From Branchiostoma lanceolatum (taxonomy: Eukaryota; Chordata; Leptocardii; Amphioxiformes; Branchiostomatidae), in assembly GCF_035083965.1 (NCBI RefSeq), contig NC_089724.1:6612501-6676500 (forward strand): a DNA stretch of 64,000 nt, written 5' to 3'. Made by a program: the position numbers and the translations under genes. Below are positions 1 through 64,000 of the stretch, piece by piece; positions within the stretch are counted from its first letter, which is position 1, and each line of letters starts with the position of its first letter. The notes beneath the pieces were generated by a model that was not told the DNA's origin, ran no database searches, and saw only the letters and a list, made by a program, of their open reading frames with translations.

Positions 1-180
1 CTGGCTTGATCAACAGTGTCACTGATCTATATGGACGACCTAAATATGTATTCAATGTTTGAAGATTGTACTAAAAGTCAATTTTACTATTCTTGTGTAT
101 TCGACACAACAAGTGCCTCCAACACATCATAATACTGTACAAAGTACTCAGACAAGGGGCAGACAGGCATAAGACAAAAA

Positions 181-270
181 ATGTGGTGGCTTTAAGTTTG
201 CTGTAAAGAGGTCACTGAAATGGCATACACTGTACATAAAACCACCACAAACATTTTAACATTTACAGTA
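181..270. repeat. MITE-like repeat, GTTCGCGGT/TTTAAGTTTGC family (degenerate)
   Basis: Contains the hallmark words of a family seen at least eight times in the window: TTTAAGTTTGC near one end, and ACCACCACAAACATTT followed by ATTTACAGTA at the other, in inverted relation. Intact relatives are at 21422-21602 and 49517-49723. Non-coding. Confidence 0.6.
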
Positions 271-1228
271 CCTGCTGTTACCTGCTTGAAACAAAAACCA
301 ATATCAAGAAGCAAAAAAAGACACATTCACTCAAAAGTCGAAACATATTTTTTTATGTATGTAACAAAACTTGGTAATATAAATGTCATAATCTATGTGT
401 ATAAACTCACCATTGCCAACACTTTCTTCAGTTTGTGTTAATCAAATATAACAGAATTCAGTATTCCAGTGGTCTGTTGTTAAGAAAAACATAACCTTCA
501 GATAGCCTACTGTAGAAACCAGGAAGGATTGAATCCAAAGTATCTGTGAGTTAACATGCCAATTCAAATTTTCAGCCCTAATATATTTCATTCAGTGTTG
601 TCTCATTAACATTTTCTTTTTGGCTTTTCCCTTTAGTACATTTTCCCTTTCAAACCTGGAGCAAGTTTTCTTTTCACACAATGCTGTCCTTTACCATCCT
701 TCCCGGTATCTTTTTTCTGTAGACTCCATTGCCAGTTACATGTTATAAAGTGACATTATAAACAAATATATCCAGAACATTTGAATGCTCTACTGTAGTC
801 TACAACACAAAATCTCATCACATCCTTTGCATTTTGTGAAAGCAAAAGGTTCCTACATAAACTAATTTCTGGTACAATGTATATCATATCATCTAACTTC
901 CTTCTTATGACTATTTCCAGCACCATAGTGCCAGTTCGTACTTTTTCTCCAATAACTAGAATTCTGTATAATAACATGGCACTTTCATATCTGGTCAACA
1001 AAGAGTGCTGTCATTTTCATTTCAACACCCCACACTAGACCTATACAATCTTTTGAACCATGTCAATATTAACTAAGTGATAAATAATATGAAAAAACAA
1101 GTAAATTAATAACTCTAGTTTTGTTAGTTTTTGGCATTCCAACTTGTATACTATGGAAGTCTCCTATTGTCTAACATCTTTTAGAAAACAGATGAATTTT
1201 TGGCACTTTAAACATAGCCATTTATTAG

Positions 1229-1362
1229 TAGCCTCTGTTGCAGGCTCCCTTCGGCTGTTTTCTTTATCTACCGTTTTCTCGGCCCGTAATAATCAGAAAA
1301 AAAGTGGGATAAGGAAACGGTAGATGAAGAAAACAGACAGAGGATGCCTGCAACGGAGGCTA
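1229..1362. repeat. Palindromic MITE, TAGCCTCYNTNGCAGGCT family
   Basis: The two ends are long imperfect inverted repeats: TAGCCTCTGTTGCAGGCT at the left, and the complement (GCCTGCAACGGAGGCTA) at the right, with matching inner words (TCTACCGTTT against AAACGGTAGA). A second member with the same tips lies at 23749-23906. No open frame of note. Confidence 0.8.
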
Positions 1363-2277
1363 TCTTATTGGCCAGTACACATATTTTGCACCTTCTCCCT
1401 AATGTGTGTGCATAGCACGTCAGCAGAACGTACGCATTTAAGGTCGTGTCCACATATTTAAGGTTAATATCTCACATATAGGTTCATGTAGCTATGTCCA
1501 AAGATGTATCTTATGCAATGGCTGTTACGCCGATGCAACGTTGACCAAAGAAAACAAAACAGGTTTGGCAGTTATATTAGTAGCAGGCTAATTACCGTAT
1601 AGTCGTATACGCACTACGTTCTGCCGACATGCATGGTGGTTATCCCAGCAGGTAAGACCGGTCAAATAGAAGGGCTGTTCCAGTGAAGCCACAGTGGTAG
1701 GCAAGAATGTAGATGTCAAGAACCACTTCTGCTCTTTAAATTATCCGAGATGCACAAGTCTCATCATACATTGGTCATTTTTAAATGAATCAACTTCAAA
1801 CAATTTTTCTGCTAAGGCCATACCTGTCTTTTACATTACTTTTGTCTCAAACAAACAAAAATGCATATACATGTACATCTGTATCAGTATTGTCCCGTTG
1901 CAAGAAAGTTAGATTTTCAAGAACAACAGAATGATCTAACAGCAAGTAGTAACATATTCTTGAGATATTGAACTTGAATCACTATAGATGGGTCACACAA
2001 ACTCAAACTTGTAACAAAAGTTTTTTGTCGTCATCTCGATAAATTTCACAAATGGCTAGGAGTGTGTTTTCAACTGCTGGAGGGGAATTTGGTTTAACTA
2101 AGATTTGAACGTTACACAAAAAAATGTCATATGTTCCCAGTCAAATCTGATCACCAATTCTATACTACACAAGATCACAGTCATGTTAACCATATACTAG
2201 TGCTAACAACCATGTACTAGTGCTTCCAATGCATTCTGGCTTATTATTTTTCTTTTACAACCTACTCTTCATCAAAC

Positions 2278-5200
2278 TTAGCTATCATCAGAACTACTAG
2301 TACTTGAATCGCTCCACCAATGCCCCTGTTGGTAGTAGCCATTTCCATAGTTATAACCATTCCAGATCTGTGCCTGTTGAGCGGCCCAGTGCTCGTAGCG
2401 ACTGGCCCAGTCCGCTTGTGCATTGCCCAGATGTCTCTGTTCACTGGACCAATGAGCGCCCCGATATGCTGATGCAGGGCCCCAATCATCAGCATATGCA
2501 GAGGCATCAGGATATGCAGAGTCCCAATCATCTGCTCTGTCCAAATCAGCCTCTAGAATAAGTGACTCTTCATAATCCCAACTATCATGTCCATCATCCC
2601 AAACTCCTTGCCCATCTTCCCAACTTCCTTGCCTGTCATCCCAACTTCCTTGCCTGTCATCCCAACTTCCTTGCCTGTCATCCCAACTTTCTTGCCCACC
2701 ATCCCAGCTTTCAACTCTTTGGTAGCTATTCCCCAATACTGAAACATCATACATAGTCGCTTCACTCCAGTCAGAGTCTCCTCCTCGGTCATCATTGTCC
2801 CTACGTTCTGAACCACTACTAATTTCGATCCCTAATACCTCAGGTAAATAATCCCCCAAAGTTCCCGTATCATCATCCCAACTTTCATCTCTTTGGTTCC
2901 GCTCTCCTGAATCATCATGATGATCCATATTCAATTCACTCCAGTCAGACACAGAGTCTCTTTGGTCATCATAGCCCTCACGTTCTGAACCATCACGAAT
3001 CTCTATACGAATCCCCATCTGATCATCATCCCAACTTTCAGAACTGTCCTCCAAACCTCCATCATAACCCCAGTCCCCTGGACTGTTATAACCGCTCTGT
3101 TCATCGTGACGATCCCTCGGATTCCTGATTTCGCCTCTGTTCTGGGCTGGCGGTAACGGATTGTAAGGCGGGATGCCAACCGGTACTACTCCATTGTTCT
3201 TGTTCTGACGGTGAAGACATTGGGATGAAAGCGATCGAATGAATTTAAGCACATATAAACTAGAGCACTTTGAAGCAATGGTTTTACAGTGAAAGGTTTT
3301 ACAACTAAGGAAGTACACAAATTATGGTGGTAATATCAGCATATGTATTATAATCTTGTTCATCCTCTTCCAACAATATGAGATTCTCATAATATGCATT
3401 TCGAAGCACCCAAGCAGAAGACCTTTAAGACACAAGTCTCTATATCTTTGAATCAATCAAGCATGTCTTGTGACACTTGTTAAGGTGAGTTACACTGTAG
3501 TAGGTCAGTAGGACTAGTGAACACAGTATACTTCACAATGATTAACATAATGGACATACATGGAACAGTGCATGTGATTGGATGACATAATTCATTTGAC
3601 ACAAGATCTGTTATTGGATAACAACTACTACACCAGAAGTGACAAGTGCAGTGATTGGCTAACAAGACAATCTTGACATACACTGTAACAAGTGCTGGAT
3701 ACCATAATAAACTTGTGAGGTTAATACATATAACAAGAATAGCTATAATTGGACAATACTTGACATCAGATGTAATAAGTAATGTAGAAGGTGTTATATA
3801 TTGTGCTTTTTGCCTGATACAAAATATATGTGAATAAAATAAATAAAATAATAAGTAATGTGACTAAATGAGTGGACAACCTTGTTATCAATAACAACGG
3901 TGATTGGTTAAGACTGACAGGTATATGTAGGTAGCAACATACAATAAATCTGATACATTTTGCAGTGTGGTTATGTACTTCACTGTTTCATGGGTGTGAT
4001 ACTGGGGTTTCTCCAGCTGTAAATTTCTTTCTGTCCCTCTCATTGTTTTAGAGCCGATGTCATTAATTTTCGAAGTTAAATCTGTAATTTGAAAAGTACA
4101 AATTTCCTCAATTTCATGTCATGAAGTTCAGATTCTCTGGACAGACAGTGTGATATTTTTGTCTGTCCTGATATTCAAATGTCTGTCCCGTGAAGAAAGT
4201 ACGGGTCCTGGGGACAACCCTGGTGTGATGATCAACAGAGGTGCAGACGATTTTATAACAGCTTTTACACTACTCTGCTTGACCGTGCATGTTTAGTACC
4301 AGTGGCCACAGGTCAGTTACCTTCACCACCGGCATAATGTCCTTCCCATCTTGGCTGCACAGTTGAAGTGTCTGGAACTCTTTGTTGTCGATTGGACAGG
4401 TGTTCTTCCTCTGTGGAACACAGCAGGAAAGGACAAAATGAAATTCATGTTCACACAGCATGAAACCCCCTGGACAGAGTCGCTTGGAAGTGCAGTGTGA
4501 AGACTTAAGCCGACTGCTGCCCATCCGTGTCAGGGACCCCAGCAGCAGTATAATAAAATAATGGATACTTGTACAGTAGTACTACTAGTACTAATACTAC
4601 TACTACACAGACAAGTAGCAGATCAAATCTATATTGCACCTTTATCAATGACCCCACATTCCTAACCTGGTAGAGCACAAGAAGAACAGTACTGACAGAG
4701 GCTTGTTTTGAACGTTGAAGATAGTAATATCTAAACCGAAGAGGGAGTGAGTGAGGCAGCCTTTCCTATCAGTTGATAAAAAAACTCACAATGACAAATT
4801 TGACTTGCATTACTTTCCAATTAGTAAAAAAAGGGATTATGATTCTTGGTGGCAAATATGCAGATTTTGGCACATTGGCGCACCAAATCCAGGAATGCTT
4901 TTTGGCACACTTTTAGACATATCAGTCGAGAGGCACAGTGGGCGTCACTCCACCGTCGTGGTAGGAATATCGTGTAAAGTGACTTTCCTAAGGGTACAAC
5001 ATCGGGGCATGGTGAGTATCAAACCCCGGACCTACTGGATCTGAGCCCAATGCTCTACCGGTTACGCCACACCGATGCCACATTTCCCATTAGTTCTTAC
5101 AAATAATGTCTATGTTTACAAAGAAGACTTAGGAAGAGTCTTTATTTCATTGTTGGTCAGCGGTTGAACATACCTGTTGCCAGGTCTGCAGACATTGGAG

Positions 5201-7083
5201 ACAGAAGACATGTCGGCAGACGTCAGGATGTGCCAGCTGCTGGGTCGTCAGCTCAGACAGGCAGATGGGACAACAGTCAGGCTCCACTGCTGTGAGGTTG
5301 GGAAATAAACACATTGAAACATTGCTATAGAGACCCAGGGGCACAATAGACTTTCTGCTACTTACGATTCACTACTCACTGAGTCACATGTCCTATCTGC
5401 ATAACGTGACATCACAGAAGCGGTGGATTAGTGTACTCATTCCTTGACAAAGACTGGAGTTGGTCAGTGCAAAAGTAAGGTACATAAAATTTTATGTCTT
5501 GGAAATTACAGTTCAACTTTAAATAAGAATTGCTACATTGGTAGTAATCCAAACAACTTCCTATGCACTCAGATCCATCCGTTTAGATGGCTTTCCAACA
5601 AGTATGCTTTAGAAATGGAGAAGTCATGATAACTACACACAGACACACAAAATCCCATTGAAAGTGACTGGTGCTGTATAAACTTGTCAGGAAGAAAAAA
5701 AAGGCATTTTGCAATACAAAAAATGCTGGGATAGTTGATGCTTACATGACTGAAATATTTACTGTATTTACCTATCTTCTGTTTCTTGGTTGTTCCTGTT
5801 GTGGTAGGACGTTCAACCTGCTTCTTGGCTGTTTCAACTGTTGTAGGCTTTTTAGTCCCCTTCTTGGCTACAGTTGCTTTTGCTCTTGCCTGTCTGTCTG
5901 CACCACCGAATGCCTGGTTGGCTGTCCTCTTCTTCCCTTTAGCTTGAGTTGTTGCTACACTGGCTGATGCTGTGCTCTTTCTCCCACCAGATCGTGCTGT
6001 TCCTCCCTTGTTTGCTGTTCCCCTACCAGCTTTCCTAGCTGTCTTCCTCTCAGCTGGCCGAGCTGTCCCTCTATGTGGCACTGCTTTTCTCTTGTTATCT
6101 TGTTTACCATGATATGGCCCAGATGATTTTGGTGGCCTTGAGGAAGTTGGGTTTCTGCCTTGTGCTGTACCAGGTCTCTGCCTCATTTCTGTTCCTTTAC
6201 TAGTACCTGGCTGTACGGCAGAATTGTTTCCACTTACAGATGCCAGCTCTCTGCTGTTCTTCTTCCCTTGTGCTGCTTTGGCTCTTGGTTGTAGCTGTAC
6301 AGATGGCTCTGTTAGACTACTTGCAGCCAGTGCACGACTACCCCGCAAATGTGAGCTCGACCTGGTCTGTATCGGCGAGCGTACGTTGGGCGCTCTCCTC
6401 GCGGCTCTATCCGCATGTTGCACACTTGTCGGGTTTGCTATACCTCTCACTCTAGTCCCACTGCTTCCGCCATTCTGTGAGGCATTGTGTGGATGTTGTG
6501 GATGCCTACCACTGCTCCTCGTATTGTGATGATGTGTGCCATGTTGCTGACTTCTGCTGGCAGTTGACGTGCTGTGCCCAGCATCTTGATCAGCCTCCCT
6601 CCTACCGTTGCCACGGCGATCTCCAGCCTGGCTGGCCACCGCCTCTGCTGCCCTCTCTCTGCTGTCGCTCCTGCCCTGAGCAGCAGAGGGCGGCTGTCTC
6701 GGTGCGTTCCTTCTCCCGCTCCTCGTGTGTACAGGACTGGTCCTCCAGTAACCGCCCCTCCCTCTTCTGTCATCGCTACCTTGGGCGGCAGAGACTGGAT
6801 GTTTTGGTACATCCCTTACACCACTAAAATGACCAGCCTTTACCCTCTGTTGAACTCTTTCTCCTTCGTTTTGCTCTTCATAGAACCCCCTCCTCATTGC
6901 TTGTGCAGGAAACCCTGTTGTCCATTCAGCATTATGGTAGGATCTCGCTGAGTGTGATGGTTGGGATCTAGTGCCACCTTTCCTGTTGCCGGTGTTGCTT
7001 GTATGACTATGAGTATGAGTGACATGATGTGGATGATATTGTTTTTGTCCATTTTGCTTTCTGTGCTGCTTTGTTTTTGGCAT
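2278..7083 (-). CDS. RING-finger protein, SCAF11/PHRF1-type RING, with basic N-terminus and acidic C-terminal repeats
   Basis: Four coding exons joined by GT/AG introns with matching phases: 7083-5772, 5289-5174, 4410-4321 and 3204-2278, about 814 aa. Residues 1-437 are low complexity and strongly basic, rich in Arg, Lys, His, Gln, Ser and Thr, with many TAKKxTKK/ARPAERK-like stretches. The RING spans about residues 444-484: CPIC, then CRHVFCLQC, then CPID. The last metal-ligand cysteine is replaced by Asp, as in the CPVD/CPID RINGs of PHRF1 and SCAF11, so E3 ubiquitin-ligase activity is likely by family. The final 308 residues are acidic (D, E, W, S, G), with tandem SWDDRQG repeats, ending SSTSSSDDS. 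Starts at the first ATG of a long frame; a short uORF precedes it. Family members act in the nucleus on splicing or RNA polymerase II. This domain order, with a central RING, is not one I recognise, and the orthology is uncertain. Confidence 0.85.
2592..2708 (-). repeat. 21-bp coding minisatellite (SWDDRQG repeats)
   Basis: About five and a half copies of a 21-bp unit (plus-strand core CCCAACTTCCTTGCCTGTCA) lie in the last exon of the RING gene. The period is a multiple of three, so it encodes a heptad repeat SWDDRQG with variants WEDGQG and WDDGHD, and copy-number change would keep the frame. Confidence 0.9.
3205..4320. other. Intron 3 of the RING gene
   Basis: Intron between coding exons 3 and 4 on the minus strand (donor GTAACT at 4320, acceptor CCGTCAG ending at 3205). 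It holds a dispersed repeat at about 4100-4225 and otherwise AT-rich sequence in which I see no coding feature. Confidence 0.7.
4100..4225. repeat. Dispersed repeat, GTCCNTCCC/CATCCTGGGACNGAG family
   Basis: Shares with 22932-23060 and 32838-32960 the order: TTTCATGTCATGAAG-like word, then AGATT, then TTTTTGTC-TGTCC, then a second GTCCC word and CGGGTCCTGGGGACA. The three copies are diverged and non-coding. The element type is unknown to me. Confidence 0.55.
4440..4620 (+). mobile_element. 3' end of a non-LTR retrotransposon (LINE fragment)
   Basis: Matches the better preserved copy at 15300-15540: the words CCCCTGGACAGAG.CGCTTGGAAG, then CTGCTGCCCATCC, CAGGGACC.CAGCAGCAGTA and AATAATGGATACT, followed by a tail of ACT/AGT triplets. 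In the other copy this region encodes the DPLDRAAWK-type end of a reverse-transcriptase ORF. It lies antisense in intron 2 of the RING gene, only some 30 bp from exon 3. Confidence 0.7.
4760..5080 (-). mobile_element. tRNA-derived SINE, minus strand
   Basis: Read on the minus strand from about 5080, the sequence begins with a tRNA-like head: an A-box-like GTGGCGTAACCGG near 5070, then a B-box-like GGGGTTTGATACTC near 5010. It continues into a body with AAAGTCACTTTACACGA, a word common in tRNA-derived SINEs. The head has mismatched stems and is not a functional tRNA gene. It sits in intron 1 of the RING gene. Confidence 0.65.
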
Positions 7084-7090
7084 CTTGCTT

Positions 7091-7138
7091 TCAAGGAAGC
7101 TGAATTGTACAGTCGTTCTCTGTGATGATGTTTTCCAT
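7091..7138 (-). CDS. Upstream ORF of 15 codons in the RING gene 5' UTR
   Basis: On the minus strand an ATG at 7138 opens MENIITENDCTIQLP and stops at 7091, seven bases before the main ATG at 7083. It lies on the same exon if the acceptor TTGTTACAG at 7153-7152 is used. Such a close uORF would be expected to lower translation of the main frame. Whether it is translated cannot be seen here. Confidence 0.5.
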   Translation of the reverse strand: MENIITENDCTIQLP

Positions 7139-7639
7139 GAAATTATTTTACCTGTAACAAAACAAAAAGAGATACATTTTAAGTCTACAGTCTCTCAAGG
7201 GGTTTTGTTACCGCATAAAGAAACAAATAGGAAGAGTGATCTTTTTCTGCTGGCTAAATACATCTGGTTTCAATTAGGACTTCCCATGATAAATAAGTGT
7301 CCAGAGCAAAGGGAAAGATATAACCTCCTTGTTATGTACTATATGACCCATCATCATCACATTCCAATTTCTCAGCTTTAGTCCAAGCAGTCTAGTTTTA
7401 CAGCAAACCTAACGAGTAAAATGTACTGCACTTCGGGAGAAAGTAAGAGGTGCGCAGTACCGTATGGGGACGACTTGAGGGAAATAATTAACTCCAAAAA
7501 TGGACGATACACAAATTCTAAACATGCGGGCTTCAGAAGACACTTTTCACAATTCACGTTTATCGGAACTACTGGTACATTGTTCCAAATCAGTAAACAA
7601 ACAAAATGCAGACATTAACGTCCATAAAAGATAGATACT

Positions 7640-8042
7640 CACGAGATATCTTAGGAAGGAACCCCCAAGCCAGGGAGCTGTCGACTAGAGAAAATGTGAC
7701 GAAAAGATTTCATGCTGAGAAAAATTGGCGCGAAATCACATAACCTTTGACATTAGGACTGGTCCAAATGGAGCCTTCTTTCTTATTCGACCAGCCAAAC
7801 GGTAAAAGTCCAATTGAAAAATACAAAGCACTATTATGTTATGTCTTAAATTAATGTGTCTCTATTGAATGAGTTTTTTTTGCTGTTATGTTATATTTTC
7901 TTAATGATGTATAAGATATTTCCCCTGTGACATAATAGAAAGATCCAAAAAAGATTTCGTGCCGTGTGCAAAGCTTAGGTGCATTTCGGGAAGAAAGCGA
8001 GACGTGTGCATCAACCAACGCTGGGCCGCCATCTTTGGCTTG
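7640..8042. promoter_or_regulatory. Bidirectional promoter with non-coding first exons of the RING gene (minus) and SRSF7-like gene A (plus)
   Basis: Two divergent first exons can be read. On the minus strand, a donor GTGAGTAT at 7642 ends a 5' UTR exon whose start would be near 7750. On the plus strand, a donor GTAAGTAA at 8043 ends a 5' UTR exon of gene A, with GCCGCCATCTTTGG at 8025-8038 (a YY1-like GCCATCTT common at SR gene starts). A perfect E2F-like TTGGCGCGAAA lies at 7725-7735. No TATA box was seen. Transcription starts are estimates. Confidence 0.7.
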
Positions 8043-8992
8043 GTAAGTAAAATTACGAAAATTCAATTCTAGCAAACTCCAGTACTATGCAGAAAATCCA
8101 CATTTTAGATGAATTTGGATACTACTGGTAGCTTTGATATATCCTACAGCACATTATTTTCTCGAAGTATGTAGGTAATTTTTGTGGATTGCTGCGATGT
8201 TTACCCGATTGTGTTCCTTGTTCATGACGCCAAAAGCTAACCATCCTCATGGCAGGGACCTGGCCGTTTAGTTACCCAAAACGAAAGTCGACATAGATTT
8301 ACGGGGTTCCATGTCTTTCTCAGATTGCACTTAAGTGCTTGAAGCACTATATACGAGATGCACGATAGAGTAAACTAGATCTGCTATTTTTGCTTGGCGT
8401 GTTTTGTCTGTTTGTTGTGAATCTTGCCCCCCTCCCCCCTCATTGTTGTCACGCGATCATATCAATTACTGCGGTTTGCGAGCTAGGATTATAGACAAGG
8501 CGTGTCAGGGCCGCTCCGCTTGTAACGTCAGTTCACTGACCCCGCGTACCACGTGTTCGGGAAATTGTGTGAAAGTGTGTTCACTGTTTAGGGCTGAGAA
8601 AAGAATTATGTGCTCTATATCTGTGTTGTTTCCTGGTACGTGTGTTCAGACCATGCACCTGACTGCATAAATTATGCAGTTTGACAGCAATATAATTGTT
8701 CTGTTCTGTTGGGACAATGTTATCTTATGCTACAATTTTTTTCTTTCAATGACTGCAGCTGTATTCTGTTACTGTAAATGAATTTATGTTCGTGTGGCTT
8801 TTATTTCGTGGTTGTTTTAAGTTCGCTTTAAACAAAATAGTACCATGGTTTTAAGTTTGCGCTGAAGAGGTCTGCCACGAACATTTCTTCATTGACAGTA
8901 CTCTACTTTAAACCACATTTTGGCATTGGTGCCACAGGTTTGTTGAGTTTTACATGGAAAATGTACATTTATATTTCTGACTTTTGCTCCAG
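8043..8992 (+). other. Intron 1 of gene A (5' UTR intron)
   Basis: Runs from the GTAAGTAA donor at 8043 to the acceptor TTGCTCCAG ending at 8992, seven bases before the ATG. It contains one degenerate MITE (8770-8901). An open frame at 8404-8670 has a lectin-like cysteine pattern but is treated as chance. Confidence 0.7.
8770..8901. repeat. MITE-like repeat, GTTCGCGGT/TTTAAGTTTGC family
   Basis: Starts TACTGTAAATG and ends GACAGTACT in inverted relation, with internal TTTTAAGTTCGC and GGTTTTAAGTTTGC. It belongs to the same family as 21422-21602. Confidence 0.7.
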
Positions 8993-8998
8993 ATCATC

Positions 8999-11900
8999 AT
9001 GTCGAGGTATGGGAGAGATCCGCGGGACCAGTGTCCCCTGGACTGCAAGGTCTACGTGGGGGACCTCGGCACACGTGGCAACGAGCGGGAGCTTAGAGAC
9101 ATCTTCAGCTACTACGGCCCCTTGAGAAACGTCTGGGTGGCTCGCAACCCACCAGGCTTTGCGTTTGTTGAGTTCGAGGACCCCCGTGATGCTAAGGATG
9201 CCGTCAAGCACCTGGACAGAAGGTTAAGAAATTGCAGATGATTTCACATGACATGGGTATGATTTAAAGTACTCTCCAAACAGAGGTTGGAGAGCAGTTG
9301 GTGGTGGTAAGAGCATCCCAAAAAAACTGGACGTATGATAAAAAGTTCACAATCATCCCCACCAACCTCTGCTTGGAGAGTAATTTAAACACTCTTTAGA
9401 TGAGACTCAATCATTCACCAACATGTACTGACACCTTCTGTCATGTAGCAAGAGATAGGCTGCATTGAATGTTAAGCAGTCAGGCAAATTTACTTGCCAG
9501 ATGTTGATAAGCGCTATTCGAGCGTGTGTAACTTGTCAACGATGAAGGCCCCCGAGACATCAGCAAAACATGTCTGGACATTGTTATGCAAATCGAGACA
9601 ATGTCCAGACAAAACTTAACAAGCTAGGGGCGTTCGCCTTTGATACTTCACATGTGTACTCGAATCTACAAAAGCGCTTGTTCTTGTTCAGCTTCTAGTA
9701 ATGGTTAAAGGAGACACAAGCTGAGGTCAAATGGATGTCAGACTATAGCTTTGCCCCTAAAATGTGACAAGTGTTATGGATGCTTCAGTTGGCTTCTGGA
9801 GATTTTTGCGGCGATGATAGTGTAACACATGTTTTTCCTTCTACCTCCAGAGAGATCTGTGGAGCACCAGCCCGTGTTGAGATGTCCACAGGTTAGTATG
9901 TTGTTCATGATAATGTTGTGTGTCTTTTTGTTCATTTATGATAGCTTGATGTGTATTTGAACTTTCGGTGTTCTGAATTTTCAATGACTTACACTAAGAT
10001 TACCAATGGTTTATAGTAGTTCTTTGTTCTCTCTTTTATGTGTCGATCATCACTCTGACAAAACCTTCACAACTGCAGCTCGTCAAGGTTAGTGGAAGTT
10101 TCTATTTTTTTTCATTTGTGTTAAGTCTGTTAAATGCCTGTGACCTGGGTTTGCCAGTAGCTAAATCTCATTGTTTTATTATTATGGTTATATTTAAAAC
10201 TTCTGCTGGACAGTTCCCTCACTGTATTGTTATTTTTCTTTTAAAAATGCAATAAAAAAAGAAAATATATGATTGTGTGATTTTCCCAACTTGTGCATGG
10301 AACCTAGGATGCGCAAGTGTGCTGCTGGATGTAAAACAATGTTGAATATGTTCTGAAATAAAAATGAGCCTTGAAGCAGTCTTCTTGGCAACTAGAAAAT
10401 TGTTTTTGTGTCTCTGACAGCCAGATTTGGCATGTTTTTTATTTATTTTTATTTATGTATTGGAATTCACCATACTTGTGGAAGGATTGAAATGACAGGT
10501 GACTGTCACCGTTTCAAGATGCTTTGTATTTTTGCCCAACTTGTTTCCATTTTCCCCCCTTATGTGATGCCCCCTTACTGACATCACATCACCTTCCACA
10601 TTGGACGAACACACACGGTTGCAGCAAGGGAAGGTGTGCATAACTTTGAATGAATTACAAAACAATGTTCGATGTGCCCTGAAATAACAAATGAGCCCTG
10701 AAGCAGTCTTCTTGGCAACTAGAAAATTGTGTGTGTCTCCTGATGGCCAGATTTGGCGAGTTTTGTATTTTGCCCAACTTGTTTCCATTTTTCCTCTATG
10801 TGATGCCCCCATACCGACATCACCTTGACTTTGGACAAACACACACGATTGCAGCAAGGGAAGGTGTGAAAAACTTATCATTACTACACACCCACCCTTA
10901 ATGCACAGTGCACTAGGGCTATCACAGACTGTGCCAACATATTATGGACTCTGTTATTAAGCCACATGAACAGGGCAGTCTTCAGAACTGAGAGATTGTT
11001 GTCTGCTCCTGAAAGGCTATTCTTTTATTGTATGTAATGAAATGTTTTTAATAAATCATTGAATACATATCTGGTGCTCTGTAACTTTTATGTTGAAAAC
11101 ATAGATTTGAAGCTAAAGGATGTCAAGATTAAAGCCTTTGTTAATGATATACTGAGGAATTGATACCTGGGAATCTATGGGATTTCCTACTCTCTATCTG
11201 ACCTCGATTGAATGCCTCAAAGTCCCACAAAAGCCAGACATTGACGAACTGATATTTCATTGTTGAATTTTATTGAAAAGTTAAGAGATTGATCTATTTT
11301 GCTTAACTTTTATTTCTTTCCCCTCTTATGTGATGACCGTAAATTGACAACATATAAACTTGGGACTACAGCAAGAGAAGGTGTGTATACATACTATGTG
11401 CTTTTTTCTAATGATATTTCATTTGAACAGGTAGTTCGACTCCTGTTGTAAATGGACTATCTAGAATAAGAACGACTTTGTATTCCTTGTTGGATTTCAA
11501 AATCTATGCATGCAGTGTTTATAAAACTTGACAAGGTGGTAAGTTACACAACCAGAAATGAGTGTCAAGCTAGTATTACTGTGTTGGCCATGGAACAAGC
11601 TGTTACTTGCATGATATTTAAAAGATAGTTGATAGTACTTTATAGGTTTTTTTTTTTTTTTATCTCCATACTGATACACAGTGGAGGTATTCAAGGATAA
11701 ATGCCACAGTCATGTTTATACTGAGTGTTTATTTAATTCTTTCCAGGAATGGGAGGAGGTGGTCGCCGCTCGCGATATGGCCCGCCGCCACCATACTACC
11801 GCCGCCCTTTCGACCCGCTAGACCGATGCTATGAATGTGGCGAGCGTGGGCACTACGCCCGGGACTGCTACCGCTACCGCCGCCGGTAATGACACGTTTC

Positions 11901-14900
11901 CTACTCTTCCGCAACCTACCGTTTACTAACGTAGCCATATATTTCCTCGGCTATTTTCAGAAGCTTACTTTGTGCTCCTTACCGTAAATTGTTCTCCCCC
12001 CTTCATGTACAGTATAGACATTTCCCGTCTTAAGTGTGTTTGGTGAACATGTAAGTAGACTCCACTCTGCATGGCTTACAGACAGTCTGGGCCTAATCTT
12101 GTTTCCTGTTTTGGCTAACTGTATATTTTTGCTGCTGGCAGAAGAGAGTGAGTATATTGAACGACCAGGCCATGTTGATTTGTTACCTCATGTTTTACAT
12201 ACTGGTAAAGTGCTTTTCTGTAGGACTTCCATCCCACCTTCTAGAATGTTCTTGTTGGCCCTTGTTGACATAACCCCTGGTGATATGGATAAACACTGCT
12301 TTGTGTAAACCGTGATATTCAAGTAAATGTAGCAAAAAGACAATCTATCCATCGCTTTCTTTATTGTGTTTCCCAAAAAGTTAGTATTGTACCAACTGTT
12401 ATATTGACTATTGTGGCATGAGAACATTCTAGGTATGGCCATGGTTGCCTTACTTCTGTATGCGCATCTCTTATTGCACATGAAATATTTTTCTTTTCTG
12501 CATACTTATTATACTTATTCTGTGCCACTTGGTGTAAAACTTGCAGGCGGTTTTCCTCCTTGAGTCAGTTCTCCACACGCACCACATGAGTCGTTGAAAG
12601 TTCTCCATGTACCTTCTGTGGGCGCCAGGCGTGCGACACGCTCCCTGATCGGCACTCGCCAATCAGCGTAGTCTACATCATGTGATCGGCGCTGAGCCAA
12701 TCAGCATACAGTTGTCGCCACGCTCATGATCAGCTAGCCAATCCCAGCATGTGTTCTCCTCCCACACATCCACCAATCCGATAAAGTCGACCATCGGCCA
12801 TTCAGAAAACGGCTCGCTCTCAAGTCAGTTTCGGCTCAGCCGTCGACACATTCGGCCCTTGTGTGAGAGCCCGAGTTGATCAACCTACTCACCCAGCCTA
12901 CATTCTACCATACCGTTGATTATGTGTGAGATTCGTCCGACACTCTGCACTGTGCAGTGTTACGACAGTAGATTCGACTCCAGTAAACCAGGTGCCATAT
13001 ACTGTCTGTAGTTAAGTTTGCTGCAGTTAGGGTAGGTATGTACTGCTCCACCTCCCATCTTACACAGCGCTAAGAACTTAAACTATAGTCAGTAGCTTTG
13101 AAAACAATTTTTTACTCTAAAAAAAGCAAGATCATTCAACATTTTCTGACATTTTTTATAAATTTTACGAAATGCTGTTTTACGTACAATGAACGCCTTC
13201 TTTTCTTCCTTTTTTCCCTTTTTTATATAAAAAGAGGAAAAGAGTATTTTTTTGCTGTGAGGATGGGAGGTGGTGATATGCTATGAAAAGATTGCTTGTC
13301 CCTGCAGTACTGAATGTTGTGGAAGTTTTGTACAGCTACAATTTACAGCGATGACAGGGAGCACTTTTGTTTGGACTTATTTGAGCCTAACTCTTGTGTG
13401 GTCCAAAGATGCTAAAGAAATCTCATTGTAATTTTGGCCTGATATACCACAAGCTTAAGCATTGTAACCAACAAGGTGTTTACCTTCACTGCATCCAATG
13501 TTATGCATTGTTGTACACAAGGGGGTTTCCTTGCTACAGTAAATACTACTCATATTAGCAAAACTTTGTCTTCCTTTTTGGAAAAATATGCTGTCCAAAA
13601 AGTTACTAGTTGCCTTTTTAAATGATCTGCATTCTTTTTCTGAATCTCTTAATTTTTAAATGATCTGCATTCTTTTTCTGAATCTCTTAATTTTCTCTTT
13701 GATTTGATGAAGAATTCTCAGGATGAATTTCAAGCATCTCCAAGCATTAAGATGTGATAAAAATGCTTGTTCCACAGCTGTACCTAACAGTTCATAACTA
13801 CAACTCTTTGACCAGAAACTCTTTCTAAAAATTGTTCTCATAATATCTGTCTTCCTTGACTTGGAACTATCCACCTAAACGACTTCTTCCTTTCAATCAC
13901 TGATAAAATTGTGTCATCTGGTTCTATCTTCGGTCTCCTCACTAAATCTTGTCACAAGGCCCTTTGGGGTAAGACTAGGCTACTCATAATTCTCTTCACT
14001 GTTGACACTGTTGACCAAATCTTGTTTCAATGGGTCTTACTAAACATTGCGTAGTCATGACAGCATTCAAGTTCATGCAGTGGCCAAATGATACAAAACA
14101 TGTACTTTACTGTGTTGATAATTAACGTCGAATTAGTTAGTGGAAATCGGTTTTATGTATAAAGACAGACGTAAATGTTGCTTTTGACTCCCTCGTAAGC
14201 TACTGCAGGTCCCATGGAAGAAGCCAGGCCCAGAAAGGTTGACAATGTCATGCGAATGTTGCACGCCACTAGCCCAGTCCAATCTGACGGTTTCTGTGTC
14301 TGTATCCTCGACAGGAGCCGTTCTCGGAGCCGCGACGGTTCTCGTAGCCGTGACCGTCGCCGCCGCACGCGTTCCCGCTCCAGGTCCCGCAGCCGCGACC
14401 GCAGGAGGAGCTACAGTCGGAGCCGGTCCCGCTCGCCCTCCCGCTCCCGCAGTCGGAGCCGCAGCAGGTCCCGCCGCAGCAGGTCCCGCAGTCACACACC
14501 ACGCAGCAGGTGGGCAGTATTGTTGTGTTTCACCACATTTGTGGATAGGGTACTGCAGGGGTTTTGCTAGAAAAATTAAACAAGAGGGAGCATACACAGG
14601 CAAGGGAGCAAAGTTATATGTTTTTATGGAAGAATTACTGAGGGAAGGCTGTATGCTGGGGATTAAGCTAAAATCTGAATTTGACAAGGGGGCGCTGGGC
14701 TGAAACAAGAGGGCGCAGCGCCCCTCTTTCCCGATTTAGATGAACCCCTGGTACTTTTATTCTTGTTTATTTCACTGTGACTTTGTCTGGTTTTCATATT
14801 CACCCCTGTACCGTGAATTTGTCATCACCGTTAAAAACCTGTTGTAATTATTTATGATTCCTTCACACATCCGTTCTGTAAATCACTTGCCGCCACGGTA

Positions 14901-15630
14901 AAAGTTCAGTGAAAACGTCCAATCGATTTCTACACCATGAAAATTTTGCTACCAAAGTTCTCGCCTCAAAAAAATTAATATTTGAAACTTTCTATTTTTG
15001 CTATTTGATGGTATTAACAGTTGTCTTGCATTTGAAATATTGATGAGTGCGAAACTCAAAACGTTGTGTCTGTTCCATCTACAGGTCTGGCTCCCGGCGC
15101 GAGTCCCGCTCCAGGTCCAGGACTCCGGAGAAGCGGCGTGAATCCCGTTCTGCATCACGCGGCCGCAGGTAGATAGCCCTCCCTCCTCTTTCAAACCTGT
15201 TTTTCTTTGACAGGCCTTTTTATGAATAAATGAGAGATCAAAAGGAAAGCATAGAAGGTAAAAATTTTAGGCTAGATCAGACATGGTGCACATTTAGTGT
15301 TAAATTTAGGGTATGAAAAGATGAGAAGGTCTCCAAAGAAAATTTCATCCCACTTGGAATGTGTCAGGAAGGACATTAAGGTTTGTGGCCTTACCAGCAT
15401 GGACCCGCTGGACAGAGCCGCTTGGAAGAGCGGTGTGAAGACTGGCTGTCTGCTGCCCATCCCTGTATCAGGGACCACGGCAGCAGTACAATCAAATAAT
15501 GGATACTAGTACTACTACTAGTACTACCAGAAGCAATGTGCAATACAATCTTTTTTTTCATTCCAGCGCTTCTCCAGACAAGCTTAAGGAGAACGGCGTA
15601 GAAGATGTGCAGAAGGAAAACGACGACTGA
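8999..15630 (+). CDS. SRSF7: SRSF7-type SR splicing factor (RRM, zinc knuckle, RS domain), gene A
   Basis: Six coding exons, all GT/AG with matching phases: 8999-9222, 9851-9891, 11747-11885, 14315-14509, 15085-15168, 15567-15630; 248 aa, close to vertebrate SRSF7 (238 aa). The N-terminal RRM has RNP2 (KVYVGDL, residues 17-23) and RNP1 (GFAFVEFED, 53-61). A CCHC knuckle of form CX2CX4HX4C lies at C116, C119, H124, C129, inside [16 protein letters not shown]; this feature separates SRSF7 from SRSF3. From about residue 132 an RS domain follows (SRSRSR, RDRRR) to the end QKENDD. The start ATG gives [10 protein letters not shown], as in SRSF7. By family it binds pre-mRNA, controls alternative splicing and polyadenylation, and helps mRNA export through NXF1. 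A non-coding first exon ends at 8042. Intron 4 holds a candidate poison exon. First of a tandem row of four SR genes. Confidence 0.93.
9269..9382. repeat. MITE, ACTCTCCAAGCAGAGGTTGG family
   Basis: Ends are inverted: ACTCTCCAAACAGAGGTTGG at the left and CCAACCTCTGCTTGGAGAGT at the right, flanked by a short direct repeat ATTTAAA on both sides (target-site duplication of about 7-8 bp). Lies in intron 2 of gene A. Confidence 0.85.
10322..10875 (+). repeat. Tandem duplication in intron 3 of gene A (plus a third partial copy near 11310-11385)
   Basis: Two units about 325 bp apart share AGTCTTCTTGGCAACTAG, then TTTGCCCAACTTGTTTCC, TATGTGATGCCCCC and GCAGCAAGGGAAGGTGTG. A third, diverged piece at 11310-11385 keeps TTATGTGATG and AAGAGAAGGTGTG. 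Each unit ends with a pyrimidine tract followed by an AAG|GTGTG donor-like word, so decoy or cryptic exons are possible, but no clear reading frame is conserved. Confidence 0.65.
12569..12991 (+). other. Candidate poison cassette exon in intron 4 of gene A
   Basis: Sits in the intron after the zinc-knuckle exon, the position where SRSF7 and SRSF3 poison exons lie in vertebrates. A possible acceptor (CTCCTTGAGTCAG, ending 12568) and donor (ACCAG|GTGCCA, 12992) bound about 423 nt. Joined in phase 2 to exon 4, the reading frame meets TAG at 12669-12671 after 34 codons. The segment is GC-richer than the intron around it and carries CCAATCAGC at 12659 and 12697 with CATGTGAT between, an arrangement repeated in genes B, C and D. 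The boundaries are uncertain. An internal promoter is the main alternative. Confidence 0.45.
15300..15540 (+). mobile_element. 3' end of a non-LTR retrotransposon (LINE fragment) in intron 6 of gene A
   Basis: An open frame at 15297-15509 translates to a typical LINE C-terminus: [18 protein letters not shown] followed by [14 protein letters not shown], which matches the pattern RPKxxWxxCVxxDLxxxGL..D.LDRxxWR at the end of many reverse-transcriptase ORFs. After the stop comes a short 3' tail with ACT/AGT triplets. A second copy is at 4440-4620. 5'-truncated and inactive. Confidence 0.8.
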
Positions 15631-17045
15631 AGCAAAGTTACCTCCCTCTTAGCTCCAGGACAACCCGGGCTGCAGAGAGACCCATATGAAACTGTACCAC
15701 ATTTCTTCTTGTAAATCTAGTGTTGATGTTAAGAGACTTGGTAAGGCTGTAAAGGAGACCTTGGTAATGATGATAGACATGAGCAGGCCTCTGAATTACA
15801 GCCACCTCTGTAGCAAAACAATGGATGGTGGACAAGTTGAGAAGATTTTGTTTTAAGAAATATAACATAAGGCATTTCCCGTCAGCTACGTAAATCCTGT
15901 AGCGGGTGTGAAAATATGTGGGGATCTGATATCTGGAGAAAGAATCGAAATTAAAATGTTTCAGCGTTAGTATTTCATAGTGATTCCATTTGAAAAGTGA
16001 CACGTTTTTTTTAAGGAAGGGGAGATGTTTTAAGATAGGTGATAATACTTGAATAAGAGGGAAATGTCATCTGTAAGCGTTTTTTACCACCCCGTATGAA
16101 CCTTTCGAATGGAAGAGTTTATGAAGAGTTGATTGTTGAATCCACACAAGATGGCATTGTTGAAATCCCCACCTGTTTTCAGCATCCCACAGTGTTTAGA
16201 AAGACTGAAGAAGATAGAAGTTGTGATCTCAAGACTATAGCTGTACAAGCATAGCAGGTATTGGGGGGAAATGGTGAAATAAAGCTTGGAAGTCATTTTG
16301 GCAGCATAGATGTTTTGCACTATATTCCTGTACTTGTACATGTAGGTTATGGCGTTATGATATTGCCGTTTGGAGAAACGTTTCGAATTTACCTTCTAAC
16401 ACCGGCATACATTTCTATAGCTATTATATCTGCAGCAAAATGATGAACATCCAGTTAATTTGGTGAATCATGTAATGCTATAGAGGAAGCCAACGTTTTT
16501 TGAGCATTCATAAATTGTGTCCAGTATAGAATAGTACATTCCATTACCGGTAGTTTTGCTGTAGTCTGTCAGGAACAGTACTTCTTTTGACCAAGTTTTG
16601 TCAGCAATATTTCAGCTAGAGGTTCTCAAATAGTTAGTGGTTTCTTAAGGGCAGGAAATAGTAGTGGAAAGAGGTAAGCTCATCATCTTGCATTGCTATT
16701 TTTTGGTGAATATGAATAATATGGTGGTTATATTGTGACAGGTAATGGGTGTAACTCGAGTCACATGAAGTATGATGTTTTGACATTTCCTGTATATGGT
16801 GTAATAACTGTTGTAGGGTTCTGTCATTTCTGTATATGTATTCCATGAACGTTGTCAGCAGCAATTTCAGTATGTATCTCTCCACTCGTATGAACAGCTA
16901 TAGGAGCAGTGTATGTTATTGTTATGACTTTATTGTCCAGTAATTTTCCGTTTAAAATTCAGAGATCTTTCCATTTCTTACTGCCAAGGCTATGTACGCT
17001 GATTTGAATGTTTGATGTGCTTTTAATAAAAGATCACGACATATC
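15631..17045 (+). other. 3' UTR of gene A with two polyadenylation signals
   Basis: Follows the TGA at 15628-15630. AATAAA occurs at about 16277 and again at about 17025 (TTTTAATAAAAGATC), either of which could end the transcript. No other gene is seen. Confidence 0.55.
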
Positions 17046-17330
17046 TTTGTGCTGTATTTATTGTGCAAAAGGTGAGAGTTTGCTAGTGATAAAGGAGGTG
17101 TGTGGAAATGGAGTGGGGAAGTATGCACCATGTTTGATGCAGATGATAGTACAACGGGTAGAAATAATTAAAAGAAATAGAAGCTTTGGTGCCCTGAGAT
17201 TTTTGCCCCCTACTACTTATTTCAAGGTTGATCTTCCTACGACTATTTATAACTACTAGTATGTTGTTTGGTCACGGACAGGCAGATTTTGCCACCAGAA
17301 GATATATCTGGAGATTGCCTATAAAAACGT

Positions 17331-17407
17331 ATTCTCCAAGCAGAGAGGGGATGTTAGAAATCCCGGACAAAACTACCCCTCTCGATCGAAGCCTCTGCTT
17401 GGAGAAT
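17331..17407. repeat. Short MITE, CTCCAAGCAGAGG family
   Basis: ATTCTCCAAGCAGAG at the left and CTCTGCTTGGAGAAT at the right form inverted ends of a deleted member of the CTCCAAGCAGAGG family, between genes A and B. Confidence 0.8.
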
Positions 17408-17599
17408 AGTTATAACGTCGTAGCTATCAGGAATAGAAAATGTTTGGAGGCCACTGCAATCTTCAGTGCAGTGAATCACTTCCCATATATAGATTGAGCA
17501 TCAGACCAAGTTATTCATCATACTAGAACGTCATTATAGAATTCAAAAGTATCATTTTCTTTCGGTTCTTCTTTCTCTGGATACGGAATTCCCAAGTCT

Positions 17600-17729
17600 A
17601 ACGATCCCCAGGGGGCGCGAATGTCGTACCGTCGTCGGAAATACTTCGTGCCTCGTCGGCTTTCCGAACAGTCCCGAGTGCTCGTCGAACCGCCGGGCGG
17701 CCATCTTGAGTGTGGGGGTGCGTCAAGAG
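17600..17729 (+). promoter_or_regulatory. Promoter and non-coding first exon of gene B
   Basis: A CG-rich patch ends with GGCGGCCATCTTGAG at about 17697-17710 (YY1-like GCCATCTT) and the donor GAG|GTGAGTAG at 17730. The layout copies the first exons of genes A, C and D. The transcription start is not defined by the sequence. Confidence 0.65.
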
Positions 17730-20700
17730 GTGAGTAGTTGTAAACAAGTCTCCGTGCTCTGTCATATCTGTATATTGTCCTTGACGCTGAATTAAAAATG
17801 CTGCATGACAATTCTGTGCTTCATTTAAGAACATCATTGTGGACTTGTTCTCAAAGGATAACGTTACCGCAAGCAGCTATTAGCGCGTCGCAGTGTCTTC
17901 CGTAGCTTTCGGTGTACCCAGACTGTATACTGGCTAGTTCACCGTCCTTGCTTGCTTGTATATGGTTTCCTTGTGGCTTCTTTAAAGAATTTAAACATGA
18001 AGGTAACCCTTAATAATTCGACGGCAAAGGTATGTAGGACTGTCTTGCTTTGCAAGGGAACAAAATTATTCACGAACGAGATGGGCGTTTCGGTTGTAGA
18101 GCAGGGGGAGGGGGGCGGTCAGCCATACAACATAATTTTACATGAAAGTGAAAGGAACCGTTCGTTTGACTGTTTAGGTTCCCTATTTAAATTGGGATGA
18201 AGTATTAAGTGAACTTAACGATATTTGTACGATCATACCTATGTACAAGTTGATTTGGCAAAAGTTCCATGCTGTAGAATTAACTGATACAAATATTATT
18301 TTTACGATATGCCCTTTACCAGAATATTATAATGTTTATTTATTTACAGAAGACCATTGGTTGTGCAGTCTTCGGATACTACTTATATTATCCCTGCCAA
18401 GGAAACTTGAAAGGTTTGTGCTTACAAAACTTAAATCTCTCTTTTGTTTATCACTTACAGTTGTGACATATTCTTTTCATTGTGCATTTTCGATAATATT
18501 GATATCAATTATTGTCTGATCACTCTGATGCTTTCGTAGATGTCATGACTATACGTCATGCTTTCTTTCCTTGAATTATTCTCTCTCTAAACAAAATCCG
18601 ACCACAACTGTGTGCTACCAATTTACCTTCTTGGTGTAATGTGCATTCTTTAACTTAATACTATAATAGTTTTCTCTGGCTAGTCTGGGTGTGGTGGTTG
18701 TGTGCAGTGTCCTATTTTACACACCTAATTACCTCTATTTTGTTCAAACACTCTGTTGTTGTACAGCTGTTGTTCCAGTGATGATAAGAATTTTACCACC
18801 AGAGTGCGTATGATTCAGAAATAAACATCATTATGACCAAAGTGTCACTAAGTGCTTGCACTGAAAAGGCGAAAACTGATCATGATGAAAAGCTGTTGTT
18901 TTGAACTCCATTTCTGTCAAGATACCACAATGCAGGGATGTCCCAGGGATGTTAAGAATTTTACCACCAGAATGCATATGATTCTATACTGAAATATCAT
19001 TTTGACCCCAAGGTCTTCTAAGTGCATGCATCAAACACTTATGAAAAGCTGTCGTTTTAAACTCCTATTGTGTCTTATCTGTCAAGATTATACAGTAACC
19101 ACAATGCAGTAACATCTAATTAGAATCATCTTGAATCATTAGATAGCGTTGGACAATGTAGCTTGGGCTTATCTGACTCTGAGATAATGTGCCCAGATGA
19201 GAAGAGTCGCTTGACGTAAGAAGATGAAGAACATCTGTTGCATGCCCGCAGTATTGTTTCAAAACATTAGCCTAGTAATAAAGTAGTATCCATCCCTGTT
19301 GTAGTTGCTTAGTTCCTTGTACTTAACTTGTAGTCCCCTCTGCAAGTCAGTGCTTACCGTGCTAGACTACTATGTATAGCTAATATTTGGAAAGGGGACT
19401 ACAGGAAATCCAGTAGCTACTACAGGGATGGGTACCAGGCTATTAAAACAGTGACAGGCTTCGAAAACCCACCTTCAATTCGACAACAACAAAAAAAGAT
19501 ATAAGATGCAGAAAAAGAAGCAACTTGCAATCTTGTTGGCTACTAGTAAGAGAATGCAGGCTTGAAGTTTCAATGACGTATTGCAGGAAACACAAATATA
19601 GCATCTAAAGTTGAAAATTGGTACCAGTGTACTTTGCAAGTAAATGTTGGGAGGGAAGATTACTACTTTCTCTGGCTGCCATCGTTGTTTTTTTTTTCCG
19701 TTTTTTCTTCCTCATTTTTGACCATCCTTCTAGTGCATGTACTTGTAGGTCAGAAAAATGGGGCAACAAGAGAACAGTTACTGTAATATCTTCACTTCCA
19801 ACATCTGCTTGGAGATTAGCCCCTGGACAGATTCTGAGACAGATATAGAGAACCCTTTTTGTCAATTTGTGCCAGGACATTTGGAAGTGACATTCAAAGA
19901 GGATCAACCCATATACTGCACTCTATCAGTCTATGTCACAGCCAAATTCATCAATGTCATACAAGGATAGAGAGGTGACTGTCAAGTGTCATATGACTGT
20001 GTTTGACAATATTTTGCCAGATCATGTTTCTATGTCCAATCCCCTCCCCTTCTCAGCCAATTATAGTTACTTGAAGGTAAAACAATGAAAGACAAAGTAG
20101 TATTCGACCTAATTGCATGAACCTTCCAGACCCCAGAACTTCTTAGAAATTGCTGTAAGCTATAAAACATGTCACTTTAGAGGCCATTTGATGATTAAGG
20201 AGGTGCCAAACAATTCATCTAATTAGGCTGTTTTTGGAAGGACCTACGATAATGAAGATACATGTAGACATGCAATTAGTTTTCCCACTGACCCCATTGT
20301 TCAGAAGACAGTAATTTCCCAGGACAATAGCTCATTTTTTTTCTGGATTGGGCCCGTAGGGTCTTCAATCATACATGTAACTCCAGCTGTGAGTAAAATT
20401 AGCTGTAGACAATTTTGATGCTACGTATATGTCTGTTTGAATTGTTACTTGTGTAAGGTCGAGTTGTAATTGCCATTTCGAGTTACAGTTAGATCCATAA
20501 TATTGATAATGATTATGCTCAGACTAGTATTTATCTTCTGAAACAGTCCTTGTCATTACGTAGTAGTGACGTAGATATGTTGGCTTGATTTCATGACAAA
20601 GTATGCTAATGTCCAGGTTTTGTAGGAGGTTCTTGATCTTTCTTTACCATTAACCAACATAATTGTCGTGTTGTGAAATTCATATTCTTTATAGCACTGG

Positions 20701-21394
20701 GTTAATGATAAAGGAACCACCTGAGTGTTGCTTATACTTCATACGTGACGGAGAAACAGGTCACAGTTACTATATCATTAACTTTAACCTTGTGTAGTTT
20801 AGTGTAGCCTTTTCCCGTGGGAATGGGCTAGATGCCAGTTAATGTCAATTTGTTTAAAGTGTTGTAATTTACCATCTAAATTCTAACTAGATGGAGCTGC
20901 TAAAACGCTCTTTTCAACTCTGCTCAGGCATATATTTTCCCCTGAGAAAATGGCCTTTGCTGTACGTTCAATGTATGCAGAACTCATTCACTGTTTGTAA
21001 CATGATATTATGCGTATAAGAAATATAACTTTTTAAATGCGAGCCCCGTAGGGAAGCCGTATTGCACTGCCGCTAGCCACTTGAAAAAGTATCATGTTTC
21101 ACCTCAATTGAGGATGACTGCTTTACATGCGAATGTTTCAGCATGTAATATGATTTAATAGATGCAGATTTCTAACAATTGAGTTTCCAGCGAATGTGGT
21201 TCGCCTGCGGTTTTGATTCCCCGTAACAAGAAATTTGACATTTTGCAACGCTTTGTTATTTCAGAGGTTCTAAGTTGATTCCACCCCCCATCCCACGAAC
21301 ATCTAGATCTACACCACCATGTCAGGTGACTATGCCCGAGTTATGCAACCCAGACAATTACATGTACAACGCAATCCCTGAGAATGATACAAGA

Positions 21395-21715
21395 TAATAG
21401 TTACTTGGGCAACTGGATAGATACTGTCAATGCAGAAATGTTCACGGTGGTTTTATTTTCGCGGTTTTCCCTGTGAACTCTTTACCGCGAACTTAAACCA
21501 CCACGAAAAGCCATTCCATTGTGTGACTGTAGCGCCACTATTGTTTCAAACGCGGGAACACTCCATTTGCTCCTTACCACGAACATTTCTGCATTTATAG
21601 TATTAGAAATGGTCAGACTTTGCAGGTAGCATCCACTACCTTTCGTCAGTGTCTCTACGTCAGACCATTTCTGATATCTATCCAGTTGCTTGAGTAACTG
21701 TTATCTTGCGTATCG
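21395..21715. repeat. Nested MITEs: GTTCGCGGT-family element inserted in a CAAGCAACTGGATA-family element
   Basis: The outer element begins GTTACTTGGGCAACTGGATA near 21400 and ends TATCCAGTTGCTTGAGTAAC near 21680-21700. It is interrupted by an inner MITE at 21422-21602 with inverted ends ACTGTCAATGCAGAAATGTTC and GAACATTTCTGCATTTATAGT. A relative of the outer element is at 59226-59390. Confidence 0.8.
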
Positions 21716-22089
21716 TACTGACCTGGATGTCTAACCTTCATCGACATACCTGAGGATGATAGCTTACTGAAATGACTACTCTCCAAGCTCTGCGTGGTTT
21801 TGGACATCTTTTTAGCCATTTGGTCAGCATTTCTCTTCTGCCAGTTCTTCTTAGTGTGTACTGGCCTATATTATACATATCTATGCACCAAGAAAAAATT
21901 ATACCACATAGGTTTTACCTTGTTTCAGAGCGAGTAACTTTTGCAGTATTCCTATAAATTGCGTGCACACATCCAAAGCAAAGTGTGATGATGCCCCTAT
22001 CAAACGATCATAACTCATACTTTTCACTGAAACAATTATATTAATAGAAAGGCTGACAAATGGCCTAAAAAGACGTTCAAAAAAGCCTG

Positions 22090-22118
22090 AGTCTAACCTC
22101 TGCTTGGAGAGTAAAAAG
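22090..22118. repeat. Single end of a CTCCAAGCAGAGG-family MITE
   Basis: AACCTCTGCTTGGAGAGT is present without a matching opposite end nearby: a truncated copy. Confidence 0.6.
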
Positions 22119-22931
22119 ACTCCGACTTTGAGGTGTTGCCAAAAATTAAAGTCAATTTTAACCTAGTGGCCTTGTAGATATATTTTCACAAAATGTGGTC
22201 ACATTAGCCAGATGCAGGTGGCCCTTTGGCAGAGGTGGTTACTTGTACAGGTTTGACTGTTGATTGCTCAATGATGCATGTATAAAGCTTGAACCCTCAA
22301 GACTTGAATGTCAGCTGTCTAGAAACCAAACCAGTTTTTACCTGGCCCAAACAACCAGACAGATATCAGATTAAAGTTGGTCTTGGGAGTTGTGGCAAAT
22401 CCCCATTAGTTATGGGGCAGATGGTCTATGAATGACGGTGGCTCTACTGGCAATTGTAAAAGATGTGGTTTACCCAAGGAGGTTTAAACCTCCTTGGAAG
22501 CACACCTGTGTTCCTCTGTTGTTACCCACATATCTCTAGATAGTTGTTTGAAGCACCCTGGGCACAGAAAGATTTTTATCACGTAAGTGGAGGTGATTAT
22601 GTGTAATCATAGTTTGGCAGCGTATAATTTAAGCAGGTTATCACAATGGGACTGTTGAGACAAGAGGACAATTACGTCGCCCAAAGTGCACTCCCAGTAG
22701 ATTTACACACTGGTTGACTTTTACTCAAACAGTCAAAGGTGCAGATATTTGTGTCCTGTGGGCCGAATGTCATTGAGTTTGATATGTTAGGCAGAGGTGT
22801 AACAGCTTGTTTGAGGTCATTTCTACATACCCGTAAAGCCGATAAACACAAATACACACAGGGGTGATTCATTGTTTGAAAGCCCAAAGGCATGTTGTTA
22901 GTTGGTTACATCTGTCACATAAAGCCTACGA

Positions 22932-23060
22932 AAATATATTTTCATCAGTTTCATGGCATGAAGCTCAGATTTTTTGGACGAAAGGGGCAAAATTTTTTGT
23001 CCGTCCCAACAAGTTAATTTCCATCCTGGGACAGAGGGACAGGTCCTTGAGACAGACTTG
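22932..23060. repeat. Dispersed repeat, GTCCNTCCC/CATCCTGGGACNGAG family
   Basis: Contains TTTCATGGCATGAAG, TTTTTTGTCCGTCCCAACAA and CATCCTGGGACAGAGG. Related to 4100-4225 and 32838-32960. Confidence 0.6.
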
Positions 23061-23748
23061 CGTGCACATCTTTAGGATTTGTCTTATTGTGACTTAATTG
23101 CACATGAGTCAAGATGATCCATTGTTGTAAGAAAATCTTTATTTGCAGCAAGAAACTTGCACAAGCTGTCGCATGCTTTATGGAACAAGCTTCCCTTTTG
23201 TTTGTTTATGTTATACTTGGTCTTTTGTACTGAAATTGAATACACTAATCCAAGGTATGTCTGTGCTACGATAGTGTGATAATACACTAGTACAAAAACA
23301 GATGGCACATAAATGTTATCACTAATCCGAAGTTCTGTGCCAGAGACGCTTTACTAGCAGCTGTTGATAGGGACTATTGTTAACATATCTTTCTGGTTCC
23401 TATCTTTGACCCAACACACCACTGATAGTCATTAAAAAGGGAGATTTTACCGTTCATACACCCATTTCTATCAACATATGCTGGGACATTCGGTCACAGA
23501 TCAAACGAGCCCGGTTGTCAATTGTCCAGTCTTTCAGCAAACAAGTAGGTTCCTGTCTCAGGTAATGGTGTTTTAACATTTTCTCATACTTGCTTTGCAA
23601 AATCCTGCAACTTTGTGTGATTCTGGCCATTTGGGGTGTTTTGAAGATTAGCTGGAGGATGATTTATGAAATACAAGGTTGAAACTGAAAGGGCTTTTAT
23701 TTGTTTAGAAATTAGAGAAAAGTGTATGTGTGACAAGACTTGTCTATG

Positions 23749-23906
23749 TAGCCTCCATAGCAGGCTCTTTGGATCTTTTTTGGGCTTATAATACACTTTT
23801 TGTTGATGACTTCTTTTTCTACAGGCTGGCTGCACAAATGACACAGTAGCAAAAAAAATGTATTGTGACCCCCATAAAAGGTCCAGAGAGCCTGCTATGG
23901 AGGCTA
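23749..23906. repeat. Palindromic MITE, TAGCCTCYNTNGCAGGCT family
   Basis: Inverted tips TAGCCTCCATAGCAGGCTC and GAGCCTGCTATGGAGGCTA are perfect complements over 19 bp. Same family as 1229-1362. Confidence 0.85.
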
Positions 23907-24240
23907 ATGTCAATAGTTTTAATTACTTTTCAGCTTGTTTTAAAAAATTTTTAAACATTTTGAAGTTTTACTTAATTCTATTTTCTAGAGGATAGTTCTG
24001 CATCAATATCAGCAGTAAAGAATTCAAAATTTTCCAGCAACATTTTCCACTTTCTAAGTACATGCAAGATCTTGATCTAACAGGTGTTAGCAGCTCCAAA
24101 CAATGTGCCCAGGGCCAACCATAGCCACCAGAACATTCTTCTGCCAATCAGTCATCATAATCTTTTAACAATGCCTACTTTTCATCAAAGTCTGGCCATC
24201 CTATTACCTTTAAGATATCCTGACAAGTTTTTTTTTTGTT

Positions 24241-24330
24241 TCCTTAACCTTCAGCACACTAAAGTAGCTGTTTGGTACCCAATTCCCTATTGGTTACAGA
24301 GTTAGGGTGAGTAGGGAGAAGGTTGAGTGT
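24241..24330. repeat. Short dispersed repeat, TTAACCTTNAGCACACT family
   Basis: Shares TTAACCTTCAGCACACT, GTTTGGTACCCAATTCCCTATTG and a closing GAAGGTT with 60567-60652. The tips are inverted (AACCTT against AAGGTT). Confidence 0.65.
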
Positions 24331-24450
24331 GACCCCAGTGACAGGGTCTTCAAATATATTGAAATGAAGTTGGAAATTAAAATGAAAAAGTACATTGCTG
24401 CCCAGAATGTTTGTGTCCTTGAGAGCAAGGCATAAGATCTAGGCTAGAGG

Positions 24451-24597
24451 TGCTCTTCAAGCAGAGGTTGGGAGAGAAGATTTTGACCTAATCTTATCAT
24501 ATGGCCCAATCTCTGTTGGGGGAGAGAGCCGACAGAAAACGGGGCATATGATAAGAAGGTCACAATCTTCTCCCCCAACCTCTGCTTGGAGAGTAGA
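24451..24597. repeat. MITE, CTCCAAGCAGAGG family, with target-site duplication
   Basis: Inverted ends (CTTCAAGCAGAGGTTGGG and CCCAACCTCTGCTTGGAGAG) and internal inverted words (TTATCATATG against CATATGATAA). Flanked on both sides by CTAGAGG, a direct repeat of 7-8 bp. Confidence 0.85.
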
Positions 24598-25100
24598 CTA
24601 GAGGGACAACCCTAATATATTGTGCTCAGGACTTCTCGATCTGTTGTACCTACTGATACTACAGTTATGCATGCACCTTTTTGTTCAAACAAGGAGTGGT
24701 GTGTTTGTGTGTGAAGGACTAATACAGCCATAAATTATTCAAGAGGGGTTTTATCCAAATGAAATCCTAAAATAACCATAACATTATCAATTATTCATTC
24801 TCTTTCAAAACTGTTTGTATTTGAAAGCCATTAGATATGAAATTTGTTGGATGTTGACAATGGGCATCATTTGGTAATTGCTTGCCTATATGTGGGCAGT
24901 CGACTGTGACGGGAAGTGTACTCTCTCATATGTGCCAGATGCTACTCGTACATGTAATTATCGTCTGGCCTCGGAATATAGATGACACAGTATAGCCAAA
25001 CAAAAAAGTTCACCTCACATATGTTATCTTATCCTGAATGTCAGCATTCTTAGCTTTTTGTTGTTACCTCTGTCGGTGATCAGTAGGACTAGACAAAAGC

Positions 25101-25202
25101 TACCCCGGGAACCAGACTTTGGATTGGGCCGCTAGATCAGCTAATATAGATTGGCGGAAAAAACTAGCTGATGGCCCGATTCTAAGTCTGGATCCCAGGG
25201 TA
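25101..25202. repeat. Short MITE with 9-bp target-site duplication, TACCCYGGGAWCCAGACTT family
   Basis: Inverted tips TACCCCGGGAACCAGACTT and AAGTCTGGATCCCAGGGTA. The direct repeat GACAAAAGC occurs immediately on both sides (25092-25100 and 25203-25211). A relative's right end lies at about 44500-44521. Confidence 0.88.
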
Positions 25203-25429
25203 GACAAAAGCAAACACAGAGACTCAGAACATCCTAGGGCTATCTTATGAAGATGCAAAGCAATAATTTTCCTTCGAATTGGTTTCCAATAGCCAGATTC
25301 AGGACTGCAGTCTTTTTTTTTTTTTGCTCTGTCACAGAATCTGACAATAGAAAAGGTTCAGCCTTCCCACTTTGTCAACCAAAAACAACTGAGGTCTCTA
25401 TTTTTTGCTGTTCCTCAGGAGGTCGTGAC

Positions 25430-28400
25430 ATGTCCCACTGGAGAGACACCGGTCCCATCGACTGCAAAGTGTACGTCGGCGACCTGGGTCAGTCCGGCAC
25501 CAAGCACGAGCTGGAGCGTGCGTTCAGCGCATTCGGACCCCTTCGAAATGTCTGGGTTGCTCGTAACCCGCCAGGCTTTGCGTTCGTGGAGTTCGATGAC
25601 CCACGGGATGCGAGGGACGCTGTGGATGCAATGGACGGGCGGTAAGGCTGACATCATCCAGCAGATATAACTGCTTTCTCTTCTCTGCAGATCTAGACCC
25701 TTAACATTAGATCAACATTATGGAGAAATTAAACTGCCGGTATCTGCCAAGTTGGCAGATACCGGCAGTTTAATTTCTCCATAATGTTGATCGGACCAGA
25801 ATTTTCAAATGAATCGCTGAGTCAGTCCTCTTCAGCTGTCTGACCCATGATCACTCTGGACATCTATGCACATGTAATGTAAGCATGCTTGGGTCAAAGG
25901 TTGTTGAAAGTTGATATTGTCCCCCATCCCTGTTCAGAGAATAGATTAAGATATTATCTTTTAAAACTGTCTAAACCTGTTACAATAGACTGCAAAACAT
26001 TCTCCATGCCCTTAAAAAATAGATTAGGAAGTTCTCTCTGAAGATCAAACCATCAGCAGGCAATTGTAAGTCTTTGCACAGGCCTCAAAACTGAGGCAGA
26101 CTTGACTTGTATTACTTTCCAAGCAGAAGTTGGTGGAGAAGATTGTAAGCGTTTTGTCATATGCCCTGTTTTCTGTCCACACTCTCCACCAATGAGAGTA
26201 CAAGTGCATATGACAAAAAGCTCACGATCTTCTCCACCAACCTCTACTTGGAGCGTAGACATGCGTATGCAAATCATGATGTAAATCTTTTTTGGAGTCA
26301 CCGCCATTCTATTTCCCAGTTATCTCTGCGGCCGCCGTGTGCGAGTGGAGCTGTCTCACGGGATGAAGCGTTCATCTCGATACCGTCCGCCACCTCCGAA
26401 CAGTTACCGTGGTTACGACCGTCCACAGCGCCGCCGTTCAAGGTGACCTCAATCATGTTTGAATAGCAAAAGCATTTAGCGAATCAACATCAATCACCTG
26501 CAGTGCTTATAGACCAATCTAGTTTGCTTTGTTATGAAGGATATATTGGAGTCTTTTTTTTAAATGATTTTGGTCTTCTCTTTTCATAGACATCAGAGTA
26601 TGCAATGCATGCATGTGCCTTTACTCGTTTGTAAATAGAAATTAAAGATTTGACTGTTGAAATGTCACTTGTGAGTGACAAAACAAATTAGTTGAATGGT
26701 TACGAATGTAGTATTTAGACAGAATCTGAAGGTTATCAATGATTTCAGTTTGTCACTGAGCTTAATGTCAAGTTTTAAGTCTAGTCAAAATCCTTGCCTA
26801 AAAATTACAAAAAGTGCTGAAAATATTTCCTCATTTTTCAATTGCCTAGTCAAAATCAGCCATGGAATTGCATGATTATGATAATGATGATAATGAGTTT
26901 TTATTTAAAGAACATTTTGCAGACCAAAAGCTGAATTACATGTTCTGTACATTAAAACAAAGTAAATTAGTATAAAGACTACTAAAGTGCTACATTTTGT
27001 GATTTTCGTGGAGACTCCAGAAAATTCCTTCATGGAATAATTTGAATGGAACAAACCAAAGTTTACTCATCCATGTTACTGTTAGTTTGTGTTCATACAA
27101 AGTTATTAAAAACAAAATGCATGTAAGAACCTCCTTGATGCATGTGACAGAATTGATGATTAAGAAGCAGAATCAGAACCACATTATTTTGTTATGCTTC
27201 ATATCAAGTCTTGAAGTCACATTATGACGCAAGGGAATTTCTGGTGAAGGTGGTTGAATGTGCTGTAGATGCCAATGGTAATGTAATTATAAAGGTGTGT
27301 CAAATGAGGGTGTAATGTTATGTGGAGTCCAGTGCTTTAAAATAATGGTGCAAGCATGTTAGATGCTCTGATGCAGTGTATCTGTGATGTCAAAAGGTAC
27401 TTGTTTTTTTAAGTCTTTTTCCGATCAATTTTTCGTCTGGTTTTCTATAGTCTAGAATCCTCGATATTAACTGTCCCAACAAAACCCCCTTACAGAGTGG
27501 CCATCTTGCTTCTCCACCCCATCAGACTACATTAGCCAATCAGCTCAGCCCTTGGCAAGTCACGTGACCGTCGCCATCCAATCAGCATTACCTGTCACCT
27601 CAACTACACCTTCAGCCCCTCCACCCAGCATGCCTTGCTGCAGCCCTTCTGGCCAATCACAAAACAGCACCCGACCTCAGGCACAAAGAAATCATCACAC
27701 CTTCTACGTACAGCGCGGCCAGTCCTATACAGTCTCAAAAACACGACAATTGTGCTCTTCCGTCCCTACAACCAACCAATCTCCAATGAGGATCACCCCT
27801 CATCGATTGCAAGTTCGCAACCCCCTTGATGAAATCTCACCTTTACTTCAGCGTCTTTACAAAAAAAACAGAAACGTCTACCGTACTACAAGTACAAGCC
27901 AAACTACAAAAAAAGCAAGCTTCACCTACTGTCTGCAACACCCACCTTCCCCGCCACATTTGAGCCGTCTGTCTACCACCAAAAAAAAGAGACGGGTTTC
28001 CACGACAACTTGTCATTGGACGATGCTGTTATGACCTCAATGCCTCATCTTTCGACCACCCTCCGCCCGACTTAACAACCCTGCCGCCTTTCTACTTTCA
28101 GCCTCTTGGGCCGGTGTAGGTTATCTGTTCTTGTCTCTAGACTAGTCTGTAGTTAGACACACATAGTTACTGCCACTGCAACTTGGGATAGATGCCATTA
28201 TTATTATCATGACACCCTCCTCTATTATAAGCACTGGGTCGAATCACTCGGCAACAAAGCCTCCAGCATCGACCCTGCTATTCTGGTCCAATGTTTTAGG
28301 TATTGGTGACGTCACCACCAACAGCTATCAGCCAATCAGAGGATTGCCACAAGCTCGTCTTGTGGAAATCCGCAAAGGTTGCTGGGAAGCAATCAGCCAA

Positions 28401-31400
28401 TCAGGATAGGTCTCACATTGCTACTTTGGGTTCAGAACAAAATAACGGCTGTTTGTGCCAAATAAGGCTAGCTCATTAATTATTCATGACCAACTGTCAG
28501 TAACGTCACCAATACCTTAAAAACCTTGGGTCAGAAGAGCAGGGTTGATGCTGGAGGCTTTCTTGCCGAGCGACTCGGCCCTGCTAGAGGAGGGTGTATC
28601 ATGATAACCTGTCTGACTGTTGACTGAAATACTTACAAAATGTATTTCAGACTTTAAAATTCAACATTGGTGAGGATATTTTTCGTCTCAGTCTCAAGTT
28701 TGTGGCAGCTAACTATATGTGTCGGGTCGTGTGTGAAAATCTGAAGGAATGCTTGATTGATTGATTGATTGATTGATTTATTGATAACATGATTTTGTTA
28801 ACACAATCTCTTGCAAATACTTATTGCTAATCAATATGAATCAATGATTTTGCTCTAACAGAAATCCCCTGCAGTGTATGTGGATGTCCTGACACTTGGC
28901 TGCATGAAGGCTGAAAAATTAACAATTTCTTTGTTTTCTCTGTACTGAAGTATATTGTGATAGATTTAGGTGGATTTGTAGGCTCCACGGTGTTTTCAAC
29001 AGTTATGTTTTCTGTGCTAAGATTTGTAATGATATAAATAAGAAAGCTACAGCATACATGTACATTAATTTTGTAACATGTTTTTTGTCTATGCTGTCTT
29101 GAAATCTGTGTGGCATATACCATACAGTCACATCAACTTAACTATTTTCCTTGAGCAACACTTCTGGTAAAAGCTTGTTGTGATCAGATTGTTTTACACA
29201 GTATTACACTGTTAAATACAGCATTTAACATAAAAACCTAACAGCCACACAAGTCACACAGCTATCTAGGTTACCTATCACATAATTACTGTGATTACAA
29301 TAGGAGTGGTTCAACTACATCATTACTAGAACCTGTGGCACATTTCAAGTGATCTAAGGACAAACTACAACCTACCATGCAAATGTTTTAGCAGGAATCT
29401 GTCTCATATTAAAGGGACATTACATAGTGCCTCATATAGTCCATTGGATTATGAGGAAAATACAGGAGAATTGTACATGTAAGCCATAGGGAAAACTTGT
29501 CTCATTGTTCGGTCACTGACAAATTGGATGGATCCTTTGCCTATGCATATCTCTGACCCCTCATGTGAACCGAAAATGTCAAACTACCATCAAACACGCC
29601 TGACTTAGTTATTGGAGCAAAGTATTGGCAGTGATTCAAATATCTACCACGAAAGCAACACTGTAAAATTGAAAACCGGTTGATTTTGCTAGCTATATGT
29701 TCTGCATTTCTTTAAAGTATCAGCCATTGCAAGTTTGGGCGTACCATTTGCAAGTTGAGGTTTTCAAGGGCACAATTCTTTCACAGTAAGGAATTTGGAC
29801 CTAAAAATGGATAAATGCACAACTGAATGTTTATCCTAAGTTGTATAGAGTGCAACTCATTACTTTCATATTTATTATGATTTGTTTTGAGAAAGTGTCT
29901 AAAGAGAGATGTAAAATCCTCATGTCCATCAGGCAGTTACAACGCACAGACTGGTGAGGCTGTGCTGTTCCTACATACTCTGGGCTTCGAACCCAGGACT
30001 CCCAACTACAAACTTTCGTCTTTAACTGAGAATGTCGTTCCGAACAGGTCCTTGTCTCCGTACCGGCGAGGGTTCTACAGTCGCAGCCCGGGCAGCAGGT
30101 AGTACTGAGCATGCCCGTTTTTGTGTTTGCAGTTTGACAGCCAATCACAGTACAGTGTTGCTGAGTAGATTAAAGTAAATTAAAGTTGCCATGTCATGTG
30201 GGAGACTTGTCATTTAGGGAATATTTTCCAGTTTCTTCCATTTTGACAGCCAATTACAGTACAGTGTTGCTGAGTGAATTAAAGTTGCCATGTTTATGTG
30301 GGAGACTTGTCATTCAGGGGATAGACTGTCCAGTTTCTTCCATGTAAGAAAAACTGTGATTTCCATACATGCTTCAATACAGATCTGAAAGGTCTATGAT
30401 TTTGGCCAGTCCCACAAAGTATGAAAGTTGCAATTTCAAATGATAATATCAAACCAAACAACCTGATTTTTAAGTGAACATTCCAAACAACTAAATGATT
30501 GTCAAGTTGAGAAAGTTTCCAAATCTCAGACTAATGACATGGCAGCTTTTATATATAACAGGTGATGGCAGTTTGGGTGTACTGATTTCACTCATGATGA
30601 TCATTTTCTAAATCTTATATCTAATTCAAGTCAGTAGGGAAAACTCTTCCTTAAATTTGGTTAACACACCCTAACATAATGTTTTGTTCAGTTTTCTGTA
30701 ATATTTTTTACCGCATTCATGTTCAGAGTTCATTTCTCATCTGTTTGTTGCTTTCCATGTTGATTTGAACTTAAACTTATTGAAAACAACCTTTCTTAAC
30801 ATCAGCCTTGTAACATGACATAATTGTCTATATGCCTGTAACATGAGCTTTACTAACACTTGTTCTGGGGTTGAAGGAAAGCATTTTGAAAATATCATAA
30901 TTCCTTGTTGATTAACAAATTGAATTTCAGCTGGATGCTGCAGTACAGACTTCTTAACTACCTCTCTTTCAGCCTGTAGTAACACAACAATTTAGTGACT
31001 TCTTTGTTTTTGTCGTGTCCAGGTCGCCGCGTGACAGACGGCGGAGCCGATCACGCTCGCGATCCAGAGACAGGAAACATTCGAGGTCTCACTCTCATTC
31101 ACGCAGGTAATGGTCTACTTTTGTCTAGCCTCTGTTAGAACACTTAACTGTTCGGTCCCAAAATCATGACACAACTAGATTAACTTTCGAAAAATTACAT
31201 CATTGAAGATAATATAGATCTTCTTGAACATTGACTGAGTGTTTTTCGCTTTAACATATACATGTAAAGCCAAGGTTGCTCAACTAGCAGGTAGGTATTA
31301 TTAAGAGCTAACTTTGGGGAAAAATACAATGATTATTAATAAGTTACACAATCAACAAGTTACTAGCTGAAAAATATATTCCTATTTACATCATATCGTA

Positions 31401-31577
31401 CATTTATGCACAAATCATCAATATCAGGTACACATGTGTAACAGTATATTAAATACTAGTATAAGATTGTTGTTTATTTTGACTACCCAGGCATAATGTA
31501 TTATGTTGTTTTTTTTCAGTCGGTCAGTCTCCCCTATCAATCTCAGTCCACGAGGCAAGAGTCCGCTAGACGACTAG
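25430..31577 (+). CDS. SRSF3: SRSF3-type SR splicing factor, gene B
   Basis: Five coding exons, phase 2 throughout: 25430-25641, 26320-26442, 30048-30098, 31023-31106, 31520-31577; 175 aa (vertebrate SRSF3 is 164). The first coding exon starts at 25419, eleven bases before the ATG ([12 protein letters not shown]). RRM with RNP2 KVYVGDL (residues 13-19) and RNP1 GFAFVEF (49-55); the exon break falls in the same Arg codon as in gene A. After the RRM come a linker ([20 protein letters not shown]) and an RS region, ending [10 protein letters not shown]. There is no zinc knuckle, which together with length points to SRSF3. By family it controls splicing and its own level through a poison exon; the long intron between exons 3 and 4 holds a candidate at 27496-28119. 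The non-coding first exon ends at 17729. It is less similar to genes C and D than they are to each other. Confidence 0.92.
25710..25792. repeat. Perfect 83-bp palindrome (41-bp arms, 1-base centre)
   Basis: The arms 25710-25750 and 25752-25792 are exact reverse complements, starting GATCAACATTATGG and ending CCATAATGTTGATC, with G25751 between. It lies 68 bp downstream of exon 2 of gene B. No target-site duplication is seen. The transcript would form a perfect hairpin. Confidence 0.95.
26111..26259. repeat. MITE, CTCCAAGCAGAGG family
   Basis: TTACTTTCCAAGCAGAAGTTGG and CCAACCTCTACTTGGAGCGTA are inverted ends, with inner inverted words TTTTGTCATATG and CATATGACAAAA. In intron 2 of gene B, about 60 bp before exon 3. 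Confidence 0.8.
27496..28119 (+). other. Conserved poison-exon candidate in gene B
   Basis: A 624-nt block in the intron after the linker exon, conserved in genes C and D while most flanking intron is not. The acceptor CCCCCTTACAG ends at 27495; the likely donor is GTGTAG|GTTATC at 28120. Joined to exon 3 (phase 2), the frame reads AGA GTG GCC ATC and hits TAG at 27533-27535 after 13 codons, which should trigger nonsense-mediated decay. The plus strand is rich in C and A and poor in G, with many CNNC words, the kind of sequence SRSF3 binds. It carries CCAATCAGC at 27536 and 27578 with CACGTGAC between, so an internal NF-Y/USF promoter cannot be excluded. Long open frames inside it use other frames and are not conserved. 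Confidence 0.65.
28213..28596. mobile_element. Non-autonomous hAT-like transposon (MITE) with 8-bp target-site duplication
   Basis: 384 bp with imperfect inverted arms of about 110 bp (CACCCTCCTCTA at the left tip, TAGAGGAGGGTG at the right) and matching inner words GGTATTGGTGACGT and ACGTCACCAATACC. The flanks are the same 8 bases, TATCATGA, at 28205-28212 and 28597-28604. An 8-bp duplication is typical of hAT transposons. There is no transposase frame. Confidence 0.9.
28752..28783. repeat. GATT tetranucleotide microsatellite
   Basis: About six to seven copies of TTGA in a row within the large intron of gene B. Confidence 0.9.
29978..29997 (-). repeat. tRNA T-arm-like relic upstream of exon 4, gene B
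   Basis: CTGGG-CTTCGAA-CCCAG: a 5-bp stem with a 7-base loop which, on the minus strand, reads as a tRNA T-arm (CTGGGTTCGAAGCCCAG). The homologous spots of genes C (40114-40133) and D (54753-54772) keep the same hairpin. It ends about 50 bases before the exon 4 acceptor. Probably a very old tRNA-derived SINE fragment. Confidence 0.6.
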
Positions 31578-32730
31578 ACCTGCCCGCGGGAGCCTCCAGG
31601 GTGACCTTTGACCCACCAGCCTTCCCACAGTCCTTTGAGAGGCCTGTTTCATGTTAAACCAACCTGAAGATGACAATTTGGTTAAGTCGTAATCTAGTGC
31701 AAATGTAATTGTACTTGTTATACATCTAGTATTGCTCTATTTGCTGGGAATGAGCTTCTTTAGTTTGATTTTTAGCAAGTTACAGCATAGTTGTACATGC
31801 TTGTGTATTGTATGAAACATATTCTTAGGCACTTAGCTCCTATTGTGATATGCTGTAATAAGTTTATTGTAATTTACTGTTGGATTCTGACTTCTAAAGT
31901 TATTTTCATTTACAACAGAGGGGACACTGACCTGTCTATGGGTTATTTCAATCTGTGCTCAAGTTTCAGTGGAAGGAGGAGGTTTATATACATTTATACT
32001 GTGTGAAACTGTGAGAAATGAAATGATGTAACAAGTACTATGTCTCCATTTTGTTGTTTTAACTTTTTTTTAAGTTTTAGTCAGGAAACAAAATACCAGT
32101 TGTTTGCAAACAAGAACTGATGATAAGATTTAGGAAAAAAGTAGAAATCTGCAGCTGTGCAGGCCAAAAAAAAATACCTTTTCTCTTATCTGTTCAGTAA
32201 AAAAATGGACCTGTAAAAAGTGTAAAACTTTTACATGTTGTATTACCAAAGTCCTCTGAGTGTTCTCTACCACATAAACAAAACAAAATTTTGAGTAAAG
32301 GTTGATATAGAAAAAGCTCTTCTGATATATGTTGTACGGAAACACTTTGAAGACTAAGATGAAACACACTCTTTGAATTGTCTGTGAAAACATTGTACGT
32401 CATGATGTACTGTAGAGGAACAATGTTTTTGATATCCTTTGAATATTTGCATTTTCCCTATTTCTTTACTATGCCAATGCTGTGATAGAATATCAATGTA
32501 TGAACCAGCAGCATGTTAGCTATCGTCCAAGCTTTATTTCTTTTTGTGAGAGGAGACATTAAATGATCTCAACAGTAAATAGTGATCTATGCCTGCGTAG
32601 TATATTGTCAGCTGGTGTCATAGATGTCGCTGTTAGTGTTCATATTGTTGCACCGCTGATTTTTTATGTCACCTAGAACTACCCTGGTCCTTACACATAA
32701 GAAGCGCATAAATAAAAAAATTGTTTGACA
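31578..32730 (+). other. 3' UTR of gene B
   Basis: Follows the TAG at 31575-31577. The first clear AATAAA is near 32710 (GCATAAATAAAAAAA). The true end could be further on. Confidence 0.45.
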
Positions 32731-34399
32731 AAGGTTGAAGATTACACAGGGCCATCTCTGGCTTCAATGTTTTTTGTCCCTCACATGCAAAATTATCGTT
32801 GTTAAATCTGCCATTTTAAGGTTACAGAGACACATTTTTTTATCAATTTGATGTCATACAGTTAAGATTTTGGGGATTTAAGGGGTAACTTTTTTTGTCC
32901 ATCCCAGCAAGCAAGTTTGCATCCTGGGACGGAGAGACTAAAAGCTAGTCCTAGACAGGTGTAGCATACTTTGTAGTGCTTGAAAGTAGCTGTTCAGAGC
33001 TATGGTATCGAAAGTTTTATTTTATTTTACAGTATGTATTCTATTTCTATTGGGATTAAGCCAGTATTGTTGGATCTTTGATGCACCCAACACCCGGACT
33101 AGGACGTTTATGTGCAGGACAAGTTCATTATATGTATAGTGCGGTAGAAAAAATGATTTAAAGTGTCCAGTATGATCGGAAGTTCTTATCATATTATGAA
33201 GCTAGCTTAGAAATCTATTGGAAACCATTATATTTCATTTGGTATTACTATATGCTACATATTAGCACTCATTATGATTTTCCTGTTGTAGTAGAATTAT
33301 ACGGCTCACACAGCCTTGAAGTCAACATGCTTCACTGTTAGTAAACTTTCCCACCTTTTGTTTTCATTAAAGACTGTTGACAAGTTTATGTATGAATAAG
33401 AAGTGAGTTGGTTGTGTGATTTCTCTTTAGAATTTGACAAATGCTCAGAAATTTGTTTTTTTCCTGTCAACTTTATCACAGTGAGGCAAACATATTCAAG
33501 AGAAAGCACTAATGTTACATGTGTATATCCTTGATGAATAGAACTTATAACAATCAATTTGGAATAATGTGCTTGGGATAACTAGTCTTCAATCAAAATC
33601 TTGTTGAATAAGAAAACTTTTAGTCATTCATTGTATCACTAAAGCTGTTCAACTTTAGAAATTGTATGATAACAGGTTGGTCAGGGTATTATTGTAACCC
33701 TCCATTCATTTTAAGTGTGGGGTAGTGTCGCCCGCAAGCATCCCCGTTTCAAACTGGAAATACTGAAAAGTTGGCACTGTAGATTCATGACAATGTAAGG
33801 GTTAAATTGGACGAAGAAAGGGCAAGATTAGGGCACACCAATTTGATTTGTTGGTACAAATGTACTCGGATTCACCTCTTCTATCTTTTCCCAAATCCAA
33901 AAATAATTCGCCACACCTCCTGGTCCCATTCAGGAAATTGTTACTCAGTATAGAGCCATTCAACAACTAAACAGAAGGGCCAGGAAAGCCCGGCTTCAAC
34001 AGAAATGATGATCCCATGTAGACTTGCCCTACTCTATCGAGTGGCTGTCAACACATACATCCAATATAGCAAAATGCCCTAAATGTCTTTATTCAGTTTT
34101 TGTCTGCGGATGTTTTTATATTCAAAGTTAATGTTTTTTCATGAATGAAAGAAGTACATGAAAACTGTAGTTACCAAAGTACTTTTAATATTTTCAACAA
34201 ACAGGTGCATCTACTGTGCAATGGGAGTACCGGGATGAGTTGGATGTCAAACTGAAACCTGTATAATCATTTTGTTCGTTATCATTTTGCCAAAATAATT
34301 TCGCCCTTTCCATCTATATTTTCTCCGAGAACCAACAAATTAAATTGGTGTGGCCTAATGGAGAAAAGCGTGAGAAAGACTCGAACACCCCTCGCAGTT
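32731..34399. other. Region between genes B and C
   Basis: AT-rich. Contains one dispersed repeat at about 32838-32960 (TTTTTTTGTCCATCCCAGC, CATCCTGGGACGGAG). I see no gene and no strong signal elsewhere in this stretch. Confidence 0.5.
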
Positions 34400-34514
34400 T
34401 TCCATGGACCGGTCCTGATCCACGTGACTTCCCACCATACGTTGCGCGTGCGCAGTGCTGTCGGCTTGGGTAGCCATCTTCCCGGTGGTTCTGTGATCTG
34501 TGCTAGCCCTCGAG
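34400..34514 (+). promoter_or_regulatory. Promoter and non-coding first exon of gene C
   Basis: Contains an E-box CACGTGAC (34421-34428), a palindromic NRF1-type site TGCGCGTGCGCA (34443-34454), and GCCATCTT (34473-34480). The first exon ends at the donor CGAG|GTGAGTTA (34515). The block is about 85-90% identical by eye to the gene D promoter. Confidence 0.75.
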
Positions 34515-37257
34515 GTGAGTTATATACATGTTTTCTCACATTTTCTCCTCAGAAAACTCACCTCCTTCGCTCCTACACAACTGCAGCTATTCCAACTAAC
34601 ACCTGTGAGCTTCTGAGTTGTCTCAAATTTAAGATTGGGCGTGAAATTGTGGCGTTAGCGTCTGGCGTGCTTTCGACTCTCTGGTTACAAAGAATTTCTT
34701 CACGTTGCCCAGACAGCTCGACTACGGTTAATTTTTGTTGCTTGCGGCAAAACATGGCTTGGTTTGCACATGGTTTCACAGTTGTCTTCATGTTCTGGTG
34801 ATCTTAGTGTATTTCTTTCCTTGTGTACAATCCTGTAACGATCTTCTACCTTTGCGGTGAGGTGATTTCTTAAATCCATTCTCAAGTTACCGTGGAACGC
34901 TTTGGGGTTCCAAGGTGGCAGGGGGGGGGGGGTGATAATTACTAAATTACATAATCAGCATCACACCTTGAGACGATTCGAGGACAGGTTTCTATTGTAC
35001 AAGACAAAGAAGGGGATGAGCAATTATCACGCTGAAATTAATGGATTTATAACACATGATAAATCCATACTATTATTTAGAGCTTATTTATTTTATCACC
35101 GCCATGTGCTTTAATAAACAAACTGTTTTTTTAGTAACAGCAGCTTTTAGCTTGGCCAGAAACTGTTCCAACAAATTCTGTTGAACCACCTGAATTTTTT
35201 ATTATCTACGAATATGTTTAAATTACTCCCACGGGATTGGGCATTGGGTAATATGATGTCGATGCAGCTTGCAAAATCTACATCAGTGATACCCCCAAAT
35301 AACCTCACCAGGGGCGAAGTAGGGGGGAGTTGAGGTCCCGGGCTAGGGCGGGCAGGCCTCCAGCCAGGCACAGAACGACTCAATGGTGGGATCTGTCACA
35401 ACCTTGAGGGCATTCCACTGGGGAATGATACAATTATTCCAGATTGTGCACTCGCCTTAATTTTACAGAAAGGGACGGCTATTCATGCATACTAAATGTT
35501 TTACTATTTGAATGAAATGAATTACTGTCGGACAGGACTACATGGAGGATCCTCTGGCCTGAGTACGTAGGCAGTAGGCAGAATTACTGTCCATGCAATT
35601 GTTACTGGAGGTCTGGTGCCACACAAATGTCTGGCAGACTGTAATACTTGGCAGAAAGTCAGCCAAGGCCACTTTGTAGATTGATTGGTATTCTGTATGG
35701 GTCCCTGACACAGTACGGTTAGGCTGCCAAAAGCCACATGTCAATCTGAGGGAAATGCCATATTAAGGATATCAACAAACAAGAAGCAGAGAATAGTAAC
35801 TCATGACCACGTCTAGCAAAGAAATAGACATTACTGTAAATGCATTTAAGTTTGCATGGTTTCAACTTCGCGGTTGGGAGAAAATAAAGTGTTTGCTGTG
35901 GTTTTAAGTTCGCGTTTGACTTTGAGATAATTGTAAACAAGGGGGTACGAGGGCAAAAACATCAGGCTAGAATGATAACAAGTTTGACAGAGGTAGATTT
36001 TTATACACCCGATTGGCAAAATCTATGTGCCAAAGAAGCACCACCCATATTCAAAGTGGATAATAATTGACATTAGCCATTTCTAAATTGTGCGTTTTGG
36101 TGTGTTTGTAGGTCAGCCTTTATGTAACAGGTAGCTCAAATGTAACATGTGGAAGTCATACCTGATCCAGACACAAATCCAGTTGTTGGTAGCTAAGCAG
36201 GTGTCTCTCATTGTTCTGTATGGGGGCCTTTGTTCTCACTGTGGCATAACCTGGCCTGGGATCAAGGTCTTCAACGTGAGTAGTTACCGAACAATCCAAA
36301 CAGAATAATCGGTCTTTCTATTAGTAATTGGTTGCCATTTACCGGTTCCCGCCTAGTTTAGACCGAAAAGCGTGGCCTTGAGTCAGTTGTTTGTCTTCTT
36401 TGAGTTTGGGTAGTACATAGGCAAAAACATTGGTTTCATTAACACTCTAGTCTGAAAGCATTGAGAGTTCTCCTGTAGAAGTGATAGTGCAGAGTGCACA
36501 GTGTATTTGAGACGATGAGGAAAGGTACATATGTTTTGAGTGTGTATAGAAATGATGGTGCACTGTGTATTTTAGTGAGAAGTTTTCTGCTGTCCTGATT
36601 TCTTTTGTTTCAACTGTCATATTCTAAGTACATTACCTTCCTCTTGTAGATTTTTCCTGTATAATTCTCCTTGGTCTTCGTTATAGACTCAGAATACTTG
36701 CTATTTTTTCTGGCTTGTGATAGGTGTTTCAAGAGCAAATATAGAATGCTACATTTGAATAGTTATTACAGTAATGTTGCCAGCTTGTTGAATACACATG
36801 GAATTGTTTACAGACGGCGTTTCTCTTCTGTTTGCTCTGATACCCTGTCAGTCAGTCTTTGTTCTCCCCGATACACCATGCTTATGTATTCTTACTTGTA
36901 CATTTCCCCCCGCATGCACTGTAGGTCCAAGAAGCAGCTACAAGATGTCACATAGTTCGTAGTACCCTTCTGTTATTTTTCTCTTGTACTGTTGTAGATT
37001 TACCCATATAATTCTCATCGGTCTTTGTCATTGACTCATGATACTTGCTATTGTTTAAAGAGCAAATATAGTATGCTCCATTTAATAGTTATTGAGTATG
37101 TTGCCAACTTGTTGAATACACATATGGAATTGTTAACAGATGTTTCTGTCGGTTTTCCCCTTATCTTATTAGTCGATACATGTCTTTGTTCTTTCCTGTA
37201 GTACAGTTCACTGTACCTGCATCCAAACTTGTACATATCCCCCCGCATGTTCTGTAG
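34515..37257 (+). other. Intron 1 of gene C (5' UTR intron)
   Basis: Holds the empty sites that correspond to two transposon insertions in gene D (near 34665 and 34885), a degenerate MITE at 35831-35945 (ATTACTGTAAATGC, TTTTAAGTTCGCG), and a tandem duplication next to exon 2 (36640-37257). Nothing else is recognised. Confidence 0.65.
36640..36960 (+). repeat. Tandem copy of the exon 2 upstream region with a decoy 3' splice site and 5-codon ORF (gene C)
   Basis: The unit repeats at 36960-37290, where the real exon lies. The decoy reads CATGCACTGTAG|GTCCAAGAAGCAG and then ATG TCA CAT AGT TCG TAG, that is MSHSS and stop, against the true CATGTTCTGTAG|GTCCAAGAAGGAG with MSHRRD. If used as an exon it would add an upstream start and stop. 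Confidence 0.75.
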
Positions 37258-37277
37258 GTCCAAGAAGGAGCAACAGC

Positions 37278-40200
37278 ATGTCGCATCGCAGAGATGCCGG
37301 TCCGATTGACTGCAAAGTTTACGTGGGTGACCTGGGTCAGTCCGGTACCAAGCACGAGTTGGAGCGTGCGTTCGGCGCCTTTGGACCGCTGAGGAACGTC
37401 TGGGTTGCCCGCAACCCGGCGGGATTCGCTTTCGTAGAGTTTGAAGATCCACGCGACGCAAGGGATGCCGTTGACTCGCTAGACGGACGGTAAGATTGTT
37501 GCTGCATTGAACATCTGTTGTTTCGAGCCATTTCGTAGTCCTACTGTTAACGTTGTATGTAGGATATAGCATTGAAATTTCCATAGCAGTGTCTGTCTGT
37601 TAATAGAGAATTTACAGGATTTGGAAGAGACGTAACAGATTTACACAAAAAAGACAAAGGGGGTTGGTAAAACATGTTTTCCTTATTCCTTGTGGACTTC
37701 TATTTATCTTAAACTAACAAAATTGCCTTGCTTAGACTCGTGCTAACACCACCTGTTTCTGTCGTGCTCCAGGTATATCTGTGGTCGTCGCGTCCTAGTC
37801 GAGTTGTCTCACGGTAAGAAGCGCTCGTCTCGATACCGTCCAGCGGCCCCGCCCAGTTACCGCGGCGGTGGCAGCAGCAATTACGATTACCCACAGCGCC
37901 GGCGATCACGGTGAGCCTCCGACTTCGTTCTGTATACAATGTGTGCAAGCGTTGCTTTTGTATATATTTGTGTACCTTTCTGAAAGTGTTTTCACAAGAT
38001 GTGCTATTTTTTTAAATAATCACTCTTATGTCATAGTAAACGTGAGTTCTTGTGTTTTTCTTGAAGGACAAGTAAACAATTACAGTGAGGAGCAACGTTG
38101 TGTGCCTCCACTAAACCATGTAAAGGTCAAAACTGCTATGGTGATGCTTGCCCATGTAAACCTCCAAAGAATGTTAAGAGAATAATTGGTTTGGCGTAGA
38201 TTATCCAGTCTATCGATGCGTGCCAAATTTTGTTTCACACTTCTGGCAAATTCATTTTTATCTTAATTGTGCCTTTTTATGTTCAAGCCACTTAATGCAT
38301 GATTTATTTTCTTACCAAGATTGTCTTAAAATATTTAAATCAAAAATTTTCTGGTTAAAATGATCTTACTACGTCGGGCCAATGCAAGCACCATACATTT
38401 ACCAGTGTGTTTATAGTGTTTGTATGTAAAATTCTCTGTCTTAGTAACTTAGTCAGCACATCTGTGACTTCAGTAGAAGTAATTTAATGTCTTTCTCTGG
38501 GTAAGACCAGTAGTTGGTGATGCTTGGTGATTTATGGGCAGGTTTTCTATAGAATCCTCGATTATTAACTGTCCCAACAAAACCCCTTACAGAGTGGCCA
38601 TCTTGCTTCTCCACCCCATCAGACTACATTAGCCAATCAGCTCAGCCCTTGGCAAGTCACATGACCGTCGCCATCCAATCAGCATTACCTGTCACCTCAA
38701 CTACACCTTCAGCCCCTCCACCCAGCATGCCTTGCTGCAGTCCTTCTCGGCTAATCACAAAACAGCACAAAGAAAGCGCCAGTCCCACCTTCTACAGCGC
38801 GGCCTCCTATACAGTCACAAAGCTCTTCTGCTCTCCAGCCCCTCCAACCACCAAACTCCGATAAGGACCGCCTTTCGTCGCAAGCCCCTTAGACCAACCC
38901 ACGTCCTTACACCGGCGTCTTTAAACAAAAGATACAACCACTACCAGCCAAGCGACCAAAAATGTCGCCGCCTTCTCCGTCTACTGTCAGCAACACCCAC
39001 CTTCCCCACCACATTTGAGCCACGTCTGTCTACTACCTCCGCTAAAAAAACATCCGGGGATTTCCACGACAACTTGTCATTGGACGATGCTGTTTGGCTC
39101 CTCCACATCTTTCGACCAACCTTCCAATACCGCCTCGCCCGACTTAACAACCCTGCCGCCTTTCTACTTTCAGCCTCTTGGGCCGGTGTAGGTTATCTGT
39201 TCTTGTCTCTAGACTTAGTCTGTAGTTAGACACACATAGTTACTGCAACTTGAGAAACACAGCCAGAATGGCGTTTCATTGTTTACAGGAAAAGCAATCA
39301 TGCATCCCAGATTGACTTTTTTGTCAACATATAGGGCTGGTATGAATTGCTTTCACTGTCTCAAGTTTGTGGCAGTTAAACATGTGTTTGATCATGCGTG
39401 CAACTCCGAAAAAAGTATTCTGCTAAAAAGTCTTGGAAGAACTCACTGCTAAAAAAAAAAAGTTTGAGTTGTCTGATACAAGAATAGAGCTCTTTTGCAG
39501 TGTCGAAGGGATAGCTGTAATGTGCTGTAATGTAAGTTCCTGACGTATAGCTGCATGAAGGCTAAAAAAAACTAACACTCTCTTGATTGTTTTTTTACTT
39601 CTATCGATGTTTGTTATGCCACAGTTTGTTGTAGCATAGCAAGACATCATTTTGCCATATTTTTCTGCTTTGAATTTACAGACACTGCTTATTCTTCTTA
39701 CTTACTCTCTCAAAATATGTCTGCAAAAAATTGCATATTAGATCAGTTAGTAGTGCGGGAATTTTCTGACATGGGTTTGTACCAGATAAAACATATTTAA
39801 CACGAGTCCAAATCAAAATATCCGCTTTCTAACAGTATCTTAAGTAACTGTCTGAGTCTCCATGCTTTTTATACTTGGTTGAGCAGTTTAAAACATGCAC
39901 TGAGTGGAACTATGGTATTGTTCAATGGTTTTGTCTGCCTAAAGACATTTAACTGACAGGAAAACTTGTTCAGTCGGAGACAGACTACCAAATTGAATTT
40001 TATGATGATTGTTGAAGCAATTTATGTTGAGAAGTTCGTAACTCTTGACCTAGATGATGTGTGGTTTGTACGTCTCAGAGATAGTCCGTGGTGATGACTT
40101 GCCAGTGCTGTGGCTCTGGGAATCGAACCCAGGATGTCGACTCGAGCTGATGATGAGTATTTATTTCCAAAACAGGTCCTTCTCGCCAGCGCCGCGCCGC

Positions 40201-42370
40201 CGTCAGTCCAGTCGCAGCCGCAGCAGGTAGTACTGAACCCGTACATGTTTGTTTGCAGTTTGACAACCAATCACAAGACAGTGTTTCGGACTAGAGCTGC
40301 CCTATCACCCACCTAGAAGCAGTATGTAGATATAACTCAATAGAAATTCCTGGGAATGCCATTGATCTGGAAAAGAAGTTGCACCCAAAAGTCACTCCCG
40401 TTCCCAAGTTTGCTACCTGGCTTATCCCGTTTTGTCCTCGATTCATTTTAATGCTTTTAAGCTGAGAGGCATGATGGGAAGTTTCTGTTTATTTCACTTC
40501 TGTCGTGACAAGGCAGCTTTTACGTCCAACCTTCTGACTGCACTGACCCAAGTCTCACATTCGTGCCTCAAGGCTTGAAACGCAGAGTTACTCCATACTG
40601 TCAGTGGATGGGGTGGACGTGCATAAGGATTCACACACCCGGCACCTTTCATCTTAAAGTTTAACACCGCTTTTCTTCGTGTTGTATTTTTTTGCTGCCA
40701 CTCCCCTTTCATTTTGAAGACTTTTAATGACCTGATACTCTTACATGGGATATCTCCCATTCAAAAGAGCAGAATTTGTTTTGGTCTGTTAGAGAAAACT
40801 TTGTCATTTAACAAGCCTGATACTACTACACTTCGGCTTTAATTTCTAAAGGCCTTCTAAATTTGACATTCATCTACTGGTTGGAACCAGTGTTCAATTC
40901 AAGCTAAGTCTATATGATAAGCCTTGACGTATGAAATATAATTGGACACGATGCGTGATTCTTCTGAGCAACCTAATCTAACATCACTTCTAGGATATGG
41001 TTGGGATTTGAAGGTTTTGGTGTGTTGGTTTTCTTTTAACCTTGTATTTCAGCTGGGTGACAGGAGCCATTTTGCAGACTCTGTCTTCTGCTTGTCGATA
41101 GGGCAAAACTCAGTGTTGTCGTTTTTATCTGGTCCGTGTACGCAGGTCTCCCCGTGACAGGTCCCCGAGGGACAGGTCACCACGCGACAGCAGACGCAGG
41201 AGCCGCTCCCGCTCTCGTTCCCGCGACAGGAAGCACTCCAGGTCTCGTTCCCGGGATCGCAGGTGAGCTGTCGTTGTTTATTTGTGTCACCACCCAGAAA
41301 TATGCATTTAATAACTCTATTGCAAGTTCATGCTTGAAGGCTAATTGCAGACAAACAAGTACATGGATATACATGGGAATTGACATAGTTATCAAGTCTA
41401 CTCTGAAAGTTCTATGTTAACTAAGGTTGGGATATTGGTGTTAACAAGCACATTACATCAAACACAAAACTTACAGAAGACATCCTGTGACATTCAGAAT
41501 GAGATTGCTACTGGAACATCTGAGATAGTCAATTTATTTGTTGATTTCCAAAACTTTTTATTGTGCATTAAGTCAAGTTGATTTGATTATATGGATGACA
41601 TCTTCCGTTTACCACAAAACTTATGCAAGCGTGCTAATTAAAAAGATTGCCTTTATTACGAAATGTATGTGGTCAGAAAGGATGAACAAAACTTAACACC
41701 CAGAGTATGATATACCGAAATATAGATTCTTCATTTTTGTTCTTACAAAAGTTCTTCTATGACTTTGGTATTCTACGACATTAGTATCCGTTTTCCGAAA
41801 TATTTTTTGCAATTTACAGCAAAGATTTTCTCACTTTGCAGCTGCTTTTTTAGATGAACTGTTAACTCTTTTGTTGGAAAGGGACAAAAATATTTCATAT
41901 TTATCCGCGTGCGGATGTCATTCATATGATCAAATCGACTGGGCCTTGGAATTTTTATTGATTCAAAATGACTGGTAGTTATTGTATAAACTGGAGCGTC
42001 TGTGGTGGTTTTAAGTTTGCGGCAGCGCTACAGTCACATACTGCTGGAGTATTGGACAAAAATGTTAGCGGCTGGTTTAAGTTTGCGTTGAAACGGTCGT
42101 TGCGAAAACCACAAACATAAAGCTACCGCGAACATTTCTGCATTTACAGTATCTTGTGACATTCAGAATGAGATAACTGCTAGAACATCTGAGATAGTCC
42201 AATTTATTTGTTACTTTCGAAAACTTTTTATTGTGTATCACATGACCCAAAATGATTGGTAACAGTTTTTTTTATGTGAACTTAAAATGGATTTTTTGTT
42301 TCCCTTGATCAGTCGCTCAGTCTCACCACTCAATAAGAGTCCACGAGGCAAGAGTCCAGGAGACGACTAG
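37278..42370 (+). CDS. SRSF3: SRSF3-type SR splicing factor, gene C
   Basis: Five coding exons: 37278-37489, 37773-37910, 40176-40226, 41146-41262, 42313-42370; all phase 2; 191 aa. The exon with the ATG starts at 37258 (TTCTGTAG|GTCC). The RRM (residues about 10-80) has KVYVGDL and GFAFVEF; one change from gene B is NPAGF for NPPGF. The Gly-rich linker has [13 protein letters not shown]. The RS domain has three RDRSP-type repeats ([14 protein letters not shown]), and the end is [10 protein letters not shown]. No zinc knuckle. By family it acts in splicing and mRNA export. The RRM exon product is identical in all residues to that of gene D. A poison-exon candidate is at 38593-39191. Confidence 0.92.
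38593..39191 (+). other. Conserved poison-exon candidate in gene C
   Basis: About 599 nt, homologous to 27496-28119 and 52945-53544. The acceptor CCCCTTACAG and the first 40 bases match gene B exactly; the stop TAG falls at 38630-38632, 13 codons in, after joining to exon 3. CACGTGAC of gene B is CATGACC-like here (CACATGAC), while both CCAATCAGC words are kept. A 165-codon open frame inside is not shared with gene B and is taken as chance. Confidence 0.65.
40114..40133 (-). repeat. tRNA T-arm-like relic upstream of exon 4, gene C
   Basis: CTGGG-AATCGAA-CCCAG hairpin; on the minus strand a B-box-like GGTTCGATTCC. It ends 43 bases from the exon 4 start. Confidence 0.6.
41985..42152. repeat. 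MITE-like repeat, GTTCGCGGT/TTTAAGTTTGC family
   Basis: GGTGGTTTTAAGTTTGCGG at the left, and GCGAACATTTCTGCATTTAC followed by AGTA at the right. In the last intron of gene C and absent at the same place in D, where the intron runs through differently. Confidence 0.7.
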
Positions 42371-43885
42371 ATCCACCTGGTGCCACGCTTCAGGGTGACC
42401 TCTGACCCACCAGCCTTCCCACAATCCACCGAGGGCCCTGAATGGCACAAACTACTCGTAATGTTAACGTCTGGAGTCAGTCTTTTTATCCGTTCCAACC
42501 CTAGCAGTGACGTATACAAATTTGTTTTTTTTTACCTTTATTTTAGCTGTGTAAGTGAAAACTCAATGGGACCTTTTTGTGTTAGGGCTTCTGTTGTAGG
42601 AGTAGCTTGAAGGTATACGTCATACGATGCAAAAATGTAGACGATCCATTGCTATACATGTCAAGAAGATCTTTTGCTTGTAGCTTACTGTTTGTGTTGT
42701 AAGTGACAATACCCCAGTTTGTTTTTGTATCCAGGAGTCTGCATATATTTTGTTTGTAGGTGAAGACATCAAAAGTTTTTGTGCGGTTAACTTTGGGATA
42801 GAACAACATAATTCAAATTCAATTGTAATTGCCCTGAATGTACTTTGCATTGTTGTGTGAGATATTTTTATGTACTGCCTGTTATCTGTGTCGCTCTTTG
42901 GAATTTTTCTTCTAAAAAAATTCACCATTTAGTCAGCATATGAATAGATGCATTGCAAAATCCTCATTAGACTTTGTCTTGTCACTCACCAAACTATAGT
43001 CGTGTTGTTATTTCTACGTGATTTTATGCTTACGTTCCAACCATGAACCTGCGTGTGATTGTGCCAACATGGGTGCCTCTGGAGTAGGTGTGTCAGGGAT
43101 TCTCACCATTCATATAGAGTCTTAGCAGTTTACAACAGTCTGTCACAAGTGTGGTGCACACTATAAAGATATTCTCATCACTTGGTTCTGTGATTTGCAG
43201 AGCTAGAAAGGTAAATGGGGGAGGAAATGGAATACTGCTGTATAATAATGTTTAATAGCTCAAATATCACATAGATCATGTGGTCTTGAAATATAGTAAT
43301 TCCATTGCTTCCTGTAACTTGGTCCTTAATAGCTGTCTAAAATGCTGCTATTGTCATCAGTAACAAAGCAATGTTTTATTGTTGTTTTCATGCCACAGTT
43401 GCAAAGTCTTATACTTTTCTGGAGAGGACAAAAAGTTCTCTGACTAAATCATTGAACTGGTATGGTGTCACAGTCCCTGACACACCTTTGCAGAGGCAAG
43501 AACAGTCAGTGAAAAGGCTTGCTTGTGTACATGTGCATATTGTGACACTATTTTGATAATCAGTGGTGAGTTCAGGTCAAGGTTCAGGAACAGTAATTTG
43601 GTTAATGATGTTGACGATTGTATATTCCATGATTGTATAATGATTAGTATCACCAATAATTGTACTCATAGCCATGGTGGGGCTTTAAGAAATAACAAGT
43701 TTTACCTCCCCCCTGTGATGGTCTAGTTTACACACTAGATCTAATTGGTTGGGGCCTAAATCAGTAAGGGGAAAGGTTACGTTTGTTGTTAAAATTGAAA
43801 GTAGTAGTCCACCAAAGAGAGGAACCCTACCATTGCTTGTATTGTCAATGTATCTTTGGAGAAAATAAAAGTTATTACATTTCTA
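42371..43885 (+). other. 3' UTR of gene C
   Basis: AATAAA at 43864 within GGAGAAAATAAAAGTT. The same signal is at the same relative place in gene D, so the 3' UTR is about 1.5 kb in both. Conserved with the D 3' UTR along its whole length. Confidence 0.65.
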
Positions 43886-44849
43886 CCACCAAAAGGGTTT
43901 GTTTAGTCTTTTCGTTCTGCTGAGAATCCACGCTGTTTGTGATGCTGATACTTGTTTTCCTGCATGAAGCCAAATTTGTTAGATATTCTGGTTCACAATT
44001 TGTCCACCAAAGACGGAATGAATGAATGAATGAATTGCAACCTTTATAGATGAATTGGGTACCTCATAACAGTTAAAGTTACAGCGGAACAACATCAATA
44101 GAGTCAATTTAATGTCACCGAGAGGGTTTTCAGATAATATTGCTTATAAGTTTGAACAATTTTAGATAAAAGACTTTCAGTCAAATTTGTGCTAAATTGT
44201 GGAAACAATTTAGAATTAAAGTTTGAACATGTTTGAACTTATATATTTATTTTGGAAATAGTAATTGCACAAATATCTCTTTTTGAAACATCCATGTGAT
44301 TGTTTCACTGTTGGAACATGTTCCAACAATTAATTTGATGAAGATCAAGGATGAAGATAAAGCCTTGCATAATAGAGTAATATGGGCCGGTCAATTCCCC
44401 GGCTAGAAATCCACCGGTGCGCTAGTTAGGGTTCGGCGGGGTGGGATCTCTGTGCCGCCGAAGAAACTGACTACAAGGTACCGGCGAAAAGGCCCGATAA
44501 ACAGTCTGGAACCCAGGGTAGTACTCCCAGTGTACAGGAGAAGAACCTGTTGATTGAAAATAATTAAAAGTACTGTTTTTTACCAGCATCTATATGATTC
44601 TGCCATTCATGAAAAACATGAAATTGAATATACAATTCAAAAATATTAATATTTTGCAGACAAAATCTGAATAAAGGCATTTAGGTCATTTGCTATAATG
44701 TCACTGTAAAATTGTTGAATGGTAAATAGTAATGTAAGGCGTTAGTGAGTGAAAATTTCCGGTATTGAAGGTGTTGTATTTATTTTCATTTTTTTGGATA
44801 TGATAAAAATTGGAGGGGGCGATTCCGAGAAACAGCAAATTCAATTGAT
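43886..44849. other. Region between genes C and D
   Basis: Holds a short AATG microsatellite (44013-44036) and, at about 44390-44522, a GC-rich repeat whose right tip CAGTCTGGAACCCAGGGTA matches the TACCCYGGGAWCCAGACTT family. No gene is seen. Confidence 0.55.
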
Positions 44850-45015
44850 CTAGCCTAATGGCGAAAAGTCTGATAATAACTGGAACACCCCTCGAAGTTT
44901 TCCATGGACCGGTCCTGATCCGTGTGACGTCCCACCTTGCGGTGCGCGTGCGCAGTGGTGTCGGCCTGGGAGGCCATCTTCCCGACGGTTCTGTGATCTG
45001 TTTACGTCCCGCAAG
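44850..45015 (+). promoter_or_regulatory. Promoter and non-coding first exon of gene D
   Basis: Copy of the gene C promoter: NRF1-type TGCGCGTGCGCA (44943-44954), GCCATCTT (44973-44980), donor CAAG|GTGAGTTA at 45016. In place of the C gene's E-box there is a CRE-like TGACGTC (44925-44931). Confidence 0.75.
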
Positions 45016-45170
45016 GTGAGTTATAAACATGTTTCCACCACAATTACCTCACCAAACTCACATTCTTCGCTCCTACACAATTGTAGCTATTCAAACTAAG
45101 ACCTGTGCACTTCTAAGTAGTCACAAATCTGGGTTTGGACGTGAAATTGTGGCGTTTAGCGTCTGGTGTT

Positions 45171-46724
45171 CAGGAAATATCTTTCCCCCCCAGAAAATCT
45201 GTCCCCATCTCATGGTGGGCGTGGCCTCAAAAGTACGAAGGCCCACAAGGACAAAAACATTGATATTGTCCACAACACTGTCTTTGATTTGAATGATGAA
45301 TGCCAAATGTATGAATTGTGCGAAGGTGGGACGGACATTGTCCACAAATATGAAATTTTCTTTAACAAAATCTCAATTTTTTGTCATTTTAGGGACACAT
45401 TTTCCCGGGGCAGCCAGGATTTTCAATCCCCTCATGGGAAAGTCAACAACTCTTCTCCGAGTAGTGATGCATTTGGAAACTTGCTTTACAACTTGAAGAC
45501 GATTCTCTTAACACAAAAATAAACGTTTCATGGTCAAAGGTCTCAGGATTTGTCCATTGTGGGGATTTCAGGTGAAGGGGACACATTTTCCTCAGGTAGC
45601 CGGGATTTTGGGTCCCCTCATAGGAAAGTCAACAACGTCTCTTATGATGCACTTGGAAACCTGTTTTTCAAATTGAAGACGCTTCTCTGAAGACTTAACA
45701 CAATTATAAACATTCAAAAGCCAAAAGTCTCAGTTTTTGGCCATTGTGGGGATTTCAGATTTTCAGTCCCCTCAAAGGAAAGTCAACAACGCTTCTTATG
45801 ATGTCCTTGGAAACTTGCTTGTCAACTTGAAGACGCTTCTCTTAACACAAATACAAAAGTTTCATGTGAAAGTCTCAGTATTTGTCCATTGAGGGGATTT
45901 CAGGGGAAGGGGACACATTTTTGCCGGGGTAGCCGGGATTTTCGGTCCCCTCATAGGAAGGTCAACAATTCTTCTTATGATGCATTTTGACACTTACTTT
46001 TCAACTTGAAGACAATTCTCTGAAAATTTAACACAAATATAAACGTTTCATGGGCAAAAGTCTCAGGATTTGTCTATTGAGGGAATTTCAGGGGGAGGGG
46101 GATATATTTTCCCGGGGTAGCCGGGATTTTCGGTCCCCTCGTAGGAAAGTCAACAGCTCTTCTTTGTCCCCTTCACCTGAAATCCCCACAATGGCCAAAA
46201 CCTGAGACTTTTGGCTTTTGAAATGTTTATAGTTGTGTTAAGTCTTCAGAGAAGCGTCTTCAAGTTGAAAAACAGGTTTCCAAGTGCATCATAAGAGACG
46301 TTCGTTGACTTTCCTATGAGGGGACCGAAAATCCCGGCTACCTTGGGGAAATGTGTCCCCTTCACCTGAAATCCCCACAATGTTGAAAAACCTGAGACTT
46401 TTTGCTTATGAAACGTCTAATTTGAGTTGAGATATGCGTCTTCAAGTTGAAAAACAGGTTTCCAAATGCATTATAAGAAGCGTTGTACGTTGACTTTCCT
46501 ATGAGGGCCGAAAATCCCGGCTACCTCGCGAAAAAAAGATTAACAGTTTATTTTTCACGCTCATTATGTCTTGCTTGTTTAATGACGTAAATAAGGACAA
46601 TATGTTATGTATTACCTATTGTCGTTGTAGGCCTTCGTACTTTTAGGCCACGCCCACCAGTCCCAAATTGGACCAATGGCTGGAGGGGGACCGATTTTCC
46701 CAGGGAGACAGAAAAGTCCTAAAC
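45171..46724. mobile_element. Composite palindromic transposon with internal satellite, inserted in gene D intron 1
   Basis: The outer inverted ends share GGTGGGCGTGGCCTCAAAAG and GTACGAAGGCC (left, 45214-45242) with their complement at 46630-46660. Between them are about five direct copies of a unit of roughly 170 bp (marked by TCCCCTCATAGGAAAGTCAA and CAACTTGAAGACG) up to 46160, then about two copies in the opposite direction. Gene C has the uninterrupted sequence GCGTCTGGCGTGCTTTCGAC, so the insertion is younger than the C/D duplication. No transposase frame. Confidence 0.8.
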
Positions 46725-46951
46725 ACTGGCATGCTTTCGACTCTCTGGTTACAAAGAATTTCTTCACGTTGCCCAGACAGCTCGACTACGGTTAATTTTT
46801 GTTGCTTACGGCAAAAAATGGCTTAAGTTTGCACATAATTTCACAGTTTTCATAATATATTGGTGATCTTAGTGTATTTCTTTCCTTTAAAGTAACGATA
46901 TTCTACCTTCACTGTGAGGCTGATTTCTAAAATCCATTCTCAAGTTACTGT

Positions 46952-47796
46952 CAGGGGGGGAAATGATACCATCCCATGAACCCTCAATACACATCCAGTA
47001 ATACACACCCACAGATGGCTGACTATGGGCAAGAAGCATATAGACTTTTCATGTTGCCTTTGATATTGCAGCAACAGGTACAATTTGAGCATAAGATTTT
47101 CTTGTCTTGAACTGTCAAACGACTTAAGTAGTCCATGAGACTGTCTGACCTTTATAATTTGTGCACAACTTTCTCAATTGTGTCACAAACACTTGTGGAC
47201 CATTGTACAAATATTCACTACAAATTCTGTGTCCAAACTTGACCAAACTACAGTGTTTTTCTGAAAACACTGTTGATTGATAATACTATACTGCTTGTGC
47301 ATCAGAAAAAACAAAATGCACCAAAAAGCACCCATGGGAAAGTACAGAAAATCATATTTGATATTGTTTTTGTAATAATTGTAAACAAACATAATTTTCT
47401 GTACTTTTCCATGGGTGCTTTTTGGTGCATTTCGGTTTTTCTGATGCACAAGTAGTATGATATCATCAATCAACAGTGTTTTCAGAAAAACACTGTAGTT
47501 TGGTCAAGTTTGGACACAGAATTTGTGGTGAATGTTTGTACAATGGTCCGTAGGTGTTTGTGACACAATCTAGAAAGTTGTGCATAAATTACAAAGGTCA
47601 GGCAGTCTCATGGACTACTTTATAGTCTTTTGACAGTTCAAGAGAAGAAAATCTAATGCTCAAATTGTACATGTTGCTGCAATATCAAAGGCAACATGAC
47701 AAGTCTGTATACTTCTTGCCCACAGTCAGCCATCTGTGGGTGTGTATTACTGGATGTGTATTGAGGAATCATGGGATGGTATCAAATCTCCTCCTG
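46952..47796. mobile_element. 845-bp foldback element with ~400-bp inverted arms and 9-bp target-site duplication (MULE-like)
   Basis: Almost the whole element is inverted repeat: CAGG...GATACCATCCCATGA at the left, complement at the right, folding around 47370. The direct repeat AGTTACTGT flanks it at 46943-46951 and 47797-47805. Gene C keeps the empty site (CTCAAGTTACCGTGGAAC near 34885). Long inverted arms and a 9-bp duplication suggest a Mutator-like non-autonomous element. Confidence 0.9.
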
Positions 47797-47805
47797 AGTT
47801 ACTGT

Positions 47806-50439
47806 GGAACGCTTGAGGGTTCCAAGGTGGGAGGGGGGTAATTACTAAATTACATAATTAGCATCACACCTTGAAACGCTTCGAGGACACGCTTCTATTG
47901 TACAAGACAAAAAAAGGGAGGAGCATTTTCACGCTGAAATGAATAGATTTATAACAAGTGATAAATCCATACTATCTAATAGCGCTTAGAGCAGCCTGAC
48001 AGAACGACTCAAAGGTGGGAGCTGTCACAACCGTGCCAGGCAGGGCATTCCACTGGGAATGGTTACAATTATTCCAGATTGTGCACTCACCTTCATTTTG
48101 CTGAAAGGAACGACTATTCATGCATGCTTAATGTTTGCTGTTTGAATGAAACTGGACCTTTGCATCTTATCAATTCATCGGCATGAAATGTCTCTCCGAA
48201 GTAACAAATTCGCACCCCTCGATCTCCACTATTTAGTATATCCTATTGCAGAAAAGTCCACACCCTGGTGTAGGTTAATTTACACACCAAATATGGTCAC
48301 ACAGTAGATAAACAGAGAGCGGGTTTTGTGGATCTTGATAGGATAGTGTAGCCTCTACCTGGCCCCACGGGTCACGAAATAGACAGAAATAGATGTAGAT
48401 TACATGCCAGTGGAATTAGCTGGCCAAGGAGTACAGTTTGCGACCAATTTGTAGTATTTTTCCAGCAACCTGTAGAGACTAGAGTTATGCACACTTATGC
48501 ACAATTTTTTTTGGAACATAATCTTAGTAGATAGCCTTTTGTATTGTCGTCTAGCGCAAAAGGCCTGATATCCAGTGCTATAACCCTGACCCAAAACGCC
48601 TAACTCAATTACAGTCCATGCAATTGTTGCTGGTGTCACACAAATGTCTGGCAGACTGTAGCACTTTGCAATTTGTAGATTGATTATTATCCTATATGTG
48701 TCTCCAACACAGTAGGATTGGGCTGCCTAAAGCCAGATGTCAATCTAGGGAAAGTAATTGAGGTCATATCAATAAACAAGAAGTACCAAACAGAGAAGCA
48801 AGGTGCCTTGTGACCAAGTCCGATGTCTAGTGAAGAAATAGACATAACTCAACTGTAAATGCATTTAAGTTTGCATGGTTTCAATTTCATGGTAGGGAGA
48901 AAATAGAATGTTCGTGATGGTTTTAAGTTCGCGTCTGAGATAATTGTAGACAAGGGGGTACCGTAGGAGGGCAAAAACATTTCGCATTGATTTTAAGTTT
49001 GCAGGAAAAAGCTTACAGCGAAAACCGCGAACATAAGACTATTTCTGCATTTACAAATTACAGTATACCTTCTCCCTGCTGCCAAACTCTGTAACCAATA
49101 GAGAATGTGGTGCCATACGGCTACTTCAATGTGCTAAAGGTTGATGTAGAAAAAATTGTATAGTTCCAGATGCATTTTAGAGAGAGTAATTTTCCGAGCA
49201 CCACCGGGGATATGCACTCCTTTCTACTGTACTTCCAAAAATGCCTCAGGAGATTATTAAAATGGAGGCCAGGTCTGTTTGGTATATATGCAGGAACGCC
49301 ATGCTCCGTAGCTATTGGTAACATGTATTGGAAACAGGCGTGGTACTGTGTTAGCTGGAGATCATTTCTGTTTCAGATTGAAAAGGCTAAAAGCCAGTAT
49401 GACCAAATAGATTAGCTTCATATTCACCTTCAAAACTGTTACGAACGTGCACATTTATTGCTTTGCGCTTTAAGTACATGTATAGCAAGATGATGTCCTC
49501 CAACAATGTAGATAAGTTACTGTAAATGCAGAAATGTTCGCAGTGATTTTATGTTCACAGTTTTTGCTGTAAGCTCTTGGCAGTGAACTTAAAACCACCA
49601 CAGAATTTTTTTGCCCCCTTGTCCATTATTGTCTCAACAGCTAACTTAAAACCACCGCGAACACTCCATCTTCTTCCTACCATGAAATTTAAACCACGCA
49701 AACTTAAATGCATTTACAGTACCTTTAGTTGAAAAAAATCAAGGCTAGAAGTAGAATGATAGCAAGTTTGACAGAGACTGGTTTTTATACACCTGATTGG
49801 CAAAATCCATGTGTAAAGAAGCACCGCCCATCTTCAGAGTGGATATTAATTTACAATACATTAGCCAATTCTACATTGTGCGTTTCTCAGTGTTTGTAGG
49901 TCAGCCTTTATGTGTCTATCTGGAACAGATAGCTTAAATGAGACATATCGAGTCCTACCTGATCCACAGACACAAAGCCAGTTGTTGGTAGCTAAGCAGG
50001 CCTAGGTATCTCTCATTGTTCTGTATGGGGTCCTTTGTCCTCAGGGTGGCATCACCTGCCCTGGGATCAAGGACCTCAACGTGAGCAGTCACCGAACAAC
50101 CCAAACGGAATAATCGGTCTTTCTATTACCGGTAGTAATTGGTTCCCATTCACCGGAACCCGCCTAGTTCAGTGCTGTTCTTGTGTGGCCTTGAGTTGTT
50201 AGTCTTCTTTGAGTTTGGGTACATACTGGGCAAAAACAGTTGTGTCATTAACACTCTGAAAGAATTGAGAGTTCTCCCGTAGAAGTGAAAAAGTGCACAG
50301 TCTATTGAAGATGATGAGGAAAGGTACATATACTTATGAGTATGCATAGTTAGAGATGATGGGGTACATTGTATTTTAATGAGGAGTTTTTTTCTGTTCT
50401 GCCTTTTTTTATTTCAACTTTCTGTTACCTTCCTCTTGT
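47806..50439 (+). other. Remainder of gene D intron 1, left part
   Basis: Homologous to 34890-36640 of gene C. Contains two MITE-like repeats: 48849-49074 (ACTGTAAATGCATTTAAG at the left, TTTCTGCATTTAC at the right) and 49517-49723 (TACTGTAAATGCAGAAATG, GCATTTACAGTA). No coding feature is seen. Confidence 0.6.
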
Positions 50440-51320
50440 AGATTTACCCTGTATAATTCTCCTTTGTCTTTCCCATGGAGTCATGATATCTGGCTTGCGA
50501 TGGATGTTTCAAGAGCAAATATAGTGCTAGATTTGATTAGTTATTACAGTAATGTTGCCGACTTCTTGAATACACATGGCATTGATTGTTAGTAGACAAC
50601 GTTTCTCCTCTGTCGGTTAAAACTGTTCTGTTAACCAGTCAGGTCATACATGTCATTCATTGTTCTCCCCAATACACCATGCTTATGTATTCTAACTTGT
50701 ACATTTCCCCCCGCATGCACTGTAGGTCCAAGAAGCAGCTACAAGATGTCGCATAGTTCGTAGTACCCTTCTGTTATTTTTCTCTTGTACTGTTGTAGAT
50801 TTACCCGTATAATTCTCCTTGGTCTTTGTCATTGATTCATATGATAATTGCGATTTTTCTGGCTTCTGATGGATGTTTAAAGAGCAAAGATACAATGCTA
50901 CATTTGAATAGTTATTACAGTACTGTAATGTTGCCGACTTCTTGAATACACATAGAATTGTTAGTAGACAACATTTCCCTTCTATTAGTTTGTTCTGATA
51001 ACCCGTCAGTCCATGCATGTCTTTGCTCTCAGATGTCGCATAGGAGTACCCTTTGTTTTTTTTCCTCTTGTAGATTTACCGGATATAATTTTCCTTGGTC
51101 TTTGTCATTGACTCATGATACTTGCTACTGTTTAAAGAGCAAATATAGAATGCTACATTTTGATAGTTATTGAGCTCGAGTATGTCGCTGACTTGTTGAA
51201 TACACATATGGAATTGTTAACAGACGTTTCTGTCGGGTTTGCCCCGATACCTTACTAGTCGATACATGTCTTCGATCTTTCCTGTAGTACAGTACACTGT
51301 ACCTACATCCTAACTTGTAC
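50440..51320 (+). repeat. Three tandem copies of the exon 2 upstream unit with decoy start (gene D)
   Basis: The unit, of about 260-330 bp, starts near TAGATTTACC.TATAATTCTC and contains AAGAGCAAATATAG, GTTATTACAGTAATGTTGCC and AATACACATGG. Gene C has two units. The first D unit ends with a decoy splice site and MSHSS-stop frame (CACTGTAG|GTCCAAGAAGCAG, ATG at 50747). The second keeps only AGATGTCGCATAGGAG near 51030. Confidence 0.75.
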
Positions 51321-51324
51321 GTTA

Positions 51325-51640
51325 ACTAGTAGCGTGCGTAGTCCAGTGGTTAGTGATCTTGCCTCTGGAACTAGAAGCCCCGGGTTCGATCCCGGCTGTG
51401 TTGCTCACCCGACATGCACGCTACCGGAAAAGATCGCAGTCCTTAGGACGGGACTTTAAGCCGTGGTCCACTGTTCATTGTGCTATTCGAAAAGAGCTAG
51501 GGGAATTTCCCTGGTACAATGAACCTGTAAATACTGTACATAGCGTCTGTCTTCTTCTCTGTCACGACCAGTGGAAGATTAGCTCTTCAGTGAGCTAAAA
51601 CTGGATCGAGATTACTTTCCTTTTTTCCTTTTTACTTTCC
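51325..51640 (+). mobile_element. tRNA-derived SINE next to the 3' splice site of gene D exon 2
   Basis: The tRNA-like head has an A box (TAGTCCAGTGG, 51339-51349) and a B box (GGTTCGATCCC, about 51383-51393), followed by a body (GGACTTTAAGCCGTGGTCCA) and a T-rich tail (TTCCTTTTTTCCTTTTTAC) ending about 15 bases from the acceptor TTCTGTAG. Gene C lacks the insertion: there TAACTTGTAC-like sequence runs straight into CCCCGCATGTTCTGTAG. Confidence 0.85.
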
Positions 51641-51675
51641 CCGCATGTTCTGTAGGTCCAAGAAGGAGCAACAGC

Positions 51676-54600
51676 ATGTCGCATCGCAGAGATGCCGGTC
51701 CGATCGACTGCAAAGTCTACGTGGGTGACCTGGGTCAGTCTGGTACCAAGCACGAGTTGGAGCGGGCGTTCGGCGCCTTCGGCCCGCTGAGGAACGTCTG
51801 GGTTGCCCGCAACCCGGCGGGATTCGCTTTCGTAGAGTTTGAAGATCCACGCGACGCGAGAGATGCTGTTGACTCACTAGACGGACGGTAAGCTTGCTGG
51901 GATTCGAACGTCTGCTGTTTCAAGCAGTTCTTTTATGTTGTACATATGTAGGATATAGCATAAAAAAATCCATGGCAGTGAGGATTTTTGTTAATAGAGA
52001 ATTTATAGGATTTGGAAGAGACTGGGATCAAGAGGTACTGTAAATGCATGTTTGCATGGTTTTAATTTTGCGAAAGGTAGAAAATGAAGTGTTTGCCTTG
52101 CTTAGACACAAGCTAACACGACCCATTTCTGTCGTGCTCCAGGTATATCTGCGGCCGTCGCGTTCTAGTCGAGATGTCTCACGGTAAGAAGCGCTCGTCT
52201 CGATACCGTCCAGCACCCCCGCCCAGTTACCGCGGCGGCGGCGGTTACGATTACCCACAGCGCCGGCGATCACGGTGAGCCTCCAACTTCATTCTGTATA
52301 CCGACTAACCGATGTGTGCAAATGTTGCTTTTATATATATATTTGTGTATCTGTACCTTTCTGAAAGTGTTTTTACAAGATGTGCTATTTTTTTTATGTA
52401 ATCTCTCTTTATGTCATAGTAGACGTGAGTACTTTTCTTGAAGGACAAGTAAACAATTACTGTGAGAAGCAACATTGTGTGCCTCCAGTAAACCATGTAA
52501 AGGTCAAAACTGCTATGGTGTCATGCTTGCCCATGTAAACCTCCAAAGAATGTGACGAGAATAATTGGTTTGGCATAGATTATCCAGTCTATCCATGCAT
52601 GCCAAATTTTGTTTCACACTTCACTAAAATTCCTTTTTATCTTTTTATGTTTAAAACTAAGCGCTGGCATTCAGTTTTGTTGTTTTTACCCACTTAATGC
52701 AAGACTGTCTTGAATTAAAATACTTAAATCAAAAGTTTTCTAGGCCAAAGCAAGCACCATTTGCCAGTGTGTTTATAGTGTTTGTATGTAAAATTCTTGT
52801 CTTAGTAATGTAGTCAGCACATCTGTGACTTCAGTAGAAATAATTTCATGTCTTTCTCTGGGTAAGACCAGTAGTTGGTGATGCTTTGTGGGCAGGTTTT
52901 CTAGAATCCTCGATTATTAACTGTCCCAACAAAACCCCTTACAGAGTGGCCATCTTGCTTCTCCACCCCATCAGACTACATTAGCCAATCAGCTCAGCCC
53001 TTGGCAAGTCACATGACCGTCGCCATCCAATCAGCATTACCTGTCACCTCAACTACACCTTCAGCCCCTCCACCCAGCATGCCTTGCTGCAGCCCTTCTG
53101 GCCAATCACAAAACAGCACAAAGAAAGCGCCAGTCCCACCTTCTACAGCGCGGCCTCCTATACAGTCACAAAGCTCTTCTACTCTCCAGCCCCTCCAACC
53201 ACCAAACTCCGATAAGGATCGCCTTTCGTCGCAAGCCCCCTAGACCAACCCACGTCCTTACGCCGGCGTCTTTAAACAAAAGATACAACCACTACCAGCC
53301 AAACGACCAAAAATGTCGCCGCCTTCTCCGTCTACTGTCTGCAACACCCACCTTCCCCACCACATTTGAGCCACGTCCGTCTACTACCTCTGCAAAAAAC
53401 CCACCCGGGGGTTTCCACACGACAACTTGTCATTGGACGATGCTGTTTGGCTCCTCCACATCTTTCGACCAACCCTCCAATACCGCCTCGCCCGACTTAA
53501 CAACCCTGCCGCCTTTCTACTTTCAGCCTCTTGGGCCGGTGTAGGTTATCTGTTCTTGTCTCTAGACTTAGTATGTAGTTAGACACACATAGTTACTGCC
53601 ACTGCAACTTGAGAAACACAGCAGGTTTCACTGTTTCATTGAAAGCAATCATCCTAGATTGAGGTTTCGTCAACATATAGGGCTGGTATGAATTGCTTTC
53701 ACTGTCTCAAGTTTGTGGCAGTTTAACATATGTTTGATCATGCGTGCAAATCTGAAAAAAAGTATTCTGCTAAAAAGTCTTGGAAGAACTCACTGCTAAC
53801 AAAGAGAAACGTGATTCAACTTGTCTGATACAAGAATAGAGCTCTTTTGCAGTGTCGAAGGGATAGCTGTAATGTGCTGTAAGTTCCTGACATGTAGCTG
53901 CATGAAGGCTAAAAAAACTAACACTCTCTTGATTGCGTTTTATTTCCAAAGATGTTTACTGTGCCACAGTTTGTTGTAGCATACCAAGACATCATTTTGC
54001 CATATATTTCTGCTTTGAATTTACAGAAACTGCTTATTCTTCTTACCTTACTCTCTCAATTGTAGAATATTTCCATGTCTGCAAAAATTGCGTATTAGAT
54101 CAGATAGTAGTGCAGCAGTAATTTTCTGACATGGGTTTGCAGAGACTACCAGATTTAACATATGTAACATGAGTCCAAATCAAAATATCAGTTTTCTAAC
54201 GGTATCTGAAGTGACTGTCTTTTTCCTTTGTTGAGCAATTTAAAACATGCACTGAGTGGAACAATGGAATTGTTCAATGGTTTTGTCTGCCTAAAACTAA
54301 AAGACTGTTAGCTAGACATGAAAATTTGGCACAGCCAAAGACAAACTACCACATTGATTAATTTTATGAAAATTGTTTAAGCTATTTAAGATGACAATTT
54401 GATGGCAACTGTCTTGAAAAGTGTATCTTATTATAGAGGGTAGTACCTTAATTATAGGTGAAGGTAAGAAAAATATTTCTCAGAAATGGGGAAACTTAAT
54501 GTAGTAACCATCTTCATGATCACAATGTGATGGATGCCACGTCTTTTATGGAAATAAAGCTACTCACTAATTTTGTTGCCAGGACTAAGTAAAAACTTTT

Positions 54601-57600
54601 ACCCTCTCTTGACTTGTTCCACTATACCCTTGTAAAAACACCTTCTGTGTTGAACTTGTATGTTGAACGTTGTAACACTTGACGTAGATTGTCGTGTTGT
54701 TAGATAAACGTACATCTCAGAGACAGTCCGTGGTGATGACTTTCCAGTGCTGCTCTGGGAATCGAACCCAGCATGTCGACTCGAGCTGATGATAAGTATT
54801 TTTCCAAAACAGGTCCTTCTCGCCAGCGCCGCGCCGCCGCCAGTCCAGTCGAAGCCGCAGCAGGTAGTACTGAACCCGTACATGTTTGTTTGCAGTTTGA
54901 CAACCAATCACAAGACAATGAGTCGGACTAGAGCTGCCCTGTTGCCAATCTGATAACGTCTACATAAAGCTGTACGTAGATAGGACTCAATCGAAATGGG
55001 TTTGCGGATTCGATGGGGTGGTCTACAGGGGTGGGCTAGTGGGGTGGGCTACCTCAGCATCTACCCTTTCTGAGCCTCAAGGCTATGTATGGGGGTTTGG
55101 CCTCTTATGGAATTTCCTTGAAGAGGAACTGGGTCAAGCTGTGGGTGGGCTAGAGGGAAGGCAACAGCTGATCATATGGCAGGGGGGGGGGGGGTAGGTG
55201 GCAGCAATGAACTCCACCAAGACTGGTAGAAAAGCCATTTTTCATAAAGAAACTTCTAAGTACTCAGTATACAATAGGATGTAAGGGAAGAGGTACAAGG
55301 GGAAATAAACTGGAAGTTGGATAGGGCAGCTAGGGAATGAGAGAGCCTTTGTTTGACAGAATTCAAAACATATGTCTAACATTTAGACTGGAATGTACCT
55401 GAATGCATGTGCTTGTATACAATGTATTTGTGGTTATGTGTGTCAGTGTGCATGAACGTGGGTTGGAATGTTGTAAGTGTGTGTGTTTGTACAATGTATA
55501 GTGTTGCTTTTGTTGCTCATTTCTTTCGTGTAGCCACAATGCTTAACTGTCATGTTGGCCTGACTGAGCAGTAAAGGAACAGGGAACATGGCCCTCCATG
55601 TTTAAAAATCTAAAACTGGGGATAACAAACTCCTGCACGATGTAAATGTATGCTCATTGCCAACCTCCACCCCCCAATGTAGCATCCCCAAAGCAATATG
55701 ATCAGTTGCATTCCTTCCGGCCCACCCACACACCCACAGTGACCCATCTTTTCCATTCGATGCTAAACCCCCATGCATAGCCGTGAGGCCCAGAAAGGGT
55801 AGATGCTGAGGTAGCCTAGCCCACCCCTGTAGACCACCCCATCGAATCCGCAAACCCGAATCGAAATTCCTGGGAAGACGATAAACCGGATAGTGAGTGA
55901 GTGTGCCATTGATCTAGGAAAAAAAAGTTGCACCGAGAAGTCACTTTTCGTTCCCAAGTTTGCTACCTAGATTATCCCATTTTGTTCTTTTGGTATTAGA
56001 AGCTGAGAAATATTTCAGTACTGTCGTGACAGGGCAGCTTTTATGTCCAACCTTCTGACTGCACTGATCCAAGTCTCACATTCGTGCCTCAAGGCTTGAA
56101 ACACAAACTTTAACTTAAGTTACTCCATGCAAACAATTTGTGACAGGGGTGGACATAAGCATTCATACGTCTCGCACCTTTCATCTGAACACCGCTTCCC
56201 TGTAGTAATTGTTGCCGCTCTCATTTTGAAGACTTTACGTGACCACCCCTCCCTGAAACTTTTATTTTGAATACCCAGTAGCTTCCATTCAAAAGAGCAG
56301 AATTTGTTTTTGGTCTTTGTTAGAGAATACTCTAAATGCTTTCCAAGTTAGACATTCATCTGTGTTTAGAACCAGTGTTCAATTCCAGCCAGGTCTGTAT
56401 GATGAGCCTTGACGCATGAAATATAATTGGACACGATGCGTGATTCTTCTGAGCAACCTAATCTAACATCACTTCTAGGATATGGTTGGGATTTGAAGGT
56501 TTTGGTGTGTTGGTTTTCTTTTAACCTTGTATTTCAGCTGGGTGACAGGAGCCATTTTGCAGATTCTGTCTTCTGCTTGTTGATAGGGCAAAACTCAGTG
56601 TTGTCGTTTTTATTTACTAGTATCTGGTCCGTGTACGCAGGTCTCCCCGTGACAGGTCGCCGAGGGACAGGTCACCACGCGACAGCAGACGCAGGAGCCG
56701 TTCCCGCTCTCGTTCCCGCGACAGGAAGCACTCCAGGTCTCGTTCCCGGGATCACAGGTGAGCTGTCGCCGTTCATTTGTGGTGTCGCCCAGAAAATAAT
56801 GCATTTGGAAACAAAGCACATGCTGGTTTCACAATGATGGGATATTGGTGTTAACAGGCACAATACTTACATAAGAGTGTTAAGACACAAGACTTACATG
56901 AGACAGAAGACTTACATGAGACACAAGACTTTCATGAGACACAAGACGTACATAAGACACAAGACGTACATAAGACCCAAGACTTACATGAAAACAAAGG
57001 GCACACAGTCAAAAGCATCCTGTGACATTCAGAATGAGATTGCTGCTGGAACACCTGAGATAGTCCAATTAATTTGTTAATTTCCAAAACTTTTTATTGC
57101 GTATTAGGCCATGTTGATTAGATCATATGGATGACATCGTCTGGGAACCCCAAAACTAATGCAAGCGTGCGAATAAAAAAAGATTTTGCAAAAAAAAGTT
57201 GCCTTCATTATGAAATCTACGTGGCCAGGAAGGTTGAACAAATGACTAAGCACACAAAGAATGGTATACCGAATAATGGATTCTTCATTTTTGTTCTCTC
57301 ACATCTTCTTCTTTGACTTTGGCATTCTACGATTATATTAGCATCTGTTTTCTGAAATATCTTTTGCAACTTACCGTATATCTTTGCTCATTTTTTAGCT
57401 GCTTTGCACGATTTACAGTATGGATTTTTGGAAATGGACAAAAATCGATGCGCGCGTAGATGTCATCCATATAATCAAATCAACATGGCCATACAATCTA
57501 AAATGACTGGTAACAGTTTTGCATTGAACTAAAACAGAATTTTTGTTTCCCATAATCAGTCGCTCCGTCTCACCACTCAATAAGAGTCCACGAGGCAAGA

Positions 57601-57617
57601 GTCCAGGAGACGACTAG
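51676..57617 (+). CDS. SRSF3: SRSF3-type SR splicing factor, gene D
   Basis: Five coding exons: 51676-51887, 52143-52274, 54813-54863, 56641-56757, 57560-57617; all phase 2; 189 aa. The ATG exon starts at 51656. The RRM is the same as in gene C ([17 protein letters not shown]). Differences from C: VEMSHG for VELSHG, a shorter linker ([11 protein letters not shown]), and RDHR for RDRR before the last intron. It ends [10 protein letters not shown] with no zinc knuckle. By family a splicing and mRNA-export factor. Intron 1 is about 6.6 kb because of transposon insertions; its poison-exon candidate is at 52945-53544. The frame is intact, so it is not a pseudogene. Confidence 0.92.
52036..52097. 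repeat. Truncated MITE-like repeat in gene D intron 2
   Basis: TACTGTAAATGCATG, TTTGCATGGTTTTAATTTTGCG and AAAATGAAGTGTTTGC match the left half of the GTTCGCGGT family member at 35831-35945. Confidence 0.65.
52945..53544 (+). other. Conserved poison-exon candidate in gene D
   Basis: About 600 nt, near-identical to 38593-39191. Joined to exon 3 in phase 2, the frame stops at TAG (52982-52984) after 13 codons. Keeps the acceptor CCCCTTACAG, both CCAATCAGC words and the final CAGCCTCTTGGGCCGGTGTAG before GTTATC. Confidence 0.65.
54753..54772 (-). repeat. tRNA T-arm-like relic upstream of exon 4, gene D
   Basis: CTGGG-AATCGAA-CCCAG hairpin at the same spot as in C and B, ending 41 bases before the exon. 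Confidence 0.6.
54997..55858. mobile_element. 862-bp inverted-repeat transposon with 8-bp target-site duplication in gene D intron 4
   Basis: The ends are inverted copies (left TGGGTTTGCGGATTCGATGG; right CCATCGAATCCGCAAACCCG), continuing inward through TGGTCTACAGGGGTGGGCTA. The flanks are AATCGAAA on both sides (54989-54996 and 55859-55866). Gene C has the uninterrupted CTCAATAGAAATTCC. An 8-bp duplication points to a hAT-like element; it is non-autonomous. Confidence 0.9.
56881..56998. repeat. 18-bp minisatellite in gene D intron 5
   Basis: About six copies of a unit ACACAAGACTTACATGAG or close variants. Gene C has a single equivalent unit (near 41460), so the array expanded after duplication. 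The open reading through it is a by-product of the 18-bp period. Confidence 0.9.
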
Positions 57618-59105
57618 ATCCACCAGTTGCCACGCTTCAGGGTGACCTCTGACTCACCAGCCTTCCCACAATCCACCGAGGGTCCTGAATGGCACAAACT
57701 ACTCGTAATGTTTAAGTCTGGAGTCAGTCCTTTTATCTGTTCCCACCCTAGCAGTGACATATGCAATTTTTTTTGTTCTTTTACCTTTATTTTAGCTGTG
57801 TAAGTGAAAACTCAATGGGACCTTTTTGTGTTAGGGCTTCTGTTGTAGGAGTAGCTTAAAGGTATACGTCATACAATGCAAAAATGTAGAGCATCCATTG
57901 CTAAACATGTCAAGAAGATCTTTTGCTTGTAGCTCACTGTTCGTGTTGTAAGTCATAGTACCCCAGTTTGTTTTGTATCGCTGTTAGAGAATCCAGGAGT
58001 CTGCATATATTTTGTTCGTAGGTGAAGACATTAAAAGGTGTGCGGTTGGAATAGTAAAACATGATATAAATTCAATTGTAACTGCCCTGTATGTACTCTG
58101 CACTGTTGTGTGAGATATTTTTATGTACTGCTTATGTTAACTGTGTCGCTCTTTGGAATTTTTTTTCTAGAACACACCATTTAATCAACATATTAATAGA
58201 TGCATCGCAAAATCGTCATCAAACTTTGTCTTGTCGCTCACCGAACAATAGTCGTGTTGTAATTTCTTTAGCTACGTGATTTTATGCTTACGTTCCAACC
58301 ACGAACCTGCGTGTGATTGTGCCAACATGGGTGCCTCTGGAGTAGGTGTGTCAGGGATTCTCACCTTTCATATAGAGTCTTATCAGTTTACAACAGTCTG
58401 TCACAAGTGCACACTATAAAGAAATTCTCATCACTTGGTTCTGCGATTTGCAGTGTTAGAAGGGCGACTGGGGAAGGAAACGGAATACAGCTGTATAATA
58501 TTTAATAACACATAGTTCATATGTGCTGTTCTTGAAAAATAATAATTCCATTCCTTCATGTAACTTTGTCTTTAACAGCTGCCTAAAATGCTGCTATTGT
58601 CATCAGAAACAAAGCAATGTTTCCTTGTCACAGTTGCAAAGTTTTGGCCTTCGGACTCTAACTAAATCATTGACTTGGTATGGTGTCGTAGTCCCCGACA
58701 TACCTACGCAGAGGCAAGGACAGTCAGTGAAAAGGCTTGCTTGTGTACATGTGCATATTGTGACATTATTTTGATAATCAGTGGTGAGTTCAGGTCAAGG
58801 TTCAGGAACAGTAATTTGGTTAATGATGTTAACGATTGTCTATTCCATGATTGTATAATGATGATTAGTATCACCAATAATTGTACTCATAGCCATGGTG
58901 GGGCTTTAAGAAATAACAAGTTTTACCTCCCCCCTGTGGTGGTCTAGTTTACACACTAGATCTAATTGGTTGGGGCCTAAATCAGTAAGGGGAAGGTTAC
59001 GTTTGTTGTTAAAAGTGAAAGTAGTAGTCCACCAAAGAGAGGAACCCTACCATTGCTTGTATTGTCAATGTATCTTTGGAGAAAATAAAAGTTATTACAT
59101 TTCTA
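57618..59105 (+). other. 3' UTR of gene D
   Basis: Homologous to the gene C 3' UTR throughout; AATAAA at 59084-59089. Similarity to C fades shortly afterwards (about 59190), which marks the edge of the duplicated segment. Confidence 0.65.
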
Positions 59106-60140
59106 CCACCGAAATGGTTTGTTTAGTCTTTTCGTTCTGCTGAGAATCCATGCAGTCTGTGATGCTGATATTTGTTTCACAAATTTGTCCACCAATGACT
59201 GAATGAAATGAATAAATGAATGCGTTGATGAAGGTTAGACATCCAGGTAGTAAGATACGCCAAAAATAATTACTCAAGCAACTAGATAAAATTTTGAAAG
59301 TCAGCGACGCTGACAAAAGACAGCGGATGCTGTCTTAAACGTGTTTCAAAATTTTATCCAGTTGCTTGAGTAACTATTTTTGCGGATGAATGAATGGTTT
59401 ATTGGATTAACAGACATTGCAAATCATTGTCCTTAAAATCATCCACAGTGTGTGCTGTGGATGATTAATACATCAATACACATTAAATTAGACCAAAATA
59501 TGTTCCCAACTTTTGTCTTCTGCACAAGTAGTTCATTTAAACAAAACCTTTAATTGAAAAGCTAGCTTCCCCACCATGGCAATTTTATGTAATATTATTA
59601 TTAGTGTTGTTATGATAACACAAAGTAGTTCCATAAGATTTTCAATTCGTACATTAGCAAATGCCTCTACTGTCATTATTAGTATGCATACAGCTTAGTA
59701 TGCATACATCTGCTTGAGCCGCCGTATGCTTGGGCCCCGTATCTGCTTGGGATCGTGGTAATCGCTGTGATTACCATTGAATACCATTGAATGATAATAT
59801 CCATATTACAGATAATAAGAAAATTGTGTATAAACACATAAACACTTTTAGTTTCTAGCATACAAAGATATCAGTTTTGCCAAGGATATCTCGACATTCA
59901 GTCTTCAAAATATGATACTTATAAGTTATTTGCACTAAAAGGAAGGTTACCCTAGCAGTATTTCAAAGTATGTGTACTTCGTACATCAGAAACATGTGAT
60001 TTCCGCCATCGTTTTGAATAGATTCCAGCTGATGTTATGATCCTCATCTTAACTGGTTGTGCCAGTGCTCATCTTTGGTCTGAAAAGGTGAAATCAGAGA
60101 TAGTAGTGGAAATCTTCTTCAAACTACTCTGCACTGGTAC
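59106..60140. other. Region between gene D and the WSC gene
   Basis: AT-rich. Holds one palindromic MITE (59226-59390) and a small perfect hairpin, ATCATCCACAG against CTGTGGATGAT, near 59438-59466. No gene is seen; the end may include the 3' UTR of the minus-strand WSC gene. Confidence 0.5.
59226..59390. repeat. Palindromic MITE, CAAGCAACTGGATA family
   Basis: ATTACTCAAGCAACTAGATA and TATCCAGTTGCTTGAGTAA-type inverted words, with inner AAAATTTTG and CAAAATTTT and AGCGACGCTGACA. Related to the outer element at 21395-21715. Confidence 0.8.
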
Positions 60141-62818
60141 TTAATAACATCCAAATTTCACTATCACTTCATACGGATTCTCACAGACAACTATGACATG
60201 CATCTTAGCCGCTCTTCCTGACCGCCCGTTTGAACCAGGGTTGTACTCCAGACTACAGGGGTAGGACTTGATGGCGAAGTGTTGGTCCAGCTCCAACACG
60301 GTCTTTGTCCCTGGTGTCAGCCGCAGCCCCGGGGCATGGAACGAGGATAACAGAGCTTTGTAGTCTGGGACGAGGTTAGGCATCCCTTCTTCAGTGGTAT
60401 CAGGGTACTGACTCGGGAAACCCTCAATGTCTGCCGTCATATTCACCAGTGTGCCTTATGGCAAACAGAAAAGGAATCACACCTTTGCTATACTATAAGT
60501 AGGGATACTACACTAACCACAGAATCCATTTTGACCATTCCCGTTATCTCTACCTGAATTTTTTAACCTTTAGCACACTGATGTATCAGTTTGGCACCCA
60601 ATGCCCTATTGATTACAAAATTAGGTAGCAGGAAGAAGGTTAAAAATTTGGTGCCATTGGTATAAATTGGTCCATCACAAGTGATATTATCAATATTAAA
60701 TCTTGAAAATTCTGTGGAATTTCGTGATTGCTAAACAAAGATGGCCTCATTTATACCTTGTTAGTGATGGTACACGGAGGAGGTTAGGAGTTACTGTGAA
60801 CGAGAGATAAGTAGGGAGGCAAGCTAGGAGGGAGAAGAGCCACGCACGGGTTGGGAGTAGCATTGCCCACCAGTGGTAGTTTTAGATAGTGCATGCCGAC
60901 TAAATAATGCCTTTTGCAGTGAAAATGAAACCGCAATCTTTCTAAGGTGAAAGTTTGCATAAATGTTGTCTTTCTCAAAATTGCTGGGAAAATTATCCAC
61001 TTTTTCCCTTCTTCCCATTTGGCCTACAACCCTTCTTCTCCTTTATCTTTTCTTACTTTGAATGGGGATGGAAGTTCTGTCGATAGCTGGAGTAGAAAAG
61101 GCGAAGGGACTGTCTTGCGGACTTCCCTGGTACTGCAGGTTAGTGGCGGTGCCTGTCACGTACCAGTGGGGACTGACCCGCCGGGGGCCTCCCTCACAGC
61201 CGGGAACTGAAGAAAAGGAGAGTCGTTGTGGTAAATTACAGTATCAACGTGGTGACAAAAAGTGTCGTGATCGTCAATGTGTTTATCATTATGACGTAAG
61301 AAGTATCCGACTGCCTGGATAGCTCATCATTGTCCCTAATAATCATTTCTGACCTTCTCAAGCTCGGATAATACAGTACCTGTCCGCATCAGTATTTGGT
61401 TACGACTAATGCTTACTGGTCCCAAAAAAGTACCATTGTCGGGTAGTTTACGGGCTTCTTTTTAGCACTTTAGGGCGTGACCCCTACGCGGCCCCGTCGG
61501 ACATCCTGCGGCTGCCGGGCTATTTTGGGGCCCGTCCGGGACCCCGCGTCATTTTAACCCGGGCTTACAAATCAACGCGGGACCCGGTAACAAATAGACA
61601 CCATGAGCTAATCGTGAGAGCACCGAGATGTACCCGGCAGTCCACCAGGGCAAATTTGTGGCTTCAGGTCCCGGTCGGAACTATAACCTCGACGGGCACC
61701 GGCGCAATTGGAACCGTAAGCATGACCGACCAACAGCTGAGAGAACGGAAATGTACCCGAATAACATCCCTCCGCCAGCTGTCCTTGTCGGAGTTGTCGC
61801 ATAAGATGTTCGACTGTTTTTGGTCCCGCATAAAAGTATATTTTGCTTTTCGTAGTAGTACTCATTGTATTTTAAGGTATATAACTTCTCATCGACTTAA
61901 ACCTTGAAAAGCGTATTGTTACAGAACCATGCATACTTTGTCATTTAAGGGCGAAAATTGTGGTAAGTATGAAAATTGTGAAAGTATATACCAAAGGATA
62001 ACAAATGGACCGGGTGATACAGATTGAGAGAAACGTTTTTGTGGGAACGCTCGCCTTGTGTCTTTTGCCTACTCTCCAAGCAGAGGTGCGGCTCCGGCTG
62101 GTTTTTGACGTGTTTTTTAAGCCATTTTTCTCGGACTTTCTATTTTGTCCCGTTTTCTTAATGTGGGCCATGCATTGCTTGTAGAGTTAATTTTACTGAC
62201 CTGCGTCGATCTTGTACACGGACATCCTGTACCTCCCGCCGCACTTCTGGTTCCCGTTGCCGCGGCAACGGCTGTTACATTCACTGTCACACACCGCTTC
62301 ACCCAGCCGGTTGAAGTCCGCCTCCCTCCCGCAGTGGCAGTCGTGTGAGCTCCTCCACCAGCGGCTGCGTGAAACCTCGGTGGCTGCAAGGCAAGGCAAG
62401 GAAACTGTAGTTACCAATAGCCCCCTAAACGGTGCTGAAGTTAAATAGCCACCTTGTTATTACGAATCCATTTTCTAACAATTCAAATTAATATATATGT
62501 AGTAGTAGCTACCACCTGTACCTGGAGGAGGATGGTAGCTACCAATAATGATTTCAGGTGACACTCAATCATAGACTGAGAAAGACGGTTTCGCGTGGCT
62601 TCACGTCCAGTGATGGTCTTGTTTGACTTGAAATCAATGAAGAGAGAGTACGTTTATCTTCCTCTGTAGAAAATGTGATTTGAATATGGACCAACCAGCA
62701 TAGGTGTAGCCTGCAGCTCGGCACGCTGCTATGCAACTCTCAGTCGTCATACCGCTGGACGTCATCACCTTGCTCGGAAAACTGTGAGGCGGACCATCCC
62801 GGTAGCAGCCAAGGTGTT
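60141..62818 (-). CDS. WSC-domain protein, 3' part of gene (5' end not found)
   Basis: Four exons on the minus strand join in frame (phase 1 throughout): 62818-62696, 62383-62201, 61206-61057 and 60454-60141 (stop). About 256 residues are visible. The first two exons encode one WSC domain: HLGCYRD, TTESCIAACRAAGYTYA, then DCHCGRE, VCDSECNSRCRGNG and KCGGRYRMSVY, with the usual cysteine pattern. WSC domains are Cys-rich, extracellular and thought to bind carbohydrate. The last 155 or so residues (PGCEGGPRRVSPHWY ... ENPYEVIVKFGCY) have a possible N-glycosylation site (NMT) but no family I recognise. The first exon needs an upstream exon to supply the first base of its opening codon; the signal peptide is probably beyond 62818 or outside the window. 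A frame at 61608-61865 does not fit the splice phases and was left out. Confidence 0.75.
60567..60652. repeat. Short dispersed repeat, TTAACCTTNAGCACACT family
   Basis: TTTTTAACCTTTAGCACACT at the left and GAAGGTTAAAAA at the right are inverted tips; internal GGCACCCAATGCCCTATTG. Second copy at 24241-24330. In the last intron of the WSC gene. Confidence 0.75.
61207..62200 (-). other. Intron of the WSC gene
   Basis: Acceptor CTTTTCTTCAG next to 61206 and donor GTCAGTAA at 62200. It contains a GC-rich patch (61480-61580) and, near 62070, CTACTCTCCAAGCAGAGGT followed by GGCTGGTTTTTGACGT, a single repeat end related to one at 63400-63440. Nothing coding is recognised. Confidence 0.6.
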
Positions 62819-64000
62819 CTAGAAATGATGAAATGTTTGTTATTGGGAAACATCATCGGGTGACTAAAACGGAATGATTGCAATGTCGAGTATACACCAG
62901 CCGCTACGCCACGTCGAGAGTTCGAGGCAGTTTCATTTTCCTTCCGCGAGAGAAAGTAGTCCGTTCCATGACTCCGGGCGTCAACACCCCTTACAAGAAA
63001 GATTGTCGCTGGAGTATATGACCGTGTATCTTGCTGTTTTCAAGTGATTTACAATTTTCTAGCCTCATTTTTTACTCCTATAGATTTTTGAACCGATAGT
63101 TTATCGCTTCCCTGTCAAAAATACGACCCAAAATCAGGTGATTTTCGTGTAATTTCTCCTGTTGTTTTCAACCTGTTGTAGATTTCAAACCAACAGGAAA
63201 TCTAGTGTGTGTGAACGAGCAAAGATTCTTCTTTCTGTCGGTATATAACTTCTTATCGATTTCGAGGGCGAAATGCAGATGCCCCCAATCCGCGCGAGGC
63301 CATGTCACACGGAGCGGTCATTTTGTTTCCAGAATAGAACGCACCACTGGTAAGCCGCGCGCGGCCATCACAGATCACTTTGCATTTTATAGCAAGGATG
63401 TTCCAAGCAGAGGTTGTGTTTCGGCTTGTTTTTGACGTCCCTTTATGCGTTCCTGTCGGGCTTTCTACCTAGCAACAGGAAGAAACCGTGACAAAATAGA
63501 AACCCAGTGCAATCTGTTAAATATAGCGATCATCTACACAGACTAATGCACATTTAATTAGCATTATCATTATATTGTTTTTGCCACGTCTCTTCCTCCT
63601 CTTCCCGCTCCCCAACAAATAGGGTCAACGACCTAGCCCAGACGGCTGCAACCATGGTTACTTGTAAACAGCAGACACCCTGTGGTGTTCAATTACAAAA
63701 TGTAGCAAAAATGTAGCAACCAGCATTACAGATCTGGAGGTCACCATACATACGAATGTGTTTGAGCAAAAATATGAGAGCAGTAGTTTGCAAGACTAGA
63801 CCACGTGAAGGTAAACACTATGTATCTGGTTGCAAAGCTTACACTGCCTTTCTGGTTATTAAGGTTTTCACTATGAAATAATCTGATCCATCTAATCAAG
63901 AGTTTGCCGGTTCCCAATAACCTAAGAAACTCCAGCAATACCAGGATTTACCCTACAGTTTACTGGTTATATTCTATACCCTACAGTATACTGGTTAAGT
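62819..64000. other. Right flank, upstream side of the WSC gene
   Basis: I looked on the minus strand for an exon with a signal peptide that would end in phase 1 and found none I could defend. A repeat end with CCAAGCAGAGGTTGTG and GGCTTGTTTTTGACGTCC lies at about 63398-63445. The rest is unassigned. Confidence 0.45.

Follow-up and report, generated by a model that had tools for sequence, protein, structure and literature searches.

A putative SRSF3-type poison exon in three tandem lancelet genes

In three tandem genes of the lancelet Branchiostoma lanceolatum, referred to as B, C and D, the intron that follows the linker exon contains a block of 599–624 nt that is very probably, to judge from its sequence, a poison cassette exon of the SRSF3 type, normally skipped and comparable to exon 4 of vertebrate SRSF3. 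The genes lie in a stretch of 64,000 nt (NC_089724.1, positions 6,612,501–6,676,500 of the forward strand), the whole of which is called the window here and in which the positions below are counted. The conserved unit consists of two ultra-conserved exon ends, the adjoining intron flanks and a 30-nt core (28001–28030 in gene B), with a loose middle, and selection on splicing appears to explain best why the ends and flanks, and not the middle, are frozen. A poison exon had already been proposed here in an initial annotation; the frozen ends, an ambiguous right edge, a possible second open reading frame (ORF) in genes C and D and a possible fourth member of the set are new, and the exon itself is a well-supported member of the known class of SR poison exons.

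Host genes, reading frame and predicted stop

The features on which the argument rests are, in gene B and its two neighbours:

25430–25641, plus strand: first coding exon of gene B (RRM; start placed at the ATG; GT donor, open frame, Pfam RRM_1)
26320–26442, plus strand: linker exon of gene B, with a phase 2 end at AAG/GTGACC (donor score 7.9)
27496–28119, plus strand: poison exon of gene B, predicted from sequence, with its right end at 28113, 28115 or 28119
30048–30098, plus strand: next coding exon of gene B, in which the RS domain begins (AG/GT sites, open frame)
38593–39191, plus strand: predicted poison exon of gene C (599 nt), with its right end at 39185, 39187 or 39191
52945–53544, plus strand: predicted poison exon of gene D (600 nt), with its right end at 53538, 53540 or 53544

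When exons are joined at exact GT/AG sites, the productive ORFs of B, C and D remain open to their own stop codons, at 175, 191 and 189 aa, respectively, and have RS-rich tails. The best PDB match of gene B is SRSF3 (E 2.5e-38), with SRSF7 as the next distinct molecule (9.8e-35), a gap that is not decisive because the SRSF7 chain is shorter. Among the peptides of A, B and C compared with Pfam, B and the N-terminal part of C matched RRM_1 only, and a CCHC motif was found only in the neighbouring gene A; the peptides used for PDB and Pfam were approximate, some of them lacking a junction residue, that of A its first residues and that of C the RS part. With one RRM, no zinc knuckle and an RS tail, the host genes thus appear to be SRSF3-like. 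The copies are arranged in tandem and the neighbourhoods of C and D are duplicated. As C and D are young duplicates, the three copies amount to about two independent witnesses, and any comparison of paralogues is mainly one of B against C/D.

Joining of the block to the linker exon in phase 2 gives an identical series of 13 codons followed by a TAG in B, C and D (27533–27535 in gene B), predicting truncated proteins of 124, 129 and 127 aa, respectively, in which the RRM and linker are left without an RS domain. The reading frames built at exact splice sites therefore agree with the initial annotation, which had described phase 2 joining and the same TAG after 13 codons in three genes, and had placed the block in the equivalent of the intron holding the vertebrate SRSF3 poison exon; it does lie after the linker exon, in phase 2. 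The outcome is insensitive to the choice of splice site, all three donors at the right edge leading to the same TAG in each gene, and an acceptor at 27526, 30 nt further in, meeting it in each gene too. Stop codons situated more than 50–55 nt before a later junction are, as a rule, subject to nonsense-mediated decay (NMD). In the nine forms examined, the TAG is 553–584 nt from the end of the exon and 713–728 nt from the last junction, and the predicted stop is thus well beyond this threshold in all of them. The evidential weight lies in the conserved context rather than in the stop, because any non-coding insert would run into a stop within a few dozen codons.

Conservation, edges and composition of the block

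The blocks are 76.7% (B versus C), 77.3% (B versus D) and 96.8% (C versus D) identical in blastn comparisons, and no further match to them was found in the 64-kb window at E values up to 1e-3. Blast and alignment place the limits of conservation beyond the block itself, at about 27428–28188 (B), 38530–39250 (C) and 52900–53614 (D), with intron flanks conserved over some 60 nt on either side. The parts of this region, in gene B coordinates, are as follows:

27436–27495, plus strand: conserved left intron flank, with a branch-point-like TATTAAC and the acceptor CCCCTTACAG
27496–27663, plus strand: ultra-conserved 5' part of the exon (identity 167/168 for B–D, 165/168 for B–C)
28069–28119, plus strand: ultra-conserved 3' part of the exon (51/51 identical in all pairs)
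AG before 28102, plus strand: decoy-like 3' splice site CTTAAC..CCTTTCTACTTTCAG/CC, containing UUUCU (acceptor score 9.4 in B, C and D)
28102–28119, plus strand: possible in-frame microexon of 18 nt, hypothetical, if the 28102 acceptor is used; the frame fits in B, C and D
28120–28186, plus strand: conserved downstream intron flank, with the CU-rich tract TCTGTTCTTGTCTCTAG

Over aligned columns, the left flank is identical at 52 of 54 positions for B–C (plus 7 gap columns) and at 50 of 52 for B–D (plus 9), and the downstream flank at 65 of 67 for B–D and 60 of 61 for B–C; exon ends and flanks together are 96–100% identical between B and C/D. The longest runs identical in all three genes cover 79 nt (28064–28142), 79 nt (27565–27643), 78 nt (27486–27563) and 30 nt (28001–28030). 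The RRM coding exon provides a yardstick, with an identity of 80.0% for B versus C/D and 95.3% for C–D (exon limits off by 1–3 nt in this comparison), and matches at fourfold sites of 12/32 for B–D, 13/32 for B–C and 31/38 for C–D. The ends of the block (98–100%) are above this coding exon, whereas the middle (27664–27990) is below it, at 75.5% for B–D (210/278) plus 64 gap columns. Were the 5' part to diverge by 20%, as the RRM exon does, the binomial probability of a single B–D difference among its 168 sites would be about 2e-15, with sites taken as independent. In the remainder of the intron, the matches of B to C/D are limited to eight pieces of 17–56 nt (E up to 1), so that the intron is far less conserved outside the block, as had been noted. 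The earlier description of a 600–625 nt block standing out from the intron background holds for B, C and D, but not in the sense of a uniform block, given the divergence and gaps of the middle.

The edges of the exon were scored with a general consensus matrix, rather than with a trained model. The conserved TATTAAC lies about 25 nt upstream of the left acceptor (27496), which has a score of 4.6 in gene B and 2.0 in both C and D and is outscored by the acceptor at 27526 (8.6 in all three genes). The right edge, CCGGTGTAGGTTATC, holds three overlapping conserved GTs, after 28113, 28115 and 28119, with scores of 3.2, 3.6 and 1.0 and predicted U1 duplex energies of −7.3, −6.1 and −4.0 kcal/mol, respectively; the linker donors used for comparison reach −6.6 in B and −8.3 kcal/mol in C and D, and score 7.9–9.9 on the consensus matrix. 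Two of the three right-edge donors therefore pair with U1 about as well as the linker donor of B. At the left edge first proposed the candidate acceptor is modest, with a stronger one at 27526, and the single right edge has given way to three overlapping candidate donors. Acceptor-like sequences are abundant around this right edge: CTTAACAACCCTGCCGCCTTTCTACTTTCAG, inside the exon and 18 nt before the outermost donor, scores 9.4, and TCTGTTCTTGTCTCTAG, ending 21 nt past that donor, scores 8.4, both being identical in B, C and D.

The block is rich in C (0.35–0.39) and A (0.24–0.28) and poor in G (0.15), with T at 0.21–0.22, confirming the plus-strand bias initially reported. The in vivo motif of SRSF3 is CU-rich and excludes G (Änkö et al., PMC3439968). 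According to a review, the RRM of human SRSF3 contacts four nucleotides and specifically recognizes only the 5' C (PMC10321290), and it is partly for this reason that CNNC was counted. The blocks contain 100, 114 and 116 CNNC sites, versus a maximum of 80 in 600-nt windows taken every 50 nt outside the blocks on both strands, and 80 of the 100 sites of B are conserved in B, C and D. Against mononucleotide shuffles, the CNNC excess has a z of 3.9–4.7 and that of WCWWC only 2.1–2.6; GAAG-type motifs are absent from the blocks, and five selected SRSF3-like pentamers (CATCA, ATCAA, TCAAC, ACATC and TCATC) are not enriched in them (z 0 to −0.8). Much of the motif excess is, thus, a matter of base composition. 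Between 200 nt upstream and 300 nt downstream of the blocks there is no AATAAA or ATTAAA, which speaks against premature polyadenylation. The B exon is no more structured as RNA than 20 shuffles of it (z 0.17), and Rfam yielded no match at gathering scores in the 64 kb. Scans of IMG/VR with a 24-mer, a 23-mer and the RRM of B, and of GTDB with the 24-mer, turned up no relative, in keeping with the animal origin of the gene.

One motif cluster recurs in the 5' part of the exon:

27536–27586, plus strand: CCAATCAGC – CACGTGA – CCAATCAGC cluster, also present in C, D and gene A

The window contains 11 copies of CCAATCAG on the plus strand and one on the minus strand, and within the blocks every copy has the plus orientation. 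Eight of the 11 form pairs, 38 nt apart in A and 42 nt apart in B, C and D, and each of these pairs encloses CA[CT][AG]TGA. A further close pair, 65 nt apart, is present in a transposon-like insert at 28332/28397.

A candidate in gene A and alternative explanations

The set initially described comprised three genes, and the blocks in B, C and D stand; a fourth candidate, which that list did not include, lies in gene A. This gene (from 8999) encodes an RRM and a CCHC knuckle and is SRSF7-like.

12547–13035, plus strand: candidate poison exon of gene A (485–489 nt; stop after 14 codons; donors AGG/GTAGGT and TAG/GTATGT)

The candidate is situated in the intron between the knuckle exon and the RS exon, with right ends at 13031 or 13035 and its stop 442–446 nt before the exon end; alternative starts at 12565, 12569 and 12629 also lead to stops, after 8, 34 and 14 codons, respectively. 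Scores are 8.1 and 7.4 for the two donors, 1.4 for the outer acceptor and 4.1 for the acceptor at 12565, which meets the same stop. The stretch is C-rich, with CNNC at the 99.0th percentile, a C-over-G skew of only 0.16 and an ordinary WCWWC count. An overall alignment with B, C and D gave 219 four-way identical columns, versus a mean of 206 and a maximum of 225 among 40 shuffled versions of A, the alignment of which involved fewer refinement rounds. In a profile search with the B/C/D block, no sequence other than these three blocks passed the threshold, and gene A was missed. At the exon start, A matches B with a local score of 50, versus 47 at the best unrelated place (2251–3000), and none of 1000 shuffles of the A region reached 50; the score of A against D is 46, below that 47. 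Common descent of this candidate with the B/C/D exon is considered possible, and is put no higher because of the low D score, an overall alignment no better than that of shuffles and the failure of the profile search to recover A. The resemblance between A and the other three genes lies mainly in the CCAATCAG cluster.

Other explanations of the block can be weighed against these results. A cluster of strong 3'-splice-site-like sequences next to weak donors might stall splicing, such that the regulated product would be a retained or slowly spliced transcript, or else the 18-nt microexon; we regard this as unlikely. The acceptors at 27526, 27629, 28102 and 28141 score 8.4–9.4 in all three genes and none of the GTs conserved in all three exceeds 3.6, the segment 28102–28119 would keep the reading frame in each of them, and one paper terms the mouse SRSF3 event intron 3 retention (PMC6163301). 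High acceptor scores are, however, easily obtained in C-rich, G-poor sequence, the C/T-rich, G-poor composition inflating them in part, and two of the three right-edge donors come close to the linker donor of B in predicted U1 pairing. Retention, moreover, needs no conserved right edge, yet 28064–28142 is identical in B, C and D, and the C-rich stretch of gene A ends with the stronger donors given above. The identity of the ends might alternatively have been kept by gene conversion among tandem copies rather than by selection, in line with the duplicated C and D neighbourhoods and the sharp drop in B-to-C/D identity outside the block. Such conversion is improbable: it would require separate tracts at both exon ends and flanks that skipped the 75% middle and left the RRM exon at 80%, and all three copies would have to take part.

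A protein-coding role is highly improbable, whether as an alternative isoform or as a transcript giving separate RRM and RS halves. The latter arrangement is known from human SRSF7, the poison-exon transcripts of which give rise on translation, according to one review, to two truncated proteins by way of Split-ORFs (PMC12847704), a layout also given for this gene in a second review (PMC12179342). The counterpart here would be the following:

39087–39187, plus strand: possible start of a second ORF in gene C, hypothetical and dependent on the donor after 39187; the same in gene D from 53440

With the donor after 39187 or 53540 (GGT/GTAGGT), one ATG in the core, among the four ATGs of C and of D, opens a 108-aa frame comprising 34 new residues and then the whole RS part in frame, an arrangement like that of a Split-ORF transcript. 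The donor after 39185 or 53538 gives a 53-aa frame without RS reading, and with the outermost donor none of the four ATGs in either gene opens a frame that reaches the RS exons. In gene B, none of the six ATGs leads into the RS exons, whichever of the three donors is chosen. As B lacks this second ORF and C and D are near-identical young duplicates, nearer to one observation than two, it counts as one weak observation. Gene B has a separate 134-codon ORF from 27630, but the corresponding frames are closed after 45 codons in C and 54 in D. Substitutions between B and D are distributed about evenly by position modulo 3 (26/191, 24/190 and 32/190), and eight of the 12 gaps in the exon (6, 2, 7, 2 and 12 in B; 14, 2, 6, 1, 11, 15 and 4 in D) are not multiples of three; the exon has, thus, no coding signature, given these even substitutions and frame-breaking indels. 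A role in DNA, as an intronic promoter or enhancer in which CCAAT boxes and the E-box-like CACGTGA form a platform for transcription factors, perhaps with a shorter transcript, is quite improbable. It could account for the three to five CCAAT motifs per block (98–99th percentile of the window), and it would accommodate the regular spacing of the CCAATCAG pairs around CA[CT][AG]TGA (42 bp in B, C and D, 38 bp in A), a CpG observed/expected ratio of 0.73–0.80 in the blocks and 0.89 in gene A, versus 0.57 in the window, and the use of the 108-aa RS frame of C/D, with its one donor, by a short transcript. Against it stand the strong strand asymmetry, C being 2.4–2.6 times as frequent as G, the plus-strand orientation of all CCAATCAG copies in the blocks (despite one ATTGG per block), a constraint that covers the acceptor region and the donor-like sites, and the absence from B of an ATG frame into the RS exons.

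Proposed regulation and known systems

If the block is the poison exon favoured here, an abundant SRSF3-type protein would bind the C-rich, G-poor exon, its splice sites would then be recognized and the gene would turn itself down, the exon-included mRNA presumably being destroyed by NMD. Each of the products of B, C and D would be expected to act on all three transcripts, because the exon ends are shared almost letter for letter. The basal level of inclusion would probably be set, as reported in mammals, by a PTB-like repressor and its antagonist acting at the UUUCU tract just within the 3' edge and at the CU tract just beyond it. We infer splicing, NMD and auto- and cross-regulation in this form, the regulatory part by mammalian precedent. 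A more far-reaching joint reading is doubtful: the poison exon of SRSF3 and SRSF7 would predate the chordate split of the two gene types, all four genes would hold a descendant with CCAATCAG-CA[CT][AG]TGA-CCAATCAG, the cluster would act as a shared dosage sensor, a built-in decoy 3' splice site at the 3' end of the exon would silence it, and C and D might make an RS-only protein. Were the decoy part of it true, the human UUUCU silencer, in which the oligonucleotide UCACCAUUUCUAGCUUG contains UUUCUAG, would be the remnant of such a decoy.

If the exon is spliced as predicted, the origin of the SRSF3 poison exon would predate vertebrates, and the ultra-conservation of poison exons would become testable. 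The tandem copies would then provide a natural experiment, with frozen exon ends, synonymous sites near saturation and a freer middle, and they would single out both ends, the flanks and the 30-nt core as the elements that count in a poison exon.

In mammals, SRSF3 binds its own and the SRSF7 poison exon, and raises their inclusion in minigenes (Änkö et al., PMC3439968). Human SRSF3 exon 4 is 456 nt long, is nearly identical across mammals and 91.92% identical to that of Latimeria, and its transcripts yield a 124-aa product (PMC10321290); the exon-4 mRNA is an NMD target (PMC4586487). The lancelet block resembles the vertebrate exon in its position in the intron after the linker exon, its early in-frame stop and its nature as a long conserved exon, and the truncated product of gene B has the same 124 aa. 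Phase 2 is also shared with human SRSF3, the human phase being deduced from an exon 3/5 junction primer (PMC4586487) and the human protein. The lancelet block differs from human exon 4 in its length of 599–624 nt, its divergent middle and its presence in three tandem copies, and three oligonucleotide-sized pieces of the human exon match it no better than shuffles (P 0.08–1.0). Near its 3' end the human exon is silenced through a UUUCU, in the oligonucleotide UCACCAUUUCUAGCUUG, to which PTBP1/2 bind (PMC4586487), and in mouse a CU element of the downstream intron works in the opposite direction to the UUUCU of the exon, as an enhancer via RBM4a (PMC6163301). The lancelet genes likewise have a UUUCU near the exon 3' end and a CU tract downstream; this positional parallel is suggestive, a 5-mer match in itself proving nothing.

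Among lancelet SR genes, ESTs have been reported to show unproductive splicing for SRSF5, an event conserved between fungi and animals (Lareau and Brenner, PMC4379411). That case is similar in concerning an SR gene, NMD-directed splicing and a lancelet, but it involves another SR subfamily and another intron; the paper deals with SRSF4/5/6 as a case study and names SRSF3 once in its text, in the introduction (PMC4379411). Eleven SR genes are recorded in B. floridae, nine of them tabulated with alternative splicing, and the word 'poison' is absent from the text of that paper (PMC3173450); another (PMC3556307) mentions neither amphioxus, Branchiostoma nor SRSF3. A literature search on SRSF3, SR proteins and poison exons in amphioxus or Branchiostoma, covering for the most part papers outside subscription, gave no title on this exon in lancelets among the matches listed. 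Gene A resembles SRSF7 (9G8) and its poison exon in having a C-rich candidate with an early stop in the RS-proximal intron, and the likeness of C and D to the Split-ORFs of SRSF7 lies in a second ORF over the RS part with one donor, but in SRSF3-type genes and missing in B. The Drosophila paralogues Rbp1 and Rbp1-like, of the SRp20 type, are reportedly self- and cross-regulating by unproductive splicing, in work ascribed to Kumar and Lopez in 2005; the event there is reported to be an alternative 3' splice site, whereas the lancelet genes would use a cassette exon.

A candidate poison exon in gene A

An intron of gene A, the SRSF7-like member of the cluster, contains a C-rich stretch (12500-13110) with an early in-frame stop and the cluster CCAATCAG-CA[CT][AG]TGA-CCAATCAG, as found in the blocks (predicted poison exons) of the SRSF3-type genes B, C and D. 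This stretch is perhaps a fourth candidate poison exon, in addition to the three listed in the initial annotation. Strong C-over-G skew, as in the blocks of B, C and D, is displayed by the region at 2251-3150, in which CATCCCAACTTCCTTGCCTGT is repeated in tandem; this region is possibly a coding repeat on the minus strand, and seems to be unrelated to the poison exon finding.

Conserved islands, repeats and a possible duplication

In genes B and D, the intron carrying the block has two more short conserved islands 3' of it:

Island 1: B 28691-28745; D 53704-53756
Island 2: B 28887-28931; D 53885-53930

The 18-mer GTCTCAAGTTTGTGGCAG is part of these conserved islands and occurs at 28691, 39358 and 53704. 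A transposon-like insert with terminal inverted repeats (~28246-28598) is located directly 3' of the gene B block, and itself contains CCAATCAG twice. A near-perfect, hairpin-forming inverted repeat (~25710-25792) lies in the first intron of gene B. A self-complementary stretch of ~850 bp (46951-47797; 90%) adjoins an array of tandem and inverted repeats (45392-46535). Genes C and D plus their upstream regions (34062-43957 and 44521-59177) resemble a segmental duplication that repeats have broken up.

Right edge of the block and a possible second ORF

The donor cluster (three overlapping GTs at the right edge of the block) is flanked on either side by 3'-splice-site-like tracts (28102-28141 in B), identical in sequence across B, C and D, and an in-frame 18-nt microexon (28102-28119 in B) is formally possible. 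Use of the donor after 39187 (C) or 53540 (D) would yield a 108-aa ORF running from an ATG of the conserved core (a 30-nt run within the block) in frame into the RS exons. The segments of this putative ORF within the block, defined by ATG and donor choice, are:

C 39087-39187: second-ORF segment
D 53440-53540: second-ORF segment

Gene B has no counterpart of this 108-aa ORF. The layout in C and D, as read from the sequence, would resemble that of a Split-ORF.
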